Positions 1 to 64,000 of a stretch of 64,000 nt of DNA are shown in pieces. Each line of letters begins with the position of its first letter. Position 1 is the first letter of the stretch. Made by a program: the position numbers and the translations under genes. Below the pieces are notes generated by a model. That model had not been told where the DNA came from and did not search any database. It saw only the letters and a list, made by a program, of their open reading frames with translations. Origin of the DNA: Robiginitomaculum sp. (GTDB lineage Bacteria > Pseudomonadota > Alphaproteobacteria > Caulobacterales > Maricaulaceae); NCBI GenBank assembly GCA_021776595.1, contig JAJFFP010000064.1, forward strand, positions 1 to 64,000, given 5' to 3'.

Positions 1-37
1 TATTGCTCCTTACCGATAATTGCACTATGGATCGGCT

Positions 38-700
38 ATGGCACGACTTGCGCGCATTGTTATTCCCGGCTTACCGCACCACGTCACCCAACGCGGCAAC
101 CGGCGCGAGACCGTGTTTTTCAATGATGAGGATTATAAAGCCTATCTCGACATGCTCTGCACGGCTGTACGCAAGGCAAAATCCGAGGTCTGGGCATGGG
201 TGTTGATGCCCAATCATGTGCACCTGATTGTTGTTCCCGCTGACGAAGACGGTTTGCGCGCCAGCGTTGCCAATGCACATCGGCGCTATGCGGCGCGGAT
301 CAATGCGCGCAATCAATGGACAGGTCATGTATGGCAGGGGCGTTTTGGATCGGTTGTCATGGATGAGGCGCACTTATACCATGCCTTTGCCTATGTTGCC
401 TTAAACCCGGTGCGGGCAAAACTCGTCAAACGGGCGCAAGACTGGCAGTGGTCCAGTGTTCATGCACATTTGACAGGAACCCCTGACGGCTTGACCACCA
501 CAGGACCGCTGCATGAGCGTATTGATGATTTTGCAGCTTTTCTGGCCGACAGCCACGATGATGAGAACTTCGCAGCTTTACGACGCAGTGAAATTGTCGG
601 AAGACCCATTGGCAGCCATTCATTTATGCAATCCCTGGAAGTAAAAACAGGTCGCCCCCTTCAGGCCAAAAAAAGAGGCCCAGCCAAGAAAGATCATTAG
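38..700 (+). CDS. REP-associated tyrosine transposase (RAYT, Y1/HUH family)
   Basis: This is a single-strand DNA transposase of the IS200/Y1 group, the kind that acts on short repeats around it rather than on a classical insertion sequence. The HUH-type metal site is visible as MPNHVHLIV near residue 60, and the likely catalytic tyrosine lies in AYVALNPVRAK near residue 120. The length of 220 residues fits the family. I chose the ATG at 38; an upstream in-frame TTG at 20 adds only six residues. Terminal inverted repeats of a classical IS are not visible, but a perfect tandem 21-bp repeat begins 4 bp after the stop codon. The family assignment is firm; whether it is active is unknown. Confidence 0.9.
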   Translation: MARLARIVIPGLPHHVTQRGNRRETVFFNDEDYKAYLDMLCTAVRKAKSEVWAWVLMPNHVHLIVVPADEDGLRASVANAHRRYAARINARNQWTGHVWQGRFGSVVMDEAHLYHAFAYVALNPVRAKLVKRAQDWQWSSVHAHLTGTPDGLTTTGPLHERIDDFAAFLADSHDDENFAALRRSEIVGRPIGSHSFMQSLEVKTGRPLQAKKRGPAKKDH

Positions 701-703
701 TTT

Positions 704-745
704 CGGTTACTGTCACCCTTACTCCGGTTACTGTCACCCTTACTC
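704..745. repeat. Tandem 21-bp direct repeat behind the RAYT gene
   Basis: Two identical 21-bp units at 704-724 and 725-745 start with CGGTTACTGTCACCC. A further partial CACCCTTA follows. Short repeats of the GTTACTGTCACC type are commonly found beside Y1 transposases, so this is probably the recognition end of the element. Seen directly; the link to transposition is inferred. Confidence 0.75.
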
Positions 746-844
746 ACCCTTACCATCGCTCTGGTTCAGGTGTTGTAAAAGGACGGAGAGCCGTCCGCAC
801 ACCCTGCCCTGACCACAGAATCAGCCGAAATCACCAGCGCGCAC

Positions 845-878
845 AAAAAAGATCGGCCAGAGCAAAGCTCTGGCCGAT
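845..878 (-). terminator. Rho-independent terminator (minus strand)
   Basis: A perfect 12-bp stem (852-863 with 867-878) and a three-base loop are followed on the minus strand by six Ts at 850-845. It would end either the candidate small RNA or read-through from the nuo-to-DUF1467 operon. Confidence 0.8.
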
Positions 879-932
879 TAGGAAGGAAACGCCATCAAGC
901 ATTATCAACCCTGCGAGCAAGCACGGTCGAAT
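845..932 (-). ncRNA. Candidate small RNA with own promoter and terminator
   Basis: On the minus strand a good sigma70-type promoter (TTGCAT at 967-962, 17-bp spacer, CATAAT at 944-939) would start a transcript near 932. About 55 nt downstream is a perfect 12-bp hairpin with an AAA loop (852-878 on the plus strand) followed by six Ts, a textbook rho-independent terminator. This predicts an RNA of about 88 nt lying behind the DUF1467 gene. The sequence CGTTTCCTTCCT lies just before the hairpin. I do not recognise an Rfam family. The terminator may instead simply end the long upstream operon. Confidence 0.45.
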
Positions 933-938
933 AAGGTG

Positions 939-967
939 ATTATGGGCAGACTCTTGTTCAAATGCAA
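939..967 (-). promoter_or_regulatory. Sigma70-like promoter for the candidate small RNA
   Basis: The -35 element TTGCAT and -10 element CATAAT are separated by exactly 17 bp on the minus strand. There is no coding gene between it and the terminator at 845-878. Confidence 0.4.
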
Positions 968-1063
968 GCGTGTTGGAAATAATAATGCTATTATTGCGCA
1001 TTTATACGCCAATACGACCAATACTGACCCCGCCCGGTAAGATAAGGTGCATGTTTTTGCCTC

Positions 1064-1339
1064 TCAAGCCTTGTCTGGCGCGCCAAACAACCAGTCAAAA
1101 GAGATCAAATCCAGCGCATGGGTGGTGATAATGAGATAAACCACAACCCAAAACAGGATGGCAATCACGGTGGTTGCGGCAAATTTACGCAATAAATGTG
1201 GCTTGACGGGCGCACCGGAGGCAGTGCCATCCTTAACCTTGCCTTCTTCCCATTGCCCCTTGACGCCAAACGGCAGCACCAGAAACAAAGACGTCCACCA
1301 GACGATAATGAAAGTAACAATCCCGGTTGTAATGCTCAT
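1064..1339 (-). CDS. DUF1467 family small membrane protein
   Basis: A 91-residue protein with two predicted membrane helices (about residues 5-25 and 53-75) and a polar loop between them. The N-terminal part with TSLFLVLPFGVK matches the DUF1467 family of Alphaproteobacteria. Its function is unknown. The ATG overlaps the stop codon of the methylmalonyl-CoA epimerase by 4 bp (ATGA), so the two are translationally coupled. It is the last gene of the long minus-strand operon, and the same neighbour is typical of the family. Confidence 0.85.
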   Translation of the reverse strand: MSITTGIVTFIIVWWTSLFLVLPFGVKGQWEEGKVKDGTASGAPVKPHLLRKFAATTVIAILFWVVVYLIITTHALDLISFDWLFGAPDKA

Positions 1340-1761
1340 TGCGTTTTCTCCTGCGGGCTTTGCATCAATTCCACCAGCACCCCGCCGCTATCTTTGGGGT
1401 GCATGAAGATCACGGGCGTTCCGTGCGCACCAATACGCGGCTCCCCCGTGCCCAGCACGCGCGCGCCTTTGGCCCGCATGTTATCACGGGTTTTGATTAT
1501 ATCCTCAACCTCAAAACAGATATGGTGCTGGCCACCCGCCGGGTTTTTGGCCAAAAAGGCATCCAGTGGTGAGTTCTCGCCCAAAGGTTCAATCAGTTCA
1601 ATCTGGCTGTTGGGCAAGTCAATAAATTTTACCCGCACCCCCTGGGCCGGCATATCAAAGGCATCATGGGCATCACCGGCGCCATAAAGAGCCAGCCAGG
1701 TTTTGGCCGCCTTTTCCACATCCGGTGTAGCTATACCAATATGGTTTAATCGTCCGATCAT
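1336..1761 (-). CDS. mce: Methylmalonyl-CoA epimerase
   Basis: It converts (2S)- to (2R)-methylmalonyl-CoA in the propionyl-CoA to succinyl-CoA route. The protein of 141 residues is a vicinal oxygen chelate (glyoxalase-fold) enzyme. The first repeat begins LNHIGIATPDVEKA, with metal ligand His7, and the second carries HHICFEVED near residue 80. The C-terminal VLVELMQ supplies the usual final glutamate. The start at 1761 is preceded by AGGAG eight bases upstream; a longer open frame upstream lacks family similarity and overlaps the neighbouring surface-protein gene. No mutase gene is in the window. Confidence 0.93.
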   Translation of the reverse strand: MIGRLNHIGIATPDVEKAAKTWLALYGAGDAHDAFDMPAQGVRVKFIDLPNSQIELIEPLGENSPLDAFLAKNPAGGQHHICFEVEDIIKTRDNMRAKGARVLGTGEPRIGAHGTPVIFMHPKDSGGVLVELMQSPQEKTQ

Positions 1762-1855
1762 GGTGTGCTCCTGCATGGCGAGGCAACAGGCTAACACAAC
1801 ATTATTGGCAATAAACAGTGATCCGCAGTGATTGTAATCGCAGGCTTTCCAGTGC

Positions 1856-4800
1856 TCAGGGCGCGGTGATGGCGGCGCTGGTGACCGAACGGGTAATGCC
1901 AGCAGAATCCGTGAGACGCAAAAACACCCGGTTGATCGCCGCATCCAGCGCAATGGTGCCGGTGGCCGTAACAAAGACCGCCATCGTGGCCGCCTGATTG
2001 GCAACACTAAGATCGACACTGGCCGCAGGCGGGCTGATACACGCCCCGTTTATATCCAGCGCACATACCCCCATAACCAGTGGCAAGGTTACCCCGCCTG
2101 TATCTGCACTTAGCGTCATGATTGCGGCATTGGCTGTCGGGTTGGCCGGATCAGCCGGGGTACCATCATCACCAACACCGATATTAAGCGCCGAAGCGGA
2201 CATAAAGCCCGCCCCCCCCGCCGTGGCGATGCGGATGATGCCATCATTACTTACCGTCGCACCGATAGAGAGCACATCGGGCACCGGCGTATCCGATATG
2301 GTCAGAAACACACCATTCACCCCGGATATGGGCGAGACACTGGCATTATCGCACACCACATTGGGGAACACCTCAATGCCGGTGCTGACTGCCGTTGGCG
2401 TGAATGACAGGATAAAGGTCTTTGCCTCACCGGCATTCATGTCAAAGGGCTGATCGGCTGTGCCCACGGGCGCGTTGGTAGCATCAGTCGGCTGGAAGGA
2501 GAGTGTTACCGGTGCCCCCGCATCGATGGTGATGGAACACGACTGCGCCGGGTCAGCACCGGCGTTAATGGCGGTATAAAAGACGGTGATCGGATCGCCG
2601 GCGACCATCGGGCGCGATGCCCCGTTGCCAGCGGTGCCTCCCTTTTCCGGCGCATCCGGGCTGCCCGCCGTTTGCCCGGAACGGGCGCTGGGCAGCGCCG
2701 CTGAGAAAACCGTGGTTGGTGTGGGGTTGATGATTTCGAAGCGGAAAGCTGTAAAAATATCATGATCCATAATGAATGTTGTTTCGGGGAAGTTGACAGT
2801 AGAACCGTTACCGGCGGTAGGGGTTAGCGTTACGCTGGCATCAAAATCAAATTCTGCCATGCAAACTGTAGGACAGCTAATCCCTGGCGGGCTGGAAACA
2901 ACTGTTCCAGTTCCTAAACCAACTACATTAACCGTCAATTTCGGATTGCGTACAAATCCGGTTGGCAGGCTATCCACGCTTTCCGGCGTTCCACCCAAAT
3001 CTGTGTAATTATACCTGATGAAGATCGTCCCGCCCAACATGGCCTGTCGCACCGCGGGCGACAATGCGCCAGTGTCCAGCATAGTGCCCTGCCCGATCAA
3101 CCCTGCCAAACTTGAGAACCAGTTGATCACAACGGTTGGTGTGTCAATGCCCTCTATGTCCACGACAGCGCTTGTATCTGCAGTCAATATCGCACCTAGT
3201 CCAATGGGTTTGCCAGTCAAATTGGAAGAAAAATTATCCCTTACAACAGGAAGTCCCGTTGGCAGGTCATTAACGCCGCTAATTCGGATTTGGGTGCTGG
3301 CACTGTCCTGCAAGCCATTATTGTCGATTGCAGTGTAATCAAGGTCAATCAATACCGGCGTATCGCCAGGACCCAATTGATCCAGTTCATTAGATGGCGT
3401 GAAAGAAAACCCGCCATCAGTATCTATCTGCACAGTTCCCGCATTCAAGCTCGTGAATCGTGCAGGCGGTTGATTGTTGTTTGTATCGGTCAAAATTATG
3501 GTTATGGGCGTGCCCACACCTTGGGCGGAGCCATAATTGGCCAAGGCGACTTCCAGAGGATGCGACAATGAATCCGTATCCGGCCCATTGCCGTTATCCG
3601 CAAACACGCTTCCCGTTATCGACGTATCCTCATCGGTAGTAAACACATCATCCTTGGCCACCAGTGTGTGCGCCACCGTCGGCGCTTCTCCGCAAACCAC
3701 ATAAACCGTGCCCTGTGCCGAATTAACCGGGCCGCCAACAAAGGGGGCGCCGCAGCTTAAATCGGCAGCACCATCGCCATTGACATCGCCGGGGCTGGTG
3801 CAGTCGGTGCCAAATTCATCCCCTGCGGCAAGACCGGGACTGACAAAGCCATTTGGTGAAATGACAATCGAGACATTGATCGCGGGTTGGGCGGGCAAAT
3901 TATCCAGGTCCAAAACATACGCAGCCCCAGCATTTGCCAAACCACCGGGAGCTGCGTTGGGGGCACCAAGGCCAACTTCATTGAACCCGTCACTGTCTAA
4001 ATCCGCTATTCCAAATACGGTTTCTCCTGCGCGATCCCCGGCAGAAAAGCCGCCAATGCAGGTGCCATTGGTGCCATCAAGATCGGCCGGGTGAAAGAGG
4101 GCGGGGAAGGCGCCGGTGCCGCCATAGATCACGCAACCCAGGCCAGCATCTGAATTGGCACCTGGAATGCCAAAGATGAGGTCATCAATGCCATCACCGT
4201 TTACATCCCGTACGAACTCCACATCAAAACCAAGCTCGTCCTCATTTGCATCGCCTTCTATTACAAACCCATTGGTGCCGTCCAAACTTGCAACATCAAA
4301 TGTGCTGCCCGCCGTCAAAGCGGTGCCCGGGTCGAAAACCACATAGACATGGCCGGGGTCTGTGCTGGTGAACCGTGTGTCGGCTGGTGCCCCGATGGCC
4401 AGAACTGAATTGCCATTGCCGGTAAAGCTGGTCGCTGCCGGGCCGACATCAATGGAATGTCCAAATAACGCCGTTGAGTTTCCGCCGGTTATCTTGCCGC
4501 CGGGGCTGCCCGGAACACCCCATGTGCTGGCATCCGTTACCCCCGCAGGCGGTGGACTGCCCGGAGAAAATGTGGACTGATCAAGGAAGTATACCGGCAC
4601 GTCGCTCAACGCGGCCCTTACGCCGATAAAAAGAAAATTACTGGCATCATCCGATGCCACGACGATGTCGCCAGAGGCACCAAAGTCCGTAAGGAAAAAG
4701 CCTTCCGTATCGGTCAGGTTATTCAAATCAACACTGGTCGGAAAAATGCTTTGTGCCGTAGCCGGGGACGATCCGTAAATTACCGCCGCCCTGCCCCCGC

Positions 4801-5314
4801 CAGCCGCAAACGGTTGGGTTACCACCAGATCACGGGCACCATCAGCGTTTACATCGCTAACCGTTCGTATCTGCGAACCGGTATCTGTGGAACCCCCAGA
4901 GGTATCCTCAACGGTTACATCGGCAGTAATGGGGCCGGCGGTGGTCGGGTCGCCACCACTTTGCGGGCCAGCTTTGCCATTTTGCTGGCCAAGGCTTTGC
5001 AAGTCGGCAAGCGAGGGGTACCCGCCAGTACGGCCAAAGATGATTTCACCTTTTTCCACTGCCGTACGGCGGATGGCAAAATCATCTATGCCATCCCCAT
5101 TTACATCACCAACCCCACGCGTAAATTTGCCGAACTGGTTCTGGCCGCGAATAACAAATCCGTTGGAGCCATCCAGAGTATTAAGGTCAAAAACAGAGGG
5201 AAATGGAGTTTGTGCATAGGCCGGGCAAGAATAAAGTATTATGGAAGTAACAATGCACCATGCCAAACAGGAAAAGATATTTTTTGATGGCCACGAACCA
5301 ATAGTCAAAACCAT
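1856..5314 (-). CDS. Secreted FG-GAP (integrin-alpha-like) repeat protein
   Basis: This is a large exported protein of 1152 residues with a signal peptide ending near PAYA|Q (residue 34). At least five FG-GAP repeats with calcium-binding DxNxDGxxD loops are visible, at about residues 70, 155, 370, 437 and 509, implying a beta-propeller. They are followed by a cadherin/VCBS-like stretch (DDVFTTDEDTS, about 552-580) and a bacterial Ig/InlB-type repeat (GTGTVVSSPPGISC, about 800). No sortase, PEP-CTERM or other anchor is obvious at the C-terminus. The start has AGGGGGTGG just upstream. It sits between rnj and the epimerase, which are often close together, so it looks like an insertion into the block. 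A role in adhesion or matrix binding is an inference. Confidence 0.85.
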   Translation of the reverse strand: MVLTIGSWPSKNIFSCLAWCIVTSIILYSCPAYAQTPFPSVFDLNTLDGSNGFVIRGQNQFGKFTRGVGDVNGDGIDDFAIRRTAVEKGEIIFGRTGGYPSLADLQSLGQQNGKAGPQSGGDPTTAGPITADVTVEDTSGGSTDTGSQIRTVSDVNADGARDLVVTQPFAAGGGRAAVIYGSSPATAQSIFPTSVDLNNLTDTEGFFLTDFGASGDIVVASDDASNFLFIGVRAALSDVPVYFLDQSTFSPGSPPPAGVTDASTWGVPGSPGGKITGGNSTALFGHSIDVGPAATSFTGNGNSVLAIGAPADTRFTSTDPGHVYVVFDPGTALTAGSTFDVASLDGTNGFVIEGDANEDELGFDVEFVRDVNGDGIDDLIFGIPGANSDAGLGCVIYGGTGAFPALFHPADLDGTNGTCIGGFSAGDRAGETVFGIADLDSDGFNEVGLGAPNAAPGGLANAGAAYVLDLDNLPAQPAINVSIVISPNGFVSPGLAAGDEFGTDCTSPGDVNGDGAADLSCGAPFVGGPVNSAQGTVYVVCGEAPTVAHTLVAKDDVFTTDEDTSITGSVFADNGNGPDTDSLSHPLEVALANYGSAQGVGTPITIILTDTNNNQPPARFTSLNAGTVQIDTDGGFSFTPSNELDQLGPGDTPVLIDLDYTAIDNNGLQDSASTQIRISGVNDLPTGLPVVRDNFSSNLTGKPIGLGAILTADTSAVVDIEGIDTPTVVINWFSSLAGLIGQGTMLDTGALSPAVRQAMLGGTIFIRYNYTDLGGTPESVDSLPTGFVRNPKLTVNVVGLGTGTVVSSPPGISCPTVCMAEFDFDASVTLTPTAGNGSTVNFPETTFIMDHDIFTAFRFEIINPTPTTVFSAALPSARSGQTAGSPDAPEKGGTAGNGASRPMVAGDPITVFYTAINAGADPAQSCSITIDAGAPVTLSFQPTDATNAPVGTADQPFDMNAGEAKTFILSFTPTAVSTGIEVFPNVVCDNASVSPISGVNGVFLTISDTPVPDVLSIGATVSNDGIIRIATAGGAGFMSASALNIGVGDDGTPADPANPTANAAIMTLSADTGGVTLPLVMGVCALDINGACISPPAASVDLSVANQAATMAVFVTATGTIALDAAINRVFLRLTDSAGITRSVTSAAITAP

Positions 5315-5433
5315 CCACCCCCTAAGCCTGTGTATTTAATGCTTTATTTATTTTTTATTTTACACGGCCTAGCACACTTTATGTTTATTAACAAGAAATA
5401 TTTTGCGCTTGTATTCGCAGGGCAGATCATTCT

Positions 5434-7110
5434 TTATACTGGCAGCACAATGACTTCCACATGGGGGCGCTTGCCCCAGATGCGCGGTGCCAGACGACGC
5501 ACGGCAAGCAATACCGCATCCTCCGTAGCCCGCTCATCGCCGCGATTGCGCTTGTTCATTCGCTCTACAGCATCTTGCGCGGCATCGCACAACTTTTCGA
5601 TCACCGCATCAAAGCCTTCTTCCGGTTCGGCCAGGCCAAACAAATTGGCTTCCGGCCCGGACCGCAGAACCCCCTTATGATCCACCACCAGCGCCATACT
5701 GATCACCCCGCCAAAGGCCAGTTTTTTACGCGCACGCAGCGCACCGCCTTCAGCCGGGGTGAGCACATTGCCATCGCGGTGCACCCGCCCTGATGGCACC
5801 TCATCGACCAGTTCCGCCCCTGCATCAGAGAGCTTGATCATATCACCATTGCGCGGGGCAAAGCCGTGGGGCACCTGTAATTCCCGCGCCAGTTTGGCGT
5901 GTTCGATCAAATGGCGGCGCTCCCCATGCACAGGAATGGCAATCCTTGGGCGCGCCCAGGCATACATCTGGCGCAATTCATCGCGGCAAGGATGCCCGGA
6001 AACATGGATATGACGATCACGCTCGCCAATGACGTTCACACCGGCACTAACCAGCGCGTTTTGCAGGGCGAAGATTGATTTCTCATTGCCAGGGATAACC
6101 CGCGAGGAAAAAAGAACACTATCGCCCTGCCCCAGTTTCACAAACCGGTGGGAGCCGCTGGCAATACGCGACAACGCCGCCCGTGGCTCGCCCTGGCTGC
6201 CGGTGCATAAATAAAGCACGTCTTTGCGCGGCAAGGCGGCGGCTTCTTCTTCGCCAATAAACGGTCTGGCATTTTCAAACAGGCCCACATGACGCGCCGC
6301 GCCCATCATGCGGTGCATGGAACGACCCACCAGACAGACTTGCCGGTGATTATGCTCGGCCGCCTCAACCGCAGTTTGCAGGCGCGCCACGTTAGAGGCA
6401 AAAGCGGCAATCGCCACCCGGCCTTCCTGCTCGCCCACCAGCTTGATCAGCTCATCGCGCACCCCGGCCTCTGATCCCGCTTCGCCTTCGGTAAAGACGT
6501 TGGTGGAATCGCAAACCATGGCCAGAATGCCCTCCTCGCCCGCCTTGATCAGCGCCTTGGCATCCGTGGCCTCACCGATCAGGGGTTCCGGGTCGATTTT
6601 CCAGTCCCCGGTATGCAAGATCAGCCCGGCGGGCGTTCTGATCAGAAGCGCATTGGGTTCAGGGATTGAGTGGGTCAGCGTCACCAGTTCAATCTCAAAC
6701 GGGCCAAGAGAAATCTTCCCGCTTAACGGCACTTCGTGTAATTTCACTTCCTTCAGCAGGCCGGCCTCGGCCAGACGGTCGCGCACCAGATACATGGTAA
6801 ATGGTGTGGCATACACGGGTGCCCGCAAGCGTGGCCAAAAGGCTGCCACTGCACCCATATGATCCTCATGGGCGTGGGTCAGCACAATGCCCAAAAGGTC
6901 ATCGGCGCGGGCGGCGATGAATTCCGGGTCGGGCATAATCACCTCCACCCCCGGTGTGCTGGCATCACCAAACGTGACACCAAGATCAACCACTATCCAT
7001 TTCTCGCACCCCTCCGGCCCGAAACCATAAAGATTAAGGTTCATCCCGATCTCGCCAGAGCCGCCAAGCGGCACAAAAACCAGACGATCCTTATTTTTTG
7101 AAGAACTCAA
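5434..7110 (-). CDS. rnj: Ribonuclease J
   Basis: A metallo-beta-lactamase/beta-CASP nuclease with endo- and 5'-3' exonuclease activity on RNA, used in rRNA maturation and mRNA decay. The zinc site THAHEDHMG covers residues 78-86 (His79, His81, Asp83, His84); [11 protein letters not shown] and the C-terminal [11 protein letters not shown] and PVHGERRHL motifs are also present. At 558 residues it has the normal alphaproteobacterial length. Its start overlaps the coaX stop by 4 bp. Downstream in the transcript there is an AT-rich gap of about 120 bp before the FG-GAP protein gene. Confidence 0.95.
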
Positions 7111-7883
7111 ATTTTACCCCGATTACGTATAAAAATATCTAAAAGTCCGCGCACCGTCAGATCAGAATCAAACTGCTCTATGGTCTTGGATGCACCAGAA
7201 AAGAGCGGTGATACACCACCCGTGCCAATCACCGTCAACGGCGCTTCATATTCGCTCTTAATACGCGTGACCAAACCATCAATCAGGCCAACATAGCCCC
7301 AAAAAATACCCGATTGCATAGCACTGACTGTATCGGTGCCAATGGTTTTTTTGGGTTTTTCAATGGCCACGCGCGGCAATTTTGCAGCCGCATCATGCAA
7401 AGCCTGCAAGGCCAGATACATACCGGGCGCGATCGAACCACCCAAAAACTCGCCTTTGGCGGAAATCAGGTCAAACGTTGTCGCCGTGCCCGAATCCACC
7501 AGTAATAGCGCACCTTCATACAAGGTTCTGGCACCGGCTGCATTGACCAGCCGGTCGGCCCCCACTTCACGGGGGTTATCAATCACTGCGGTTACGCCAA
7601 TATCAAGGTCACTTTCGCCGATCACCATAGGCTCACACTTCAGATAACGCCGCGAGAGATTACGCAAATGAAACAGCGATTGCGGCACCACGGTTGAGAT
7701 GATGCAGGCGTCAATATCACGCAGGCTCATGCCTTCCATGCCCAGCAATTGGTGCAGCCATACCGCGTATTCATCGGCAGTGCGCGAGGTATCGGTGGCG
7801 CTGCGCCATTGGGCGCGCCATTGTTTGCCGTCATGCACTGCAAACAGCGCATTGGTATTGCCGCAATCAATGGCCAATAGCAT
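7107..7883 (-). CDS. coaX: Type III pantothenate kinase
   Basis: It catalyses ATP-dependent phosphorylation of pantothenate, the first step of coenzyme A synthesis. The ASKHA-fold phosphate loop DCGNTN (residues 6-11), the [11 protein letters not shown] motif and DSGTATTFD are intact, and the length of 258 residues is typical of CoaX. It lies 12 bp after birA and overlaps rnj by 4 bp. This birA-coaX-rnj run is a familiar alphaproteobacterial arrangement. Confidence 0.96.
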
Positions 7884-7895
7884 GATTGAACTCCC

Positions 7896-8642
7896 TCAGG
7901 AAAAGAAAACCTCGCCTGCGCTAATCTCAATGGACCGCCCTGTGTTCATACGCAAGAGCAAGGCCCCCTCCGCTGACAGGTCTTCAAACACACCAACCTG
8001 TCCGGTGCTGGTTTTTATCGGCTTGCCCAGCCCGTAGGCACGGGACAACCAGCCAAGCCGCACCGGAGCAAATCCCTCTTTTTGCAAACGTGCGTGCCAG
8101 CTTTCAAATCGAGCGATCACCTCATCCAGAACTTCGCCAGATTTTGGGCTTTGAGCCGCTCCATGCAAATGATTGCGCAAAGCCGTGGCTGGATAAGGTA
8201 AATCTTTTGGGGCGTCTTCAATATTAAGTCCAATGCCAACCGCGATCCAGTGCCCGCCATGGGCTGACTGCCCGGATTCAAGCAAGATGCCGGCAAGTTT
8301 GGCATCCCCCAGCAATATATCATTTGGCCATTTAATCGCCAATGCCTGCGGTTGCTGCACCCATTGCGAGGCCGTCTCAATCACGGCAAGTGCCGCCACA
8401 AATCCCAATTGCGCCGATTGTGCCAACGGCCCGTCCCAGTAATAAAGACCCGTCGCAGCCAGATTACCGGGCGGGCTTTGCCATTGACGGGAACGGCGGC
8501 CACGGCCACGGGTCTGCCGGTCTGCATGGATCCATAACGGTCCCTGCTCACCAGCCAGCGCCAATCGTTTGGCCTCATCATTGGTGCTGCCCAGAACCGA
8601 GTAATGCTTAATGGGTAAGGGTGGATTTTGCATCCCACTCAC
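7896..8642 (-). CDS. birA: Biotin--[acetyl-CoA-carboxylase] ligase (monofunctional)
   Basis: It activates biotin to biotinyl-AMP and transfers it to the carrier protein of biotin-dependent carboxylases. Visible motifs are GSTNDEAKRLA near residue 18, the adenylate-binding RGRGRRSRQW near residue 46, and KWPNDI near residue 104. The 248-residue protein starts directly with the catalytic domain and lacks the N-terminal helix-turn-helix of bifunctional BirA, so it should not act as a repressor. A second start, nine bases in (8633), is possible. A repeat-bearing gap separates it from nuoN. Confidence 0.93.
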   Translation of the reverse strand: MSGMQNPPLPIKHYSVLGSTNDEAKRLALAGEQGPLWIHADRQTRGRGRRSRQWQSPPGNLAATGLYYWDGPLAQSAQLGFVAALAVIETASQWVQQPQALAIKWPNDILLGDAKLAGILLESGQSAHGGHWIAVGIGLNIEDAPKDLPYPATALRNHLHGAAQSPKSGEVLDEVIARFESWHARLQKEGFAPVRLGWLSRAYGLGKPIKTSTGQVGVFEDLSAEGALLLRMNTGRSIEISAGEVFFS

Positions 8643-8650
8643 ACGATACC

Positions 8651-8736
8651 GTCATACCGATGAAAATCGGTATCCAGCTCGTTCTTGAGAGGTCCAGAGG
8701 TGAAAACCGGACCCCGGTTTTCACCGGGGTGACGAA
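8651..8736. repeat. Palindromic intergenic repeat between nuoN and birA
   Basis: Two hairpin halves flank a short spacer. The first, at 8651-8677, has the form GTCATACCG-loop-CGGTATCCAG; the second ends in CACCGGGGTGACG. The same two-hairpin architecture occurs in the gaps nuoC/D, nuoE/small ORF, nuoF/G and nuoG/H. Confidence 0.75.
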
Positions 8737-8817
8737 CGAGGCTTGGCACAGCTGCCCCATGCTTTTCAAAAAAGCTATAGCGTAAATATTTCTGTTTTTT
8801 TAACTTCACCTAAAGCC

Positions 8818-10260
8818 CTAAAACAGGCTGGCGGCGGCGGCCTGTGACCAGCGCTCCAGCGCCGGCAACAGCCAGTAGGCACCCGGCAACACCAAAAATG
8901 CCGCCGCGCCTGCGGTTAATGGCAACGTAAAGGACGGGGTGACAAAAGCCGGTGCCGGATCATCAAACCACATGATTTTGACAATGCGCAAATAATAAAA
9001 TGCACCAACAACGCTAAGCACTGCGCCAAAAATGGCCAGCCACAAAAGGCCACCCTCTACCGCTGCCATAAAGATATAGAGCTTTCCAAAAAAACCGGCC
9101 AGTGGCGGCAAACCGGCAATGGAGAACATTAACAGGCTAAAACTCAAGGCCAAACCTGGCCGCGATTGCGACAGGCCCGCCAGGTCGTCAATGTTTTCCA
9201 CCATGCCTTCACTTTGGCGCATAGCCAATATACAGGCAAAAATTCCCAGTGTGGTAATCAGATAAAGGCCCATATAGAAAAGCAGAGCCTCCAGCCCGCG
9301 CTGACTGCCTGCGGCCAGTGCAATCATCGCATAGCCCATATTGGCAATTGAGGAATACGCCATCAGGCGTTTGATATTGCGTTGCATAATAGCCCCGAAA
9401 TACCCCACCGTCATGGAGAGCACACTTAATGCCACCACCACTTGTTGCCACTGCCCCATTAGCTCGCCAAATGGTCCCATAAGCAGGCGCGCAATCAGGG
9501 TAATGGCGGCAAATTTGGGCGCAGAGGCAAAAAACGCGGTCACCGGGGTCGGCGCCCCCTGATAAACATCGGGCGTCCACATGTGAAACGGCACAGCCGA
9601 GATTTTGAACGCAAGACCACTCAATACAAACACCACGCCGATAATCAGGCCCACAGAAGCATCTGATTGCACCGCTTCGGCTATCCCGGTAAAGCGCGTG
9701 GTCCCGGCAAAGCCATAGACCATGGACATGCCATAAAGCAGCAAGCCGGAGGACAACGCCCCCAAAACAAAATACTTCAGGCCCGCTTCGGAGGCCCGCA
9801 AGGAGGAGCGGTTAAACGCGGCCAGCACATAAAGCGACAGGCTTTGCAGCTCCAGCCCCACATAAAGCGACAGCAGGTCATTGGCCGAAACCATAATCAT
9901 CATGCCAATACTCGCCAGCAGAACCAGGATGGCATATTCGTATTTGACGATTTTTTCGATTTTCAGAAAACCGCTGCCGATCACCAGCACCAGTGCACCC
10001 GAAAGCAAAATGGCAGTTTTGGCAAACAGCGCCAATCGGTCAAGGATCAGCGCGCCGCCAAAGGCCTCCCGTGTATCCATACCCGCCGAACGCAAACCCC
10101 AGACGGCCACCCCGATCAGCGCGATCACACTGACCAGATTAATAATCTGGCTGGCCCGCTCGCCGCGCATGGCCCCTGCCACCAGCAAAAACAAAGCCGT
10201 CAGCGTCAAGGCCGCTTCCGGTGCTATGGATGAGAGGTTGGACATAAAAGATGTCATCAC
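8818..10260 (-). CDS. nuoN: NADH-quinone oxidoreductase subunit N
   Basis: One of the three antiporter-like proton-pumping subunits of respiratory complex I, in the inner membrane. The 480-residue protein is almost wholly hydrophobic with about 14 helices; the Mrp-antiporter-type core is visible in LALFAKTAILLSGALV and in KISAVPFHMWTPDVYQGAP, a hallmark of NuoN. It follows nuoM by 6 bp in the nuo operon. Confidence 0.96.
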   Translation of the reverse strand: MMTSFMSNLSSIAPEAALTLTALFLLVAGAMRGERASQIINLVSVIALIGVAVWGLRSAGMDTREAFGGALILDRLALFAKTAILLSGALVLVIGSGFLKIEKIVKYEYAILVLLASIGMMIMVSANDLLSLYVGLELQSLSLYVLAAFNRSSLRASEAGLKYFVLGALSSGLLLYGMSMVYGFAGTTRFTGIAEAVQSDASVGLIIGVVFVLSGLAFKISAVPFHMWTPDVYQGAPTPVTAFFASAPKFAAITLIARLLMGPFGELMGQWQQVVVALSVLSMTVGYFGAIMQRNIKRLMAYSSIANMGYAMIALAAGSQRGLEALLFYMGLYLITTLGIFACILAMRQSEGMVENIDDLAGLSQSRPGLALSFSLLMFSIAGLPPLAGFFGKLYIFMAAVEGGLLWLAIFGAVLSVVGAFYYLRIVKIMWFDDPAPAFVTPSFTLPLTAGAAAFLVLPGAYWLLPALERWSQAAAASLF

Positions 10261-10266
10261 GCTGTC

Positions 10267-11772
10267 CTATTGTATGGCCGGTGCAGCGATGGCGATGTGC
10301 TCAACAAGCGCCTCCACAGCCGGACCAGTCAAATCAGTTACAAGAGAGGGCCAAATGCCAAACAGGATCGTGGCAATCACCAGAGGGGAAAATACAATCA
10401 CTTCACGGCGCACCATATCGGTTATGTCGTGCAATTTGGGATTGGTGATGTCGCCGTAGATCACGCGCTTATAAAGCGTCAGTGCATACACTGCCGACAG
10501 GATCACCCCAAAGGCCGCGCCAAAGGCAATCCAGCTATTGACCAGATAGCCACCGGTCATGGTCAGAAACTCACCGACAAAGCCCGACGTGCCCGGCAGG
10601 CCAACATTGGCCATGGTGAACAACATAAATACCGTGGCATAAACCGGCATACGCTGTGCCAGACCGCCATAGGCGGCGATCTCACGCGTGTGCATCCGGT
10701 CATAAATCACACCAACGATGAGGAACAAGGCACCGGAAACCAGCCCGTGGCTGATCATCTGGAACATGGCCCCTTGCACACCGATTAAATTCATCGAGAA
10801 AATACCAATGGTCACAAAGCCCATATGCGCCACAGAAGAATAGGCGATCAGTTTTTTCATATCGGTCTGGCGAAACGCCACCAGTGATGTATAGATAATC
10901 GCAATGACCGAAAGCACAAAGATAAGCGGCGCAAAGGTATGTGAGGCATCAGGGAACATGGGCAGGGAAAAGCGGATAAACCCATAACCGCCCATTTTAA
11001 GCAGCACACCGGCCAGAATAACTGACCCTGCCGTTGGTGCCTGCACGTGGGCATCCGGCAACCAGGTATGCACCGGCCACATTGGCATTTTAACTGCAAA
11101 CGAGGCAAAGAATCCAAGCCATAGCCAGGTTTGCATCCCAACCGGAAAATCAAAGTCCAGCAGCATCACCATATCGGTGGTGTCTGCGGTCAGGATCATG
11201 GCGACCACGGCGACCAGCATCAATACCGAGCCAAGCAGGGTATAGAGGAAGAATTTGAACGCGGCATAAACCCGGTCAGGTCCACCCCACACCCCGATGA
11301 TGATGAACATAGGAATCAGGCCTGCTTCGAAGAAGATGTAGAACAAGACAATATCGAGCGAGGCAAATACCCCGATCATCAGGGTTTCCAGGATCAGGAA
11401 TGCCACCATGTATTCGGTGATACGTTTTTTGACCACGCCCCAACTGGCAATAAAGCATAGCGGCATCAAAAACGTGGTCAGCACAATCAGCGAAAGCGAG
11501 ATGCCATCCACACCCAAATGATAGGACATGCCACCAAACCAGTCCGCCTTTTCGACAAACTGAAAACCGGGATCGGCAATGTTAAAGTCCAGCAGCGCCC
11601 AGATCGAAAGCCCAAAGGTAATCAGGCTGGTGGCCAGTGCCACACTGGGGGCATTACGGTCGATAATCCCGGCATCTTCGCCGCGCGCACTGGCACGAAA
11701 CACCAGCAATACCAAAGCGCCAAGCAGGGGCAGAAAAGTAATCAGGGATAAAATATGCGGCAGTGTGTTCAT
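10267..11772 (-). CDS. nuoM: NADH-quinone oxidoreductase subunit M
   Basis: An antiporter-like proton-translocating subunit of complex I. The 501-residue membrane protein shows the family signatures [21 protein letters not shown] (conserved lysine on the broken helix) and [14 protein letters not shown]. It lies 2 bp after nuoL and 6 bp before nuoN, consistent with one transcript. Confidence 0.96.
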
Positions 11773-11774
11773 GA

Positions 11775-13823
11775 TCAGTGCCCCCCCGTCGCGCCGGAAA
11801 CCAGTATCCAGGTAATGAAGCCTACAAGGCCTATCAACATGACAAAGGCATAATGGTATAAAAAGCCGGTTTGCAGCCTGGCGATGCGCTTGGCCCCGGC
11901 CAGCGTTGCCGCCGCAAAGCCATTGGGACCAAGGCCGTCAATCAGCCGCTGATCGCCGCCTTTCCAAAACAGATCGCCCAGTTTGCGTGCGCCGCGCACC
12001 AGCACAAAGTCATAGATTTCGTCAAAATACCATTTGTTGTATAAAAACGGATGCACAATGCGGCTATTGGCCGCCATACGCGCACCAAGACCTTCGTGCA
12101 TGATATACATATACCAGGCGATCAAAAACCCGATTAGAGTCACTGCAAACGGCGACCAGACCACCCAGGTCGGCACATGGTGGCCACCACCATGTTCTTC
12201 CTCTGCACTTTGCGTTTCGGCGGCAGTCTGTTCAGTGCTGCTGTGCCCTTCTGTTATGACTGTTGCATCGTGAGCGGGAGCCGCTTCTGCCTCGATCACC
12301 GTGGCGCCGCGCCAAAAGGCGGCTTCCTTATCCCCAATGAAATCACTGGCGAACAGGGCACCCGCAAAAACAGCCCCGATAGAGAGCAGGAGCAGAGGAA
12401 ATAACATGGTGCGCGGGGATTCGTGCGCATGATCCAGCACGTCTTTTGGGCCGCGATAGGTGCCATGAAAGGTCATGAAAATCACCCGCCAGGAATAAAA
12501 CGACGTCATCAGCGCCGCGACCACCCCAATCCAGAAGGCCTCATAGCCAAAGGCGGTGCCCGCCGCCCCGGCTTCCCATGCTCCTTCGATAATGGCATCC
12601 TTGGAGAAAAATCCGGCAAAACCAAAATCTGTGCCCGGAATGCCCACGCCGGTCAGCGCCAGGGTGCCGATAATCATGGCAATCCAGGTCAGCGGCATTT
12701 TTTTGTAAATACCGCCCATTTTGCGCATGTCCTGTTCGTGATGCAGGCCGATAATGACTGACCCTGCCCCCAGGAATAATAGCGCTTTGAAGAAAGCGTG
12801 GGTAAAAAGATGGAAGATCGCCGCATCATAAAGACCAAGTCCGCCAGCCATAAACATATAGCCTAGCTGTGAACAGGTGGAATAGGCGATCACCCGTTTA
12901 ATATCATTTTGCACAAGGCCTACAGTGGCCGCAAAAAACGCCGTCATACCACCAATGATGGTGACAAACAGGCTGGCATGGGGGGCCAGATCAAAAATTG
13001 GCGCCGCGCGGGCGACCAGAAACACACCGGCGGTAACCATGGTGGCTGCGTGAATGAGAGCGGAAACCGGGGTCGGGCCTTCCATGGCGTCCGGCAGCCA
13101 GACATGCAAAAAGAATTGCGCGGATTTACCCATCGCTCCGATGAATAGCAAAAACGCAATCAGCTCAATGGCGTTAAATTTCATCCACAAGAAGGGAATG
13201 ACCAGATCGATTTTGCCTTGAGCGGCACCAAACACCGTATCAAAATCCAGTGAGCCAAACACCGCAAAAATGGTGAATATGCCAAGGGCAAAGCCAAAGT
13301 CCCCCACCCGGTTGGTGACAAATGCCTTGATAGCAGCGGCATTGGCTTCGGGCTTTTTATACCAGAACCCGATCAACAAATATGAGGCCAGCCCCACCCC
13401 TTCCCAGCCAAAAAACATTTGCAGGAAGTTGTTGGCCGTAACCAGCATCAACATGGCAAAGGTAAAGAAGGATAGATAGGCAAAGAAACGCGCTTTGTGC
13501 GGATCTTCGGCCATATAGCCCCAGGAATAAATATGCACCAATGAGGACACAAACGTCACCACCACCAGCATTACCGCCGTCAGGGTATCAACGCGCAGCG
13601 CCCAATTGGCCTGAAAATCCCCAACCGACAACCAGTTAAACACCTGGATCAATTGCTCATGCCCGTCATAGGCCACGGACTTGAAAGCAAAGAGGGATAG
13701 CACTACCGAAATCACCAAAAAGCCTGTGGTGACCAGTTGGGCCAGCCGGTCTCCTATGAGGCGTCCGAATAGACCGGCAATCAGCGCGCCCAATAACGGG
13801 CCAAAAACTATAAGTAGATACAT
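11775..13823 (-). CDS. nuoL: NADH-quinone oxidoreductase subunit L
   Basis: The distal antiporter-like subunit of complex I, bearing the long lateral helix at its C-terminal end. At 682 residues it is slightly long for NuoL. Signatures include [17 protein letters not shown] near residue 140 and [18 protein letters not shown] near residue 240. An acidic, His-rich segment at about residues 520-560 (ending [13 protein letters not shown]) sits between membrane segments and probably accounts for the extra length. It is followed by nuoM after 2 bp. Confidence 0.96.
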
Positions 13824-13830
13824 GGCCCGC

Positions 13831-14145
13831 TCAACCCTTCATCAGATTGATGTCTGAAACAGCAATATTGCCGCGATTACGAAAATAAACCACCAGAATG
13901 GCCAGCCCTACGGCGGCCTCGGCGGCGGCAACAGTAAGCACAAAGAGGGCGAATACCTGACCGCCAAGATCCTGTAAATGTGTGGAGAACGCCACAAAGT
14001 TTATATTCACAGAGAGCAAAATCAGCTCCACCGACATCAGTATGATGATGACGTTTTTGCGGTTCACAAAAATGCCAAATACGCCGATCGAGAAAATAAT
14101 CGCGGCCACTGCCAGATAATGTGCCAGCCCAATTTCCATGTTCAT
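13831..14145 (-). CDS. nuoK: NADH-quinone oxidoreductase subunit K
   Basis: A small (104-residue) three-helix membrane subunit of complex I, homologous to MrpC/ND4L. The conserved glutamate in [15 protein letters not shown] (Glu38 region) and the second in [11 protein letters not shown] are present, both needed for proton transfer in the family. A second Met two codons in is an alternative start. It lies in operon between nuoJ and nuoL. Confidence 0.95.
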
Positions 14146-14150
14146 TTCCC

Positions 14151-14771
14151 TTACAGCCCCTGGCCTGGTTTAACGTCCACCAGTTCCACACCATCCTCGG
14201 CACGGCGCGCCACTTGCGCCGAAATATTCTGCCGCTTTACGCCTTTTTTATGAAAATTGGTCAGCACCACCGCACCGATCATCGCCACCAGCAAAACCAG
14301 ACCCGCCGCCTCAATAAAAAAGGCGTAATCTGTATAAAGAACCTCGGAAATGGCCCGCAGGTTATCCTGCCCGGCATCGATCGGGGCCTGGCGCAATTCT
14401 TGTGCCTTGTCACTGATATGCCAGCTCGCGCCCAACACAATCAGCTCAATGGTCAAAACGGCAGACAACAATCCACCGAGCGGCAGATAATCGGCAAAAC
14501 CCTGACGCAGCTCAACATAATCAATATCCAGCATCATCACCACGAACAGGAACAATACCGCCACTGCGCCCACATAGACCATGATCAAAATCATCGCCAA
14601 AAACTCTGCACCCATCAGCACAAACAGACCCGCCGCCGAGAAAAACGTCATGATCAGGAATAAAACCGAGCGCACCGGATTGCGCGCCGACACGACGCCA
14701 AAGGCAAACGCAATCGCCGCACCGGCAAAGACGTAAAACGCCACCGCAGGAAGTAAGACGGCCAGATCCAT
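14151..14771 (-). CDS. nuoJ: NADH-quinone oxidoreductase subunit J
   Basis: A five-helix membrane subunit of complex I. Family features are the N-terminal [12 protein letters not shown], the segment [20 protein letters not shown], and the pi-bulge helix [24 protein letters not shown] with its conserved tyrosine. I chose the ATG at 14771, which has GGAG at a good distance; an upstream in-frame GTG at 14783 would place the ribosome-binding site inside the gene. The protein has 206 residues. Confidence 0.94.
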
Positions 14772-14795
14772 TATGCTCTCCACTGCCTCATGATG

Positions 14796-15284
14796 TTACC
14801 GGTATGGCTCATCAAGTTTGAGGTTCTGTATGATTTCACGCTCCCAGCGATCCCCATTGTCCAACAATTTGTCCTTGTCATAGAACAGTTCTTCGCGGGT
14901 TTCGGTGGCAAATTCAAAGTTCGGCCCCTCGACAATGGCATCCACCGGGCAGGCCTCCTGACAGAAGCCGCAATAAATGCACTTGGTCATGTCAATGTCA
15001 TAGCGCGTCGTTCGCCGCGAACCATCCATGCGCGGCTCGGCCTCAATGGTGATAGCCTGCGCCGGACAAATGGCCTCGCACAGTTTACAGGCGATGCAGC
15101 GCTCCTCACCACTATCATAGCGGCGAAGCACATGCTGGCCGCGAAAACGCGGGCTTAGAGGGCCTTTTTCAAAGGGGTAATTCAGCGTTGGTTTGGGACG
15201 AAAGAAATACTTCATGCCCAGGACAAACGCGCCCAGGAAATCCAGCAGCAGTGCACTGCGCAAAAATCGCGTTATCGCACCCAT
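14796..15284 (-). CDS. nuoI: NADH-quinone oxidoreductase subunit I
   Basis: A peripheral-arm ferredoxin-like subunit carrying clusters N6a and N6b that pass electrons toward NuoB. Two complete 4Fe-4S motifs are seen, [12 protein letters not shown] and [12 protein letters not shown]. The start at 15284 (MGAITRF) is preceded by GGGGAG; a TTG seven codons upstream would overlap nuoH. The length of 162 residues is typical. Confidence 0.95.
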
Positions 15285-15285
15285 A

Positions 15286-16341
15286 TCATGCACTCCCCTG
15301 CACAAAAACCACCCAGGCCGATACCAGCACTACCGCGCCCATGGAGATCGGCAGAAACACTTTCCAGCCCAGCCGCATTAACTGGTCATAGCGGTAACGC
15401 GGCACAATGGCTTTAACCATGGCAAACAGGAAGAAGGTAAACAGCGCCTTGAAAGCGAACCAGAATACTGGCGGTATCCAGGTAAAGGGCGCTATATCAA
15501 CCGGTGCATGCCAGCCGCCAAGAAACAGGATTGTGACCATGGAACACATCAACACAATGTTCAGATATTCGCCGATCATAAACAAAAGATAGAGCGTCGA
15601 GGAATATTCAACCTGATACCCCGCCACCAGTTCGGATTCGGCTTCGGGCAGATCAAAGGGCGGGCGATTGGTTTCAGCCAGGGCCGAAATAAAGAACACC
15701 ACCATCATCGGCAGCATAACCAGTGTAATGGGCGATAAGGCAATGCCATACCAGTGCCAAAAACCACCGGCCTGCGCCTCGACAATTTCACTCAAATTCA
15801 TAGAGCCAGCCAGCAATAGAACGGTGACAATCACAAAGCCGATAGAGACCTCATAAGAGATCATTTGCGCGGTCGAGCGCAACGCGCCAAGGAATGAATA
15901 TTTGGAGTTGGACGCCCATCCACCAAGGATAATGCCATAAACGCCAAGCGAGGAAATCGCCAGCAAATACAATATGCCCACATTAAGGTCTGATACCACC
16001 CAGCCCGGTGCCACCGGCACCACAGCCCAGGCGATAAACGCCATAGTAAGCGATAAAAACGGCGCCAGAATGAAAATGCCTTTATCCGTGCCCGCCGGGA
16101 TGATGACCTCTTTTAGCGCAAATTTGATAAAGTCGGCAAAGGATTGCAACAGCCCGAACGCGCCTACCACATTTGGCCCTTTGCGCATCTGCACGGCAGC
16201 CCAGATTTTGCGGTCAGCCAGCAAAATAAAGGCCAGCGATATAAGCAGCACCACCACAAAGCCCAACACTTTGAGCAGAGTGATCACCGTCCAGCCCAGT
16301 GCCGTGGAGGTGTCGAACAGCATGGAGAAAAAATCAGCCAT
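15286..16341 (-). CDS. nuoH: NADH-quinone oxidoreductase subunit H
   Basis: The membrane subunit that forms most of the quinone-binding chamber of complex I. It has 351 residues and eight or nine helices. Family motifs are [20 protein letters not shown] near residue 50 and [20 protein letters not shown] near residue 220, the latter with the conserved acidic loop. It is followed by nuoI after one base and preceded by a 500-bp repeat-filled gap. Confidence 0.96.
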
Positions 16342-16841
16342 TTAATTCACCGTCAGCCCGGCACAAGCCAGGGTCCAGATATGCTTTTCCGCTGAATACC
16401 GACGTATCTCGGTATGACGCCTTATGTCATTACCGGGCTTGTCCCGGAAATCCAGTAATGCCCTCACTGCCCCCTCATCCTGAGGCGCTCGCACAGCGAG
16501 CCTCGAAGGATGGATTGCCCGGATAAACCGGGCAAAGACATGGTTAGTCTCCGTCACTCCGGTCCCGGATCGGTGTCCTGGACAGGCTCCAGTCGGTATC
16601 CAGGTGTGACTCACCACTGGATTCCGGCCTGCGCCGGAATGACGAGAGTGGAGCAACATGGCTTTCCTCCCCCGCCTCATCCTGAGCCTGTCGAAGGAGC
16701 GGGGGAGGTGTCCTGAAAGGACGGAGGGGGCAATAACAGAAGTGGCAGAAAAGCCCCCCCTCCGGTCGCTAACACGCCCATCTCCCCCGTAAACGGAGGA
16801 GGAAAAATAAGGCCGGACTACTATATTGATCTGCATAACTA
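16342..16841. repeat. 500-bp mosaic of palindromic repeats between nuoG and nuoH
   Basis: At least three repeat families are concatenated here. GTCATACCG/CCGGAATGACG-type hairpins lie at 16351-16420, 16426-16455 and 16552-16644. A CCTCATCCTGAGG...CCTCGAAGGATGG element lies at 16473-16513. A CCTCCCCCGC...GCGGGGGAGG hairpin lies at 16665-16708, with a related CTCCCCCGT piece near 16785. A 167-codon frame is open through all of it on the minus strand, but it merely translates the repeats. The nuo transcript must cross this region, which could fold into several hairpins. Confidence 0.8.
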
Positions 16842-18911
16842 TCATTCTGCCGCCTCCCGCACGCCAAGTGTATTCGCCGCACAGGCCGCCATAACGGCGC
16901 TGGCGCGGGCAATCGGGTTGGTCAGATAATGATCAGTAACCGGTGAGGCAAATGCCTTACCCGTCACCTTGCCGGATTTGCCCAGCTTGGCCGGATCAAA
17001 GGCAGAGGCATCAGGGCGACGAATGGTGGCACGCAAGCCCTCCAGATCGTCATAAGGCAAAGTGCGTTCCAGCGTATCGGAGAGCGCCCTAAGTATTGCC
17101 CAGTCCTCGCGCGCCTCGCCTTTGGGAAACACCGAGCGGAACCCGTCCTGCATACGCCCTTCGGTATTGGTATAAAGCCCATCTTTTTCGGTATAGGCCG
17201 CGCCCGGCAGGATCACATCGGCGCGGTGCGCCCCGGCATCGCCGTGGCTGCCCTGATAAATCACAAAGGCCTTGCCAAGCGCGCTCATGTCGATTTCGTC
17301 GGCACCCAAAAGGTAAACCGTGTCAATCTCGCCAGCTTTTGCCGCTATAAGAATATCATCTGTATTCTTGCCGCCATTGGTTGGTATAAAGCCAATATCC
17401 AGCCCGCCTACCCGTGCTGCTGCCGTATGCAATACATTAAAGCCGTTCCAGTCCTCGCGCACGATTTTCATTTTGGCGGCCAGCTCACCAACCTCACGCA
17501 ATACCTGCGCCCCGTCGGGCCGGGATAATGCGCCCATGCCGACTATGATCATCGGGTTTTTGGCTTTCTTGAAGCGCGCCGCAAAGCCACCACGTTTTTT
17601 TGCAAAGGCGGCAATATCGGCCGGGCCGGTGCCCAGATGCTCATATGGATAGGTCAGATCAGCCGCTTGACCAATGACGCCAATATCGGCCTCGCCATGC
17701 AGCCAGACGCCGCGAATACGGGCATTAATGATCGGCGCTTCCATACGTGGATTGGTGCCGATCAGCAAAATGGCATCGGCCTTGTCAATACCGGCAATGC
17801 CCGAATTGAAAAGATAACCCTCGCGGCCCTGTCCATTCCCCTGGCCACCTATGGCCGCACCGTCCTGACGACAATCGAGCGAGGTGACGCCCAGGGAGCC
17901 CATCAGGTCTTTTAAGGCTTTCATGCTTTCCATATCGCACAGATCACCGGCAATGGCGGCCATGCGTTCCGGATCGCCCTTCAGGCGCTTGGCCACAACA
18001 TCCAGCGCCTCGCCCCAACTGGCCGGGACCAGCTTGTCGTTTTTTCTCACAAAAGGTTTATCCAGACGCTGGCGTTTTAAGCCATCCCAGACAAAACGGG
18101 TTTTGTCGGAAATCCACTCCTCGTTCACGTCATCATTATTGCGCGGCAAAATGCGCATCACTTCGGACCCGCGCGAATCCACCCGGATGTTAGAGCCAAC
18201 CGCATCCATCACATCAACGCTTTCGGTCTTCACCAGCTCCCATGGCCGCGCATTGAACGCATAGGGGCGGGATGTCAGCGCGCCAACCGGGCATAGATCA
18301 ATCACATTGCCCGACAGCTCTGAGGTGAGGTTTGCCTGCAAATAGGTGGTGATTTCTGCATTCTCGCCGCGATTAACCAGACCCAGTTCCTCGACGCCGG
18401 CGACCTCGGAAATAAAACGCACACAGCGTGTGCACTGGATGCAACGGGTCATATTGGTTTTGACCAATGGCCCCATATTTTTTTCTTCAACCGCGCGCTT
18501 AGGTTCATCATAACGGGTGCGGCCCCGGCCATAGCCCATGGCCTGATCCTGCAAATCACATTCGCCGCCCTGATCACAGATCGGGCAATCCAGCGGGTGA
18601 TTGATCAACAAAAATTCCATCACCCCTTCGCGGGCTTTTTTGACCACCGCCGAATCCGTGCGAATATTAGCCGGTGTGCCGTCACGATTGGGGCGCAAAT
18701 CATTGACCGACATGGCACACGAGGCCATCGGCTTGGGCGCGCCCACCCATTCAACCAGACACATGCGGCAATTGCCGGCCACAGACAGGCGCTCGTGATA
18801 ACAAAAGCGCGGGATTTCTGCCCCGGCTTCCTCACAGGCCTGCATCAGCGTGTAATGGCCCGGAACCTCGATTTCCTTGCCATCCACGTTTACTTTGCGC
18901 AATTCACTCAT
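16842..18911 (-). CDS. nuoG: NADH-quinone oxidoreductase subunit G
   Basis: The large iron-sulfur subunit of the complex I peripheral arm. The N-terminal 2Fe-2S domain has Cys37, Cys48, Cys51 and Cys65 (CYHERLSVAGNCRMC). It is followed by the NuoG His/Cys 4Fe-4S region CPICDQGGECDLQDQ and the ferredoxin-like CIQCTRC motif. The remaining two thirds are a molybdopterin-oxidoreductase-like domain, in which GTNPRMEAPIINARIR is recognisable. At 689 residues it is the short alphaproteobacterial/mitochondrial form. Confidence 0.96.
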   Translation of the reverse strand: MSELRKVNVDGKEIEVPGHYTLMQACEEAGAEIPRFCYHERLSVAGNCRMCLVEWVGAPKPMASCAMSVNDLRPNRDGTPANIRTDSAVVKKAREGVMEFLLINHPLDCPICDQGGECDLQDQAMGYGRGRTRYDEPKRAVEEKNMGPLVKTNMTRCIQCTRCVRFISEVAGVEELGLVNRGENAEITTYLQANLTSELSGNVIDLCPVGALTSRPYAFNARPWELVKTESVDVMDAVGSNIRVDSRGSEVMRILPRNNDDVNEEWISDKTRFVWDGLKRQRLDKPFVRKNDKLVPASWGEALDVVAKRLKGDPERMAAIAGDLCDMESMKALKDLMGSLGVTSLDCRQDGAAIGGQGNGQGREGYLFNSGIAGIDKADAILLIGTNPRMEAPIINARIRGVWLHGEADIGVIGQAADLTYPYEHLGTGPADIAAFAKKRGGFAARFKKAKNPMIIVGMGALSRPDGAQVLREVGELAAKMKIVREDWNGFNVLHTAAARVGGLDIGFIPTNGGKNTDDILIAAKAGEIDTVYLLGADEIDMSALGKAFVIYQGSHGDAGAHRADVILPGAAYTEKDGLYTNTEGRMQDGFRSVFPKGEAREDWAILRALSDTLERTLPYDDLEGLRATIRRPDASAFDPAKLGKSGKVTGKAFASPVTDHYLTNPIARASAVMAACAANTLGVREAAE

Positions 18912-18937
18912 GCCACAGCCCCATTCACACTCTTGAG

Positions 18938-19006
18938 CGTCATACCGAGATACGTCGGTATCCAGTTGTGAATCTGCTCTGGATTCCGGCCTTCGCCGGA
19001 ATGACG
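18938..19006. repeat. Palindromic repeat between nuoF and nuoG
   Basis: Two hairpins, 18938-18965 (GTCATACCG...CGGTATCCAG) and 18979-19006 (CTGGATTCC...GGAATGACG), form a full copy of the two-hairpin family. It fills most of the 123-bp gap. Confidence 0.8.
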
Positions 19007-19034
19007 AGGTATGGTATTTTGTGTCCTCACTGCC

Positions 19035-20336
19035 CTACTCCGCCGCCACCGCATGGACAGATTTGCCCGCGCGATAGGTGTTGATCTTGTCTTCGATCTC
19101 ATGCCTGAAATGGCGGATCAGGCCTTGCACCGGCCAGGCCGCCGCATCGCCAAGAGCACAAATGGTGTGGCCCTCAATCTCCTGAGAAACGTCCAGCAGC
19201 ATATCAATCTCCGCCATTTCCGCCTTGCCTTCGCACATGCGGGTCAGCACCCGCCACATCCACCCCGTTCCCTCGCGGCACGGGGTGCACTGGCCGCAGC
19301 TTTCATGCTTGTAAAAATAGCTAAGCCGCGTAATCGCCCGCACCATATCGGTGCTTTGGTCCATCACAATCACGGCGGCAGTGCCAAGGCCGGATTTATG
19401 TTCTTTAAGCGCGTCAAAATCCATCAAAACCGTATCGCAAATGTCCCGTGGCAGACAAGGCACAGACGAGCCACCGGGGATAATGGCTTTCAGGTTATCC
19501 CAGCCACCGATAACGCCGCCAGCGTGTTTTTCAATCAGGGTTTTCAAGGGGATGGACATTTCTTCTTCGACATTGCACGGCGTATTCACATGCCCGGATA
19601 GGCAAAAAACCTTGGTGCCGGCATTACCGGGGCGGCCAAAGCCAGAAAACCACCCTGCGCCCCGGCGCAAAATGGTGGGGGCCACGGCAATGCTTTCCAC
19701 ATTATTGACCGTGGTCGGGCAGCCATAAAGCCCGGCATTGGCCGGAAATGGCGGCTTGAGGCGCGGCTGGCCTTTTTTGCCCTCAAGGCTTTCCAGCAAG
19801 GCGGTTTCCTCGCCGCAAATATATGCCCCGGCGCCATGGTGCAGGTAAAGATCAAAATCAAAACCCGATCCACAGGCATTTTTGCCGATCAGCCCCGCTT
19901 TATAAGCCTCATCAATAGCCTTTTGCAGGGCGATGCGCTCGTCAATATATTCCCCGCGCAAATAAATATAACAGGCATTGGCCCGCATGGCGAAAGAAGC
20001 AATAAGGCAGCCCTCGACCAGCAAATGTGGATCGTGGCGCATTATGTCCCGGTCTTTACAAGTGCCGGGTTCGCTCTCGTCGGCATTGACCACCAGATAA
20101 TGCGGGCGGTCCTTTACCTCTTTGGGCATAAACGACCATTTTAGCCCGGTGGGAAAACCAGCGCCGCCGCGCCCCCGCAATCCGCTTGCCTTGATCTGCT
20201 CCACAATCCAGTCATCACCAAGCGCCAAAAACTCACCCGTGCCATTCCACGCGCCGCGTTTTTTGGCTGCCTCCAGAGACGGGTCCTGCAAGCCATAAAG
20301 ATTGGTGAAGATGCGATTTTTATCGTCAAGCATCAT
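19035..20336 (-). CDS. nuoF: NADH-quinone oxidoreductase subunit F
   Basis: The NADH-oxidising flavoprotein subunit of complex I. The FMN/NADH-binding glycine-rich loop [10 protein letters not shown] lies near residues 55-64. The motif [14 protein letters not shown] is near residue 180, and the N3 4Fe-4S motif [14 protein letters not shown] is near residue 350. The protein has 433 residues. The start overlaps the stop of the small upstream membrane-protein gene by 11 bp; a second ATG immediately follows. Confidence 0.96.
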
Positions 20337-20547
20337 TGCCGCCTTTTTTCGCTTTTGTATCTTTCCAACTCAGATAAATTACCATGGCACCCGCTATGAC
20401 TAATACCGCTACCCCCACATGAATCCACACGTCAGCTTTGGTCATGAAATAGCCAATGGCGATGCCGCCCAGAACCAGCATTTCCACCAGCGTAATCAGC
20501 GCGATCAGGATTTGATTGTCGCTTAATTTTGCGGGGGTTTCAGTCAT
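20326..20547 (-). CDS. Small two-helix membrane protein in the nuo operon
   Basis: A 73-residue protein with two hydrophobic segments (about residues 13-35 and 42-60) and a charged lysine-rich tail ending KKGGNDA. It overlaps both neighbours: 8 bp with the 60-residue ORF before it and 11 bp with nuoF after it. Such coupling argues that it is translated. I chose MTETPAK at 20547; a longer in-frame extension would read through the preceding gene. The family is not recognised. A role in complex I assembly or stability is only suggested by location. Confidence 0.6.
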
Positions 20548-20722
20548 CACCACCCTTTCGTCCGCGCACACGCAAAATAGTGAGTATGCCACCAAACAAA
20601 ATGGCAACCGCAATACCCAACTTTAATGCCAAATCATTGCCGCCGATGATACCATATAAAACCAACACAAACATGCTGACAAACAGGAATTTTAATATGT
20701 TTGGCGCATTTTTCATCATCAT
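20540..20722 (-). CDS. Small membrane protein in the nuo operon
   Basis: A 60-residue protein with two predicted helices (about residues 10-27 and 32-48) and the C-terminal tail [10 protein letters not shown]. Its stop overlaps the start of the next small membrane-protein gene. The tails of the two proteins (RGRKGGDD and AKKGGNDA) resemble each other, so they may be paralogues or partners. I do not recognise a family. The gene follows nuoE after a repeat-filled gap. Confidence 0.55.
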   Translation of the reverse strand: MMMKNAPNILKFLFVSMFVLVLYGIIGGNDLALKLGIAVAILFGGILTILRVRGRKGGDD

Positions 20723-20761
20723 TTGGTTCCTTTTTTCATTGCCGCCATCACCCTAAGCCTC

Positions 20762-20830
20762 CGTCATACCGGCGCAGGCCGGTATCCAGAAGTGACTCCC
20801 AACTGGATTCCGGTTTCCACCGGAATGACG
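20762..20830. repeat. Palindromic repeat between nuoE and the small ORFs
   Basis: A full copy of the two-hairpin family: 20762-20789 (CGTCATACCGG...CCGGTATCCAG) and 20803-20830 (CTGGATTCCGG...CCGGAATGACG), with a 13-bp spacer. Confidence 0.85.
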
Positions 20831-20850
20831 CCTATAAGCAAACGAGCAAG

Positions 20851-21555
20851 TCATTTCTTTGTCCCCTTTTTAGGCGCTGCCTTTTTGGCTAGCTTGGGCG
20901 CATTGGGAATGCTTTTTAACGGCTTGGCGCGCGCCCCGTTATAAAGCGACTTATCGCTCAAGGTCAGCGCGCCGCCCAAAGGCTCGGACGTTTTGCGGCC
21001 ATTTTGCGGGCCATCCTTTACGGCTTTGCCCGCAGCCAGATCGCCCAGCAGCTTTTCCATGGCCGCCTCATCCAGATCCTCATAATAATGATCGCCTGAC
21101 GTATTGGAAATTTGCACCATGGGGGCGTTTACACACGCGCCCAGACATTCCACCTCTTCCCAGGTGAACTTGCCATCGGCGGAGATGGTGTTTTTCTCAC
21201 CAATGCGGTTTTTGCAAACCTTGATGATGTCGCCTGAGCCGCGCAACATACACGGCGTGGTGCCGCACACCTGAATGAGATGCTCGCCCACTGGCTCCAG
21301 CTTGAACATGGTGTAAAATGTCGCCACTTCCAGCACGCGAATGTGCGCCATGCCCAGGCGATCACCCACGGTGCGCATGGCCGGCTCGGAAAGCCAGCCG
21401 CCATTATCCTTTTGCGCGATCCACAATAGCGGGATCACCGCCGAGCGTTGCTTGCCATCGGGGTATTTGGCGATCCAGTATTTGGCTTGGCTCTCACCCT
21501 CTTTGGAGAAGGCAAAGCTGTCGGGTTGTTCTTTTGCAAGGTGACGGCCACTCAT
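20851..21555 (-). CDS. nuoE: NADH-quinone oxidoreductase subunit E
   Basis: The 24-kDa-type thioredoxin-fold subunit of complex I, holding the 2Fe-2S cluster N1a. The cluster cysteines lie in VCGTTPCML and in ECLGACVNAPMVQ. The protein has 234 residues, with a C-terminal Lys/Ala-rich tail of about 50 residues ending AKKAAPKKGTKK; such tails occur in alphaproteobacterial NuoE. I chose the start MSGRHLAKE at 21555, because the upstream open frame runs through a palindromic repeat. Confidence 0.93.
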   Translation of the reverse strand: MSGRHLAKEQPDSFAFSKEGESQAKYWIAKYPDGKQRSAVIPLLWIAQKDNGGWLSEPAMRTVGDRLGMAHIRVLEVATFYTMFKLEPVGEHLIQVCGTTPCMLRGSGDIIKVCKNRIGEKNTISADGKFTWEEVECLGACVNAPMVQISNTSGDHYYEDLDEAAMEKLLGDLAAGKAVKDGPQNGRKTSEPLGGALTLSDKSLYNGARAKPLKSIPNAPKLAKKAAPKKGTKK

Positions 21556-21560
21556 GACAA

Positions 21561-21681
21561 ATCCCCCCACCACCCCTTCGGGGCACCTCCCCCGTTCACG
21601 GGGGAGGAAAGAATGAGAGCGCGGTGTTGTTTTCCTCCCCCGCCTGCGGGGGAGGTGTCGGCACAGCCGACGGAGGGGGGA
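21561..21681. repeat. GGGGGAGG-type palindromic repeat between nuoD and nuoE
   Basis: Nested inverted repeats: CCTCCCCCG...CGGGGGAGG at about 21586-21607 and again at about 21633-21655. Outer arms ATCCCCCC and GGGGGGAT enclose the whole element. It differs from the GTCATACCG family but shares the CCTCCCCCGC unit with the nuoG/nuoH mosaic. Confidence 0.75.
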
Positions 21682-21691
21682 TTGAGCTTGC

Positions 21692-22882
21692 TCATCGGTC
21701 GATCTCCCCGAATACCACATCCAGTGAGCCAATAATGGCGGCAATATCGGCCAGCATGTGGCCTTTATTCAGATAATCCATAGCCTGCAAGTGCATGTAT
21801 CCCGGTGCCTTGATTTTACAGCGATAGGGTTTGTTGGTGCCGTCCGACACCAGATAAACCCCGAATTCACCCTTGGGGGCCTCAACGGCGCAATACACCT
21901 CACCTTCGGGCACATGAAAGCCCTCGGTATACAGTTTGAAGTGATGGATCAGCGCTTCCATAGACTGTTTCATCTCGGCACGGTTTGGCGGCGCCACCTT
22001 GCCAGAGGTTTCCATCACAGGACCCTTTGGCATTTTCTCCAGGCACTGGCGCATGATTTTCACAGATTCGCGCATTTCGGCCATGCGCACCAGATAGCGG
22101 TCATAACAATCACCGTGCTTGCCAATGGCGATGTTAAAATCCAGCTCTGAATAGACTTCATAAGGCTGGGCGCGGCGCAAATCCCATTTCACGCCCGACC
22201 CGCGCACCATAACGCCGGAAAAACCCCATTCCAGCGCATCCTGCTCGGATACCACGCCGATGTCGGCATTGCGTTGTTTGAATATGCGATTGTCCGTCAG
22301 CAGGGTCTCAATATCGTCCAGAACCTTTGGAAAAGTTTCGCAAAATTCGCCAATGTCCTCCAACAGTTCCGGTGGCAGGTCCTGATGTACACCGCCAGGG
22401 CGAAAATACGCCGCGTGCATGCGTGAGCCAGAGGCGCGCTCATAAAAAACCATCAGTTTTTCGCGCTCTTCAAAGCCCCAAAGCGGTGGGGTCAGTGCCC
22501 CCACATCCATGGCCTGGGTGGTGACATTCAACAGGTGCGATAACAGCCGACCAATTTCGCAATACAGCACACGAATAAACTGCGCCCGGCGCGGCACTTC
22601 GATTCCCATTAACTTTTCAACCGCCAGACAAAATGCGTGCTCCTGATTCATCGGGGCGACATAATCCAGCCGGTCAAAATAAGGCATGGCCTGCAGATAG
22701 GTCTTATACTCGATCAGTTTTTCTGTGCCACGGTGCAAAAGCCCGATATGCGGGTCCACCCGCTCCACAATTTCACCATCCAGCTCCACCACCAGACGCA
22801 ACACCCCGTGCGCGGCCGGGTGTTGTGGCCCAAAATTGATAGTGAAGTTGCGGCCTTCGGTTTCGACCTCGATATCAGCCAT
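21692..22882 (-). CDS. nuoD: NADH-quinone oxidoreductase subunit D
   Basis: The 49-kDa-type subunit of complex I, which with NuoB forms the quinone-reduction site. It has 396 residues. The N-terminal [12 protein letters not shown] (residues 18-29) with the quinone-site histidine and [18 protein letters not shown] near residue 43 are diagnostic. The C-terminal DVVFGEIDR is the expected end, matching its NiFe-hydrogenase-like fold. Confidence 0.97.
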
Positions 22883-22902
22883 CAGCCTGCCTCCACTCTA
22901 TT

Positions 22903-22971
22903 CGTCATTCCGGCAAAAGCCGGAATCCAGTAGTGACTCTGATCTGGATACCGATTTTCATCGGTATGACG
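22903..22971. repeat. Palindromic repeat between nuoC and nuoD
   Basis: Two hairpins, 22903-22930 (CGTCATTCCGG...CCGGAATCCAG) and 22944-22971 (CTGGATACCG...CGGTATGACG), joined by a 13-bp spacer. It is the same family as the nuoE/small ORF and nuoF/G copies, with the two arm types swapped. Confidence 0.85.
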
Positions 22972-22991
22972 CAGAAAGGAATGCAATTCAC

Positions 22992-23597
22992 TCACCGCCC
23001 CTCTCCGTCAGCTTCCTGGTCCAGAACATATTTCGCCCCTTCCCACGGGCTTAAACTGTCGAAATTGCGAAATTCCTGGGTTAGCGATACCGGCTCGTAA
23101 ACCACCCGGCGTTGTTCTTCATCATAGCGACATTGCACATGACCGGAGAGCGGAAAATCCTTGCGCAAGGGATGGCCCTCAAAGCCATAATCGGTGAGAA
23201 TTCGACGCAAGTCAGGGTGTCCGGAAAACAAGATACCATACATGTCAAAGGCTTCGCGTTCATTCCAGTTGGCGGCTGGAAACACCTCAACCACACTGGG
23301 AACCGCACCGCTTTCTTCAACTTTAATTTTAAGGCGTAACCGCATGTTTTTACGCATGGATAGCAAGTGATAGACGACATCAAAACGGCGGGCGCGTCCC
23401 GGATAATCCACCCCGCATATATCGATCAGGGTTTCAAAACGGCAATGGCGGTCATCGCGCAGGAACACCAGAATTTTGACGATTTGCTCGGCGTGAGCGT
23501 GCAAGGTCAATTCATCATGGATGAGGTCACTGCCGGTCAAAGCAGTGCCCAGCCCGTCAAGCAGATATTCCTGCATTTCACCCAGGGATTTACTCAT
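22992..23597 (-). CDS. nuoC: NADH-quinone oxidoreductase subunit C
   Basis: The 30-kDa-type peripheral subunit of complex I. The signature [19 protein letters not shown] is followed by [19 protein letters not shown], both conserved in all NuoC. It is a stand-alone NuoC of 201 residues, not fused to NuoD as in E. coli. The start MSKSLGEM at 23597 overlaps the nuoB stop by 4 bp. Confidence 0.95.
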
Positions 23598-24157
23598 CGA
23601 ATAATGTCCCCCACGCGGCGGATTTTTTTCTGTAATTGCAATATGCCATAGACCAATGCTTCGGCGGTCGGCGGACAGCCCGGCACATAAATATCCACCG
23701 GCACAATGCGGTCGCATCCACGCACAACGGAATAGGAGTAATGATAATACCCGCCGCCATTGGCGCATGAGCCCATAGAGATCACGTAACGCGGCTCTGG
23801 CATCTGGTCATACACTTTACGCAAGGCCGGGGCCATTTTATTGGTCAAAGTGCCCGCCACAATCATCACGTCGGACTGGCGCGGGGAAGCGCGCGGCGCA
23901 AAACCAAAGCGTTCAATGTCATAGCGTGGCATGGCAGCCTGCATCATCTCAACCGCGCAACAGGCCAGCCCAAACGTCATCCACATGAGCGAGCCAGTGC
24001 GCGCCCAGGTGATCAGCTCGTCGGCGCTGGCAATGACAAAACCCTTGTCCATCAGCGCATCGGTTACCCCATCGTGAAACGGGTCATGTTTTTTGGGGTC
24101 ATAATGCGGCGTGGCCACACGGGCCGCGCCAAAGGCAGGAATATTGGCATCACTCAC
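23594..24157 (-). CDS. nuoB: NADH-quinone oxidoreductase subunit B
   Basis: The subunit holding cluster N2, the last electron carrier before quinone. The four ligands are in [10 protein letters not shown] (adjacent cysteines), [10 protein letters not shown] and [12 protein letters not shown] propose a GTG start at 24157, preceded by GGGAG at a good distance and 4 bp after the nuoA stop. This gives a normal length of 187 residues, whereas the longer open frame would overlap nuoA by 47 bp. Confidence 0.95.
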
Positions 24158-24161
24158 GAGA

Positions 24162-24527
24162 CTACTCCCAATCCAGAGCGCCACGGCGCCAAGCATACAT
24201 AAAACCAATCATCAATTCGGCGAGAAACACAATCATGGTCCAAAAGGCATAAGGGCCAAGCGCCTTGAGGTTTACCGCCCATGGAAACAGAAAAACCACT
24301 TCCAGATCAAAAACAATAAACAGGATTGCCACCAGATAGAATTTGACGTCAAACTTCATCCGCGCGTCATCAAACGCCTCAAACCCGCATTCATAGGTGG
24401 ATACTTTTTCGCTATCAGGGTTTTTGGGTGCCAGAAGAACCGGCAAGGCCATAAAAACGAAGGCGATCAAGGCGGCAATACCCAGGAAAATCAAAACAGG
24501 AAGGTAGTCGAGCAACATTTCGCTCAT
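24162..24527 (-). CDS. nuoA: NADH-quinone oxidoreductase subunit A
   Basis: A three-helix membrane subunit of complex I and the first gene of the operon. The conserved loop [20 protein letters not shown] (residues 45-64) carries the cysteine that lies close to the quinone channel. The segment [12 protein letters not shown] is also diagnostic. The protein has 121 residues; GGAG precedes the ATG. The operon promoter must lie in the roughly 270-bp divergent gap to the VWA gene, but I cannot pick out convincing -35/-10 boxes there. Confidence 0.96.
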
Positions 24528-24798
24528 GGAAGGCTCCGGCGGTTATACGCGTGGCATGCAGGCACGGCGACTCGGAATACCAAGCCCCCGCTCTGGAAAG
24601 TGAAGCTAGAACTGTGCGCCACAAATGGCAATCGTATTTGCAGGACGATTTGCCGCGTTAAGGATTTTTTTCAGCTTACACACCGATGATATGCACAACA
24701 GCGAATTCATGCGCGTTAAATCGCCGCGCCAGCGCCGCAATTTGGGCAGAATCATACGCGATGTCTTGGACTGGCGGGGGACGCCATGAGGTTTGACC

Positions 24799-25932
24799 AT
24801 GAAAAAGCTATTATTAAGCGTATCATTCTGTGCCCTGACCCTTTCCCCGATACCCGCTGCGGCGCAAGTGAGGGACCGTATTGCTCCCTCTTATGATGTT
24901 GAAGTGGCCTTTGTGCTGGACACCACCGGCTCCATGTCCGGCCTTATTGAAGGTGCCAAACAAAAAATATGGTCCATTGCCAATGACATCGCCGGTACCA
25001 GACAGGGTGCACCGGGACGCATTCGCTTTGCCCTGATCGGTTATCGTGATCGCGGTGATGCCTATATCACCAAAACCTATGACCTGACCGATGATATGAA
25101 TGGTATTTACGGCCATTTACTGGAATTTCAGGCGCAAGGCGGCGGCGATCGGCCGGAATCGGTCAACCAGGCCCTTAACGAAAGCATTAATGATTTACGA
25201 TGGGATCAAAATCCACACACCCTGCGTCTGGTCTTTCTGGTCGGCGATGCGCCGCCACATATGGATTACCCCAACGATATTCCCTATGCCGTTACCTTGC
25301 GCGATGCGCGCAATGCCGACATTATCGTCAACACCGTGCAAGCCGGACGGCATAGCGATACGTCTAAATACTGGCATGAAATTGCCGAACTGGGGGACGG
25401 CGAGTATCTGGCCATCGCCCAAAACGGTGGCATGCAGCAGGTGCACAGCCCCTATGACGACGATATCGAGCAAATGCAACAGGCTATGAATGCTACGGTG
25501 TTGAGCTATGGCTCGGCCACCGCGCAGGCCGAAGTTCGTGGTAAGCGCAGTGCTGCCATGGCAGCGCCCTCCCCCGTGGCTTCCGATATGGCCAGTTACC
25601 GTTATAAGGCTGGCAAACTCAATAAAGTGGTCACCGGCGGCAATGAACTGGTCGAGGATTATGAAGACGGCAAGGTATCACTGGATACCCTTAGCGAAGA
25701 AGAATTGCCCCAGGAGTTGAAAAAACTGGACAAGAAAGCACGCAAGGAACGCCTTGATACCCTGGTTAAAGAACGTCAGGTGCTTAATACCAAAATGAAG
25801 GCACTGGTCACCAAACGCGATGCTTTTTTGAAAGAACAAGCCGAAAAGCGCGCCAAAGACGCCCCCGATGATGCTTTTGACATGCAGGTGCGCGAAACCA
25901 TTCGCAAACAGGCGGCGGCGAAAAGGAAATAA
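24799..25932 (+). CDS. Secreted von Willebrand factor A domain protein
   Basis: An exported protein of 377 residues with signal peptide MKKLLLSVSFCALTL ending near AAA|Q. A VWA domain follows, at about residues 35-220. The metal-ion-dependent adhesion site DTTGSMS (near residue 41) is intact, and GGGDRPES and LVGDAPPH are consistent with the later MIDAS residues. The C-terminal third is lysine-rich and probably coiled coil (KKLDKKARKERLD). The ATG at 24799 is preceded by GAGG. The gene is divergent from nuoA and ends at a strong terminator shared with tRNA-Asp. The ligand is unknown. Confidence 0.88.
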   Translation: MKKLLLSVSFCALTLSPIPAAAQVRDRIAPSYDVEVAFVLDTTGSMSGLIEGAKQKIWSIANDIAGTRQGAPGRIRFALIGYRDRGDAYITKTYDLTDDMNGIYGHLLEFQAQGGGDRPESVNQALNESINDLRWDQNPHTLRLVFLVGDAPPHMDYPNDIPYAVTLRDARNADIIVNTVQAGRHSDTSKYWHEIAELGDGEYLAIAQNGGMQQVHSPYDDDIEQMQQAMNATVLSYGSATAQAEVRGKRSAAMAAPSPVASDMASYRYKAGKLNKVVTGGNELVEDYEDGKVSLDTLSEEELPQELKKLDKKARKERLDTLVKERQVLNTKMKALVTKRDAFLKEQAEKRAKDAPDDAFDMQVRETIRKQAAAKRK

Positions 25933-25946
25933 TCATTAGATGATGC

Positions 25947-25982
25947 AAAAAGGGCATGAACCAGATGGCTCATGCCCTTTTT
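25947..25982. terminator. Bidirectional rho-independent terminator
   Basis: A perfect 13-bp stem (25947-25959 with 25970-25982, AAAAAGGGCATGA and its complement) with a 10-base loop and T-runs on both strands. It would end the VWA gene on the plus strand and the tRNA-Asp transcript on the minus strand. Confidence 0.85.
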
Positions 25983-25996
25983 TGTGTCTCATGAAA

Positions 25997-26073
25997 TGGC
26001 GCGAGTGACGGGACTCGAACCCGCGACCTCCGGCGTGACAGGCCGGCACTCTAACCAACTGAGCTACACCCGC
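25997..26073 (-). tRNA. tRNA-Asp (GUC)
   Basis: A 77-nt cloverleaf on the minus strand, from GCGGGTGTAGCTCAG to the encoded CCA. The acceptor arm GCGGGTG pairs with CACTCGC. The anticodon arm CCGGC-CTGTCAC-GCCGG gives anticodon GTC, and the T arm contains GGTTCGAGTCC. No integrase or att-like duplication is seen at its 3' end. Confidence 0.97.
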
Positions 26074-26177
26074 TCATTTCATGTTGCCTCGCCCTGCGAC
26101 AAGGAAGCCGTCAGATACGGTGCCAATGCGTAATCGTCAACCGTATGATCACAGCAAAATCACTCAAGCTCCGTACA

Positions 26178-26323
26178 GTATTCAGAATACTAAAATACCA
26201 ATAACCCATGCGCTGTCACAAGCCAATGGCCATTGAAATTTCAAGTGCCCTCATACGGCGGCAACAGCTAAATACCTATTGAAATCGTATAGTTAGCGCT
26301 CCTCACTAATCGAATTATTCGAT
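26178..26323. promoter_or_regulatory. Cluster of three palindromes upstream of katG
   Basis: The 340-bp gap before katG holds three perfect small palindromes: GTATTC-A-GAATAC (26178-26190), TTGAAATTTCAA (26233-26244) and ATCGAAT-T-ATTCGAT (26309-26323). The last has the 7-1-7 layout of Fur/PerR-family operators and lies about 90 bp before the katG start. Otherwise the gap shows no gene. The regulatory role is inferred. Confidence 0.4.
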
Positions 26324-26341
26324 CAGTTATATTGCTTTTAA

Positions 26342-28669
<2,328 letters not shown>

Positions 28670-28686
28670 GTCGTGAATCTAAAACA

Positions 28687-28714
28687 GAGCGGCGACATAC
28701 GTATGTCGCCGCTC
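28687..28714. terminator. Terminator hairpin after katG
   Basis: A perfect 28-bp palindrome (arms GAGCGGCGACATAC and its complement) lies 18 bp after the katG stop and is followed by TTGTTGT. The hairpin is very stable but the T-run is imperfect. Confidence 0.65.
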
Positions 28715-28811
28715 TTGTTGTATCCAGGTGCAGGACCAGATTCCCGCGCATTTAGCGGAGCTGGCAATCGCTTGCCGCCCCATCTGAGGCAATCACGAGG
28801 CTTGCCATCGC

Positions 28812-28849
28812 GTCCTTCGAGGCCGTTTTACGGCACCTCAGGATGAGGA
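28812..28849. repeat. CCTTCGAGG/CCTCAGGATGAGG intergenic repeat
   Basis: GTCCTTCGAGGCCG, a short loop, then CGGCACCTCAGGATGAGG. It is the same family as 16473-16513 and 39744-39826. It lies 3' of tRNA-Val, between katG and the tRNA. Confidence 0.7.
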
Positions 28850-28860
28850 GCACTAAAAAA

Positions 28861-28936
28861 TGGTGGGCGATGAGAGGCTCGAACTCCCGACATCCACGGT
28901 GTAAACGTGGCGCTCTCCCAACTGAGCTAATCGCCC
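28861..28936 (-). tRNA. tRNA-Val (UAC)
   Basis: A 76-nt cloverleaf on the minus strand, from GGGCGATTAGCTCAG to the encoded CCA. The anticodon arm CCACG-TTTACAC-CGTGG gives anticodon TAC. The acceptor arm GGGCGAT pairs with ATCGCCC. It lies just after the HU gene on the same strand. Confidence 0.97.
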
Positions 28937-28991
28937 TCAATCAAGGCAGCGCACTATGCCCAAAACCGCACGGCGGGCAAGTGCAAAACTG

Positions 28992-29020
28992 AAAAAGGGC
29001 TGACAGAAGCCAGCCCTTTC
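28992..29020 (-). terminator. Rho-independent terminator of the HU gene
   Basis: On the minus strand AAGGGCTG, an 8-base loop and CAGCCCTT are followed by TTTTTC. It lies 20 bp after the HU stop codon and before tRNA-Val. Confidence 0.8.
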
Positions 29021-29039
29021 ACAGCAATAAAGCAATTCT

Positions 29040-29315
29040 CTAGCAGTTAACACAATCCTTGAAGGATTTGCCTGCCTTGAATTTGGGGCGTTTGGAAGCC
29101 GGACGATCGACCAGTTCACCGGTGCGCGGGTTGCGGGCTTTGCCGGCAGCGCGATGCGCTACGCTAAAAGAACCAAACCCCGGAATGCGGACTTCACCGC
29201 CACCAGCGAGGGTTTCTTCTACGACACTGACGAAAGCATTGACGACTTCAGCGCCCTGGCCTTTGGTCATACCTGCCTTGGCGGCTACGGCTTCTGCTAG
29301 TTCACTCTTATTCAT
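29040..29315 (-). CDS. HU-family DNA-binding protein ending in CxxC
   Basis: A histone-like nucleoid protein that binds and bends DNA as a dimer. The 91-residue sequence has the usual HU layout, with the DNA-binding arm near GEVRIPGFGSF...RNPRTGE (residues 40-68). GGGGAG precedes the ATG. The last residues are FKDCVNC, where most HU proteins end in something like LKDAVN; cysteines 88 and 91 make a CxxC pair. It sits between lon (with an S9 peptidase in between) and tRNA-Val, as in many alphaproteobacteria. Confidence 0.95.
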   Translation of the reverse strand: MNKSELAEAVAAKAGMTKGQGAEVVNAFVSVVEETLAGGGEVRIPGFGSFSVAHRAAGKARNPRTGELVDRPASKRPKFKAGKSFKDCVNC

Positions 29316-29516
29316 GGTGTCTCCCCATTAGATTGACGCCGAATCAGCGGCGCGATGAGGCTAGTCTTGCCCCAAAACCCTTATTTTGCAAAGGCTCTGG
29401 CGATAATATTTCTGCACGAAGTGGTAAAAACCCGCGATCAGCAGAATAAAACGACCAAATTCAGCGAAAACCTCACGCAAAAAACGCCTTGCGCAGGGAT
29501 AAACCGGCAAAGACGG

Positions 29517-31454
29517 TTATTTCAGATGCTTACCCAGAAATGTCTCCAGCGCACTTAATGTCCCAAAGCGCGCTTCGGCGGTATCCAGTGTATGATCGCC
29601 GCTCTTTAACGTCACAAACTGATAATCCTTATGATAGCGTTTGAGCTGGCCCACCATGTTAACCGATTGCTGGTAGGGGATGCGAAAATCATCTTTGGCC
29701 TGCACAATCAATACCGGTATATTGATCCGGCTCGCCTGATGAAATGGTGAGACCGCCCGCGCGTTCTCGCCCTGAAGACCCATGGAACGGGTCCACGCCT
29801 TGCCGCCGATATAATCCTTATCATCGGCAATCAGGCTCATCAGGTTGAGCACACCATTGATGCTGGCAGCACATTGATAAAGGTCCGGTGTTTTGATCGC
29901 GCCCATCATCGCCGCATAACCGCCATAGGACGCGCCCACAATGCAAATCCGTTTTGGGTCGGCAATGCCCTCTTTTATAAGATAGCGCACCCCGTCGGTT
30001 ACATCATCCTGCATGGCGCCGCCCCATTGGCGCTTGCCCATATCAGCAAATTTTTTACCATAGCCATCAGAGCCGCGAAAATTGGGTTGCAGCACACCAT
30101 AACCGCGCGTGGCAAAAAACTGGGCGAAATAGTCAAAATTCTGGCTATCGCGCGCTTTAGGCCCGCCGTGGGGGAAAATGACGAAGGGCAGATTTTTACC
30201 AGGCCCGGTTCTGGGCAAGGTCATATAAGCAGGGATAATCACCCCGTCACGAGCCTTATAGTTTAGTGGTTTTTTGCGTGCCAAATTTTCCGGCGTCAGG
30301 CCTGGCATGGTTTCTGAAATGAATTGAAGGTTTTTCTTCTTCATATCCAGGAAATAATAAACCCCCGGCTCCACATCACTGGTAGAGTGGATCAAGTATT
30401 TTCTCTGCACCGGCAGGTGGCTGACAATGCGGTTGACGGTGTTGGGCAAGGCTTTATCGATACTGGCCTGCAGCTTCCCAAAAGCCTTGTCCCAATAATA
30501 CACCTCTGCCTTGTCTTTGGTGTATTGCACACCCACCGGAAAATTGGTCGCTGGATCTTCTATAACATCATCATAATCAACCTCATCGTCGGAAAACACC
30601 GTCTCCAGCACTTTGCCCGTCGTAAGGTTAATCTTGAAAATACTATAGTGCTTGCTTTCATTAAGCCCGCCGGCAAAGGCGATCTGTGGATCATTGGAAA
30701 AGGCAATCGGGTATAGTCCGCGACTGCCCCATTCGCTGCGTTCAACATTCGCCCACTTTTTGGCAATCGGGTCAAAATAGATAAAATTAAACTGCGTCGG
30801 GCGCACCGGGTCATATCCCCAGCCCAGACGCACATTATGGCTCTGGTCCGTTTTAAAGCTCTGTATACCCCGAAAGCCTTGTGTTAATTCCTTGTATTTG
30901 CCTGTATTAACGTTGACCTTGCGCACTTCGGCCTTGCCATTCAAGTCAGAGTCGATTGCCAGCAAAATAAAATCGGGATCATCGGGCAACCAATCGATGA
31001 CTCTGTCCTGAATCTGGGTTGGCACTTCGGTTTTGGAGAAGGAACTGATCCGGTTGCGCAGTTTTTTTGGCAGCACCATGGAAACAAAATCCTTACCATC
31101 CCGGCCAAGCGAAAACAAACGCGTTTCGCGCACCAACGTCAGATCACGCCTGGAGGTATAGGCATAAGAGATTATGATCCGGTCGTTATTCGCCCAGCGG
31201 AACCAGGCAATGTCCGCACGGTTTACCGGCGGTACGGCTACGGTATTATTCCCGTCTATATCCTGAATGATAAGATGTGTTCGGCCCTGATAAGGCGCCG
31301 TCATGGCAATGTAATCACCATTGGGTGACAGCTTCATGGAAGCAGCAGTAGGCAATTGCGCCAGGCTTTTTATAGGTATCGTTTGCGCGCAGTAGGCTTG
31401 TTCAAAACAACCAGCAATAAACAGAACGATTGCACTTAACACACCCAGACGCAT
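29517..31454 (-). CDS. Exported S9 family (prolyl oligopeptidase-like) peptidase
   Basis: A serine peptidase of the dipeptidyl/acylaminoacyl-peptidase type. The N-terminal half is a beta-propeller and the C-terminal third an alpha/beta-hydrolase domain. The nucleophile is in VGASYGGYAAM, the aspartate probably in AKDDFRIP and the histidine in SGDHTL. The 645-residue protein has an N-terminal signal; FIAGC could be a lipobox, or cleavage may follow AYCA at about residue 23. It lies between lon and HU, two genes usually adjacent. The substrate is unknown, presumably peptides in the periplasm. Confidence 0.9.
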   Translation of the reverse strand: MRLGVLSAIVLFIAGCFEQAYCAQTIPIKSLAQLPTAASMKLSPNGDYIAMTAPYQGRTHLIIQDIDGNNTVAVPPVNRADIAWFRWANNDRIIISYAYTSRRDLTLVRETRLFSLGRDGKDFVSMVLPKKLRNRISSFSKTEVPTQIQDRVIDWLPDDPDFILLAIDSDLNGKAEVRKVNVNTGKYKELTQGFRGIQSFKTDQSHNVRLGWGYDPVRPTQFNFIYFDPIAKKWANVERSEWGSRGLYPIAFSNDPQIAFAGGLNESKHYSIFKINLTTGKVLETVFSDDEVDYDDVIEDPATNFPVGVQYTKDKAEVYYWDKAFGKLQASIDKALPNTVNRIVSHLPVQRKYLIHSTSDVEPGVYYFLDMKKKNLQFISETMPGLTPENLARKKPLNYKARDGVIIPAYMTLPRTGPGKNLPFVIFPHGGPKARDSQNFDYFAQFFATRGYGVLQPNFRGSDGYGKKFADMGKRQWGGAMQDDVTDGVRYLIKEGIADPKRICIVGASYGGYAAMMGAIKTPDLYQCAASINGVLNLMSLIADDKDYIGGKAWTRSMGLQGENARAVSPFHQASRINIPVLIVQAKDDFRIPYQQSVNMVGQLKRYHKDYQFVTLKSGDHTLDTAEARFGTLSALETFLGKHLK

Positions 31455-31592
31455 ACTCCACCCCCAATAACCAAAGCAATATTTTGTCTATAAAGACAAA
31501 ACGTGCCTGTTGAGATTAGCTATGGCAAACTCAATTGCAAGTATAAATTAAAATCTGCAATACTTTTGGGTGTAAGCGTGAGATATATTTGC

Positions 31593-33998
31593 CTAGTGTG
31601 TGCTTAGCGTGTCCGCATCACTATCTTCGGCGGGACTGGCAGAAAGCGCCGGCTCGTCCTCATTCCATTCCACCGGAATCAGGGGCTGCACCAGTGCTTT
31701 TTCAAGCACTTCGGCAACCGTATGTACCGGGATAATGTCCAGTTGATTTTTTACATTATCCGGAATATCCGCAAGATCCTTGGCATTATCGGCCGGGATC
31801 AGCACCGTTTTCACGCCGCCACGCAACGCTGCCAACAGCTTTTCTTTCAAACCACCGATTTCCAGCACCCGCCCCCGCAGGGTAATTTCGCCGGTCATGG
31901 CAATATCCTTGCGCACGGGGATGCCGCTCAATACCGATACAATGGTCAGTGCCATGGCCACGCCGGCCGATGGCCCATCCTTGGGGGTTGCCCCTTCGGG
32001 CACGTGAACGTGAATATCCGATTTTTTGAAATCTGCGGCCTTGATGCCAAAACTGGCAGCACGGGAATGCACATAAGAATTAGCCGCCGAAATACTTTCT
32101 TTCATCACATCGCGTAAATTGCCGGTCACGGTCATACGTCCGCGCCCAGGCATTTTTACAGCCTCAATGGTCAGAAGATCGCCGCCGGTTTCGGTCCAGG
32201 CCAATCCTGTAACCACACCAACCTGATCTTCCTTATCGGTTTCACCAAAACTGCATTTACGCACCCCGGCATATTCGCCAAGTTTTTCTGGGGTTATGCG
32301 CACAGATTTTTCCTTACCGCTTTCCAGATCGCGCACCGCTTTGCGGGCCAGATTGGCCAACTCCCGCTCCAGATTTCGCACACCGGCTTCACGGGTATAA
32401 TAACGGATCAGATCGCGCAATGCGGCCTCATCTATGGCAAATTCATCGTCTTTAAGTGCATGATTTTTCAGTTGCTTGGGGATCAGATGACGGATAGCAA
32501 TCTGCACCTTTTCATCCTCGGTATAGCCCGGAATACGGATAATCTCCATACGGTCCATGAGCGGGCGCGGCATATTCAGCGAATTGGCCGTAGTAATAAA
32601 CATCACATTGGAAAGATCGTAATCGACCTCAAGATAGTGGTCGTTAAAATTGGCATTTTGTTCCGGGTCCAGCACCTCCAGCAGGGCTGCTGCCGGATCA
32701 CCGCGAAAATCAGCACCCAGCTTGTCGATCTCATCCAGCAGAAAAAGCGGGTTGTTGGATTTTGCCTTTTTCATGGACTGGATAATCCGCCCCGGCATAG
32801 AGCCAATATAGGTCCGCCGGTGGCCACGAATTTCCGCCTCATCACGAACACCGCCCAATGATACGCGCACAAAATTGCGGCTTGTAGCCCGCGCTATGGA
32901 TTTACCAAGCGAGGTTTTACCCACCCCTGGTGGTCCGACAAGACAAAGGATTGGTCCACGGATTTTTTTGGTCCGGGCCTGCACGGCCAGGTGTTCCAAT
33001 ATCCGTTCCTTGACCTTTTCAAGGCCATAATGATCTTCGTCCAAGATTTTTTCTGCCTTCTTCAACTCAATACTGGCACGGCGTTTTTTGCCCCATGGAA
33101 TGGCGGTCATCCAGTCGAGATAATTACGCACCACGGTAGATTCTGCCGACATCGGGCTCATTTGGCGCAGCTTTTTCAATTCCGCTTCTGCCTTAACCCG
33201 TGCTTCCTTGGACAGTTTGGTTTTTTTAACTTTTTCGGCAAGTTCATCCAGCTCATCGCGTGATTCATCGCCATCGCCCAACTCGCGCTGGATGGCCTTC
33301 ATCTGCTCGTTGAGATAATATTCACGCTGGGATTTTTCCATCTGGCGCTTGACCCGGCGGCGAATTTTTTTCTCCACTTGCAAGACACTGATTTCGCCTT
33401 CCATGGCCGCAAATGCCATTTCAAGACGTGCAGAAACATCTGCGGTTTCCAGCAGCTTTTGTTTTTCCGCAATTTTTACCGCCAGATGCGCCGCAATGGT
33501 ATCGGCCAAACGTCCCGGTTCTTTAATATCACTAAGCGAAGCCACCACATCGGGGGCAATTTTCTTGTTGAGCTTGACGTAGTTTTCAAAATTCTCGGCC
33601 ACCGCGCGCATCAAGGCGTGCATTTCGGCATTATCCTTGGTTTCACTGGCCAGCGGGAAGGCCTCGGCGATCAGATAATCATCCTGCATTCTGACTTTAT
33701 CCACGCCAACGCGCTCACCCCCCTCGACCAGCACTTTCAACGTGCCGTCCGGCAGCTTGAGCAGTTGCAGCACTTTGGCAATACAACCAACCTCATAGAG
33801 ATCATCAGCCACCGGATCATCTGTTGATGGATTACGCTGGGTCAGCAACAGGATAGTCTTACCTTCATCCATTACCTGTTCCAAAGCCTTGATTGACTTT
33901 TCGCGTCCGGCAAAAAGCGGCACAATCATATGCGGAAACACCACAATATCGCGCAAGGGCAGCACCGGCAGGGTTTGGGGGAAATCAGGCATAAACAC
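31593..33998 (-). CDS. lon: ATP-dependent protease La (Lon)
   Basis: A cytosolic AAA+ serine protease that degrades damaged and regulatory proteins. It has the N-terminal LON substrate domain ([15 protein letters not shown], residues 10-24). The AAA+ module has Walker [11 protein letters not shown] near residue 355 and Walker B FLLDEIDK. The protease domain has the catalytic serine in [10 protein letters not shown] near residue 680 and the lysine in [10 protein letters not shown]. The length of 801 residues is normal. A GTG at 33998 is best placed relative to AAGGA; ATG two codons in is the alternative. clpP and clpX, frequent neighbours, are not adjacent. Confidence 0.97.
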
Positions 33999-34214
33999 AT
34001 ATATCCTTGGTCATCGGTTAACTAACAGGCAAATAACGATTCGGTGCCATTATGACAGCGAAAATATAACGTCGCCTGAACAAAATGTGGCCATTGGACA
34101 CTTATCCTTCAAGGTTTCCGATCTGTAATGAACAGTGCCCTTGCCAGTATCCTCCCGGCCCGCCATCATAAATTCTACAAATTCCCAGATTTCCGGCAAA
34201 TAAAGGACGCCATC

Positions 34215-35672
34215 ATGCCTGCTCTTTTTCCTCATCTGCCCGGCCATTGCAATACCCGTCTTGCCGCGCTGGCCGTGAGCGCCAGCCTGCTGGCCGGGGC
34301 AGCCTCTGCCATACCACCCTGCGAAGAGAAGAAGTGCCCCACCAACTGGGTTGGTATGAGCCTGGCACAGGAAAAAGAAGTGATGGGTTTTGCCAATGAT
34401 TACAAACGCTTCATCAACAAGGCCCGGACCGAAACCACCACGGTGACACAAGCCATCAAACTGGCCAAAGCAGCCGGTTTCAAGCCTTGGCATTTAGGTG
34501 CATCGCTCAAACCTGGCAGCAAATATTATGATAATAACCGGGGCCGCTCCATTACACTTTTCATTATCGGGGATGCCCCCTTATCAGACGGCGCGCGCAT
34601 TTCCGCCTCGCATATCGACAGCCCACGGCTGGAGCTGAAAGGTCGCCCGGTTTATGAAAAATCTGGTTTTGCGCTGTTTCAGACGAATTATCATGGCGGC
34701 ATAAAAAATTATCAGTGGACAAACATTCCCCTCGCGCTGCTGGGGCATGTAGATAAAAAAGACGGCAAGCGCATCCATATTTCCGTTGGGCTGGACAAAG
34801 ATGACCCGGTGTTTGTGATTGCCGGCCTCTCCCCGCATGTGGATGTGGACCTGCGCAAACGCAAAAACCGCGATGTCATTGCCGCTGAAGAACTGGACCC
34901 GATTATTGGCAATCGCGAACTTGACGAAAAAAATGGTGCCAAGGCACTGGTAAAATCCTATCTGCGCAACACCTATGACATCGGCCTGGATGATCTGGTA
35001 TCTGCCGAATTGTCTCTGGTGCCCGCTTTTGCGCCTCGTGATCTGGGCTTTGACCGCACCTTGATTGCCGCTTATGGCCAGGATGATCGCCTGTCTGCCT
35101 ATGCTTCCCTGCGGGCCATTCTTGCGGCCAAGTCCCTGCAAAAAACTGCCTTTGTCTGGCTGGCTGATAATGAAGAAGTGGGTAATCGCAACAATACCGG
35201 TGCCCATTCCACCTATTTTATTGATCTTTTTTCTGATTTGCTTTTGCAACAAATGGGTGATGCGTATCGTGAGCCTTTTCTGCGCCGGGCCTTAAAAGCC
35301 AGCCGCGTGGTTTCCACCGATGTTAACCCCGGTATCAACCCTAACTGGCCATCTGCCTGGGAGGCGGGCAATGCCCCGCGTCACGGCCATGGCATAAATC
35401 TGAAAATTTATGGCCGGGGCAATGACGCCAATTCGGAATATCTGGCCTGGACCCGTGCCATGCTGGATGATGCCGGTGTGCCCTGGCAAACGGCCACCTA
35501 TAAAGTTGGCAAAGGCGGCGGCGGCACCCTGGGCGGTGAGCTTTCCCATTATAATATGGACGTGGTGGATTTTGGAGTGCCGGTGCTTTCTATCCATACG
35601 CCCTATGCGGTCAGTTCCAAAAGCGATCTTTTCTGGCTCTACAAAGCCAACACCGCGTTTTTTGAAAAATAA
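34215..35672 (+). CDS. Exported M18-family aminopeptidase
   Basis: A dinuclear-zinc aminopeptidase of the aspartyl aminopeptidase family. Metal-site motifs are all visible: SHIDSPRLELK, GQDDRLSAYASL, WLADNEEVGNRNNTGAHST, STDVNPGIN and ELSHYNMD...SIHTPY. M18 enzymes are usually cytosolic, but this one has a signal peptide (RLAALAVSASLLAGAASA). I chose the ATG at 34215, which has AAGGA eight bases upstream; a start at 34128 would bury the signal. It gives 485 residues. It is divergent from lon. Confidence 0.88.
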   Translation: MPALFPHLPGHCNTRLAALAVSASLLAGAASAIPPCEEKKCPTNWVGMSLAQEKEVMGFANDYKRFINKARTETTTVTQAIKLAKAAGFKPWHLGASLKPGSKYYDNNRGRSITLFIIGDAPLSDGARISASHIDSPRLELKGRPVYEKSGFALFQTNYHGGIKNYQWTNIPLALLGHVDKKDGKRIHISVGLDKDDPVFVIAGLSPHVDVDLRKRKNRDVIAAEELDPIIGNRELDEKNGAKALVKSYLRNTYDIGLDDLVSAELSLVPAFAPRDLGFDRTLIAAYGQDDRLSAYASLRAILAAKSLQKTAFVWLADNEEVGNRNNTGAHSTYFIDLFSDLLLQQMGDAYREPFLRRALKASRVVSTDVNPGINPNWPSAWEAGNAPRHGHGINLKIYGRGNDANSEYLAWTRAMLDDAGVPWQTATYKVGKGGGGTLGGELSHYNMDVVDFGVPVLSIHTPYAVSSKSDLFWLYKANTAFFEK

Positions 35673-35852
35673 GCACACAAAATGGCTACCCGTCTCATAC
35701 GTCCGGCCTTCGCCTAGATGACGAAATTTTGCACCGTTTCCCTATGACAAGCGGGCTGGCACGGCAAGGCTGGACAAAACCGTTCATTTTTTCGTGCCCG
35801 CTTGCGAAGATACAGTAAACTGGCATAGCCTGCGTTGCAGGGAGTAGATTTG

Positions 35853-36902
35853 ATGAAATCCAGATTGACCAGACGGCGGGTTTTGAGCGCAAGTTCGGCT
35901 TTTGTGGCGGCGGGAAGTTTGGCGTCGTGTATGCCCAAAACTGCCACAAATAATGCCCGCACCGACGAACCAGTGAAAAAGGATACTGCCATGCCTGATC
36001 CGCACATCAGCACACAGCCATTGGTAATCGCCCACCGGGGGGCGCCCGGATATTTGCCGGAACACACGGCAAAGGGTTATGATTTGGCCATTCGTATGGG
36101 CGCCGATTATATTGAGCCGGATCTGGTGTTTACCAAAGACGGGCATTTAATCGTCCGCCATGACCATTACCTTTCGACCACCACCAATGTTGCCGATCAC
36201 CCCGAATTTGCCGACCGCAAGACGGTAAAGGACGGCCATGAAGGCGAAGACTGGTTTTCCGAAGACTTTACCCTGGCCGAGATCAAGACGTTACGGGCCA
36301 GACAGGCGTTTGAAACGCGCAGTCATACCGCGGACGACAAATTTGATATCCTGACCTTTACCGAGGTCATTACACTTGCCCATGCACGCATTTCCCTGCA
36401 AGGCAGCCAAATCGGCATTTACCCGGAAACCAAATTGCCATCCTATTTTGCCGCTTTGGGTTATGATTTTGAAAGCGCGCTTCTGGAAGAGTTGTCCAGA
36501 GTGGGCTGGGGCCAACCTGGCTCACCCGTGTTCATTCAATCATTCGAGGATGGCATTTTGCGTTCCTTGCGCAGCAAAACTGAACTACCGCTGATCATGT
36601 TGCTGGAAAGCGCCGATGGCGTCGATATGCAAGACATTGCCACTTATGCAGACGGCATTGGCCCCTCCAAAGCCCTATTGGCAAATAAAGATGGTAGTTC
36701 AACCGGCTTTATTGAAGCGGCTCATGCGCAGGGCCTGAAAGTGCATCCCTGGACTTTCCGCTCTGACATGTTGCCCGATGTGTTTGCCAATGCGCAGGCC
36801 GAGTTTGATTTCTTTTTTGATCTGGGCGTCGATGGTGTTTTTACCGATTTTGCCAATGATGCGCGCGCAAGCCTCTTGGCGCGGGCGGCCAGATCAGGTT
36901 AA
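35853..36902 (+). CDS. glpQ: Glycerophosphodiester phosphodiesterase (Tat-type export)
   Basis: It hydrolyses glycerophosphodiesters to glycerol 3-phosphate and an alcohol. The GDPD motifs IAHRGAPGYLPEHT, EPDLVFTKDGHLIVRHD and PETK are intact, as is the C-terminal GVDGVFTDF. The N-terminus LTRRRVLSASSAFVAAGSL followed by ASC resembles a Tat signal with a possible lipobox. I used the ATG at 35853 with GGGAG upstream; an earlier TTG is weaker. The 349-residue enzyme is probably periplasmic. It is followed by an aldehyde dehydrogenase gene after 33 bp. Confidence 0.92.
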   Translation: MKSRLTRRRVLSASSAFVAAGSLASCMPKTATNNARTDEPVKKDTAMPDPHISTQPLVIAHRGAPGYLPEHTAKGYDLAIRMGADYIEPDLVFTKDGHLIVRHDHYLSTTTNVADHPEFADRKTVKDGHEGEDWFSEDFTLAEIKTLRARQAFETRSHTADDKFDILTFTEVITLAHARISLQGSQIGIYPETKLPSYFAALGYDFESALLEELSRVGWGQPGSPVFIQSFEDGILRSLRSKTELPLIMLLESADGVDMQDIATYADGIGPSKALLANKDGSSTGFIEAAHAQGLKVHPWTFRSDMLPDVFANAQAEFDFFFDLGVDGVFTDFANDARASLLARAARSG

Positions 36903-36935
36903 GATGAACGCTGTTCACTTATATGCGGAGAGATT

Positions 36936-38324
36936 ATGCAAACGACCCTTGAAAAACAACGCGCCGCCTTTCGCGTAGAGCCCAATCCATCGTTTGCATT
37001 GCGTGATGACCGTCTGCAACGTCTGGAGCGGATGTTAAAACAAAATGCTGACGAGATTGCGCAAACGGTCTCTGAGGATTTTGGGCATCGCTCCAAGGTA
37101 GAAACGCGGCTGGCCGACATTGCGGCGTTGATTACCGAGATCAAGCACACGCGGGCGCATCTGAAAAAATGGATGCGGGTGGAAAAACGCCCGGTCGCCC
37201 TGCAATTCAAACCGGCAAAAAATGAAGTGCATTACCTGCCCAAAGGCGTGGTCGGTATTATCAGTCCATGGAACTACCCGTTCCAACTGGCCATATCGCC
37301 GCTAATCGCCGCGCTTGGTGCTGGCAACCGGGCCATGATCAAACCCTCAGAGTTGACCCCGCGCACCTCAGAGCTGACCAAGCGCTTGCTGGGCCAGATA
37401 TTTGCAGATGATCTGGTGGCGGTAATTACGGGCGATGCCAAGGTCGCGCAGGAATTTTCAACCCTGAAATTTGACCATATGCTGTTCACCGGCTCGACCA
37501 ATGTTGGCCGTTATGTCATGGAGGCCGCAGCCAAAAACCTGACCCCGGTAACGCTGGAGCTTGGCGGCAAATCACCAACAGTAATTGATTATGACTTTCC
37601 GCTGCAGACTGCCGCCGAACGTATTCTCTCCGGAAAATTACTAAATGCCGGCCAGACCTGTGTCGCCCCGGATTATATTCTTGCCCCCAAAGACCAGATT
37701 GAGGCTACCGCAGAGGAACTTACCAGGGTCTGCCGCCGGTTTTACCCTAACATCCATGATAATGATGATTATACCGCGATCATTTCAGAAAAGCATTTTG
37801 CCCGTCTGAACGCCCTGCTTGATGATGCGCGGGACAAGGGCGCAAATATTATTGAAATTTACCCGGAAGAAGCAAAAACCAGCAGCAATGTGCGCAAAAT
37901 GCCGCCCAAGCTGATTACCAACACGACCCCGGATATGACCATTATGCAAGAAGAAATATTCGGGCCACTCTTGCCGCTTTTGCCCTATGAAAGCATTGAC
38001 GATGCCATTGATTATATTGGCGATCAGGCGCATCCGCTGGCGCTGTATGTGTTTTCGGATAACAAGGTCGTGGTTGAGCGTATGAGTGATGAAGTGCTGG
38101 CCGGCGGTATGGCGATCAATGACACGTTGATGCACCTTACCCAGAACGATCTGCCCTTTGGCGGCGTAGGTGATAGCGGCATGGGCGCCTATCACGGCCA
38201 TGACGGATTTTTGACTTTTTCACACGCCAAAGCCATCTTCCACCAGTCAAAAATCAATGGCCGGAAAATGTTGTTTCCACCCTATGGCAAAACCATCAAT
38301 CGTATTTTGGGCTTTATGAGTTAG
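36936..38324 (+). CDS. Coniferyl-aldehyde-dehydrogenase-like aldehyde dehydrogenase
   Basis: An NAD(P)-dependent aldehyde dehydrogenase of 462 residues. The active-site glutamate is in LELGGKSP and the nucleophilic cysteine in NAGQTCVAPDY. The cofactor-site GIISPWNYPFQLA is near residue 107. The lack of the N-terminal extension, the C-terminal hydrophobic tail and the overall pattern match the coniferyl aldehyde dehydrogenase/ALDH3-like group. The true substrate may be a fatty or aromatic aldehyde. It is tightly followed by two membrane-protein genes, suggesting a lipid-related operon. Confidence 0.88.
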   Translation: MQTTLEKQRAAFRVEPNPSFALRDDRLQRLERMLKQNADEIAQTVSEDFGHRSKVETRLADIAALITEIKHTRAHLKKWMRVEKRPVALQFKPAKNEVHYLPKGVVGIISPWNYPFQLAISPLIAALGAGNRAMIKPSELTPRTSELTKRLLGQIFADDLVAVITGDAKVAQEFSTLKFDHMLFTGSTNVGRYVMEAAAKNLTPVTLELGGKSPTVIDYDFPLQTAAERILSGKLLNAGQTCVAPDYILAPKDQIEATAEELTRVCRRFYPNIHDNDDYTAIISEKHFARLNALLDDARDKGANIIEIYPEEAKTSSNVRKMPPKLITNTTPDMTIMQEEIFGPLLPLLPYESIDDAIDYIGDQAHPLALYVFSDNKVVVERMSDEVLAGGMAINDTLMHLTQNDLPFGGVGDSGMGAYHGHDGFLTFSHAKAIFHQSKINGRKMLFPPYGKTINRILGFMS

Positions 38325-38336
38325 GTCTTGATCGTC

Positions 38337-38777
38337 ATGCACGATTATATTGTGGTTCTGGTGCCGTCCCTGATTGCCATTGTGATTATGGTGATTTTGA
38401 TCAAGGCCACCCGGCTGGAACATCTGGTGCGCCTTGATAATGAGGCCATTGTGCAAAGCGCCATAGATGAGCACTTTGAAGGTCAGAAAATTGACCACAT
38501 CATCCTCAGTAAAGACACCCAATATGCGCTTGCTATCATGCAGGACGGCACGGTTATTCTGGTTCGGGCTTTTGGTGATCGCATGACCGTGCGGGTACTC
38601 AATGAAAAAAATATCACCAGCCTGAACGGGCAGGATGAAGCCCTGGAGATTAAGCTCAATGACTACACCTGGCCCCGTGCGCATCTTGTATTTGAAAATA
38701 CGGCGGCGCGGAGCAAAGTCCAGGATATGATTGAAAAGCTGACACAAAATCCTGCGGAGGCCGTATCCCATGCCTGA
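38337..38777 (+). CDS. Unknown protein with one N-terminal membrane helix
   Basis: A 146-residue protein with one hydrophobic helix (about residues 5-24) and a soluble domain. I do not recognise a family. The middle part (TQYALAIMQDGTVILVRAFGD) looks like a small beta-rich domain. The gene starts 12 bp after the aldehyde dehydrogenase and overlaps the next gene by 8 bp, so the three are one operon. A TTG three codons upstream is a possible start. Confidence 0.7.
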   Translation: MHDYIVVLVPSLIAIVIMVILIKATRLEHLVRLDNEAIVQSAIDEHFEGQKIDHIILSKDTQYALAIMQDGTVILVRAFGDRMTVRVLNEKNITSLNGQDEALEIKLNDYTWPRAHLVFENTAARSKVQDMIEKLTQNPAEAVSHA

Positions 38778-39696
38778 GTTTTTACAAGGCACGCCCGTAA
38801 CCACCCTGGCGGCACCATTATTTGTTTTGCTGATTATCGCTGAAATTATCCTCATCAAAGTGCGCGGTAAAGGCGGTGACTATGAAAGCAGGGATGCCGC
38901 CACCAGTGTTTTCATGGGGCTGGGCAGCACCATCGTTGATGGGCTGGTGGGTTTTATTTCCGTAGCTTTGCTGTTTGCAGCTTATCAGATTGCGCCCATC
39001 AAATTGCCAATTAACTGGCTCACCGGTTTTGCCTGTTTTATGCTGGTTGATCTGGCCTATTACTGGATTCACCGCTATTATCACCGGTCGCGCTGGGGAT
39101 GGGCCGCCCATGTGATCCATCACTCCTCACAGCATTACAATCTGACCACAGCCCTGCGTCAGACCTGGACAGGCTTGCTGTCGGGCGGGGTGTTATTATT
39201 TGTGCCGATTGCTCTTTTGGGCTTTCATCCGGCTTTATTGGCGTTTTGTTATGGTCTGAACCTGATTTACCAATTCTGGTTCCATACCGAAGTGATCGAT
39301 AAAATGCCCCGCTGGTTCGAAGCCATCATGAACACCCCATCGCATCACCGGGTCCATCATGCCAATAACCCGCGTTATCTGGATGCCAATTATGCCGGCG
39401 TATTTATTATCTGGGATAAAATGTTTGGCACGTTTGTCGCTGAACGCAAGGACGATGCCCCGCGCTATGGTCTGGTCAATGATCTTGGCACTTTTAATCC
39501 ATTACGGGTTTCCACCCATGAATATGTTGGTATCCTCAAAGACGCCACGCAAAAAGGCCTGAGCCTGAAACAACGCATCTGGTATATTTTTGCCGAACCC
39601 GGCTGGTGCCATGACGGGGGGCGCAAATCCTCCCGCCAGATCAAGGCCAGTTATGTCGCTCGCCACCCCGAACATAAAGGCGAGCCTGGGCTTTAG
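38770..39696 (+). CDS. Fatty acid hydroxylase / sterol desaturase family protein
   Basis: A membrane di-iron enzyme of 308 residues. The histidine boxes are present: HRYYH near residue 99, HVIHHSSQHYN near residue 115 and SHHRVHH near residue 195. Four or so membrane helices surround them. Members hydroxylate or desaturate lipids, or cleave alkyl ether bonds. The substrate is not clear here. The neighbouring aldehyde dehydrogenase could oxidise a fatty aldehyde released by such an enzyme; that link is an inference. Confidence 0.88.
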   Translation: MPEFLQGTPVTTLAAPLFVLLIIAEIILIKVRGKGGDYESRDAATSVFMGLGSTIVDGLVGFISVALLFAAYQIAPIKLPINWLTGFACFMLVDLAYYWIHRYYHRSRWGWAAHVIHHSSQHYNLTTALRQTWTGLLSGGVLLFVPIALLGFHPALLAFCYGLNLIYQFWFHTEVIDKMPRWFEAIMNTPSHHRVHHANNPRYLDANYAGVFIIWDKMFGTFVAERKDDAPRYGLVNDLGTFNPLRVSTHEYVGILKDATQKGLSLKQRIWYIFAEPGWCHDGGRKSSRQIKASYVARHPEHKGEPGL

Positions 39697-39743
39697 CCAC
39701 CATCCTGTGCTTGTCTAAGGATAAAGATGTTTGTGGTGCCATC

Positions 39744-40052
39744 CATCCTTCGAGGCCGCACCAGTAACACTTACTGGTGGGGCACCTCAGAGCCTGCCCC
39801 GGACCTGATCCTCAGGATGAGGGGGATGATTTAATTCCGGCCTCATGTTGAGGCGGCGCGCAGCGCCCTCGAAACATGGAGTGCCACACGCCTGTAATAT
39901 ACCCCACCAGCGCCCCTGTTGGATAAGTATCGGCTATCCCCCACGCTCTAAATCAAACGTGTCATCCCGGCCACCGAGCCGGGGTCCATTGTGATTCTCA
40001 ATGCGCAAAGGCTTGAAATAATAGACCCTCCGATCAAGCCGGAGGGCGACGA
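39744..40052. repeat. Palindromic repeat mosaic in a convergent gap
   Basis: CATCCTTCGAGG...CTCAGGATGAGGGGG (39744-39826) and a diverged CCTCATGTTGAGG...CCCTCGAAACATGG (39841-39880) belong to the family at 16473 and 28812. At 39961-40052 GTCATCCCGG...CCGGGGTCC and GACCCTCCG...CGGAGGGCGACG form a further two-hairpin unit. The rest of the 600-bp gap to the permease gene has no ORF of note; it holds CCCCTTA repeats. Confidence 0.65.
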
Positions 40053-40115
40053 AGGGCAGTGTTTGTGATTTAGAATGGGTTTATCCCGTGCATAGGCCTC
40101 AAGGGTCACACACTA

Positions 40116-40217
40116 CCCCTTAATGACCCTCGTGCTGTCCCTGAAAACCCCCTCAAGTGACCCTTATTAACCCTTTCCGACCCCTTAAATCAGGCTTATT
40201 GCCCCTTATTGGCCCTG
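40116..40217. repeat. Cluster of CCCCTTAnnGrCCCT-like short repeats
   Basis: Copies read CCCCTTAATGACCCT (40116), ACCCTTATTAACCCT (about 40160) and GCCCCTTATTGGCCCT (40201), with an extra CCCCTTAAAT at 40181. A fourth full copy, GCCCCTTAACGGCCCT, is at 42276. Function unknown. Confidence 0.5.
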
Positions 40218-40294
40218 TGTTATTTGGGGGTTACCCGTCATTATCCCCGCCTACACAAAACAGGATATAATCGTGCAATTTGGAAGTGCGGTAT

Positions 40295-41224
40295 TTAGCG
40301 ATCTTTGGGATCAATGGCATCACGCAAGCCATCGCCGATAAAGTTAAAGCAATACAGGGTGATCATCATTGCCACGGCAGGAAATAACAATGTCCAGGGC
40401 ATGGTTTCCATATCCTGCGCCCCATTGGCGATCAGCTTGCCAAGCGAGGTCAGGGGTTCTTGCACCCCAAGCCCTAAAAAGCTGAGGAAACTTTCAGCCA
40501 ATATGACCGAAGGAATGGTCAGGGTGACATAAACCACCACCGGCCCCAGCACATTGGGCACAATATGGCGGCCAATAATGATAAACGGGCGCACACCGGC
40601 GGCCTCAGCGGCCTCGATAAACTCTTTTCGCTTCAAGGCGATGGTCTGGCCGCGCACAATTCGCGCCATGGTTAGCCATTCCACGGCGCCAATGGCCACA
40701 AAGATCAGCAATATATTCAAGGCCGGCCTGCCGGTGGTGAAATCCTTGAACACCACCATCAGTATGATCACAAAAAAGATAAACGGCATGGCATAAAGCG
40801 TATCAACGATACGCATCATAAACTCATCGACCTTGCCACCAATATAACCCGCCGTGGCACCCCAGATCACACCGATAACCAGAGAAACAAAAGTGGCCAC
40901 CACGCCAACGGCCAGCGAAACCCGAAGGCCGTAAAGCAGGCGGACAAAAAGATCGCGCCCCTGTGCATCAGTGCCAAACCAGAACCAGTCATCAAAAGTT
41001 GGCGCTATACCAACCTTTAGCTTGTAAACATGGTCATAATCATGAGGCCAAACCCATGGTCCGGCAATGGCCAGAACGGTAATGCCGATCAGCAAAAAAA
41101 TGCTGGCAACGGCGGCGCGATTTTTCAATAGACGCGCGCGCGCATCATCCCAGAGTGAGCGGCCCTGCACACTGGCTTTTTCCATAAGCGCCTCGGTGCG
41201 CGCCTGTCGTGAGGTGCTGATCAT
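40295..41224 (-). CDS. Oligopeptide/dipeptide ABC transporter permease (OppC type)
   Basis: The second inner-membrane permease of a peptide/nickel-class ABC importer. The 309-residue protein starts with a cytoplasmic stretch and the first helix, followed by the OppC-type FWFGTDAQGRDLFVRLLYGLR. The ATPase-contact loop is EFIEAAEAAGVRPFIIIGRHIVPNV. It follows the OppB-type gene after 3 bp. No binding protein or ATPase gene is adjacent on either side, so these must be encoded elsewhere or the pair is a remnant. Confidence 0.92.
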   Translation of the reverse strand: MISTSRQARTEALMEKASVQGRSLWDDARARLLKNRAAVASIFLLIGITVLAIAGPWVWPHDYDHVYKLKVGIAPTFDDWFWFGTDAQGRDLFVRLLYGLRVSLAVGVVATFVSLVIGVIWGATAGYIGGKVDEFMMRIVDTLYAMPFIFFVIILMVVFKDFTTGRPALNILLIFVAIGAVEWLTMARIVRGQTIALKRKEFIEAAEAAGVRPFIIIGRHIVPNVLGPVVVYVTLTIPSVILAESFLSFLGLGVQEPLTSLGKLIANGAQDMETMPWTLLFPAVAMMITLYCFNFIGDGLRDAIDPKDR

Positions 41225-41227
41225 GGC

Positions 41228-42157
41228 TCAATCATACCGGACTTTTGGATCAAGAACCCCGTAAAGCAGGTCCGCGATCAGATTTAGGGCAATGATGAGG
41301 GTGGCATACAAAATAACGACGCCCATGACGACCGTATAGTCTCGTTGCAGCGCCCCCATGACAAATTGCCGGCCAATGCCTGGCAGGGCAAAAATCTGCT
41401 CGACCACGATCGAGCCTGTTAGCAAAGCCGCCGTGGCCGGGCCAAGATAACTGACCAGCGGCAAAATTGCCGCCCGTAATGCGTGACGAATAATAACCGC
41501 ATAGCCGGGCAGACCCTTGGCGTAGGCGGTCCTGATATAATTGGAGCGCAAGGTCTCAATCATGCTGGCGCGCATGAGACGTGAAATAATGGCAATTTGC
41601 GGCAAGGAAAGGGTTATGACCGGCAGCAGCAAATGGGTAAAGGTTAATTGTCCCCGATCCAGACCCGCCGTTGGTAACCAGCCCAGATAAAGTCCGAAAA
41701 CCAGCGCCAAAACCGGCCCGGTCACAAAGGGCGGTATGCTGATCCCGGTCATGGCTATGCCCATAACTGCGTAATCGCCCGCCTTGTTTTGCCTAAGCGC
41801 GGCAAAGCCACCAAGAAAACCGCCGACCAGCACCGCCAGCGCCATCGCCGACAGACCCAGCGTCGCGCTAACCGGGAAACCCTCGGCAATAATATTGCTG
41901 ACCGTCTTGTCCTTGTATTTCATTGAAGGACCAAGGTCGCCTTTGGATAAGTCTTTGAGATAATAGCCAAACTGTGTGACAATTGGCTTATCCAGATGGA
42001 ATTTTTCCGCCAGCCGCGCCTTGATTTCAGCCGGGATCGGGCGCTCAAGATCAAACGGGCTACCCGGTGCGGCGCGCATTAAAAAGAAAGCAAGGGTAAT
42101 AATCAGGAAAACCGTTGGAATTGCGATAAGCAACCGGCGGACAAGAAATCCAAACAT
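41228..42157 (-). CDS. Oligopeptide/dipeptide ABC transporter permease (OppB type)
   Basis: The first permease of the same importer, with 309 residues and six helices. Typical features are the N-terminal LVRRLLIAIPTVFLIITLAFF and MRAAPGSPFD, and the coupling loop YIRTAYAKGLPGYAVIIRHALRNA-type segment (here HALRAAIL). It is the first gene of the two-gene unit and divergent from the DUF442 protein. Confidence 0.92.
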   Translation of the reverse strand: MFGFLVRRLLIAIPTVFLIITLAFFLMRAAPGSPFDLERPIPAEIKARLAEKFHLDKPIVTQFGYYLKDLSKGDLGPSMKYKDKTVSNIIAEGFPVSATLGLSAMALAVLVGGFLGGFAALRQNKAGDYAVMGIAMTGISIPPFVTGPVLALVFGLYLGWLPTAGLDRGQLTFTHLLLPVITLSLPQIAIISRLMRASMIETLRSNYIRTAYAKGLPGYAVIIRHALRAAILPLVSYLGPATAALLTGSIVVEQIFALPGIGRQFVMGALQRDYTVVMGVVILYATLIIALNLIADLLYGVLDPKVRYD

Positions 42158-42275
42158 GAAACACCGTAAAAGAGGTTGACCTGAAGCGCGAACCTTTCAT
42201 GTGCCCGATAGGCTGTCAACGCACAGCCCTGCGCTTTGATCTAGCAATTTTAGTAAATTTTCTGGTTGGGAAACA

Positions 42276-42292
42276 GCCCCTTAACGGCCCTC
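42276..42292. repeat. Single CCCCTTAnnGrCCCT repeat copy
   Basis: GCCCCTTAACGGCCCTC lies in the divergent gap between the permease pair and the DUF442 gene. It matches the cluster near 40116-40217. Confidence 0.45.
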
Positions 42293-42437
42293 AACCAGAT
42301 GTGATCTATCGTGTATTGCCCACCATGGTATAAAGGGGGCAATTTGATCTGAATGTTGATTATAAACGCAAGTATTATTAGTGAGAAGCAAGCTGTGCCC
42401 CGTCGTGTTTAACCCAAATTTCTACATGAGAGTTTTT

Positions 42438-42989
42438 ATGCGCTTTATGGTTACTTCTACAAGTTTTTTACAAATCTTGTCCTTGCTAATATTCCTGTTT
42501 ATTGCACCCGCTTCCTATGGGCGTGATAATACAGAACATAAGGTAACATTTCGTGCCGTTACCGATAATTTTTCCGTTTCTGCACAAATATCGCCTGCTG
42601 ATGTCAAAAAAGCCGCCGCCATGGGTTACACACTGATCATCAATAACCGGCCCGATGGCGAGGGTGGATCAAGCCAGCCGACCAGCGAGGCACTGGAACG
42701 TGCCGCCAAACAAGCTGGCATTGCATACCGGTATGTTCCGTTTCGTTCTGGCCAGATTACGGATCAGGCGATGGCCACGATGATGGATATTCTAAACCGG
42801 CAGGGAGACAAAAAAACCCTGGCGTTATGCCGTTCTGGCACACGGGCAATTACCATATGGGCCATGGCGCAAAGCGCGCTTGGCAAAATGTCTGTGGATG
42901 AACTGATCCTGGCAGCCAGGCGCGCCGGTTACAATCTGGAGCGCCAGCGCTCGCAATTGGAAGCGCTCGCGGCAAACGGCAAACGCTGA
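42438..42989 (+). CDS. Exported DUF442/TIGR01244-type phosphatase-like protein
   Basis: A protein of about 183 residues with a hydrophobic signal (LQILSLLIFLFIAPASYG). The domain is the beta-lactamase-hydrolase-associated, tyrosine-phosphatase-like fold. FRAVTDNFSVSAQISPADV and INNRPDGE begin it, and ALCRSGTRA (Cys-x5-Arg) forms the catalytic loop. The family is often cytosolic or fused to a Blh sulfur dioxygenase; here it stands alone and looks exported. I chose ATG 42438 (GAGAG upstream); 42426 is also possible. A metallo-beta-lactamase-fold gene is about 1.4 kb downstream. Confidence 0.8.
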   Translation: MRFMVTSTSFLQILSLLIFLFIAPASYGRDNTEHKVTFRAVTDNFSVSAQISPADVKKAAAMGYTLIINNRPDGEGGSSQPTSEALERAAKQAGIAYRYVPFRSGQITDQAMATMMDILNRQGDKKTLALCRSGTRAITIWAMAQSALGKMSVDELILAARRAGYNLERQRSQLEALAANGKR

Positions 42990-42993
42990 AAAA

Positions 42994-43347
42994 TCAACGA
43001 TAAATAACAATGCGCGGAGAAATACAATGTTTTGTGCTGGCCACAGGCACATCAAGAACACCGGCCGTATCGGTCCGGGCGAGATAGGTGCTGCATGTTT
43101 TTCCGTTTCGGCTTTCAATGGTTATGGTTGCAATTTCGCCGGGCGCACTCAACAATGCTCCTCTGCCCGGCAAGGAAAGCATCATGACCGGGCTATGATT
43201 ATTATGAATGGTATTGCTAACTTTATGGCTGTTTTGTCGATTTTCTTCACCCGATGCCACGCTTGCCAGACCAAGGGCAAGCGCAAACCCGGTTATGGCC
43301 AGAGCTTTTCTTACATGTTGATCGCCCGCTTTATTTCCCTGTTTCAT
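42994..43347 (-). CDS. Small secreted protein of unknown function
   Basis: A 117-residue protein with a signal peptide (KALAITGFALALGLASVASG). Two cysteines in the mature part (TCSTYL and KHCISP) could form a disulfide in the periplasm. The segment GEIATITIESRNGKTCSTY suggests a small beta-sandwich. The family is not recognised. Its end faces the DUF442 gene 4 bp away (convergent), and its start is divergent from the ATP-grasp-like gene. Confidence 0.6.
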   Translation of the reverse strand: MKQGNKAGDQHVRKALAITGFALALGLASVASGEENRQNSHKVSNTIHNNHSPVMMLSLPGRGALLSAPGEIATITIESRNGKTCSTYLARTDTAGVLDVPVASTKHCISPRIVIYR

Positions 43348-43433
43348 TTCGCAACACCTGACCCTGTTTCTACCGGTCATTGCGCAAAGGCCGCGCCAGC
43401 GCATTGGTGTTGGCAATCAGAAAGGAAATGCGC

Positions 43434-44381
43434 ATGGACCCTGTGAGAAACCCAACGTCCTGGTGGCATGATCTGGCGCTAGAGCGCGGCGGCCTGCGCG
43501 CCCTGAGAACCGGCGCGTTAATACCCCTTTCACCTGGCAATCTGATTGCCATGGGACGTGGGTTTGCCAATTATTCAGCGACGCAAGGGTTGCGCCTTGG
43601 CAATTCTCTAATGCGCGGCAAGCCTCTTAGCATCGCCTTTACGCCGCACCGGCCACAGCCATGGCATTTGATCTGGTCGGTTCTGCATACCGCTGGCGGG
43701 CGCATTGTGGGCGATACGGCCAAAGCCGATGCCGTGTTCTATTTTGAAGATACAACCACCTGCGAAGAACACCCCCTGAACGCGGTGCCAGATGAACATA
43801 TATTGCGGCAAATCAATTGCGCCTGCCTTGATGTTTCCAAATCAAGAGTTGCCCGTGTGTTTGAGGAAGTTTTTGGCTATCCATTGGCAATTGATCCAAC
43901 CAAATGGCAGGGGTTGGCGGTAGAAAAGTCCGAAATAAATGGTGCCCATGACGGGCAGGTGGTCACCTGCCCCGCCGAGCGCAAAGACGGCAAAGTCTAT
44001 GAACATCTGATCAATAATTCGGACAATGGCCGGTTTGTCGAAGACTTTCGCGCGCCCACCGTTGGCGGTGAAATCACGCTGGTATACATCAAACAGAGAA
44101 GCCTTGATTATCGTTTTGCCAATACCAATGATCGCGTATTATTGCGTTGGCCGGAACAGGTTTTTTCCCTCGAAGAGCGTGAAAAACTAAAACAGTTCTG
44201 TCAGGCCATGAATTTGGACTGGGGCGGTCTTGATGTGCTGCGCGATCGACAAAGTGGCCGCCTTTATGTTGTGGATGTCAATAAAACCGACATGGGCCCG
44301 CCCACGGCATTGGCCATCGTGGATCAGGTGCGCTCCGTTCGCGCTCTGGCCAAAGCCTTTCGCGCGTATATGAACCGGTAA
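43434..44381 (+). CDS. ATP-grasp-like protein of unknown substrate
   Basis: A soluble protein of 315 residues. The C-terminal part NLDWGGLDVLRDRQSGRLYVVDVNKTDMGPP resembles the end of ATP-grasp ligases, where Asp and Asn ligate magnesium (about residues 270-300). The preceding VYIKQRSLDYRF and VEDFRAP fit a degenerate core. I chose ATG 43434, with AAAGGAA upstream; ATG 43428 is an alternative. The next gene, a metallo-beta-lactamase-fold hydrolase, starts 12 bp later, so the two are probably co-transcribed. The specific reaction is unknown. Confidence 0.6.
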   Translation: MDPVRNPTSWWHDLALERGGLRALRTGALIPLSPGNLIAMGRGFANYSATQGLRLGNSLMRGKPLSIAFTPHRPQPWHLIWSVLHTAGGRIVGDTAKADAVFYFEDTTTCEEHPLNAVPDEHILRQINCACLDVSKSRVARVFEEVFGYPLAIDPTKWQGLAVEKSEINGAHDGQVVTCPAERKDGKVYEHLINNSDNGRFVEDFRAPTVGGEITLVYIKQRSLDYRFANTNDRVLLRWPEQVFSLEEREKLKQFCQAMNLDWGGLDVLRDRQSGRLYVVDVNKTDMGPPTALAIVDQVRSVRALAKAFRAYMNR

Positions 44382-44393
44382 TGGCACCAATCT

Positions 44394-45293
44394 ATGGCTG
44401 ACATTCCCTTTATTCGTGATTTTGAGCCAAAATACGGCGCGCTGGTTCGCATTTCTAAAAATGTCCGGCGTCTGGTAGCCAATAATTCGGGCCCGTTTAC
44501 CGCCTGGGGCACCAATGTCTATGTTGTCGGCAAGGATGAGGTTTTTGTATTTGACCCCGGCCCAAACCTGAACGCACATTTTGAGGTTCTGCTCCAGTCC
44601 CTTGGAAACGAAAAAGTAAACGGTATTTTTATTACCCATCACCATATGGATCATTCACCCCTTGCGGCCCGTCTGGCGCAGCATTTCGGATGCTTAACCT
44701 ATGGCATCGGGGCCCCTGAAAAGCCCGCTGCGGGGCAGGATATTAAGCTGGAGGCCGGAGAGGATTACAGTTTCCAGCCAAAGGTTACGATTAAAGACGG
44801 GCAGGTATTTACGGGCAATGGCTGGTCCATCGAGGCAGTGCATACGCCGGGACACACCTCCAACCATGTTTGTTATGGGGTGTTGGGTGATAATGGCCTG
44901 ATCTGCGGCGATCATATCATGGGCTGGGCGACCTCGGTGGTTATCCCGCCTGATGGCGATATGGATGATTATTTGCGTTCGCTGCAAAAGGTGCAATTGC
45001 GAAATTATGATGTTTTATGGCCGGGTCATGGAGCCCCGATTGATCAGCCCGCCCGTTTTATACGCGCCTATATTGACCACCGGCAGAAACGAAACATGCA
45101 AATACTGCAACAACTTGGCAAAGGCCAAAGAAGGATAAAGGATATTGTGCCGGTTATCTATGCCGATACGGACCCAGGGCTTTACCCGGCAGCCAGCATC
45201 TCGGTATTGTCGCACATGATTTTTTTAATCAAAAGCGGCAAAGTGATTGGTGACGGTCCACCAGGGTTAAAAACCAGCTATCATCTGGCCTGA
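44394..45293 (+). CDS. Metallo-beta-lactamase-fold hydrolase
   Basis: A zinc hydrolase of 299 residues resembling the LACTB2/RNase Z-like and glyoxalase II-like group. The metal motif THHHMDHSPL is near residue 81, followed by HTPGHTSNH, ICGDHIMGW and the late WPGHGAPI histidine. The C-terminal helical part (RKRNMQILQQL...) is a winged-helix-like tail seen in LACTB2 relatives. The substrate is unknown. It is co-directional with the ATP-grasp-like gene. Confidence 0.88.
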   Translation: MADIPFIRDFEPKYGALVRISKNVRRLVANNSGPFTAWGTNVYVVGKDEVFVFDPGPNLNAHFEVLLQSLGNEKVNGIFITHHHMDHSPLAARLAQHFGCLTYGIGAPEKPAAGQDIKLEAGEDYSFQPKVTIKDGQVFTGNGWSIEAVHTPGHTSNHVCYGVLGDNGLICGDHIMGWATSVVIPPDGDMDDYLRSLQKVQLRNYDVLWPGHGAPIDQPARFIRAYIDHRQKRNMQILQQLGKGQRRIKDIVPVIYADTDPGLYPAASISVLSHMIFLIKSGKVIGDGPPGLKTSYHLA

Positions 45294-45656
45294 TTACCAG
45301 CCGATCCAGGAATGCGGGTTTTCAATCGGCAAATCCTTATTTGCGCGCATAAGACCGACAATGGCCCGCGCCAGATACCACAAGGTCAGAACCGGGATCA
45401 GAAAAAACCCGATAATGATAAAACACAGAAGAACAACGATAAACGTATACAGCAAGCCAATCCAAAACGTGCGTATCTGATAAATCAAATGGCTGCGGGG
45501 TCCTGACGGCGCGCCATTTATGGTGCTGTAGGCGATAATCACGCCGACAATGCCGGTAAAAGGTATCACCACATTGGCTATATAAAGAATGTAGACCAGT
45601 TTGACTTTTTGTTTCAGGTCTTCTGCGGGGTTTGGCGTGCTTTGCATGTCAATCAT
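45294..45656 (-). CDS. DUF4870-like membrane protein
   Basis: A 120-residue protein with three hydrophobic segments (about residues 20-45, 62-85 and 80-105). The pattern KLVYILYIANVVIPF...GVIIAYSTING and LIYQIRTFWIGLL fits the DUF4870/YIP-like small membrane family. Function unknown. Its stop codon abuts that of the MBL-fold gene (convergent). Confidence 0.7.
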   Translation of the reverse strand: MIDMQSTPNPAEDLKQKVKLVYILYIANVVIPFTGIVGVIIAYSTINGAPSGPRSHLIYQIRTFWIGLLYTFIVVLLCFIIIGFFLIPVLTLWYLARAIVGLMRANKDLPIENPHSWIGW

Positions 45657-45742
45657 CGTATTATCTCACGTTTTTCGATAAATTATCCTAGCCGCCTGCA
45701 ATGCCAGCGGCTAGGGTCAAAACTCATTCAGATGGGGTCATC

Positions 45743-46057
45743 ATGCAAATCGTAACCACGGATTATCTGCCCGGTGAAACCGTGCAAACCACGCTGGGGA
45801 TCGCGCGCGGCAGCGTTGTGCGAGCCCGCTTTATCGGACGGGACTTTATTGCCGGTTTGAGAAATCTGGTGGGCGGCGAGATCAATGAATATACAAACCT
45901 TCTGGCGGAATCACGTGAGCAATCTTTGGAACGTATGGTCCTTCATGCTCAATCCATGGGCGCTGATGCGGTTTTGAATGTTCGTTTTACTTCTAACACC
46001 ATTATGGAAGGCACCGCCGAAATGCTGGCCTATGGAACCGCCGTAAAACTGCAATGA
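45743..46057 (+). CDS. YbjQ family (UPF0145) protein
   Basis: A 104-residue soluble protein of the UPF0145/DUF74 family, whose members form pentamers and are described as putative heavy-metal-binding. The N-terminal TTDYLPGETVQTTLGIARG and the later SMGADAVLNVRFTS are family hallmarks. The start at 45743 follows GGGG. It overlaps lepB by 4 bp and is the first gene of the operon reaching dxs. Confidence 0.9.
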   Translation: MQIVTTDYLPGETVQTTLGIARGSVVRARFIGRDFIAGLRNLVGGEINEYTNLLAESREQSLERMVLHAQSMGADAVLNVRFTSNTIMEGTAEMLAYGTAVKLQ

Positions 46058-46821
46058 GCGAAACGCCAAAAACATCATACAGAATCAAGGCAGAGGCCAT
46101 TGAATGGCTTAGGTTTCTGGTTGTCTTCCTGGCAGGTTTTTTTGTTTTTTCTTCTCTTTTTTATGCCCTGTTTTTCATCCCGTCGGGATCAATGCGCCCA
46201 ACCCTTGAGGTGGGCGATCGCTTTGTGGCATCAAAATGGGCCTATGGCTGGTCGCGCTATTCATTGCCATGGGGCGCATCACGGTTATTACCGCCAAAAA
46301 AGGGGCGGGTTTTTGGCCGTATGCCCAAGCGAGGCGATGTTGTAGTTTTTGTGAACCCGAAAAACAATATGGTCATGATCAAGCGCGTTATCGGACTGCC
46401 AGGCGATATTATCGAGACCAGAGGCGGGCGGCTCTATATCAATGGAGAGCGTGTGCCACGAACTTTTTTACGAATGACCCGCTTTCGCGATCATTATGGC
46501 CAGATCCGTAACGCCCAGGTCTATACGGAAACTTTTGACGGCAACCGGCGGCCGCACACCATTTATGAATATTCGGATCAAATGGTATTAAGCGGCTGGT
46601 CGCCCGATGATTCCGGGCCTTTTACCGTTCGCGACGGGCATATTTTCATGATGGGGGACAACCGGGATAATTCCAGCGACAGCCGCGCCCCCGATGGACC
46701 GGGGCAGGTGCCGCTGGAGAATTTGGTCGGCAAGGCGCAAACGGTGCTTTTTACTTTTGCCCGCTGCCGTCATGAACCAGGACTGGATTGCCCGACCGGG
46801 CGTCTGTGGCGATTATTTTAG
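46054..46821 (+). CDS. lepB: Signal peptidase I
   Basis: It cleaves signal peptides from exported proteins at the periplasmic face of the inner membrane. The catalytic serine is Ser46 in FIPSGSMRPTL and the lysine is Lys110 in MVMIKRVIGLPGD; the C-terminal GDNRDNSSDSR box is intact. One N-terminal helix (about 19-42) anchors it. At 255 residues it is normal for alphaproteobacteria. It is translationally coupled to the YbjQ-type gene. In many relatives lepB instead sits with acpS and rnc, so the location is slightly unusual. Confidence 0.95.
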   Translation: MSETPKTSYRIKAEAIEWLRFLVVFLAGFFVFSSLFYALFFIPSGSMRPTLEVGDRFVASKWAYGWSRYSLPWGASRLLPPKKGRVFGRMPKRGDVVVFVNPKNNMVMIKRVIGLPGDIIETRGGRLYINGERVPRTFLRMTRFRDHYGQIRNAQVYTETFDGNRRPHTIYEYSDQMVLSGWSPDDSGPFTVRDGHIFMMGDNRDNSSDSRAPDGPGQVPLENLVGKAQTVLFTFARCRHEPGLDCPTGRLWRLF

Positions 46822-46830
46822 GAGTTTTTC

Positions 46831-47709
46831 ATGAGCTTATCCGGCAAAACCGTATTTATCACCGGGGCCAGTCGCGGCATTGGTCTGGCGATCGCCAAAA
46901 AATGCGCAAGTGATGGTGCCAATATCGTGATCGCTGCCAAGTCCGCTGAACCCCACCCCAGCCTGCCTGGCACCATTTACACCGCCGCTGACGAAGTGTG
47001 TGCAGCGGGCGGCAAAGCCCTGCCTCTGGTTTGCGACATTCGTTTTGAGGATCAGGTGGAAGCCGCCGTGACCAAGGCGGTAAATGAATTTGGCGGCATT
47101 GATATACTGGTCAATAATGCTTCAGCCATTTTCCCGCGCGGGGTGCTGGACACACCCATGAAACGCTTTGACTTGATGCACCAGGTTAATACACGTGGCA
47201 CCTATATGGTCACACAAAAATGCCTGCCCCATTTGCTCAAATCCGCAAACCCCCATGTGCTAATGCTGTCGCCACCACTGGATATGCAAGAAAAATGGTT
47301 CGCCCCCCATACGGCCTATACCATGGCTAAATTTGGCATGAGCCTGTGTGTTTTGGGCATGGCTGGTGAGTTTCGTGATCAGGGCGTAGCGTTTAATGCG
47401 CTTTGGCCCCGAACCGCCGTGGCTACGGCTGCGATTGCCAATATACTGGCCGGTGAAGAGGGTATGAAAATGTGCCGCAAGCCGCAAATACTTGCCGATG
47501 CTGCTTATCTTGTATTTAACAAAACCGCCCGTGATTTCAGCGGTAATTTTCTCATTGATGACGCGTTATTATACGAAAATGGCGTGCGTGATTTTGACGC
47601 GTATCGGGTGGATACCACGCAACCGCTATTACCTGACTTTTTTGTCCCCGATGAGGGCTACCCCGCCCCGCCCGGCGTCGAAGTTCTGGATATTGCCTTG
47701 AGTCAATGA
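46831..47709 (+). CDS. SDR oxidoreductase (HSDL2-like)
   Basis: A short-chain dehydrogenase/reductase of 292 residues. TGASRGIG (residues 11-18) binds NAD(P), LVNNAS follows, and the catalytic Ser and Tyr-x3-Lys are in LMLSPP and YTMAK. The pattern, including CDIRFEDQVEAAV and the PP-rich tail after residue 255, resembles the SDR part of hydroxysteroid dehydrogenase-like protein 2; the sterol-carrier domain of eukaryotic HSDL2 is absent. Its stop overlaps the next gene by 4 bp. Substrate unknown. Confidence 0.88.
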   Translation: MSLSGKTVFITGASRGIGLAIAKKCASDGANIVIAAKSAEPHPSLPGTIYTAADEVCAAGGKALPLVCDIRFEDQVEAAVTKAVNEFGGIDILVNNASAIFPRGVLDTPMKRFDLMHQVNTRGTYMVTQKCLPHLLKSANPHVLMLSPPLDMQEKWFAPHTAYTMAKFGMSLCVLGMAGEFRDQGVAFNALWPRTAVATAAIANILAGEEGMKMCRKPQILADAAYLVFNKTARDFSGNFLIDDALLYENGVRDFDAYRVDTTQPLLPDFFVPDEGYPAPPGVEVLDIALSQ

Positions 47710-48632
47710 GCACAGCCCTGATCATCCACCAGGACTGCAATTTGCATGTGGAAACGCCCGGCCATGCAGAACAGCGCCGCCGTCTGGATGCCGTGTTACA
47801 AGCCCTGGAAACGGCTGCCCTGCCCTGTGTGCGCCTCGAAGCGCCACTGGCGAAACGAGAAGATTTGTTACGGGTCCATACACCTGAATACGTCGATCTC
47901 ATTTTGGGCTCCTGCCCAAAAAATGGCTGGAAACAACTCGACCCGGATACCGCCCTTAGCCCCGGCTCGGCAGAAGCCGCCTTGCGGGCCACCGGCGCGG
48001 TAATTATGGCCGTTGACGGGGTTATGGCAAAAGAATTCAACACGGCATTTTGTGCGGTGCGCCCGCCGGGACACCATGCCCGACCCGCCAAAGCCATGGG
48101 GTTTTGTCTCTTTAACGGGATTGCTATCGCCGCGCGTTATGCCCAGCAGGCATACCGGCTTGAACGCGTTGCCGTCATAGATTTTGACGTGCATCATGGC
48201 AATGGCACTCAGGAGATGCTTAATAATGTGCATGGGGCGCTATACGCTTCCTTGCATCAAAGCCCGCTTTATCCCGGCAGCGGAAAAGCAGAGGAACGTG
48301 GGCAAAGCGGGCAGATCATCAATGTGCCTCTACCTGCCGGTACTAGATCACATGAATGGCGTCAGGCCTATCTTGAACATATCCATCCGGCATTAATCAG
48401 GTTTGCCCCGCAAATGATTTTCATCTCTGCAGGCTTTGACGGACACCGCGATGACCCACTGGCACAATTTAACCTGGGCAGCGCCGATTATGGGTGGATT
48501 ACTGATAAACTGGTCAACATTGCCATGAAAAGCGCTAAGGGGCGGGTTGTTTCCGTGCTTGAGGGCGGCTACGACTTGGGCGCGCTGGACCGGTCCAGCG
48601 TGGCGCATATGCGCGCACTTTGTGAAGCATGA
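47706..48632 (+). CDS. Histone deacetylase family protein
   Basis: A zinc-dependent amidohydrolase of the arginase/deacetylase superfamily, 308 residues. RPPGHHA, DFDVHHGNG and SAGFDGH carry the charge-relay histidines and zinc ligands. Bacterial members act on acetylpolyamines, acetoin-related systems or acetyl-lysine; the substrate here is unknown. It is coupled by 4-bp overlaps to both the SDR before it and the phosphatase after it. A family member just upstream of xseB-ispA-dxs is common in alphaproteobacteria. Confidence 0.92.
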   Translation: MSTALIIHQDCNLHVETPGHAEQRRRLDAVLQALETAALPCVRLEAPLAKREDLLRVHTPEYVDLILGSCPKNGWKQLDPDTALSPGSAEAALRATGAVIMAVDGVMAKEFNTAFCAVRPPGHHARPAKAMGFCLFNGIAIAARYAQQAYRLERVAVIDFDVHHGNGTQEMLNNVHGALYASLHQSPLYPGSGKAEERGQSGQIINVPLPAGTRSHEWRQAYLEHIHPALIRFAPQMIFISAGFDGHRDDPLAQFNLGSADYGWITDKLVNIAMKSAKGRVVSVLEGGYDLGALDRSSVAHMRALCEA

Positions 48633-49300
48633 ATGACTTTACGCAAACAGAGACACTCCCCCTGGGAAATGGCATGACACAGGCAATTAAGGCAAATGTG
48701 CATGCGGCAGGCCCGCAAGGACGCCGTAGCGGCAGCATTGTGCTGGCCCGTCATGGCCGCCCGGATACGGATAAATCGCACTGGATTTCTGCAAAAGGAT
48801 ATTATCAATGGTGGCGTGGCTATGATGAGAGCGGGCTTGACCCTAAATCACCGCCGCCCAAAAACCTGTTGGCAGAGGCGGCCCGCGCTGATCATATTTT
48901 TGCCAGCGACCTGCGCCGGGCACAGGAAACCGCCAAGGCTGTCGCCAATGGCAAACCCATCACCTTTGATCCGGTTTTTACCGAGGCCCCCTTGCCGCCA
49001 CCACCCTTTCCATCCCTGATCCGTATGCGCCCACCCCATTGGGATGTATGGTCACGCAGCCTGTGGTGGCTTGGCTACTCTGGTGGATTTGAAAGCCGTG
49101 CAGAGGCTGAAGGGCGTGCCTTTGCCGCCGTGGACAGAATTGACCCCCTTGCCAGAAATGGAGAAAATGTTCTGGTCTGCGCCCATGGCTGGTTTAACCG
49201 CATGATGCGCCCGGCGCTGGTGGCCAATGGCTGGAATTGCATTTATGATGGCCGGGATGATTATTGGTCCTATCGGCGTTATGAACGCGTTATGACCTAA
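48629..49300 (+). CDS. Histidine phosphatase family protein
   Basis: A phosphoglycerate-mutase-like phosphatase of 223 residues. The nucleophilic histidine is in LARHGRPD near residue 40, the acid/base region near SDLRRAQETAKA, and the second histidine in CAHGWFNR. The hydrophilic N-terminus of about 35 residues precedes the domain. The gene starts inside the stop of the deacetylase-family gene. Substrate unknown. Confidence 0.88.
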   Translation: MNDFTQTETLPLGNGMTQAIKANVHAAGPQGRRSGSIVLARHGRPDTDKSHWISAKGYYQWWRGYDESGLDPKSPPPKNLLAEAARADHIFASDLRRAQETAKAVANGKPITFDPVFTEAPLPPPPFPSLIRMRPPHWDVWSRSLWWLGYSGGFESRAEAEGRAFAAVDRIDPLARNGENVLVCAHGWFNRMMRPALVANGWNCIYDGRDDYWSYRRYERVMT

Positions 49301-49317
49301 GAAAATAGAGAAATTTT

Positions 49318-49560
49318 ATGCCTGCATCTGCTGATATTAAAGATCTGAATTTTGAGGCCGCGCTGGCTGAACTGGAAACAATCGTTCAACAACTTGAAAA
49401 CGGCAATGTTGAGCTGGAGAAATCCATCAAAATGTATGAACGTGGGGCGGCCCTGAAAGCCCATTGCGAGAAAAAACTGGCGGCGGCCAAATTGAAAATT
49501 GAAAAAATTATCATGGGTCCAGATGGGCAGGTCAGCACAGAACCAGCAAAGATCGACTGA
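49318..49560 (+). CDS. xseB: Exodeoxyribonuclease VII small subunit
   Basis: The small subunit of the single-strand-specific exonuclease VII. The 80-residue helical protein has the characteristic FEAALAELETIVQQLENGNVELEKS pattern (residues 11-35). xseA is not in the window, as usual. ispA starts 2 bp after the stop. Confidence 0.93.
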   Translation: MPASADIKDLNFEAALAELETIVQQLENGNVELEKSIKMYERGAALKAHCEKKLAAAKLKIEKIIMGPDGQVSTEPAKID

Positions 49561-49562
49561 AT

Positions 49563-50459
49563 ATGGAAGCCCAGGATACATTCAAGGAACGGCTGGAAAA
49601 TGTGGCCGACAAGGTTACGGTGGCGCTGGATGCGTTGATCCCGCCGGTTGCCGGGCCGGAAAGCCAGTTGCTTTCGGCCATGCGTTATGCCGCCCTTGGC
49701 AACGGCAAACGACTGCGCCCGTTTTTTGTGCTCGAATGTGGACGCCTGTTTGACATTAACGAGCGCTCATTATTGCGCGTAGCTTCTGCGGTGGAGTGCA
49801 TTCATGCCTATTCGCTGATCCATGACGATCTGCCGGCGATGGATGATGACGATCTGCGCCGGGGTCGCCCTACCGTTCACAAAGCCTATGATGAAGCCAT
49901 AGCGGTGCTGGCCGGGGATGCGCTGCAATCCCTTGCCTTTGAAATCATCAGTGATGAAGAGACCCATGCCGGTCCCAAAGTGCGTAACCAGTTGATCCAT
50001 AAACTGGCCATTGCGTCCGGTGCACGCGGTATGGCAGGCGGGCAGGCGATTGATGTATCGGTCAAGGACAATGAGCTGGAAATGCCCCTGATTGCCCGCA
50101 TGCAGCGTATGAAAACCGGCGCATTGTTTCAGTTTTCCGCCGAAGCGGGCGCAACCATGGCGCAAGCCAGCACCGAGGCTTTTGCCGCCCTAAGTGGCTT
50201 TGCCCATGATCTGGGCCTGGCCTACCAAATCGCCGATGATCTTCTGGATGTAGAAGGCGAGCAAAGCAATACCGGCAAAGCTGTTGGCAAGGACGCCGCA
50301 AACGGCAAGGCCAGTTTTGTTCTGACGCTAGGGCCCGAACAAGCCAAAAAGCGCGCACGGCTTTTGGCAGAGCAGGCCAAGTCACATCTGGAATTTTTTG
50401 GACAAAGTGCCACAATTTTGCGCCAATCCATTGATTTTGTGATAGAGCGGACTGGATAA
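49563..50459 (+). CDS. ispA: Polyprenyl (farnesyl) diphosphate synthase
   Basis: A prenyltransferase that condenses IPP with DMAPP/GPP to farnesyl diphosphate. The first aspartate-rich motif is HDDLPAMDDDDLRRG near residue 83 and the second is IADDLLD near residue 222. The 298-residue length and the layout match IspA. The gene lies between xseB and dxs, so precursor supply and chain elongation are co-transcribed. Confidence 0.95.
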   Translation: MEAQDTFKERLENVADKVTVALDALIPPVAGPESQLLSAMRYAALGNGKRLRPFFVLECGRLFDINERSLLRVASAVECIHAYSLIHDDLPAMDDDDLRRGRPTVHKAYDEAIAVLAGDALQSLAFEIISDEETHAGPKVRNQLIHKLAIASGARGMAGGQAIDVSVKDNELEMPLIARMQRMKTGALFQFSAEAGATMAQASTEAFAALSGFAHDLGLAYQIADDLLDVEGEQSNTGKAVGKDAANGKASFVLTLGPEQAKKRARLLAEQAKSHLEFFGQSATILRQSIDFVIERTG

Positions 50460-50476
50460 CTTTAGAGTTTGTATAA

Positions 50477-52402
50477 ATGACAAAGAAAAGCTCCATTCTG
50501 GATAAGGTGAATTCTCCCGCCGATACCAGGGATTTTAACATTGGCGAATTGCGCGAACTGGCAGATGCGGTGCGCCACGAGGTTGTTGATGCGGTTTCTG
50601 TAACCGGTGGTCATTTGGGTGCCGGGCTTGGGGTGGTCGAGCTCACTGTAGCCTTGCACCATGTATTTGATACACCAAAAGATCGCCTGATCTGGGATGT
50701 GGGCCATCAGTGCTATCCCCATAAAATCCTTACCGGCCGCAAGGATCGCATCCGCACCCTGCGCCAGGGCGACGGACTATCCGGTTTTACCAAGCGAGCC
50801 GAAAGTGAATACGACCCCTTTGGTGCCGCCCATGCTGCCACCTCTATTTCAGCCGGTTTGGGCATGGCCGTTGCCAGAGACATCAAGGGTGAAGACAATC
50901 ACGTCATCTGTGTGATCGGCGATGGCTCCATGAGCGCAGGTATGGCCTATGAAGCCATGAATAATGCCGGTGCCATGGATAAACGCCTGATCGTTATTTT
51001 GAACGATAATGATATGTCAATTGCCCCGCCGGTCGGCGCATTAAGTGCGCATTTGGCGCGCCTGGTTTCTGGAGGCGCTTATACTACCATGCGTCGTCTG
51101 GCCAAGGATGTGGCCAGTCATTTACCACGGCCGCTTATGGAAGCAGCCCGCAAAACCGAAGAATATGCCAGAGGCATGGCCGCTGGTGGCACCTTGTTTG
51201 AAGAGCTTGGCTTTTATTATGTAGGTCCGATTGATGGGCATAATCTGGATCATCTGGTTCCCATTTTAGAAAATGTGCGCGATTTAAAAGACGGGCCGGT
51301 ACTGATCCATGCGGTCACGCAAAAGGGCAAAGGCTATGCACCGGCGGAAAGCGCCGCCGATAAATATCATGGCGTTGCGCGCTTTAATGTCATCACCGGA
51401 GAACAGCAAAAGGGCAAAGCCGGTCCCCCCAGTTATACCAAAGTATTTGCCGATGCGCTGATCCATGAAGCCAAAAAAGATGACCGCATCGTGGCCATCA
51501 CCGCCGCCATGCCAGGTGGAACGGGTCTGAATCACTTTGCCAAAGCCTTTCCGGAGCGCATGTTCGATGTGGGTATTGCCGAACAACATGCCGTGACCTT
51601 TGCTGCCGGGCTTGCCGCCGATGGCATGAAGCCTTTTGCGGCGATTTATTCCACCTTTTTACAACGCGGCTACGATCAGGTGGTTCATGATGTGGCCATA
51701 CAGGGCCTGCCAGTGCGTTTCGCACTGGATCGCGCCGGGCTGGTGGGGGCCGATGGCCCAACCCATGCCGGGGCGTTTGATATTGGTTATCTGGGCGCCC
51801 TGCCGGGCATGGTGCTGATGGCCGCCGCCGATGAGGTGGAGCTGGCGCGCATGGTCGCAACGGCAACGACAATCGATGACCGGCCCAGTGCCTTTCGTTA
51901 TCCGCGTGGCAACGGGATTGGTCTGGCCATACCGGTGGAGCCGAAAATTTTGCAAATCGGCAAAGGAAGAATTGTGCGTGAAGGCACCACTATTGCCCTG
52001 CTTTCTCTTGGCGGGCGCCTGGAAGAAGCCGGCAAGGCGGCTGATCTGCTGGAAGCCAAAGGGTTTTCCACCACACTGGCCGATGCCCGTTTTGCCAAAC
52101 CACTGGATGAAGACCTGATTATCCGGCTGGCACGGGAGCATGAGGTGCTTGTCACCATTGAAGAGGGCGCGCGCGGTGGCTTTGGTGCCTTCGTGCTTGA
52201 ATTACTGGCGGCCAAAGGCGCGCTGGACTGTGGCCTGAGAATCCGCACCCTGACCCTGCCGGACAGTTTTATTGATCATGACACGCCTGAGCGCATGTAT
52301 CAGCGCGCCGGACTGGATGCACAACATATCGCAGCCGCCGCCCTGGAGGCACTGGGGCGTGATGTGGGCGTAATTACACTGGATTCGGGAAAATTGGCAT
52401 AG
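50477..52402 (+). CDS. dxs: 1-deoxy-D-xylulose-5-phosphate synthase
   Basis: A thiamine-diphosphate enzyme that joins pyruvate and glyceraldehyde 3-phosphate, the first step of the non-mevalonate isoprenoid pathway. [10 protein letters not shown] near residue 75, the TPP-binding [18 protein letters not shown] and the transketolase-type [15 protein letters not shown] are intact. At 641 residues it is full length. It ends the operon; the convergent methyltransferase gene ends 9 bp away. Confidence 0.97.
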
Positions 52403-52411
52403 GCCCAATGC

Positions 52412-53047
52412 CTATTTGGCGCGCTCAAAAACCAGACAAAAGTTATTGGCGGGCATCGGCACGGTTTTGCGCAATTTTAGACCACGCCCCCTGGCCAGTA
52501 AAATAACGTCCTCCATATTGCGCACTCCCCAATCTGAATTTCGCTCACGCAGGCTTTGATCAAAAGCAGCATTACTGGGTGCGGTATGTTTGCCACCTTT
52601 GCGATATGGCCCATAAAGGATTAGTGCGCCTCCAACACCCAGGCATTGTCCGGCAAGGCGCATTAGCCCCTGTGTGGCTGACCATGGGGAAATATGGATC
52701 ATATTGATATTTAAGATGGCATCAAAATACGAGGGCCATTTCTTGCGCGTTACGCGCGCCAGCCGGTCCTCATCGCAAACGTCCAGCATTTGCGCTGGCA
52801 TGATGCGCCCCTCAAGCTCGCCATGACGACGCCAGGCATTGATACTTTTTATATGCAATGGATCCAAATCACTGGGCCACCAGATCAGATCGGGCAGGTG
52901 TGTGCAAAAGTGCACCCCGTGTTGACCGGACCCGGAAGCAATTTCCAGAACATCGCGGGTGCGCAGGGAAAGCTCACTTTTCAGAACGGCTAAAATGGCC
53001 GGAGCATTTCGGCGACTGGAAGGAAAATCAAGGCGCTCAGGGCTCAT
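52412..53047 (-). CDS. DUF938 family SAM-dependent methyltransferase-like protein
   Basis: A class I methyltransferase-fold protein of 211 residues. The SAM-binding motif VLEIASGSGQHGVHF is near residue 35, and NINMIHISPWSATQGLM and ILYGPYRKGG are typical of DUF938. The substrate of the family is not established. The ATG at 53047 overlaps the end of the heparinase-like gene by 11 bp, which suggests coupling. Confidence 0.88.
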   Translation of the reverse strand: MSPERLDFPSSRRNAPAILAVLKSELSLRTRDVLEIASGSGQHGVHFCTHLPDLIWWPSDLDPLHIKSINAWRRHGELEGRIMPAQMLDVCDEDRLARVTRKKWPSYFDAILNINMIHISPWSATQGLMRLAGQCLGVGGALILYGPYRKGGKHTAPSNAAFDQSLRERNSDWGVRNMEDVILLARGRGLKLRKTVPMPANNFCLVFERAK

Positions 53048-54767
53048 TTTGCACACGCTCCCAAACCCAATTAATCTGATTTTGTGTATCTATGGCACCT
53101 GCCTTTGGGTCCAGCACATGAGACACCACCAATTGCAAAGTGCGTTGAGGCGGCGCACCGGCGGCCAGATAAACGGAGGGCTGTAATTCCACTTCAGTAT
53201 TTTGACATAAAAACCGCCAGCCCGTTCCGTCAGGCAGCACCAGAAGCGCTTGAGAGCGATCATGGGCAAGGCTGGCGCGCACTTTGGGATGCAGATGAAA
53301 TCGCAGGACACAATCCAGTTGTGCAGGAATGTTGACCTTGGGGGCATCTCTTGGCCGGAACACCCGATCTTCACCTTCCAGGCGCTCCCCATTTTCGCTA
53401 ATGCGGACCTGCCTTTGGTGGATCAGCCCATATCGCTGCAAATACCCCCCATGGCTTGCCTCCAACAGTGTGCCTTCACCGGGTTCAATTTTGCGTCGTG
53501 ATGGATTGGCCAGACCGCGCTGGTGCAGGCGTGGTCCTAAAAGGGCAGCCCGTAAACCATGAGCGCGAATTTTCGCCGATGATGTATCATTGATGATCAA
53601 TGTCGAATGGGCTGCGGAGGTGCGCACTGCCAGATGCCAGGGGTCGGGCTGGTCTTCTGACCAGCCACAATTAACCACCAGCCGCCCGCCTGGTGTGCTT
53701 AATTCCAGCGCCAGTGCCCCGGCATGAGCGCTCTGGCTAAAGCGTTCCGGCGGCACCCGCCCGGTATCCATAATCAGAACGCAGGCGTCTGTCTTAACTT
53801 TCTGATACCCCGAATGAGGTGCATAGTTAAAAGTGCTTTGCGGTATGGCCAGATCACGCAATACCTGTGCCGTAGTTAGCGCATGACCTTCACCGCCACC
53901 GTTAAAGGCCGCCAGATGCCCATCAGCGGCACACATGAAACGCACCATGGGGGCCAAACGGGCGAGTGTCCGCTCCAGATTTTCTGGCACCGGCTTAACA
54001 GATTTTTCCAGCAATAATTTTAATGATACCAGATCACACAAGGTTGATGTCGCCAGTTCCGGATTTCGTGAAATGTGACCGCCATCTGGTAATATTTGCT
54101 CGCCAAGTTGCTTGCCGAGGCGCTTCAGCCCGTGTTCTTCATATTGCTCTGCGCCCGGAACCAACAACCCCGTAGCGTAAATCGCCATGGCAATTTCCAG
54201 CCGGTCGCGGGTATCAGCGGCAATATCACCAAGCGCATGCAAATAAGAGATTTGCCGGATCAAACACGAGCGGCGATTATCCGCCTGCTCTCCCTCACCC
54301 ATAATGGTGTGTCCTGCGCCCAGCCAGTTCAGACATCGACGTGCGACTAAACCGGGCGTCCAGGAAAACGGGTTCCATCCCCCATACACCCGTATCCAGT
54401 GATCTATATGAGCACCTGCCAGAATATGAGCCTGCAAAGTTTCAAGGGACAGTAAATCATGTATCCAGCTAAAGTCATGTAATCTGGCGGCAAAGCGGCG
54501 TGAGGGAACCGGCTTGCTCCATATGTCTTTGGCATCCTGGCAATGCACCGTTGTCCCCGCCAGAAAGAAAGAACCCTGCGCCAGCTTACGGCCCTGGCCC
54601 ACGTCCGACTTGATCAACCTGGGTAATTTAGTGGTCAATGGCCCGGTGGCCGGTGTGCGCACAAAAAGTGTGCGATATAAAGGAATGCTGAACAGTTCTC
54701 CGGTCAGGCGGCGACGGCCCGCCTGCCAGAGTGCAATCAGAATTTCAACAAACTGGTTCTTTGCCAC
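53037..54767 (-). CDS. Heparinase II/III family protein
   Basis: A 576-residue protein with an alpha/alpha-toroid N-terminal half (GGWNPFSWTPGLVARRCLNWL near residue 128). The C-terminal half is a beta-sandwich with the heparinase II/III motif SAAHSTLIINDTSS. I see no clear signal peptide. In alphaproteobacteria this cytosolic-looking paralogue is regularly found beside rsmB, as here, rather than with polysaccharide-degradation genes, so a true lyase role is doubtful. Its promoter lies after a terminator at 54827-54857. Confidence 0.85.
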   Translation of the reverse strand: MAKNQFVEILIALWQAGRRRLTGELFSIPLYRTLFVRTPATGPLTTKLPRLIKSDVGQGRKLAQGSFFLAGTTVHCQDAKDIWSKPVPSRRFAARLHDFSWIHDLLSLETLQAHILAGAHIDHWIRVYGGWNPFSWTPGLVARRCLNWLGAGHTIMGEGEQADNRRSCLIRQISYLHALGDIAADTRDRLEIAMAIYATGLLVPGAEQYEEHGLKRLGKQLGEQILPDGGHISRNPELATSTLCDLVSLKLLLEKSVKPVPENLERTLARLAPMVRFMCAADGHLAAFNGGGEGHALTTAQVLRDLAIPQSTFNYAPHSGYQKVKTDACVLIMDTGRVPPERFSQSAHAGALALELSTPGGRLVVNCGWSEDQPDPWHLAVRTSAAHSTLIINDTSSAKIRAHGLRAALLGPRLHQRGLANPSRRKIEPGEGTLLEASHGGYLQRYGLIHQRQVRISENGERLEGEDRVFRPRDAPKVNIPAQLDCVLRFHLHPKVRASLAHDRSQALLVLPDGTGWRFLCQNTEVELQPSVYLAAGAPPQRTLQLVVSHVLDPKAGAIDTQNQINWVWERVQNEP

Positions 54768-54812
54768 AATGTGTGCCCGTCTGGATGATTTACCCCTAAT
54801 GGACGAGCTTTA

Positions 54813-54857
54813 CCATAAAATTAAATACGCCCGCACCGGAATGTCCGGCACGGGCGT
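54813..54857 (-). terminator. Rho-independent terminator after the SlyB-like gene
   Basis: A 14-bp stem with two G-T pairs (54827-54840 with 54844-54857) and a three-base loop is followed on the minus strand by ATTTAATTTTA. It separates the lipoprotein gene from the heparinase-like gene. Confidence 0.75.
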
Positions 54858-54911
54858 TAATTAACCGTCACTTGCGAAAAAGGGCGATCACATAATTACA
54901 GAATACATTTC

Positions 54912-55412
54912 TCAGTTATATGCGGGTTGTGGTGTCTGCTTTGGCAAAACGCGGGCACGTTCGCCATATTCCACCCAAACCGGTGTCCCATTGGCAATGG
55001 CAACATCACCGCCCTGGGTAATGGTAATAATTTCATCATCACGGTCCAGCTTGATGGTATAGGCAAAGCCCGTGCGTTCGGTTGCATTGTTTTCAATCGC
55101 AGCCCCCAGAAGACCACCGATAATGGCGCCACCAACGGCACCAATGGCACTATTGCGGCCATGGCTGCCGGCTTCCTTGCCAATCACGGCACCTAGCCCG
55201 GCACCGCCTACGGCACCAACACCGGAATTATTGCCTTCAATTCTAATCACCCGGCTGGCAATCACCACACCAGAATCGGCATGACTGACCTCGCCAACAG
55301 TGCTGCGCTGATAGTCATTGGCACCCAGGTCAGAAACACAGCCACCTAGCAGCAATGCGCCAGCAACACCAAAAGCGCCGATCGAGCGCGTTACAGAACG
55401 AGAAACAGTCAT
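54912..55412 (-). CDS. SlyB-like glycine-zipper outer-membrane lipoprotein
   Basis: A 166-residue lipoprotein with a signal ending LLLGGC (lipobox). A glycine-zipper stretch (GVGAVGGAGLGAVIG...GAVGGAIIGGLLGAAIE, about residues 62-105) matches the 17-kDa surface antigen/SlyB/PcP group. A small C-terminal domain (YTIKLDRDDEIITITQGGDV) follows. AAGGA lies eight bases before the ATG. Such proteins stabilise the outer membrane. It has its own terminator, so it is probably monocistronic. Confidence 0.9.
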   Translation of the reverse strand: MTVSRSVTRSIGAFGVAGALLLGGCVSDLGANDYQRSTVGEVSHADSGVVIASRVIRIEGNNSGVGAVGGAGLGAVIGKEAGSHGRNSAIGAVGGAIIGGLLGAAIENNATERTGFAYTIKLDRDDEIITITQGGDVAIANGTPVWVEYGERARVLPKQTPQPAYN

Positions 55413-55518
55413 AACAAAATCCTTGTGTTTGTGTGAGCCAGGCCCCGGATTATATCCCATAACGAACCTAAACTGAACCGCACCTGAACATTATCTGAAT
55501 GATGCGTTCCGCGAATAT

Positions 55519-56817
55519 TTATATTCGCGAAAAATGCGCCATAAAAAAGGTATCCAGCCCATTTTTTTCGTGCCAGGCCCCCGGCGGGATACGTAATTGA
55601 TGCTCATCCACAAATTCAACGGCATAAGGTAGAATGCTTTTATCTATTTTCTCAGGCGTTAACGGCAGTTCTTGCAAAGCACGCTTGGCTATATTCTCCC
55701 CTTCTTCGATCTGCGCCGAACAAACACAATATATTACCCTGCCGCCAGGTTTAACCATTTCAACTGCGCTCGCCAGCAAAGCAAATTGCTGATTTACCAG
55801 CGATTTCACTTGCTTTTCGGTTTTAAGGGCAAGCACATCGGGGTGGCGGCGAAACACGCCCGTAGCCGTGCAAGGCGCATCTACCAACACGGCATCAACA
55901 AGGGTTTCCGGGCGCCAAATTTTCGCATCTGCGCATACACTGCGGGTTTCCAGACGCAGTCTTTTCATATTTTCTTCCAGCCGTTGCAAGCGCAATGGTG
56001 CGCGTTCGACCGCCGTTACCTTTGCACCCATCGCCGCGATTTGTGCGGTTTTTCCACCAGGGGCCGCGCAAAGATCGATTATGTTTTCACCCGCTTTGGG
56101 TTGCAAAATCATAACCGGCAATGAGGCCGCTGCATCTTGAACCTGCCATACCCCCGCGTCAAAACCTGGCCATTTTATCACTTCGCCTGTCTGGCGCAAT
56201 TGAGCCGTTATTCGCAAAGTCTGCGGCCCCAGAATTTCACCATTCAGCGCCTCGGCCCAGTGCTCTATATCATCAAATACACTCAGGTCCGTTGGCTGAT
56301 CTTCTATGAGGAGGTGTGCTGCATTTTGCACTGCCTGATGGCCATAGTTTTGCTTCCAGCTTTCTCTCAACCAGCCCGGCAGGTTTTGCTCAAGCGGTAT
56401 ATTATCAATTTTTTCAGTGCCTTCGGTGGCCACTTTACGTAATACTGCATTGGCGAGGTGGCGAAAGGGGCGGGTTTTACCCCGGCTGGCTGCAAAAGAC
56501 ACCGCCTCATTGACAATGGCAAAAGCCGGGCTGCGCATAAACAATATCTCGGCGCTGGCGCAACGCAGTATCGACCGCATCAGTGCGGCTTTTGAGGTCA
56601 GGGGCCGCGCCAGATAAAGGGCCAACAGCGCATCGATCTGGCCCAGGCGGCGCAAAACCGTGCCCGCAATTGCCCGCGCCAAAGCCCGGTCACGTCCACT
56701 CATATCGGTAAAGCCGGTGGCGGGCATCAGGCACTCATCCATACTCAACCCCTGATCCAGAATAGAGGTGATGGTTTGTGCCGCCCAGATGCGCGATGGT
56801 GAAAGTTTTGTGCTCAT
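55519..56817 (-). CDS. rsmB: 16S rRNA (cytosine-C5)-methyltransferase RsmB/NOL1 family
   Basis: It methylates a cytosine of 16S rRNA (C967 in E. coli). The N-terminal NusB-like helical domain covers about residues 1-140. The methyltransferase domain follows, with IIDLCAAPGGKTAQIA (SAM site), VDAPCTATG (release cysteine) and YCVCSAQIEEGE (nucleophile; VCS in place of the usual TCS). It has 432 residues from the ATG at 56817; ATG 56832 is an alternative. The much longer open frame upstream shows no family similarity. Confidence 0.93.
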   Translation of the reverse strand: MSTKLSPSRIWAAQTITSILDQGLSMDECLMPATGFTDMSGRDRALARAIAGTVLRRLGQIDALLALYLARPLTSKAALMRSILRCASAEILFMRSPAFAIVNEAVSFAASRGKTRPFRHLANAVLRKVATEGTEKIDNIPLEQNLPGWLRESWKQNYGHQAVQNAAHLLIEDQPTDLSVFDDIEHWAEALNGEILGPQTLRITAQLRQTGEVIKWPGFDAGVWQVQDAAASLPVMILQPKAGENIIDLCAAPGGKTAQIAAMGAKVTAVERAPLRLQRLEENMKRLRLETRSVCADAKIWRPETLVDAVLVDAPCTATGVFRRHPDVLALKTEKQVKSLVNQQFALLASAVEMVKPGGRVIYCVCSAQIEEGENIAKRALQELPLTPEKIDKSILPYAVEFVDEHQLRIPPGAWHEKNGLDTFFMAHFSRI

Positions 56818-56910
56818 GGGGGCGCTTACCATGACTTGAAGCAGCCTGTCAGGTTTATTGCTGCAAGATAGGCTGTTATGCTGGCAAACCTTATATGTGG
56901 GAGCCAGATA

Positions 56911-57099
56911 TTGCCAGAACGTAACCCAAGCCAAATGGCAAAAAATAAAAGTGCAGCTACGCGCGCACTGGCCGAAGCCAAAGCCCGCCACAAGCAAGCG
57001 CAACAAGTAAACAAGCCTAAAGAATATGGTGGGCCCAAAGGCTACGAGCCCACCCGTTATGGTGACTGGGAACGCAAGGGCATTGCCTCTGATTTTTGA
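56911..57099 (+). CDS. SDHAF4-like (DUF1674) succinate dehydrogenase assembly factor
   Basis: The C-terminal motif GGPKGYEPTRYGDWERKG, followed by SDF, is diagnostic of DUF1674, the family of mitochondrial SDHAF4, which helps flavinylated SdhA join SdhB. A TTG at 56911 has GGGAG at a good distance and gives 62 residues; the ATG at 56935 gives 54 residues but has a poor ribosome-binding site. It is divergent from rsmB. No sdh genes are in the window. Confidence 0.85.
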   Translation: MPERNPSQMAKNKSAATRALAEAKARHKQAQQVNKPKEYGGPKGYEPTRYGDWERKGIASDF

Positions 57100-57193
57100 T
57101 GATCGCGAAATTCGCTTCTCCGGAGAAGCGAGTCCGGCACAGGGTTTGCGTGTGTTAGCATGAATATGTCCAACAATGGGACGGGAGAGACCC

Positions 57194-58108
57194 ATGCGTT
57201 TGCTAACACAACAAACCGCCATTCTTACCGGCGCAATTTTAACCCTTGGATTTGGCATTGCTGGCGTAGCCAAAGCCGATCAGAAGGGTTTTTGCGTAAC
57301 CGGAAAAGCCACATCGGAACAGACAACAATTGATTGTGCCGGTCGCTGGGTGGCCGCTGATGGCACCCGTTTTGGGGCCCGCATTGACCCTGGCAATACC
57401 CCCAGAACAGCACATCCCGCATACCGCGCCCAGGGCACTGCGGATCACCATTTTCGCCAGACCGGCAGCAGGCTTTACACCACCCATGCCTCACAAACAC
57501 CCGCTAGTGTCTGGACCCCGCCAGAGGCTTATTACCCAAGCGGCGCGCCGGTTGTGATCACCCGTGGTAATCAGGTCAACGCCTATAACGGTAATTATGA
57601 CGTTTATGTGCCTGCCAGAGGTATGGCACCACGCCATACAGCCTGTAATGCCGCGCAATCCGGTCATCCTTCTCCAAACGCACCGCTTTGCGGCAGCACA
57701 CATGCCGCTGCACCGATTGAGGGCTGCTTTACTGTCGATGCACATGGCAGCACCCATTCCGTGCCCTGTCCGACACGACAAAGCATTGTCTATACCAGCG
57801 CCTCACACCAGGGCGCGCCACAGGTCATGGCCCAGGCGAGCGCCAGCGCCAGTGCAATTGCGAATGTTAATATTAGCAGCGCCGGGTTTTTTAATACCCT
57901 GTCTGGCGGTGTTGGCGGCAACGCACCCATGTTTTACGGCGGTGGTGGCAGCACCATTATCACTGGCGGAGGTGGCAGTGTTCTTTCACGCGCGCCCCTG
58001 ACCCGCTTTCGCTCACGAAATCGGGGCAGACATGGTGGCCATGGTGGCGGCGGTATGGGTTGTGGATGCGGCGGTGGCGGCATGATGGGCGGCGGTGGTG
58101 GCGATTAA
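57194..58108 (+). CDS. Secreted glycine- and histidine-rich protein
   Basis: A 304-residue exported protein with a signal peptide ending near AKA|D. The mature part has several cysteines (FCVTGKA, DCAGRW, TACNAAQ, LCGST, GCFT, PCPTR), a serine/alanine stretch (QASASASAIANVN) and a glycine-rich C-terminus with GMGCGCGGGGMMGGGGGD. I do not recognise a family. Glycine-rich tails of this type occur in surface or biofilm proteins. ATG 57194 (after GGGAGAG) is the best start. Confidence 0.7.
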   Translation: MRLLTQQTAILTGAILTLGFGIAGVAKADQKGFCVTGKATSEQTTIDCAGRWVAADGTRFGARIDPGNTPRTAHPAYRAQGTADHHFRQTGSRLYTTHASQTPASVWTPPEAYYPSGAPVVITRGNQVNAYNGNYDVYVPARGMAPRHTACNAAQSGHPSPNAPLCGSTHAAAPIEGCFTVDAHGSTHSVPCPTRQSIVYTSASHQGAPQVMAQASASASAIANVNISSAGFFNTLSGGVGGNAPMFYGGGGSTIITGGGGSVLSRAPLTRFRSRNRGRHGGHGGGGMGCGCGGGGMMGGGGGD

Positions 58109-58155
58109 AACCGGCGCGGTCAGTCACAAAAACAACCATAAAGTGTATAACGAGC

Positions 58156-58187
58156 TTGTTTTGTTCTAAATTAGGAGTATAGTCCTA
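58156..58187 (+). promoter_or_regulatory. Promoter with palindromic operator before the SNase-like gene
   Basis: TTGTTT (58156-58161), a 16-bp spacer and TATAGT (58178-58183) form a plausible sigma70 promoter. A palindrome TAGGA-n6-TCCTA (58172-58187) straddles the -10 box, where a repressor could act. The coding start is 22 bp farther. Confidence 0.4.
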
Positions 58188-58209
58188 TTTTCTGAGCATT
58201 TGGTCCGCC

Positions 58210-58644
58210 ATGAAGATTATCTTGTTTACAACTCTGGGGACGGTTTTAACCTGTGTTGGCCCGGTATATTCACGGGAAATTCTGCCGGGCCCCATAGAGG
58301 CCGAAGTTTTGCGCATCGTTGATGGTGATACGCTGGTCGTCAATGCCCTCATCTGGCCTGGACAGCATATAGAGATCAAGGTCCGTCTGGCCGATATTAA
58401 TGCCCCCGAACTGTTTCGTCCATCCTGTTTGCTGGAACGACAACGGGCAGGACAGGCGCGCGACTTTTTGCTTCGCCATACCGGCACAAGCATTCGCCTT
58501 AGACAGGTTCACCTTGGCAAATATGCTGGCCGGGTGATTGCCCGTGTGCAAACTGACGCCGGGGCCGATATGTCTAATTTGTTGCTACAGGCCGGGCTGG
58601 CCCACCCTTGGCGCGACAAGACATCCTGGTGTGAGCCGGGGTGA
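58210..58644 (+). CDS. Exported thermonuclease (SNase-like) family protein
   Basis: A 144-residue protein with a short signal (ILFTTLGTVLTCVGPVYS). The OB-fold SNase domain shows VLRIVDGDTLVV near residue 34 and KVRLADINAPEL near residue 58 (the arginine and aspartates of the calcium/active site). YAGRVIARV and LLQAGLAHPW complete it. It probably degrades nucleic acid in the periplasm or outside. Two cysteines in the mature part (SCLLER and SWCEPG) may form a disulfide. It converges with nth. Confidence 0.88.
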   Translation: MKIILFTTLGTVLTCVGPVYSREILPGPIEAEVLRIVDGDTLVVNALIWPGQHIEIKVRLADINAPELFRPSCLLERQRAGQARDFLLRHTGTSIRLRQVHLGKYAGRVIARVQTDAGADMSNLLLQAGLAHPWRDKTSWCEPG

Positions 58645-58648
58645 TAAA

Positions 58649-59335
58649 TTAATCGGCATCCGGCGCAGGCGTTTTGTCTTGATAACCACACAGATCATTT
58701 ATTATACACAGCCAACACCGGGGTTTACGCGCTATGCAGGTATAGCGCCCGTGCAAAATTAGCCAGTGATGTGCATGTTTGGCATATTGCGGCGGCAGGG
58801 TTTTCAGCAAACCCTTTTCCACCTCCAATGGTGTGCGCCCCGGTGCCATTCTGGTGCGGTTTGCAACCCGGAAAATATGCGTGTCCACCGCCATGGTCGG
58901 CATACCATAAACCACGTTTAGTACGACATTGGCGGTTTTGCGCCCAACCCCTGGCAGGCTTTCCAGCGATTCGCGGTCTTTTGGCACTTCGCCATCAAAG
59001 CATTCGATCAGTTTTTTGGACAAACCAATGACGTTTTTAGCCTTGGTGCGATATAGACCAATGGTTTTGATATATTCACGCACCTTGTCTTCACCCAGTG
59101 CCAGCATTTTTTGTGGTGTATTTGCTTTTGCAAACAGGGCCTTGGTCGCCTTGTTTACCCCTTTATCCGTGGCCTGCGCCGAGAGCACCACCGCCACCAG
59201 AAGAGTATAGGCATTGGAATAATTCAACTCGGTTTGCGGCTCTGGATCTGCCGCCGCCAGCCGCGCATAAATCTGTGCTATGGTTTTACGCGTTAGCGGC
59301 CGGGGTAAAGCCTTTGATTTGTCCACTTTTACCAT
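58649..59335 (-). CDS. nth: Endonuclease III
   Basis: A DNA glycosylase/AP lyase that removes oxidised pyrimidines in base excision repair. The helix-hairpin-helix LPGVGRKTANVVL near residue 125 and the catalytic aspartate in VDTHIFRV are present. The C-terminal 4Fe-4S motif has the standard spacing Cys-x6-Cys-x2-Cys-x5-Cys (CIARKPRCWLC...C). The start at 59335 follows GGGGTGAG and gives 228 residues. Confidence 0.96.
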   Translation of the reverse strand: MVKVDKSKALPRPLTRKTIAQIYARLAAADPEPQTELNYSNAYTLLVAVVLSAQATDKGVNKATKALFAKANTPQKMLALGEDKVREYIKTIGLYRTKAKNVIGLSKKLIECFDGEVPKDRESLESLPGVGRKTANVVLNVVYGMPTMAVDTHIFRVANRTRMAPGRTPLEVEKGLLKTLPPQYAKHAHHWLILHGRYTCIARKPRCWLCIINDLCGYQDKTPAPDAD

Positions 59336-59417
59336 CTGCTCACCCCTATTTAGCCTGTCGCCACCTGTGGCAACGCATCCAAAGACTTTCTTTACCCGCA
59401 TGTTGTAGGCTTCGCCT

Positions 59418-59894
59418 ATGAAAAAATTCATATCCATGGCGTTATTACTGGTCGGCCTTGCCTGCTTTTCCACGGGACCTGCATTGGCCAGCGGTGGTGG
59501 TGGTGGTGGACACGGAAAACCAAAAGAAAGCACCAAGGCAGAACCAACCCCCTTTGGCACCAAGAAAGTTTCCGAAAGCACCGCAAATTTTTTACCATTT
59601 CTACCCAGCGCCGCCACCATATTCTCAGGCTACCAACCCGCAGGGCTGATGCACTTTGAATACGGCCTGGAAATTGAAGACCCGCGCATTCGTGCACACG
59701 CCGCCAAACTGGCCCCCAGATTACGCGATGCCTATGGCCGGGTGCTATCCCAATATGCCGGTAGCCTGTATACCCCCGGAGAAGTGCCGGACATGAATTA
59801 TCTGGCCACACGCATGCAGGGTGTAACAGACAGGATTATTGGCAAAGGCAAGGCGCACTTTTTGGTTTCCACTTTAATGGTGCGCGAAAACTAA
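59418..59894 (+). CDS. Small secreted protein of unknown function
   Basis: A 158-residue protein with a signal peptide ending near ALA|S, then a run of six glycines and a lysine-rich linker (HGKPKESTKAEP). A helical C-terminal domain (APRLRDAYGRVLSQYAGSL...VTDRIIGKGKAHFLVSTLM) has a faint resemblance to FliL-type periplasmic domains. I cannot assign a family. It is divergent from nth (82-bp gap). Confidence 0.65.
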   Translation: MKKFISMALLLVGLACFSTGPALASGGGGGGHGKPKESTKAEPTPFGTKKVSESTANFLPFLPSAATIFSGYQPAGLMHFEYGLEIEDPRIRAHAAKLAPRLRDAYGRVLSQYAGSLYTPGEVPDMNYLATRMQGVTDRIIGKGKAHFLVSTLMVREN

Positions 59895-60293
59895 ATTTTA
59901 TCGCCCTTAACATGCGCTATAATACGCCCGCTTTTATAGGCGCACAGAATTGGCATTTATCCCCACAATTATACGGTAATTAAGGGATAATACGCCCTAT
60001 TTAAGGGCAATATCAGGGATAGTTTACCCGATTTAAGGGGTCTTAATAAGCAAATCATCGCGAGCCAAGGGGCACATACTGTCTCTTGACTAACCCATAT
60101 GGGTCAATTCACGGGATATCTTTTTCTACGGCCTGCTGGACTCAATACAAGCTGGCGCGATGATCTGCAAAATGGAGAGGATGGCAAACACTAATCCCAC
60201 CCCAATGCTGATGAGGTAATATGCCTTTCATTTTCGTCCATGCTGAAAAACAATAGTCCTACAACCCCGGCAAAGATAAAATCATACAGGAAA
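59895..60293. other. 400-bp convergent gap with TTAAGGG motifs
   Basis: No gene is visible. The stretch holds several TTAAGGG/CCCTTAA words (59902, 59980, 60001 and 60032 regions). It also has an imperfect palindrome near 60087-60108 (TTGAC, three extra bases, CCCATATGGGTCAA). The TTAAGGG words echo the CCCCTTA repeats at 40116-40217 and 42276. No convincing terminator is seen for either flanking gene. Confidence 0.4.
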
Positions 60294-61076
60294 TTACTGG
60301 GCGCTCATGCCGCCATCGATTTTTAGTTCAATCCCGGTCACAAATTTGGATTCGTCAGAGGCCAGATAAACCGCAGCATAGGCAATGTCTGCTGGCTCAC
60401 CAATGCGGCGTAAAGGGATGCCTCGTGCCAGCTTGGCGTAAAGGTCGTCATTGTCCTGCGCGCCAATAGCCGGGCCAATGCCATCCAGAATGGGGGTTTT
60501 GATAAATACCGGGTGAATGGAGTTAGAGCGAATATCGTAACCTTGCGAAGCGCAATGCAGCGCTACGGATTTGGAGAGCAGCCAGACCGCCGCCTTGGCC
60601 GCATTATAGGCGCTCATATTGCCCGCAGCATACAGCCCGGCAATGGAGGAAATATTGATGATCGAACCGGGGCTGTGATGTTTCATCACGCCAAGCGCAT
60701 ATTTACAGCCCAAAAACACCGAATCTGCATCCACGGCCATAACGCGCTTCCACATTTCAAAGCTCTCATCCTCAACCGAGGCCATAGAACCAATACCGGC
60801 ATTATTGACCAGCACATTAAAGCCGCCCAGCGCTGCATCGGTTTTGGCAATCACATCCTTCCAGCTTTGCTCGTCTGCCACATCATGAGCAAAGGCACAG
60901 GCTGCCCCCTGAAACTCGCCATTGATCTGATCAACCATGGCCTGCGCGCCTTCAAGATTAATATCGCTAATGGCAACCCGCGCGCCTTCGGCGGCAAACA
61001 TATGGGCAATGGCCGCGCCCAGCCCCGATGCGCCGCCCGTAATCAGTGCGCGTTTTTCGTTCAACCGACCTGTCAT
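60294..61076 (-). CDS. SDR family oxidoreductase
   Basis: A classical short-chain dehydrogenase of 260 residues. TGGASGLG (residues 14-21) binds NAD(P), LVNNAGIGS is present, and catalysis uses IINISSIAG and YNAAKAA. The C-terminal GIELKIDGGMSAQ is typical of the cyclopentanol/3-hydroxysteroid-type SDRs. It lies downstream of a flavin-dependent LLM-class gene (85-bp gap) with another SDR upstream, so a shared degradative pathway is possible. Substrate unknown. Confidence 0.9.
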   Translation of the reverse strand: MTGRLNEKRALITGGASGLGAAIAHMFAAEGARVAISDINLEGAQAMVDQINGEFQGAACAFAHDVADEQSWKDVIAKTDAALGGFNVLVNNAGIGSMASVEDESFEMWKRVMAVDADSVFLGCKYALGVMKHHSPGSIINISSIAGLYAAGNMSAYNAAKAAVWLLSKSVALHCASQGYDIRSNSIHPVFIKTPILDGIGPAIGAQDNDDLYAKLARGIPLRRIGEPADIAYAAVYLASDESKFVTGIELKIDGGMSAQ

Positions 61077-61161
61077 GTTTTTCCCTTTAGCTGCTCAATA
61101 CATCTGAAATCCACACTGGAATGTGTGCCGCTTTGCCGATAATGGCAATCCACTTTTGCGT

Positions 61162-62175
61162 TTATGCGCGCTTAAAATGAGGGATTACGGTTTTGCCCAG
61201 CAAGGTAATGGCGGCCGGAACATCCGGGCCAATAGGCCCGCCCAGACTGATCTGGGTGATGCCGTGATCGGCCAGTTGTTCTATTTGCGCAATAACCTGA
61301 TGGGGGGTGCCCACAAGACCCAGTTTTAGCATTTGTGGCGTAACCGCCGCGTGCGCCGCTTGATAATCTCCCGCTTTTATCAATTTGGCAATTTCATCAA
61401 AATCAGAAGGATGAAGGCCGATTGTGGCCAGGGCCTCAGCTTCCAGATACGGTCCGAAATAAGAAATCATGGAACGCATTTTATGCTCGGCCGCCGCCCC
61501 GTCCTCGGCAATGCTAAGCCAGGCGCAACCGGCAATATCATGGGCGGTGGATTGTTCTTCGCGGCGCGCAAGCCCTTTTTCTATACATTTGACCATGCGC
61601 GGTGCCGATGCAGGCGGGGTCAGCATGGGCAGGCTGCCATCGCCTATTTCACCCCCCAGTGCCAGATAATCCTCGCCAAAGGCGCAAACATAAACGGGAA
61701 CTTCATTACGCACTGGTGAAAAACGCAAATAACACTGGTCGTTCCAGTGAAAATCATCCGTTTCGCATTGCACAACCTCACCCTTGAGCAAAGCACGGAT
61801 CATTTTTACGCTTTGCCGGGTTCGTCGCAAAACCTGTTTGCAATCCACCCCGGCCCAGTTTACCATGTCATAGGTATGCAAGCCGATGCCAATGACCGCA
61901 CGGCCATTTGACAACTCATCCAAAGTGGCAAGATAGGAGGCAATTTCAGCAGGGTCCGTGGTATAAGGGTTGGTGCCGATGCTACCGATTTTGATTTTTG
62001 ATGTGGCCATGGCCACCGCAGAAGTTGTGACCCAGGTGTTTTTCATAAAAATATCGTGGGGAAACCAGACGTATTCAAAACCGGCTGCTTCAGCCATCAC
62101 AGAATAATCTACAATATCGTGAATACCGCCCAGATATTCGATAAAGCGAATACCCAGTTTAATATTATTTTGCAT
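61162..62175 (-). CDS. LLM-class flavin-dependent oxidoreductase
   Basis: A luciferase-like (beta/alpha)8-barrel enzyme of 337 residues. The N-terminal KLGIRFIEYLGGIHDIVDYSV, KIKIGSIGTNPYTTDPAEIA and the VVGTPHQVI-type segment (here LVGTPHQVIAQIEQL) are typical of the 5,10-methylene-H4MPT reductase-like/F420- or FMN-dependent group. Which cofactor it uses cannot be read from the sequence. It sits between two SDR genes on the same strand. Confidence 0.88.
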   Translation of the reverse strand: MQNNIKLGIRFIEYLGGIHDIVDYSVMAEAAGFEYVWFPHDIFMKNTWVTTSAVAMATSKIKIGSIGTNPYTTDPAEIASYLATLDELSNGRAVIGIGLHTYDMVNWAGVDCKQVLRRTRQSVKMIRALLKGEVVQCETDDFHWNDQCYLRFSPVRNEVPVYVCAFGEDYLALGGEIGDGSLPMLTPPASAPRMVKCIEKGLARREEQSTAHDIAGCAWLSIAEDGAAAEHKMRSMISYFGPYLEAEALATIGLHPSDFDEIAKLIKAGDYQAAHAAVTPQMLKLGLVGTPHQVIAQIEQLADHGITQISLGGPIGPDVPAAITLLGKTVIPHFKRA

Positions 62176-62197
62176 TTTAGAGTCTCAACCTTCTGGT

Positions 62198-62977
62198 TCA
62201 GGGCTGCGTTTGCAGGCGTTTGACCAATGCCATAGTCAAATTCGTGGGGGTAAAGCGAGGCGAAACCGCCATCAGCTTGTTGGACAGACCCGGCACCACT
62301 TCGCGCTTTGACCTGGCAAAGGCCTTATAGCCAGCTTTGGCCACCTTTTTGGCGCTCATCATCGGTGAAAGTTTTAACAATAACGAGCCTTTCATCGCTG
62401 CCGCGTCCTGAAACCCGGATTTTACCGGCCCCGGACACAAGGCAGTAGCGTTAACGCCGCTGCCTTTCAGTTCACCATGGAGCGCGCGGGTAAAACTGAG
62501 CACATAGGCTTTGGAGGCATAATAAACCGCCATGTTTGGCCCCGCCATATAGGCCGCCGTTGAAGCCACATTTAGAACCCCGCCCCGGCGGCGCTCGACC
62601 ATGGCCGGTAACAAAGCACAGGTTAGTTCCGTCAGTGTGCGCACATTCAGATCGACCATGGAAACCAGCTTGGAACATTCAGCCTGCGCCACCGGGTCCA
62701 TATCACCAAAGCCCGCATTATTGACCAGCACATCCACCTCCAGGTGCAAATCCTGTAACCCCTTGAGCAACTCCATTGCGCCGCCAGGCACCCCAAGATC
62801 GGCCGGGATGACATGGGTTTTGGCTCCTTTGCCCGCCAGCTTTGCCGCCACATCGCTTAACGCATCAACGGAACGCGCAGACAGCGCAATATCATAGCCA
62901 TGACGGGCAAATTGAAAGGCCAGTGCCGCACCAATGCCGCCACTGGCACCGGTAACAAGCGCCAAAGGGGCGCTCAT
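62198..62977 (-). CDS. SDR family NAD(P)-dependent oxidoreductase
   Basis: A 259-residue classical SDR of the DltE/YqjQ-like group. [10 protein letters not shown] near residue 10, LVNNAGFGD, and the catalytic NVASTAAY and YYASKAYV are intact. The C-terminal [17 protein letters not shown] is typical of this subgroup. Its start overlaps the PhhB stop by 4 bp. It is the second gene of the minus-strand run; substrate unknown. Confidence 0.9.
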
Positions 62978-63255
62978 GGGGTCAATCCATCCATAAAGAG
63001 GGCCAGCTCCACATCCTTATTGGTCACCCCGCCCGCATCATGGGTGGCCAAAACCACTTCGACACGATTATAGACATTGAACCACTCAGGATGATGGTCC
63101 ATCTGCTCGGCGCGCAGCGCCACACGGGACATAAAGCCAAAAGCCGCACTAAAATCAGAAAACTCGAAGGTTTTGCAAATAGCATCGCGCTCGTCCTGCG
63201 GTTTCCAGCCTTCCAGCAAGGCCGCCGCCGCCGTAGCGCCAATTCGTCCACTCAT
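62974..63255 (-). CDS. phhB: 4a-hydroxytetrahydrobiopterin dehydratase
   Basis: It dehydrates 4a-hydroxytetrahydrobiopterin, recycling the pterin cofactor of aromatic hydroxylases. The 93-residue protein contains the active-site [18 protein letters not shown] (about residues 50-67). The start at 63255 is chosen because homology begins there; GGGAG lies somewhat far upstream. No phenylalanine hydroxylase gene is in the window. Confidence 0.92.
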
Positions 63256-63399
63256 GGTAAAACTCCCTAACGTTGAAACCATCACAACATTATTGCGCGT
63301 CGTCCACAAGGACAATCACTTTGCCCGGTATCCGTGGCATCAGCAAATCCTTAACACCATTGCGCCACACTATAATCCTTAATTGCGAAGGAGAGGCCA

Positions 63400-63672
63400 A
63401 TGACCCGCTTTTTGGTATCCGAAGAAAACCCCAATGGACATAAACTCGAAGAGCTTCTTATCGAGATCAGGGGCGATATTCTCTATCGCTGCACCAAAAT
63501 CGCCAAAGACCAACGCCCCGAAGCCATGGCGGTTCTTGCTAACAATGTCATGATACTGGAACATATTACCGAGGCCATACACTTGGCTCAGGATTCTACT
63601 AAGATTCTGGACCGGGCGTTTGGCAAATCCCAGGCCGACAAGGGTGGGCAACCGCGCATCGGTGTCGAATAA
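63400..63672 (+). CDS. Small conserved protein upstream of pntA
   Basis: A 90-residue soluble, mainly helical protein (HKLEELLIEIRGDILYRC and MAVLANNVMILEHITEAI). I do not know a named family, although proteins like it are found before pntA in alphaproteobacteria as far as I recall. GGAGAGG precedes the ATG. It is divergent from phhB and followed by pntA after 109 bp. Confidence 0.7.
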   Translation: MTRFLVSEENPNGHKLEELLIEIRGDILYRCTKIAKDQRPEAMAVLANNVMILEHITEAIHLAQDSTKILDRAFGKSQADKGGQPRIGVE

Positions 63673-63781
63673 CGCACATCAAAAAAAAGTGACGGTTTGT
63701 TGCTAATAAGGCCTTTTCCTTGGCCGCGAATTGAAGCAAGTTCCCCCCTATCTAATTCGCATATGCGTAAAGGTGGGCATT

Positions 63782-64000
63782 ATGAAACTTGCCGTTCTTA
63801 AAGAACGAACCTCCGGCGAAACGCGCGTGGCCGCCACGCCGGAAACCATTAAAAAATTTATCGCCGCCGGACACAGTGTTGCAGTGGAAGCCGGTGCGGG
63901 TGCCGGGGCCAGCCTGCCCGATACACTTTACAAGGATGCCGGGGCCAGTGTGGTCAAAACCGCTGCGGCGGCCTTAAAAGGCACGGACCTGTTGTTATGC
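63782..64000 (+). CDS. pntA: NAD(P) transhydrogenase subunit alpha, N-terminal part
   Basis: The first 73 codons of the proton-translocating NAD(P) transhydrogenase alpha subunit, which couples NADH/NADP+ hydride transfer to the proton gradient. MKLAVLKERTSGETRVAATPE and VAVEAGAGAGASLPD are diagnostic of the NAD-binding domain. AAAGGTGGG precedes the ATG. The gene is cut by the window end, so I cannot tell whether alpha is split into two genes. Confidence 0.93.
   Translation, partial: MKLAVLKERTSGETRVAATPETIKKFIAAGHSVAVEAGAGAGASLPDTLYKDAGASVVKTAAAALKGTDLLLC

Follow-up and report, generated by a model that had tools for sequence, protein, structure and literature searches.

The window analysed here, a stretch of 64,000 nt from Robiginitomaculum sp. 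(contig JAJFFP010000064.1 of GCA_021776595.1, positions 1 to 64,000), carries a conserved module of three genes in the order DUF442, ATP-grasp enzyme and metallo-beta-lactamase (MBL) hydrolase, in which an unnamed ATP-grasp family is tightly coupled to the MBL gene. Tentatively, we read the module as three metabolic enzymes of a carboxylate or acyl-conjugate pathway, lying beside a divergent Opp-type oligopeptide importer. The folds are known ones, and the set itself is apparently undescribed: in the open-licence literature, we found no paper combining DUF442 and ATP-grasp, and none combining ATP-grasp, metallo-beta-lactamase and Caulobacterales, while a single paper brings metallo-beta-lactamase, rhodanese, ATP-grasp and operon together.

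Gene order in the window and among relatives

The preliminary description had placed four genes at 42438-45293, and the ORF listing, the family matches and the predicted fold confirmed all four open frames with the coordinates as first noted. The DUF442 gene (42438..42989, + strand) is followed by a gene for a small secreted-looking protein (42994..43347, − strand), which sits between it and the ATP-grasp gene (43434..44381, + strand; the start codon is uncertain, with the frame open from 43380), and the MBL gene (44394..45293, + strand) starts 12 bp past the ATP-grasp stop codon. As the small gene is antisense to the other three, the four genes do not form one transcript. The module is flanked by a divergent peptide-type ABC permease gene (41228..42157, − strand; BPD_transp_1 in the window and OppB-like in relatives, as typed on a relative's copy) and, on the same strand, by a second permease gene (40295..41224, − strand), OppC-like according to a relative's copy.

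Loci were compared in the best 80 of 274, which come mostly from one order. Among these, the MBL gene lies directly 3' of the ATP-grasp gene on the same strand in 77/77 testable loci, at −20 to 97 bp from the ATP-grasp stop codon and with overlap in 28 of the 77 pairs. Of 99 near relatives, 77 carry the ATP-grasp gene, the window's genome being one of these. The gene is adjacent to the MBL gene in 69 of the 74 relatives that have both, which bears out the earlier view of an unnamed set with an ATP-grasp protein coupled to the MBL gene; 19/99 relatives have the MBL without the ATP-grasp gene and 3/99 the reverse. A DUF442 gene is present upstream in 40 and absent upstream in 31 of 71 loci from the best 80 of 274. 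Among the laboratory strains, Maricaulis maris DSM 4734 carries the ATP-grasp and MBL genes, and Ponticaulis koreensis DSM 19734 carries the full trio. Where the ATP-grasp gene is missing, DUF442 is found immediately 5' of the MBL gene in 10/17 relatives (profile count), so that the DUF442-MBL neighbourhood is conserved too; the distance between the two matches is 11, 7 and −1 bp in three such relatives (tblastn), and one relative with a decayed ATP-grasp gene has DUF442 upstream of the MBL gene. Blastp and tblastn gave slightly different results, each missing one locus.

Beyond the near relatives, a class-level sample of 289 genomes had the ATP-grasp gene in 11, nine of them outside the order, and among 398 phylum-drawn genomes there was none outside the order, bar one doubtful hit. 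The ATP-grasp-MBL pair is adjacent in five of the nine ATP-grasp genomes outside the order, with no DUF442 upstream at any of these five loci. Within the window's order, to judge from named relatives a broadly defined Caulobacterales, the three-enzyme module is conserved.

Such an order of genes could also be inherited with no shared function, a reading to which we give a low probability. It is favoured by the descent of the best 80 of 274 loci mostly from one order, by the neighbouring AroC and PNPOx genes, which are likewise kept at many of these loci, and by the loss of ATP-grasp-MBL adjacency in 5/74 relatives. However, the flanks vary (DUF1499 within 2.5 kb in 34/68 loci and, in 14/68, an acyl-CoA ligase cluster gene, one member of which was typed, no more than 2.5 kb from the MBL, both among the best 80 of 274) around a pair that is itself intact in 77/77 loci; the overlapping pairs, and the recurrence of the pair outside the order, also speak against it.

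The small protein, by contrast with the three module genes, is a clade-specific neighbour outside the conserved core and not a member of the set as first proposed, since among the best 80 of 274 loci it was found only in Robiginitomaculum. The preliminary grouping had been made to depend on the four genes co-occurring in some other genome; they are found together in 13/80 loci (best 80 of 274), all 13 titled Robiginitomaculum sp., so that this check did not refute the grouping. The protein has a hydrophobic N-terminus, no family and two cysteines invariant in 14 aligned rows, and its low-confidence AlphaFold model (pLDDT 68.9) suggests a leader helix and a small beta domain, with no match in the PDB at E<=0.001. 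A defence system was considered and rejected: profiles for anti-phage defence (PADLOC) gave no matches to any of the four proteins at E<=0.01.

The three enzymes

The DUF442 protein matches Pfam BLH_phosphatase (2e-30) and TIGR01244 (125.8 bits; cut-off 85.85) and carries the active loop C-R-S-G-T-R. It had been described as exported; a hydrophobic N-terminal leader is visible by eye in the window's clade, whereas approximately half of the DUF442 frames at other loci are at most 150 aa long and have no leader. The nearest solved structure is 2f46 (6.9e-17), which we take to be NMA1982. NMA1982 is described as a phosphatase whose loop is of the C(X)4R type (PMC10716126), as is that of the window protein; in contrast, where NMA1982 has its catalytic general acid D71, the window protein has Q, and D is found in 1/45 rows at that column, near which the alignment is gapped. 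PMC12269835 was set aside as not relevant to DUF442 because the passage in question deals with DUF4422.

The ATP-grasp protein has no Pfam family and a single sub-threshold NCBIfam match, which makes the family a target worth naming. Its AlphaFold model (pLDDT 92.5, pTM 0.90) is a complete RimK/LysX-like ATP-grasp fold, on which the protein is predicted to be a member of the ATP-grasp superfamily. The best structural matches were LysX, ArgX and RimK (Z 16.4-15.4, rmsd 3.2-3.5 A, 224-231 aligned), with an aligned part running from residue 63-66 to 315. Residues K136, K165, D204, R206, D267, D281 and N283, taken as metal and ATP ligands, are invariant in a 60-row alignment, and the last five align with RimK positions; the two lysines are presumptive ligands. 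The window protein nevertheless differs from these ligases in its low structural identity (10-16% in the best rows), in a sequence match below family level, in an extra N-terminal part of approximately 60 residues and in its second metal motif. Searching with the single sequence found no solved relative at E<=1, and a profile search returned weak matches with RimK as the best; the window protein did not match Pfam RimK (PF08443) at its cut-off, and 7 of 27 family members matched it weakly (best E 0.0024). When viral structures were searched, the top match was an uncharacterised Mimiviridae sp. ChoanoV1 protein.

Two other ATP-grasp families, ATPgrasp_ST (ST for sugar-transfer associated) and ATPgrasp_TupA, were considered and rejected. 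They are ATP-grasp proteins as well, and distant relatives of the window protein occur in polysaccharide clusters, but we found no profile or Pfam relation to either: neither Pfam model matched any of 27 members at E<=1, and hhalign gave a probability of 0.7 percent (E 0.084) against a set of 25 ATPgrasp_ST proteins and of 0.1 percent (E 0.53) against a set of 11 ATPgrasp_TupA proteins.

The second metal motif raises an alternative that we consider unlikely, in which the ATP-grasp protein would be a small-molecule kinase, the DUF442 protein its phosphatase and the MBL would act elsewhere in the route. This motif is D-x-N in 60/60 ATP-grasp rows, compared with E-x-N in 22/25 rows of the RimK set and 25/25 of the ATPgrasp_ST set, and with D267, D281 and N283 the protein has the D-D-N metal triad of inositol phosphate kinase-like ATP-grasp enzymes (ITPK/PPIP5K); in the kinase Asp1, the metal is bound via Asp321, Asp333 and Asn335 (PMC9765450). 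The kinase PPIP5K also scores near the ligases against the model (Z 15.3), the inositol kinase model PF05770 weakly matches 6/27 members (best E 0.075), and NMA1982 provides a phosphatase precedent for the DUF442 partner. On the other hand, LysX, ArgX and RimK score slightly higher by fold, RimK is a better weak sequence match than PF05770, and the DUF442 protein has Q in place of D71. PF05770 was found nowhere in 200 genomes and, as it was absent even from the controls, this genome search is uninformative.

The MBL protein matches Lactamase_B (7.3e-25) and BLACT_WH (9e-8) in Pfam and LACTB2 (4ad9) over nearly its full length (3.7e-32), matches that place this putative hydrolase in the LACTB2 type. 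Positions H82, H84, D86, H87, H154, D173 and H212, presumably the metal ligands, are invariant in 20 aligned rows. Unlike human LACTB2 and its relatives, the window MBL is paired with an ATP-grasp gene and belongs to a bacterial branch known from sequence. At class level, 24/30 MBL loci have neither partner gene within flanks of approximately 1.5 kb, so that on its own the MBL probably serves some basic function. LACTB2, the top solved match, is reported to be a mitochondrial endoribonuclease (PMC4770246), and the MBL might by analogy be an endoribonuclease that handles RNA while the ATP-grasp enzyme modifies a protein or RNA partner. We regard this as quite improbable, because the same source notes an earlier prediction of LACTB2 as a glyoxalase II subfamily, and because only 1 of 20 scanned neighbour-cluster representatives is RNA-linked, an FtsJ/S4 methyltransferase at nine loci that lies approximately 7.9 kb away, far from the module.

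Sulfide handling and the Blh operon

A link to Blh-type sulfide enzymes had been suggested earlier from the proximity of DUF442 and MBL genes. In this reading, to which we assign very little probability, the locus would be a split Blh in which a DUF442 sulfur transferase feeds an MBL dioxygenase for sulfide or persulfide handling. The window does resemble the Blh/BigR operon (DUF442-ETHE1) in that its DUF442 gene, a separate and unfused member of the TIGR01244 sulfur-transferase family, lies close to an MBL gene, and this neighbourhood persists in the ATP-grasp-less relatives listed above; sulfur-transferase activity has been measured for the DUF442 domain of a Blh (PMC5823870). The genes are separate, however, the MBL belongs to another subfamily and an ATP-grasp gene stands in between. 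The window MBL did not match NF040641, the Blh model, at E<=1, and ETHE1 (4chl) did not figure among its hits at E<=1e-5, while an MBL on another contig of the same genome (C23) scored 382.6 bits on NF040641 and 6e-23 on ETHE1 (4chl). This ETHE1-type MBL has DUF442 and a regulator of the ArsR/BigR type as its neighbours, together a split Blh-like locus. No BigR-type regulator was recognised by eye at 38000-50000 of the window (ORFs of at least 80 aa; eight frames profile-scanned). We rejected the sulfide reading because of the MBL subtype and the separate Blh-like locus that this genome carries elsewhere. As this case shows, DUF442 and MBL genes can be neighbours without signifying sulfide oxidation.

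A possible pathway

The conserved trio with its ATP-grasp-MBL adjacency points instead to an undescribed metabolic step. In the metabolic module that we tentatively favour, the ATP-grasp enzyme would activate a carboxylate at the expense of ATP and couple it with an amine or thiol. Hydrolysis of a (thio)ester or related bond in the same metabolite pool would fall to the MBL, and the DUF442 protein would handle sulfane sulfur or phosphate on that pool. A more specific version, which we hold to be a long shot, has the activated carboxylate receive sulfane sulfur from DUF442 (or undergo phosphate chemistry) to give a thioacid- or thioester-type metabolite whose hydrolysis falls to the LACTB2-type MBL; if true, this would be a sulfur- or phosphate-marked metabolite cycle not described before, in which both the enzyme family and the route are new. 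Counted against a shared pathway are the occurrence of each of the three genes without the others, the exported appearance of the window DUF442 protein and the antisense gene that parts it from the ATP-grasp gene. Of candidate substrates, a peptide taken up by import or an acyl-CoA-linked acid would be the likeliest. A divergent OppB gene lies within 2 kb in 59/71 loci of the best 80 of 274, the acyl-CoA ligase cluster gene mentioned above is close to the MBL in 14/68, and acyl-CoA genes, which are common generally, lie near ATP-grasp paralogues in four of seven loci.

Gene order around the ATP-grasp and MBL genes

We confirmed that the window carries the four genes that the preliminary description had placed there, namely DUF442 (42438-42989, forward), a small secreted-looking gene (42994-43347, reverse), an ATP-grasp gene (43434-44381, forward) and an MBL gene (44394-45293, forward). 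The existence of an unnamed conserved module was supported. Of the named ATP-grasp loci (the best 80 of 274), 79 gave an ATP-grasp frame on clustering and L066 dropped out. MBL was the next gene on the same strand in all 77 of these loci with enough downstream sequence, at a gap of -20 to 97 bp counted from the stop codon, and the two genes overlapped in 28 of the 77, in 18 of these by four bases. Upstream, the same best 80 of 274 showed a same-strand DUF442 gene in 40 of the 71 loci with enough sequence and a divergent OppB gene in 59 of the 71 (Opp representatives were typed by NCBIfam, with scores under the equivalog cut-offs). In the window, two Opp-type permease genes (40295-42157) were seen by eye without a nearby OppA gene, which lies close by in many relatives. 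The small protein matched no family and was present in 14 of the 80 loci (best 80 of 274), all from Robiginitomaculum, with all four genes together in 13 of the 14; its gene is sited between DUF442 and ATP-grasp on the strand opposite to both, and two Cys are invariant in its 14 aligned rows (L058 left out).

The window lies on contig C61 of a 2.63 Mb draft genome (G000). The best-matching named loci came from Robiginitomaculum metagenome assemblies, followed by Maricaulis and Hyphomonadaceae, and we infer that the window and its relatives belong to the Caulobacterales in a broad sense. Among 99 near-relative genomes, the window's own counted, the ATP-grasp gene was present in 77; 74 had both genes (MBL at E<=1e-40), three ATP-grasp only, 19 MBL only and three neither. 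The pair was adjacent in 69 of the 74, a count that includes G073, whose ATP-grasp gene is decayed, and the five non-adjacent genomes carry an ATP-grasp paralogue, G035 additionally a remnant. Two of the three genomes with ATP-grasp only (loci L153 and L154) have the gene at its usual site, where MBL is absent. The G073 remnant (L245) contains stops and adjoins MBL, and on contig C11 of G035 a short ATP-grasp remnant adjoins a split MBL. A search of the open-licence literature, the only literature covered, found no account of this gene set.

Fold and metal motif of the ATP-grasp protein

The ATP-grasp protein matched no Pfam family and had one sub-threshold match in NCBIfam, RimK being the best of several weak sequence matches. 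An AlphaFold model built on a 60-row alignment (mean pLDDT 92.5, pTM 0.90) was matched by ArgX, LysX and RimK structures from about residue 63-66 to 315 (Z 16.4-15.4; rmsd 3.2-3.5 A over 224-231 residues), followed by PPIP5K kinases (Z 15.3) and glutathione synthetase (14.7). The N-terminal stretch of about 60 residues (43434-43620), with a helix at 34-58, lies outside the structural matches listed. We tentatively propose that the enzyme would carry out an ATP-dependent ligation with MBL as hydrolytic partner, a mechanism to which we give somewhat less than an even chance. Alternatively, the protein could be a kinase rather than a ligase, and the Z scores of the two groups are such that the fold does not separate them. 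This alternative is kept chiefly because all 60 rows carry D-x-N as their second metal motif, reminiscent of Asp321, Asp333 and Asn335 in the inositol pyrophosphate kinase Asp1, which uses these residues (PMC9765450). In contrast, the motif is E-x-N in 22 of 25 RimK rows (two gave no pattern, one has D) and in all 25 ATPgrasp_ST rows; 11 TupA rows divide into five that gave no pattern, three with D and three with E. The inositol kinase family PF05770 was weakly matched by six of 27 ATP-grasp members.

MBL, DUF442 and the sulfide question

The window MBL has Lactamase_B and BLACT_WH domains and matches human LACTB2 nearly end to end (3.7e-32; by profile 2.3e-49). We examined 18 MBL-centred loci, one of them from G073 and the others from the 19 MBL-only genomes less G060 and G084, whose MBL matches were partial. 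Profiles placed DUF442 directly upstream of MBL, in the same orientation, in 10 of these 17 MBL-only genomes and farther upstream in G073, the distance from DUF442 stop to MBL-match start being 11, 7 and -1 bp in three loci; gene pairs therefore exist without the third gene. At class level, 240 genomes were searched and 30 MBL loci drawn from the 89 with MBL at E<=1e-60. ATP-grasp adjoined MBL in six of the 30, the window's own included, and in the other 24 neither ATP-grasp nor DUF442 was found within flanks of about 1.5 kb. We infer that MBL is an old, general enzyme which its partners joined later, and the partners therefore tell a limited amount about its function.

The window DUF442 matched two family models, BLH_phosphatase and the sulfur transferase TIGR01244. 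Its sole solved-structure match at E<=0.01 was 2f46, which we take to be NMA1982. PMC10716126 describes NMA1982 as a phosphatase that has a C(X)4R loop, and the residue numbering used there agrees with the DUF442-2f46 alignment. Unlike in NMA1982, where D71 is the general acid, the window protein has Q at this column, which is gapped in the alignment and holds D in one of 45 DUF442 rows; the substitution leans toward sulfur transfer over phosphatase activity. Since the Blh DUF442 has sulfur-transferase activity (PMC5823870), the window protein may by analogy have a sulfur role. The 44 DUF442 frames include 20 of <=150 aa and 18 of at least 177 aa, four of the latter (L057, L066, L081, L102) seemingly with upstream frame and not leader. 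Because most frames of the Robiginitomaculum clade are 180-192 aa long and carry a leader by eye, the window DUF442 may act outside the cytoplasm, away from ATP-grasp and MBL. Elsewhere in the window, a catalase-peroxidase-like frame (26345-28669) has a leader-like N-terminus by eye and is possibly exported.

The preliminary description had pointed to sulfide handling by way of the Blh enzymes, and this interpretation was not supported: the window MBL had no match to the Blh model NF040641 at E<=1 and reached only 7.6e-6 against 9g8t, and the genome's sulfide locus likely lies on contig C23. There, a split Blh-like locus (L001, ~52538-52861) comprises an ETHE1-type MBL with 382.6 bits over the second half of NF040641, a separate DUF442 that scores 148.3 bits against TIGR01244, and a regulator of the ArsR family with BigR as second-best match (81.5 bits, under the 155 cut-off). 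This MBL matches ETHE1 (4chl, 6e-23) as well as further MBLs of solved structure (9g8t, 2.1e-114). The genome's third DUF442 gene (L003, contig C29, ~52144-52470) had no MBL beside it among the three frames of at least 120 aa listed, by eye.

Distant ATP-grasp members and paralogues

The ATP-grasp gene was found in 11 of 289 genomes of the class-level sample (two of the window's order, nine of other orders), and the phylum-level sample gave matches in nine of 398, eight from the order and one doubtful at 27 bits. MBL adjoined the gene in five of the nine outside-order genomes (G234, G188, G101, G334, G236) and did not in four (G343, G168, G355, G113); DUF442 was near it in none of the nine within the stretches examined. 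Exopolysaccharide clusters hold distant members, on Palleronia and Deinococcus ficus plasmids and, by eye, in G343, the loci so placed including L034, L035 and L138; those of G355 and G113 have other settings. A 54-row tree was built by a quick method and rooted at its midpoint, and its long branches were flagged. In it, an unstarred branch with support 81 set five of six distant rows to one side, and L138 stood apart from them. The label of MBL adjacency needed five changes, compared to 14.1 in shuffles, and none of 500 shuffles was as low. Seven paralogues without MBL beside them (L148, L149, L150, L151, L152, L155, L157) formed one fully supported set. By raw count, four of the seven have acyl-CoA genes nearby: carboxylase and dehydrogenase at L148, dehydrogenase at L149 and L155, and PaaZ with 3-oxoadipyl-CoA thiolase at L157.
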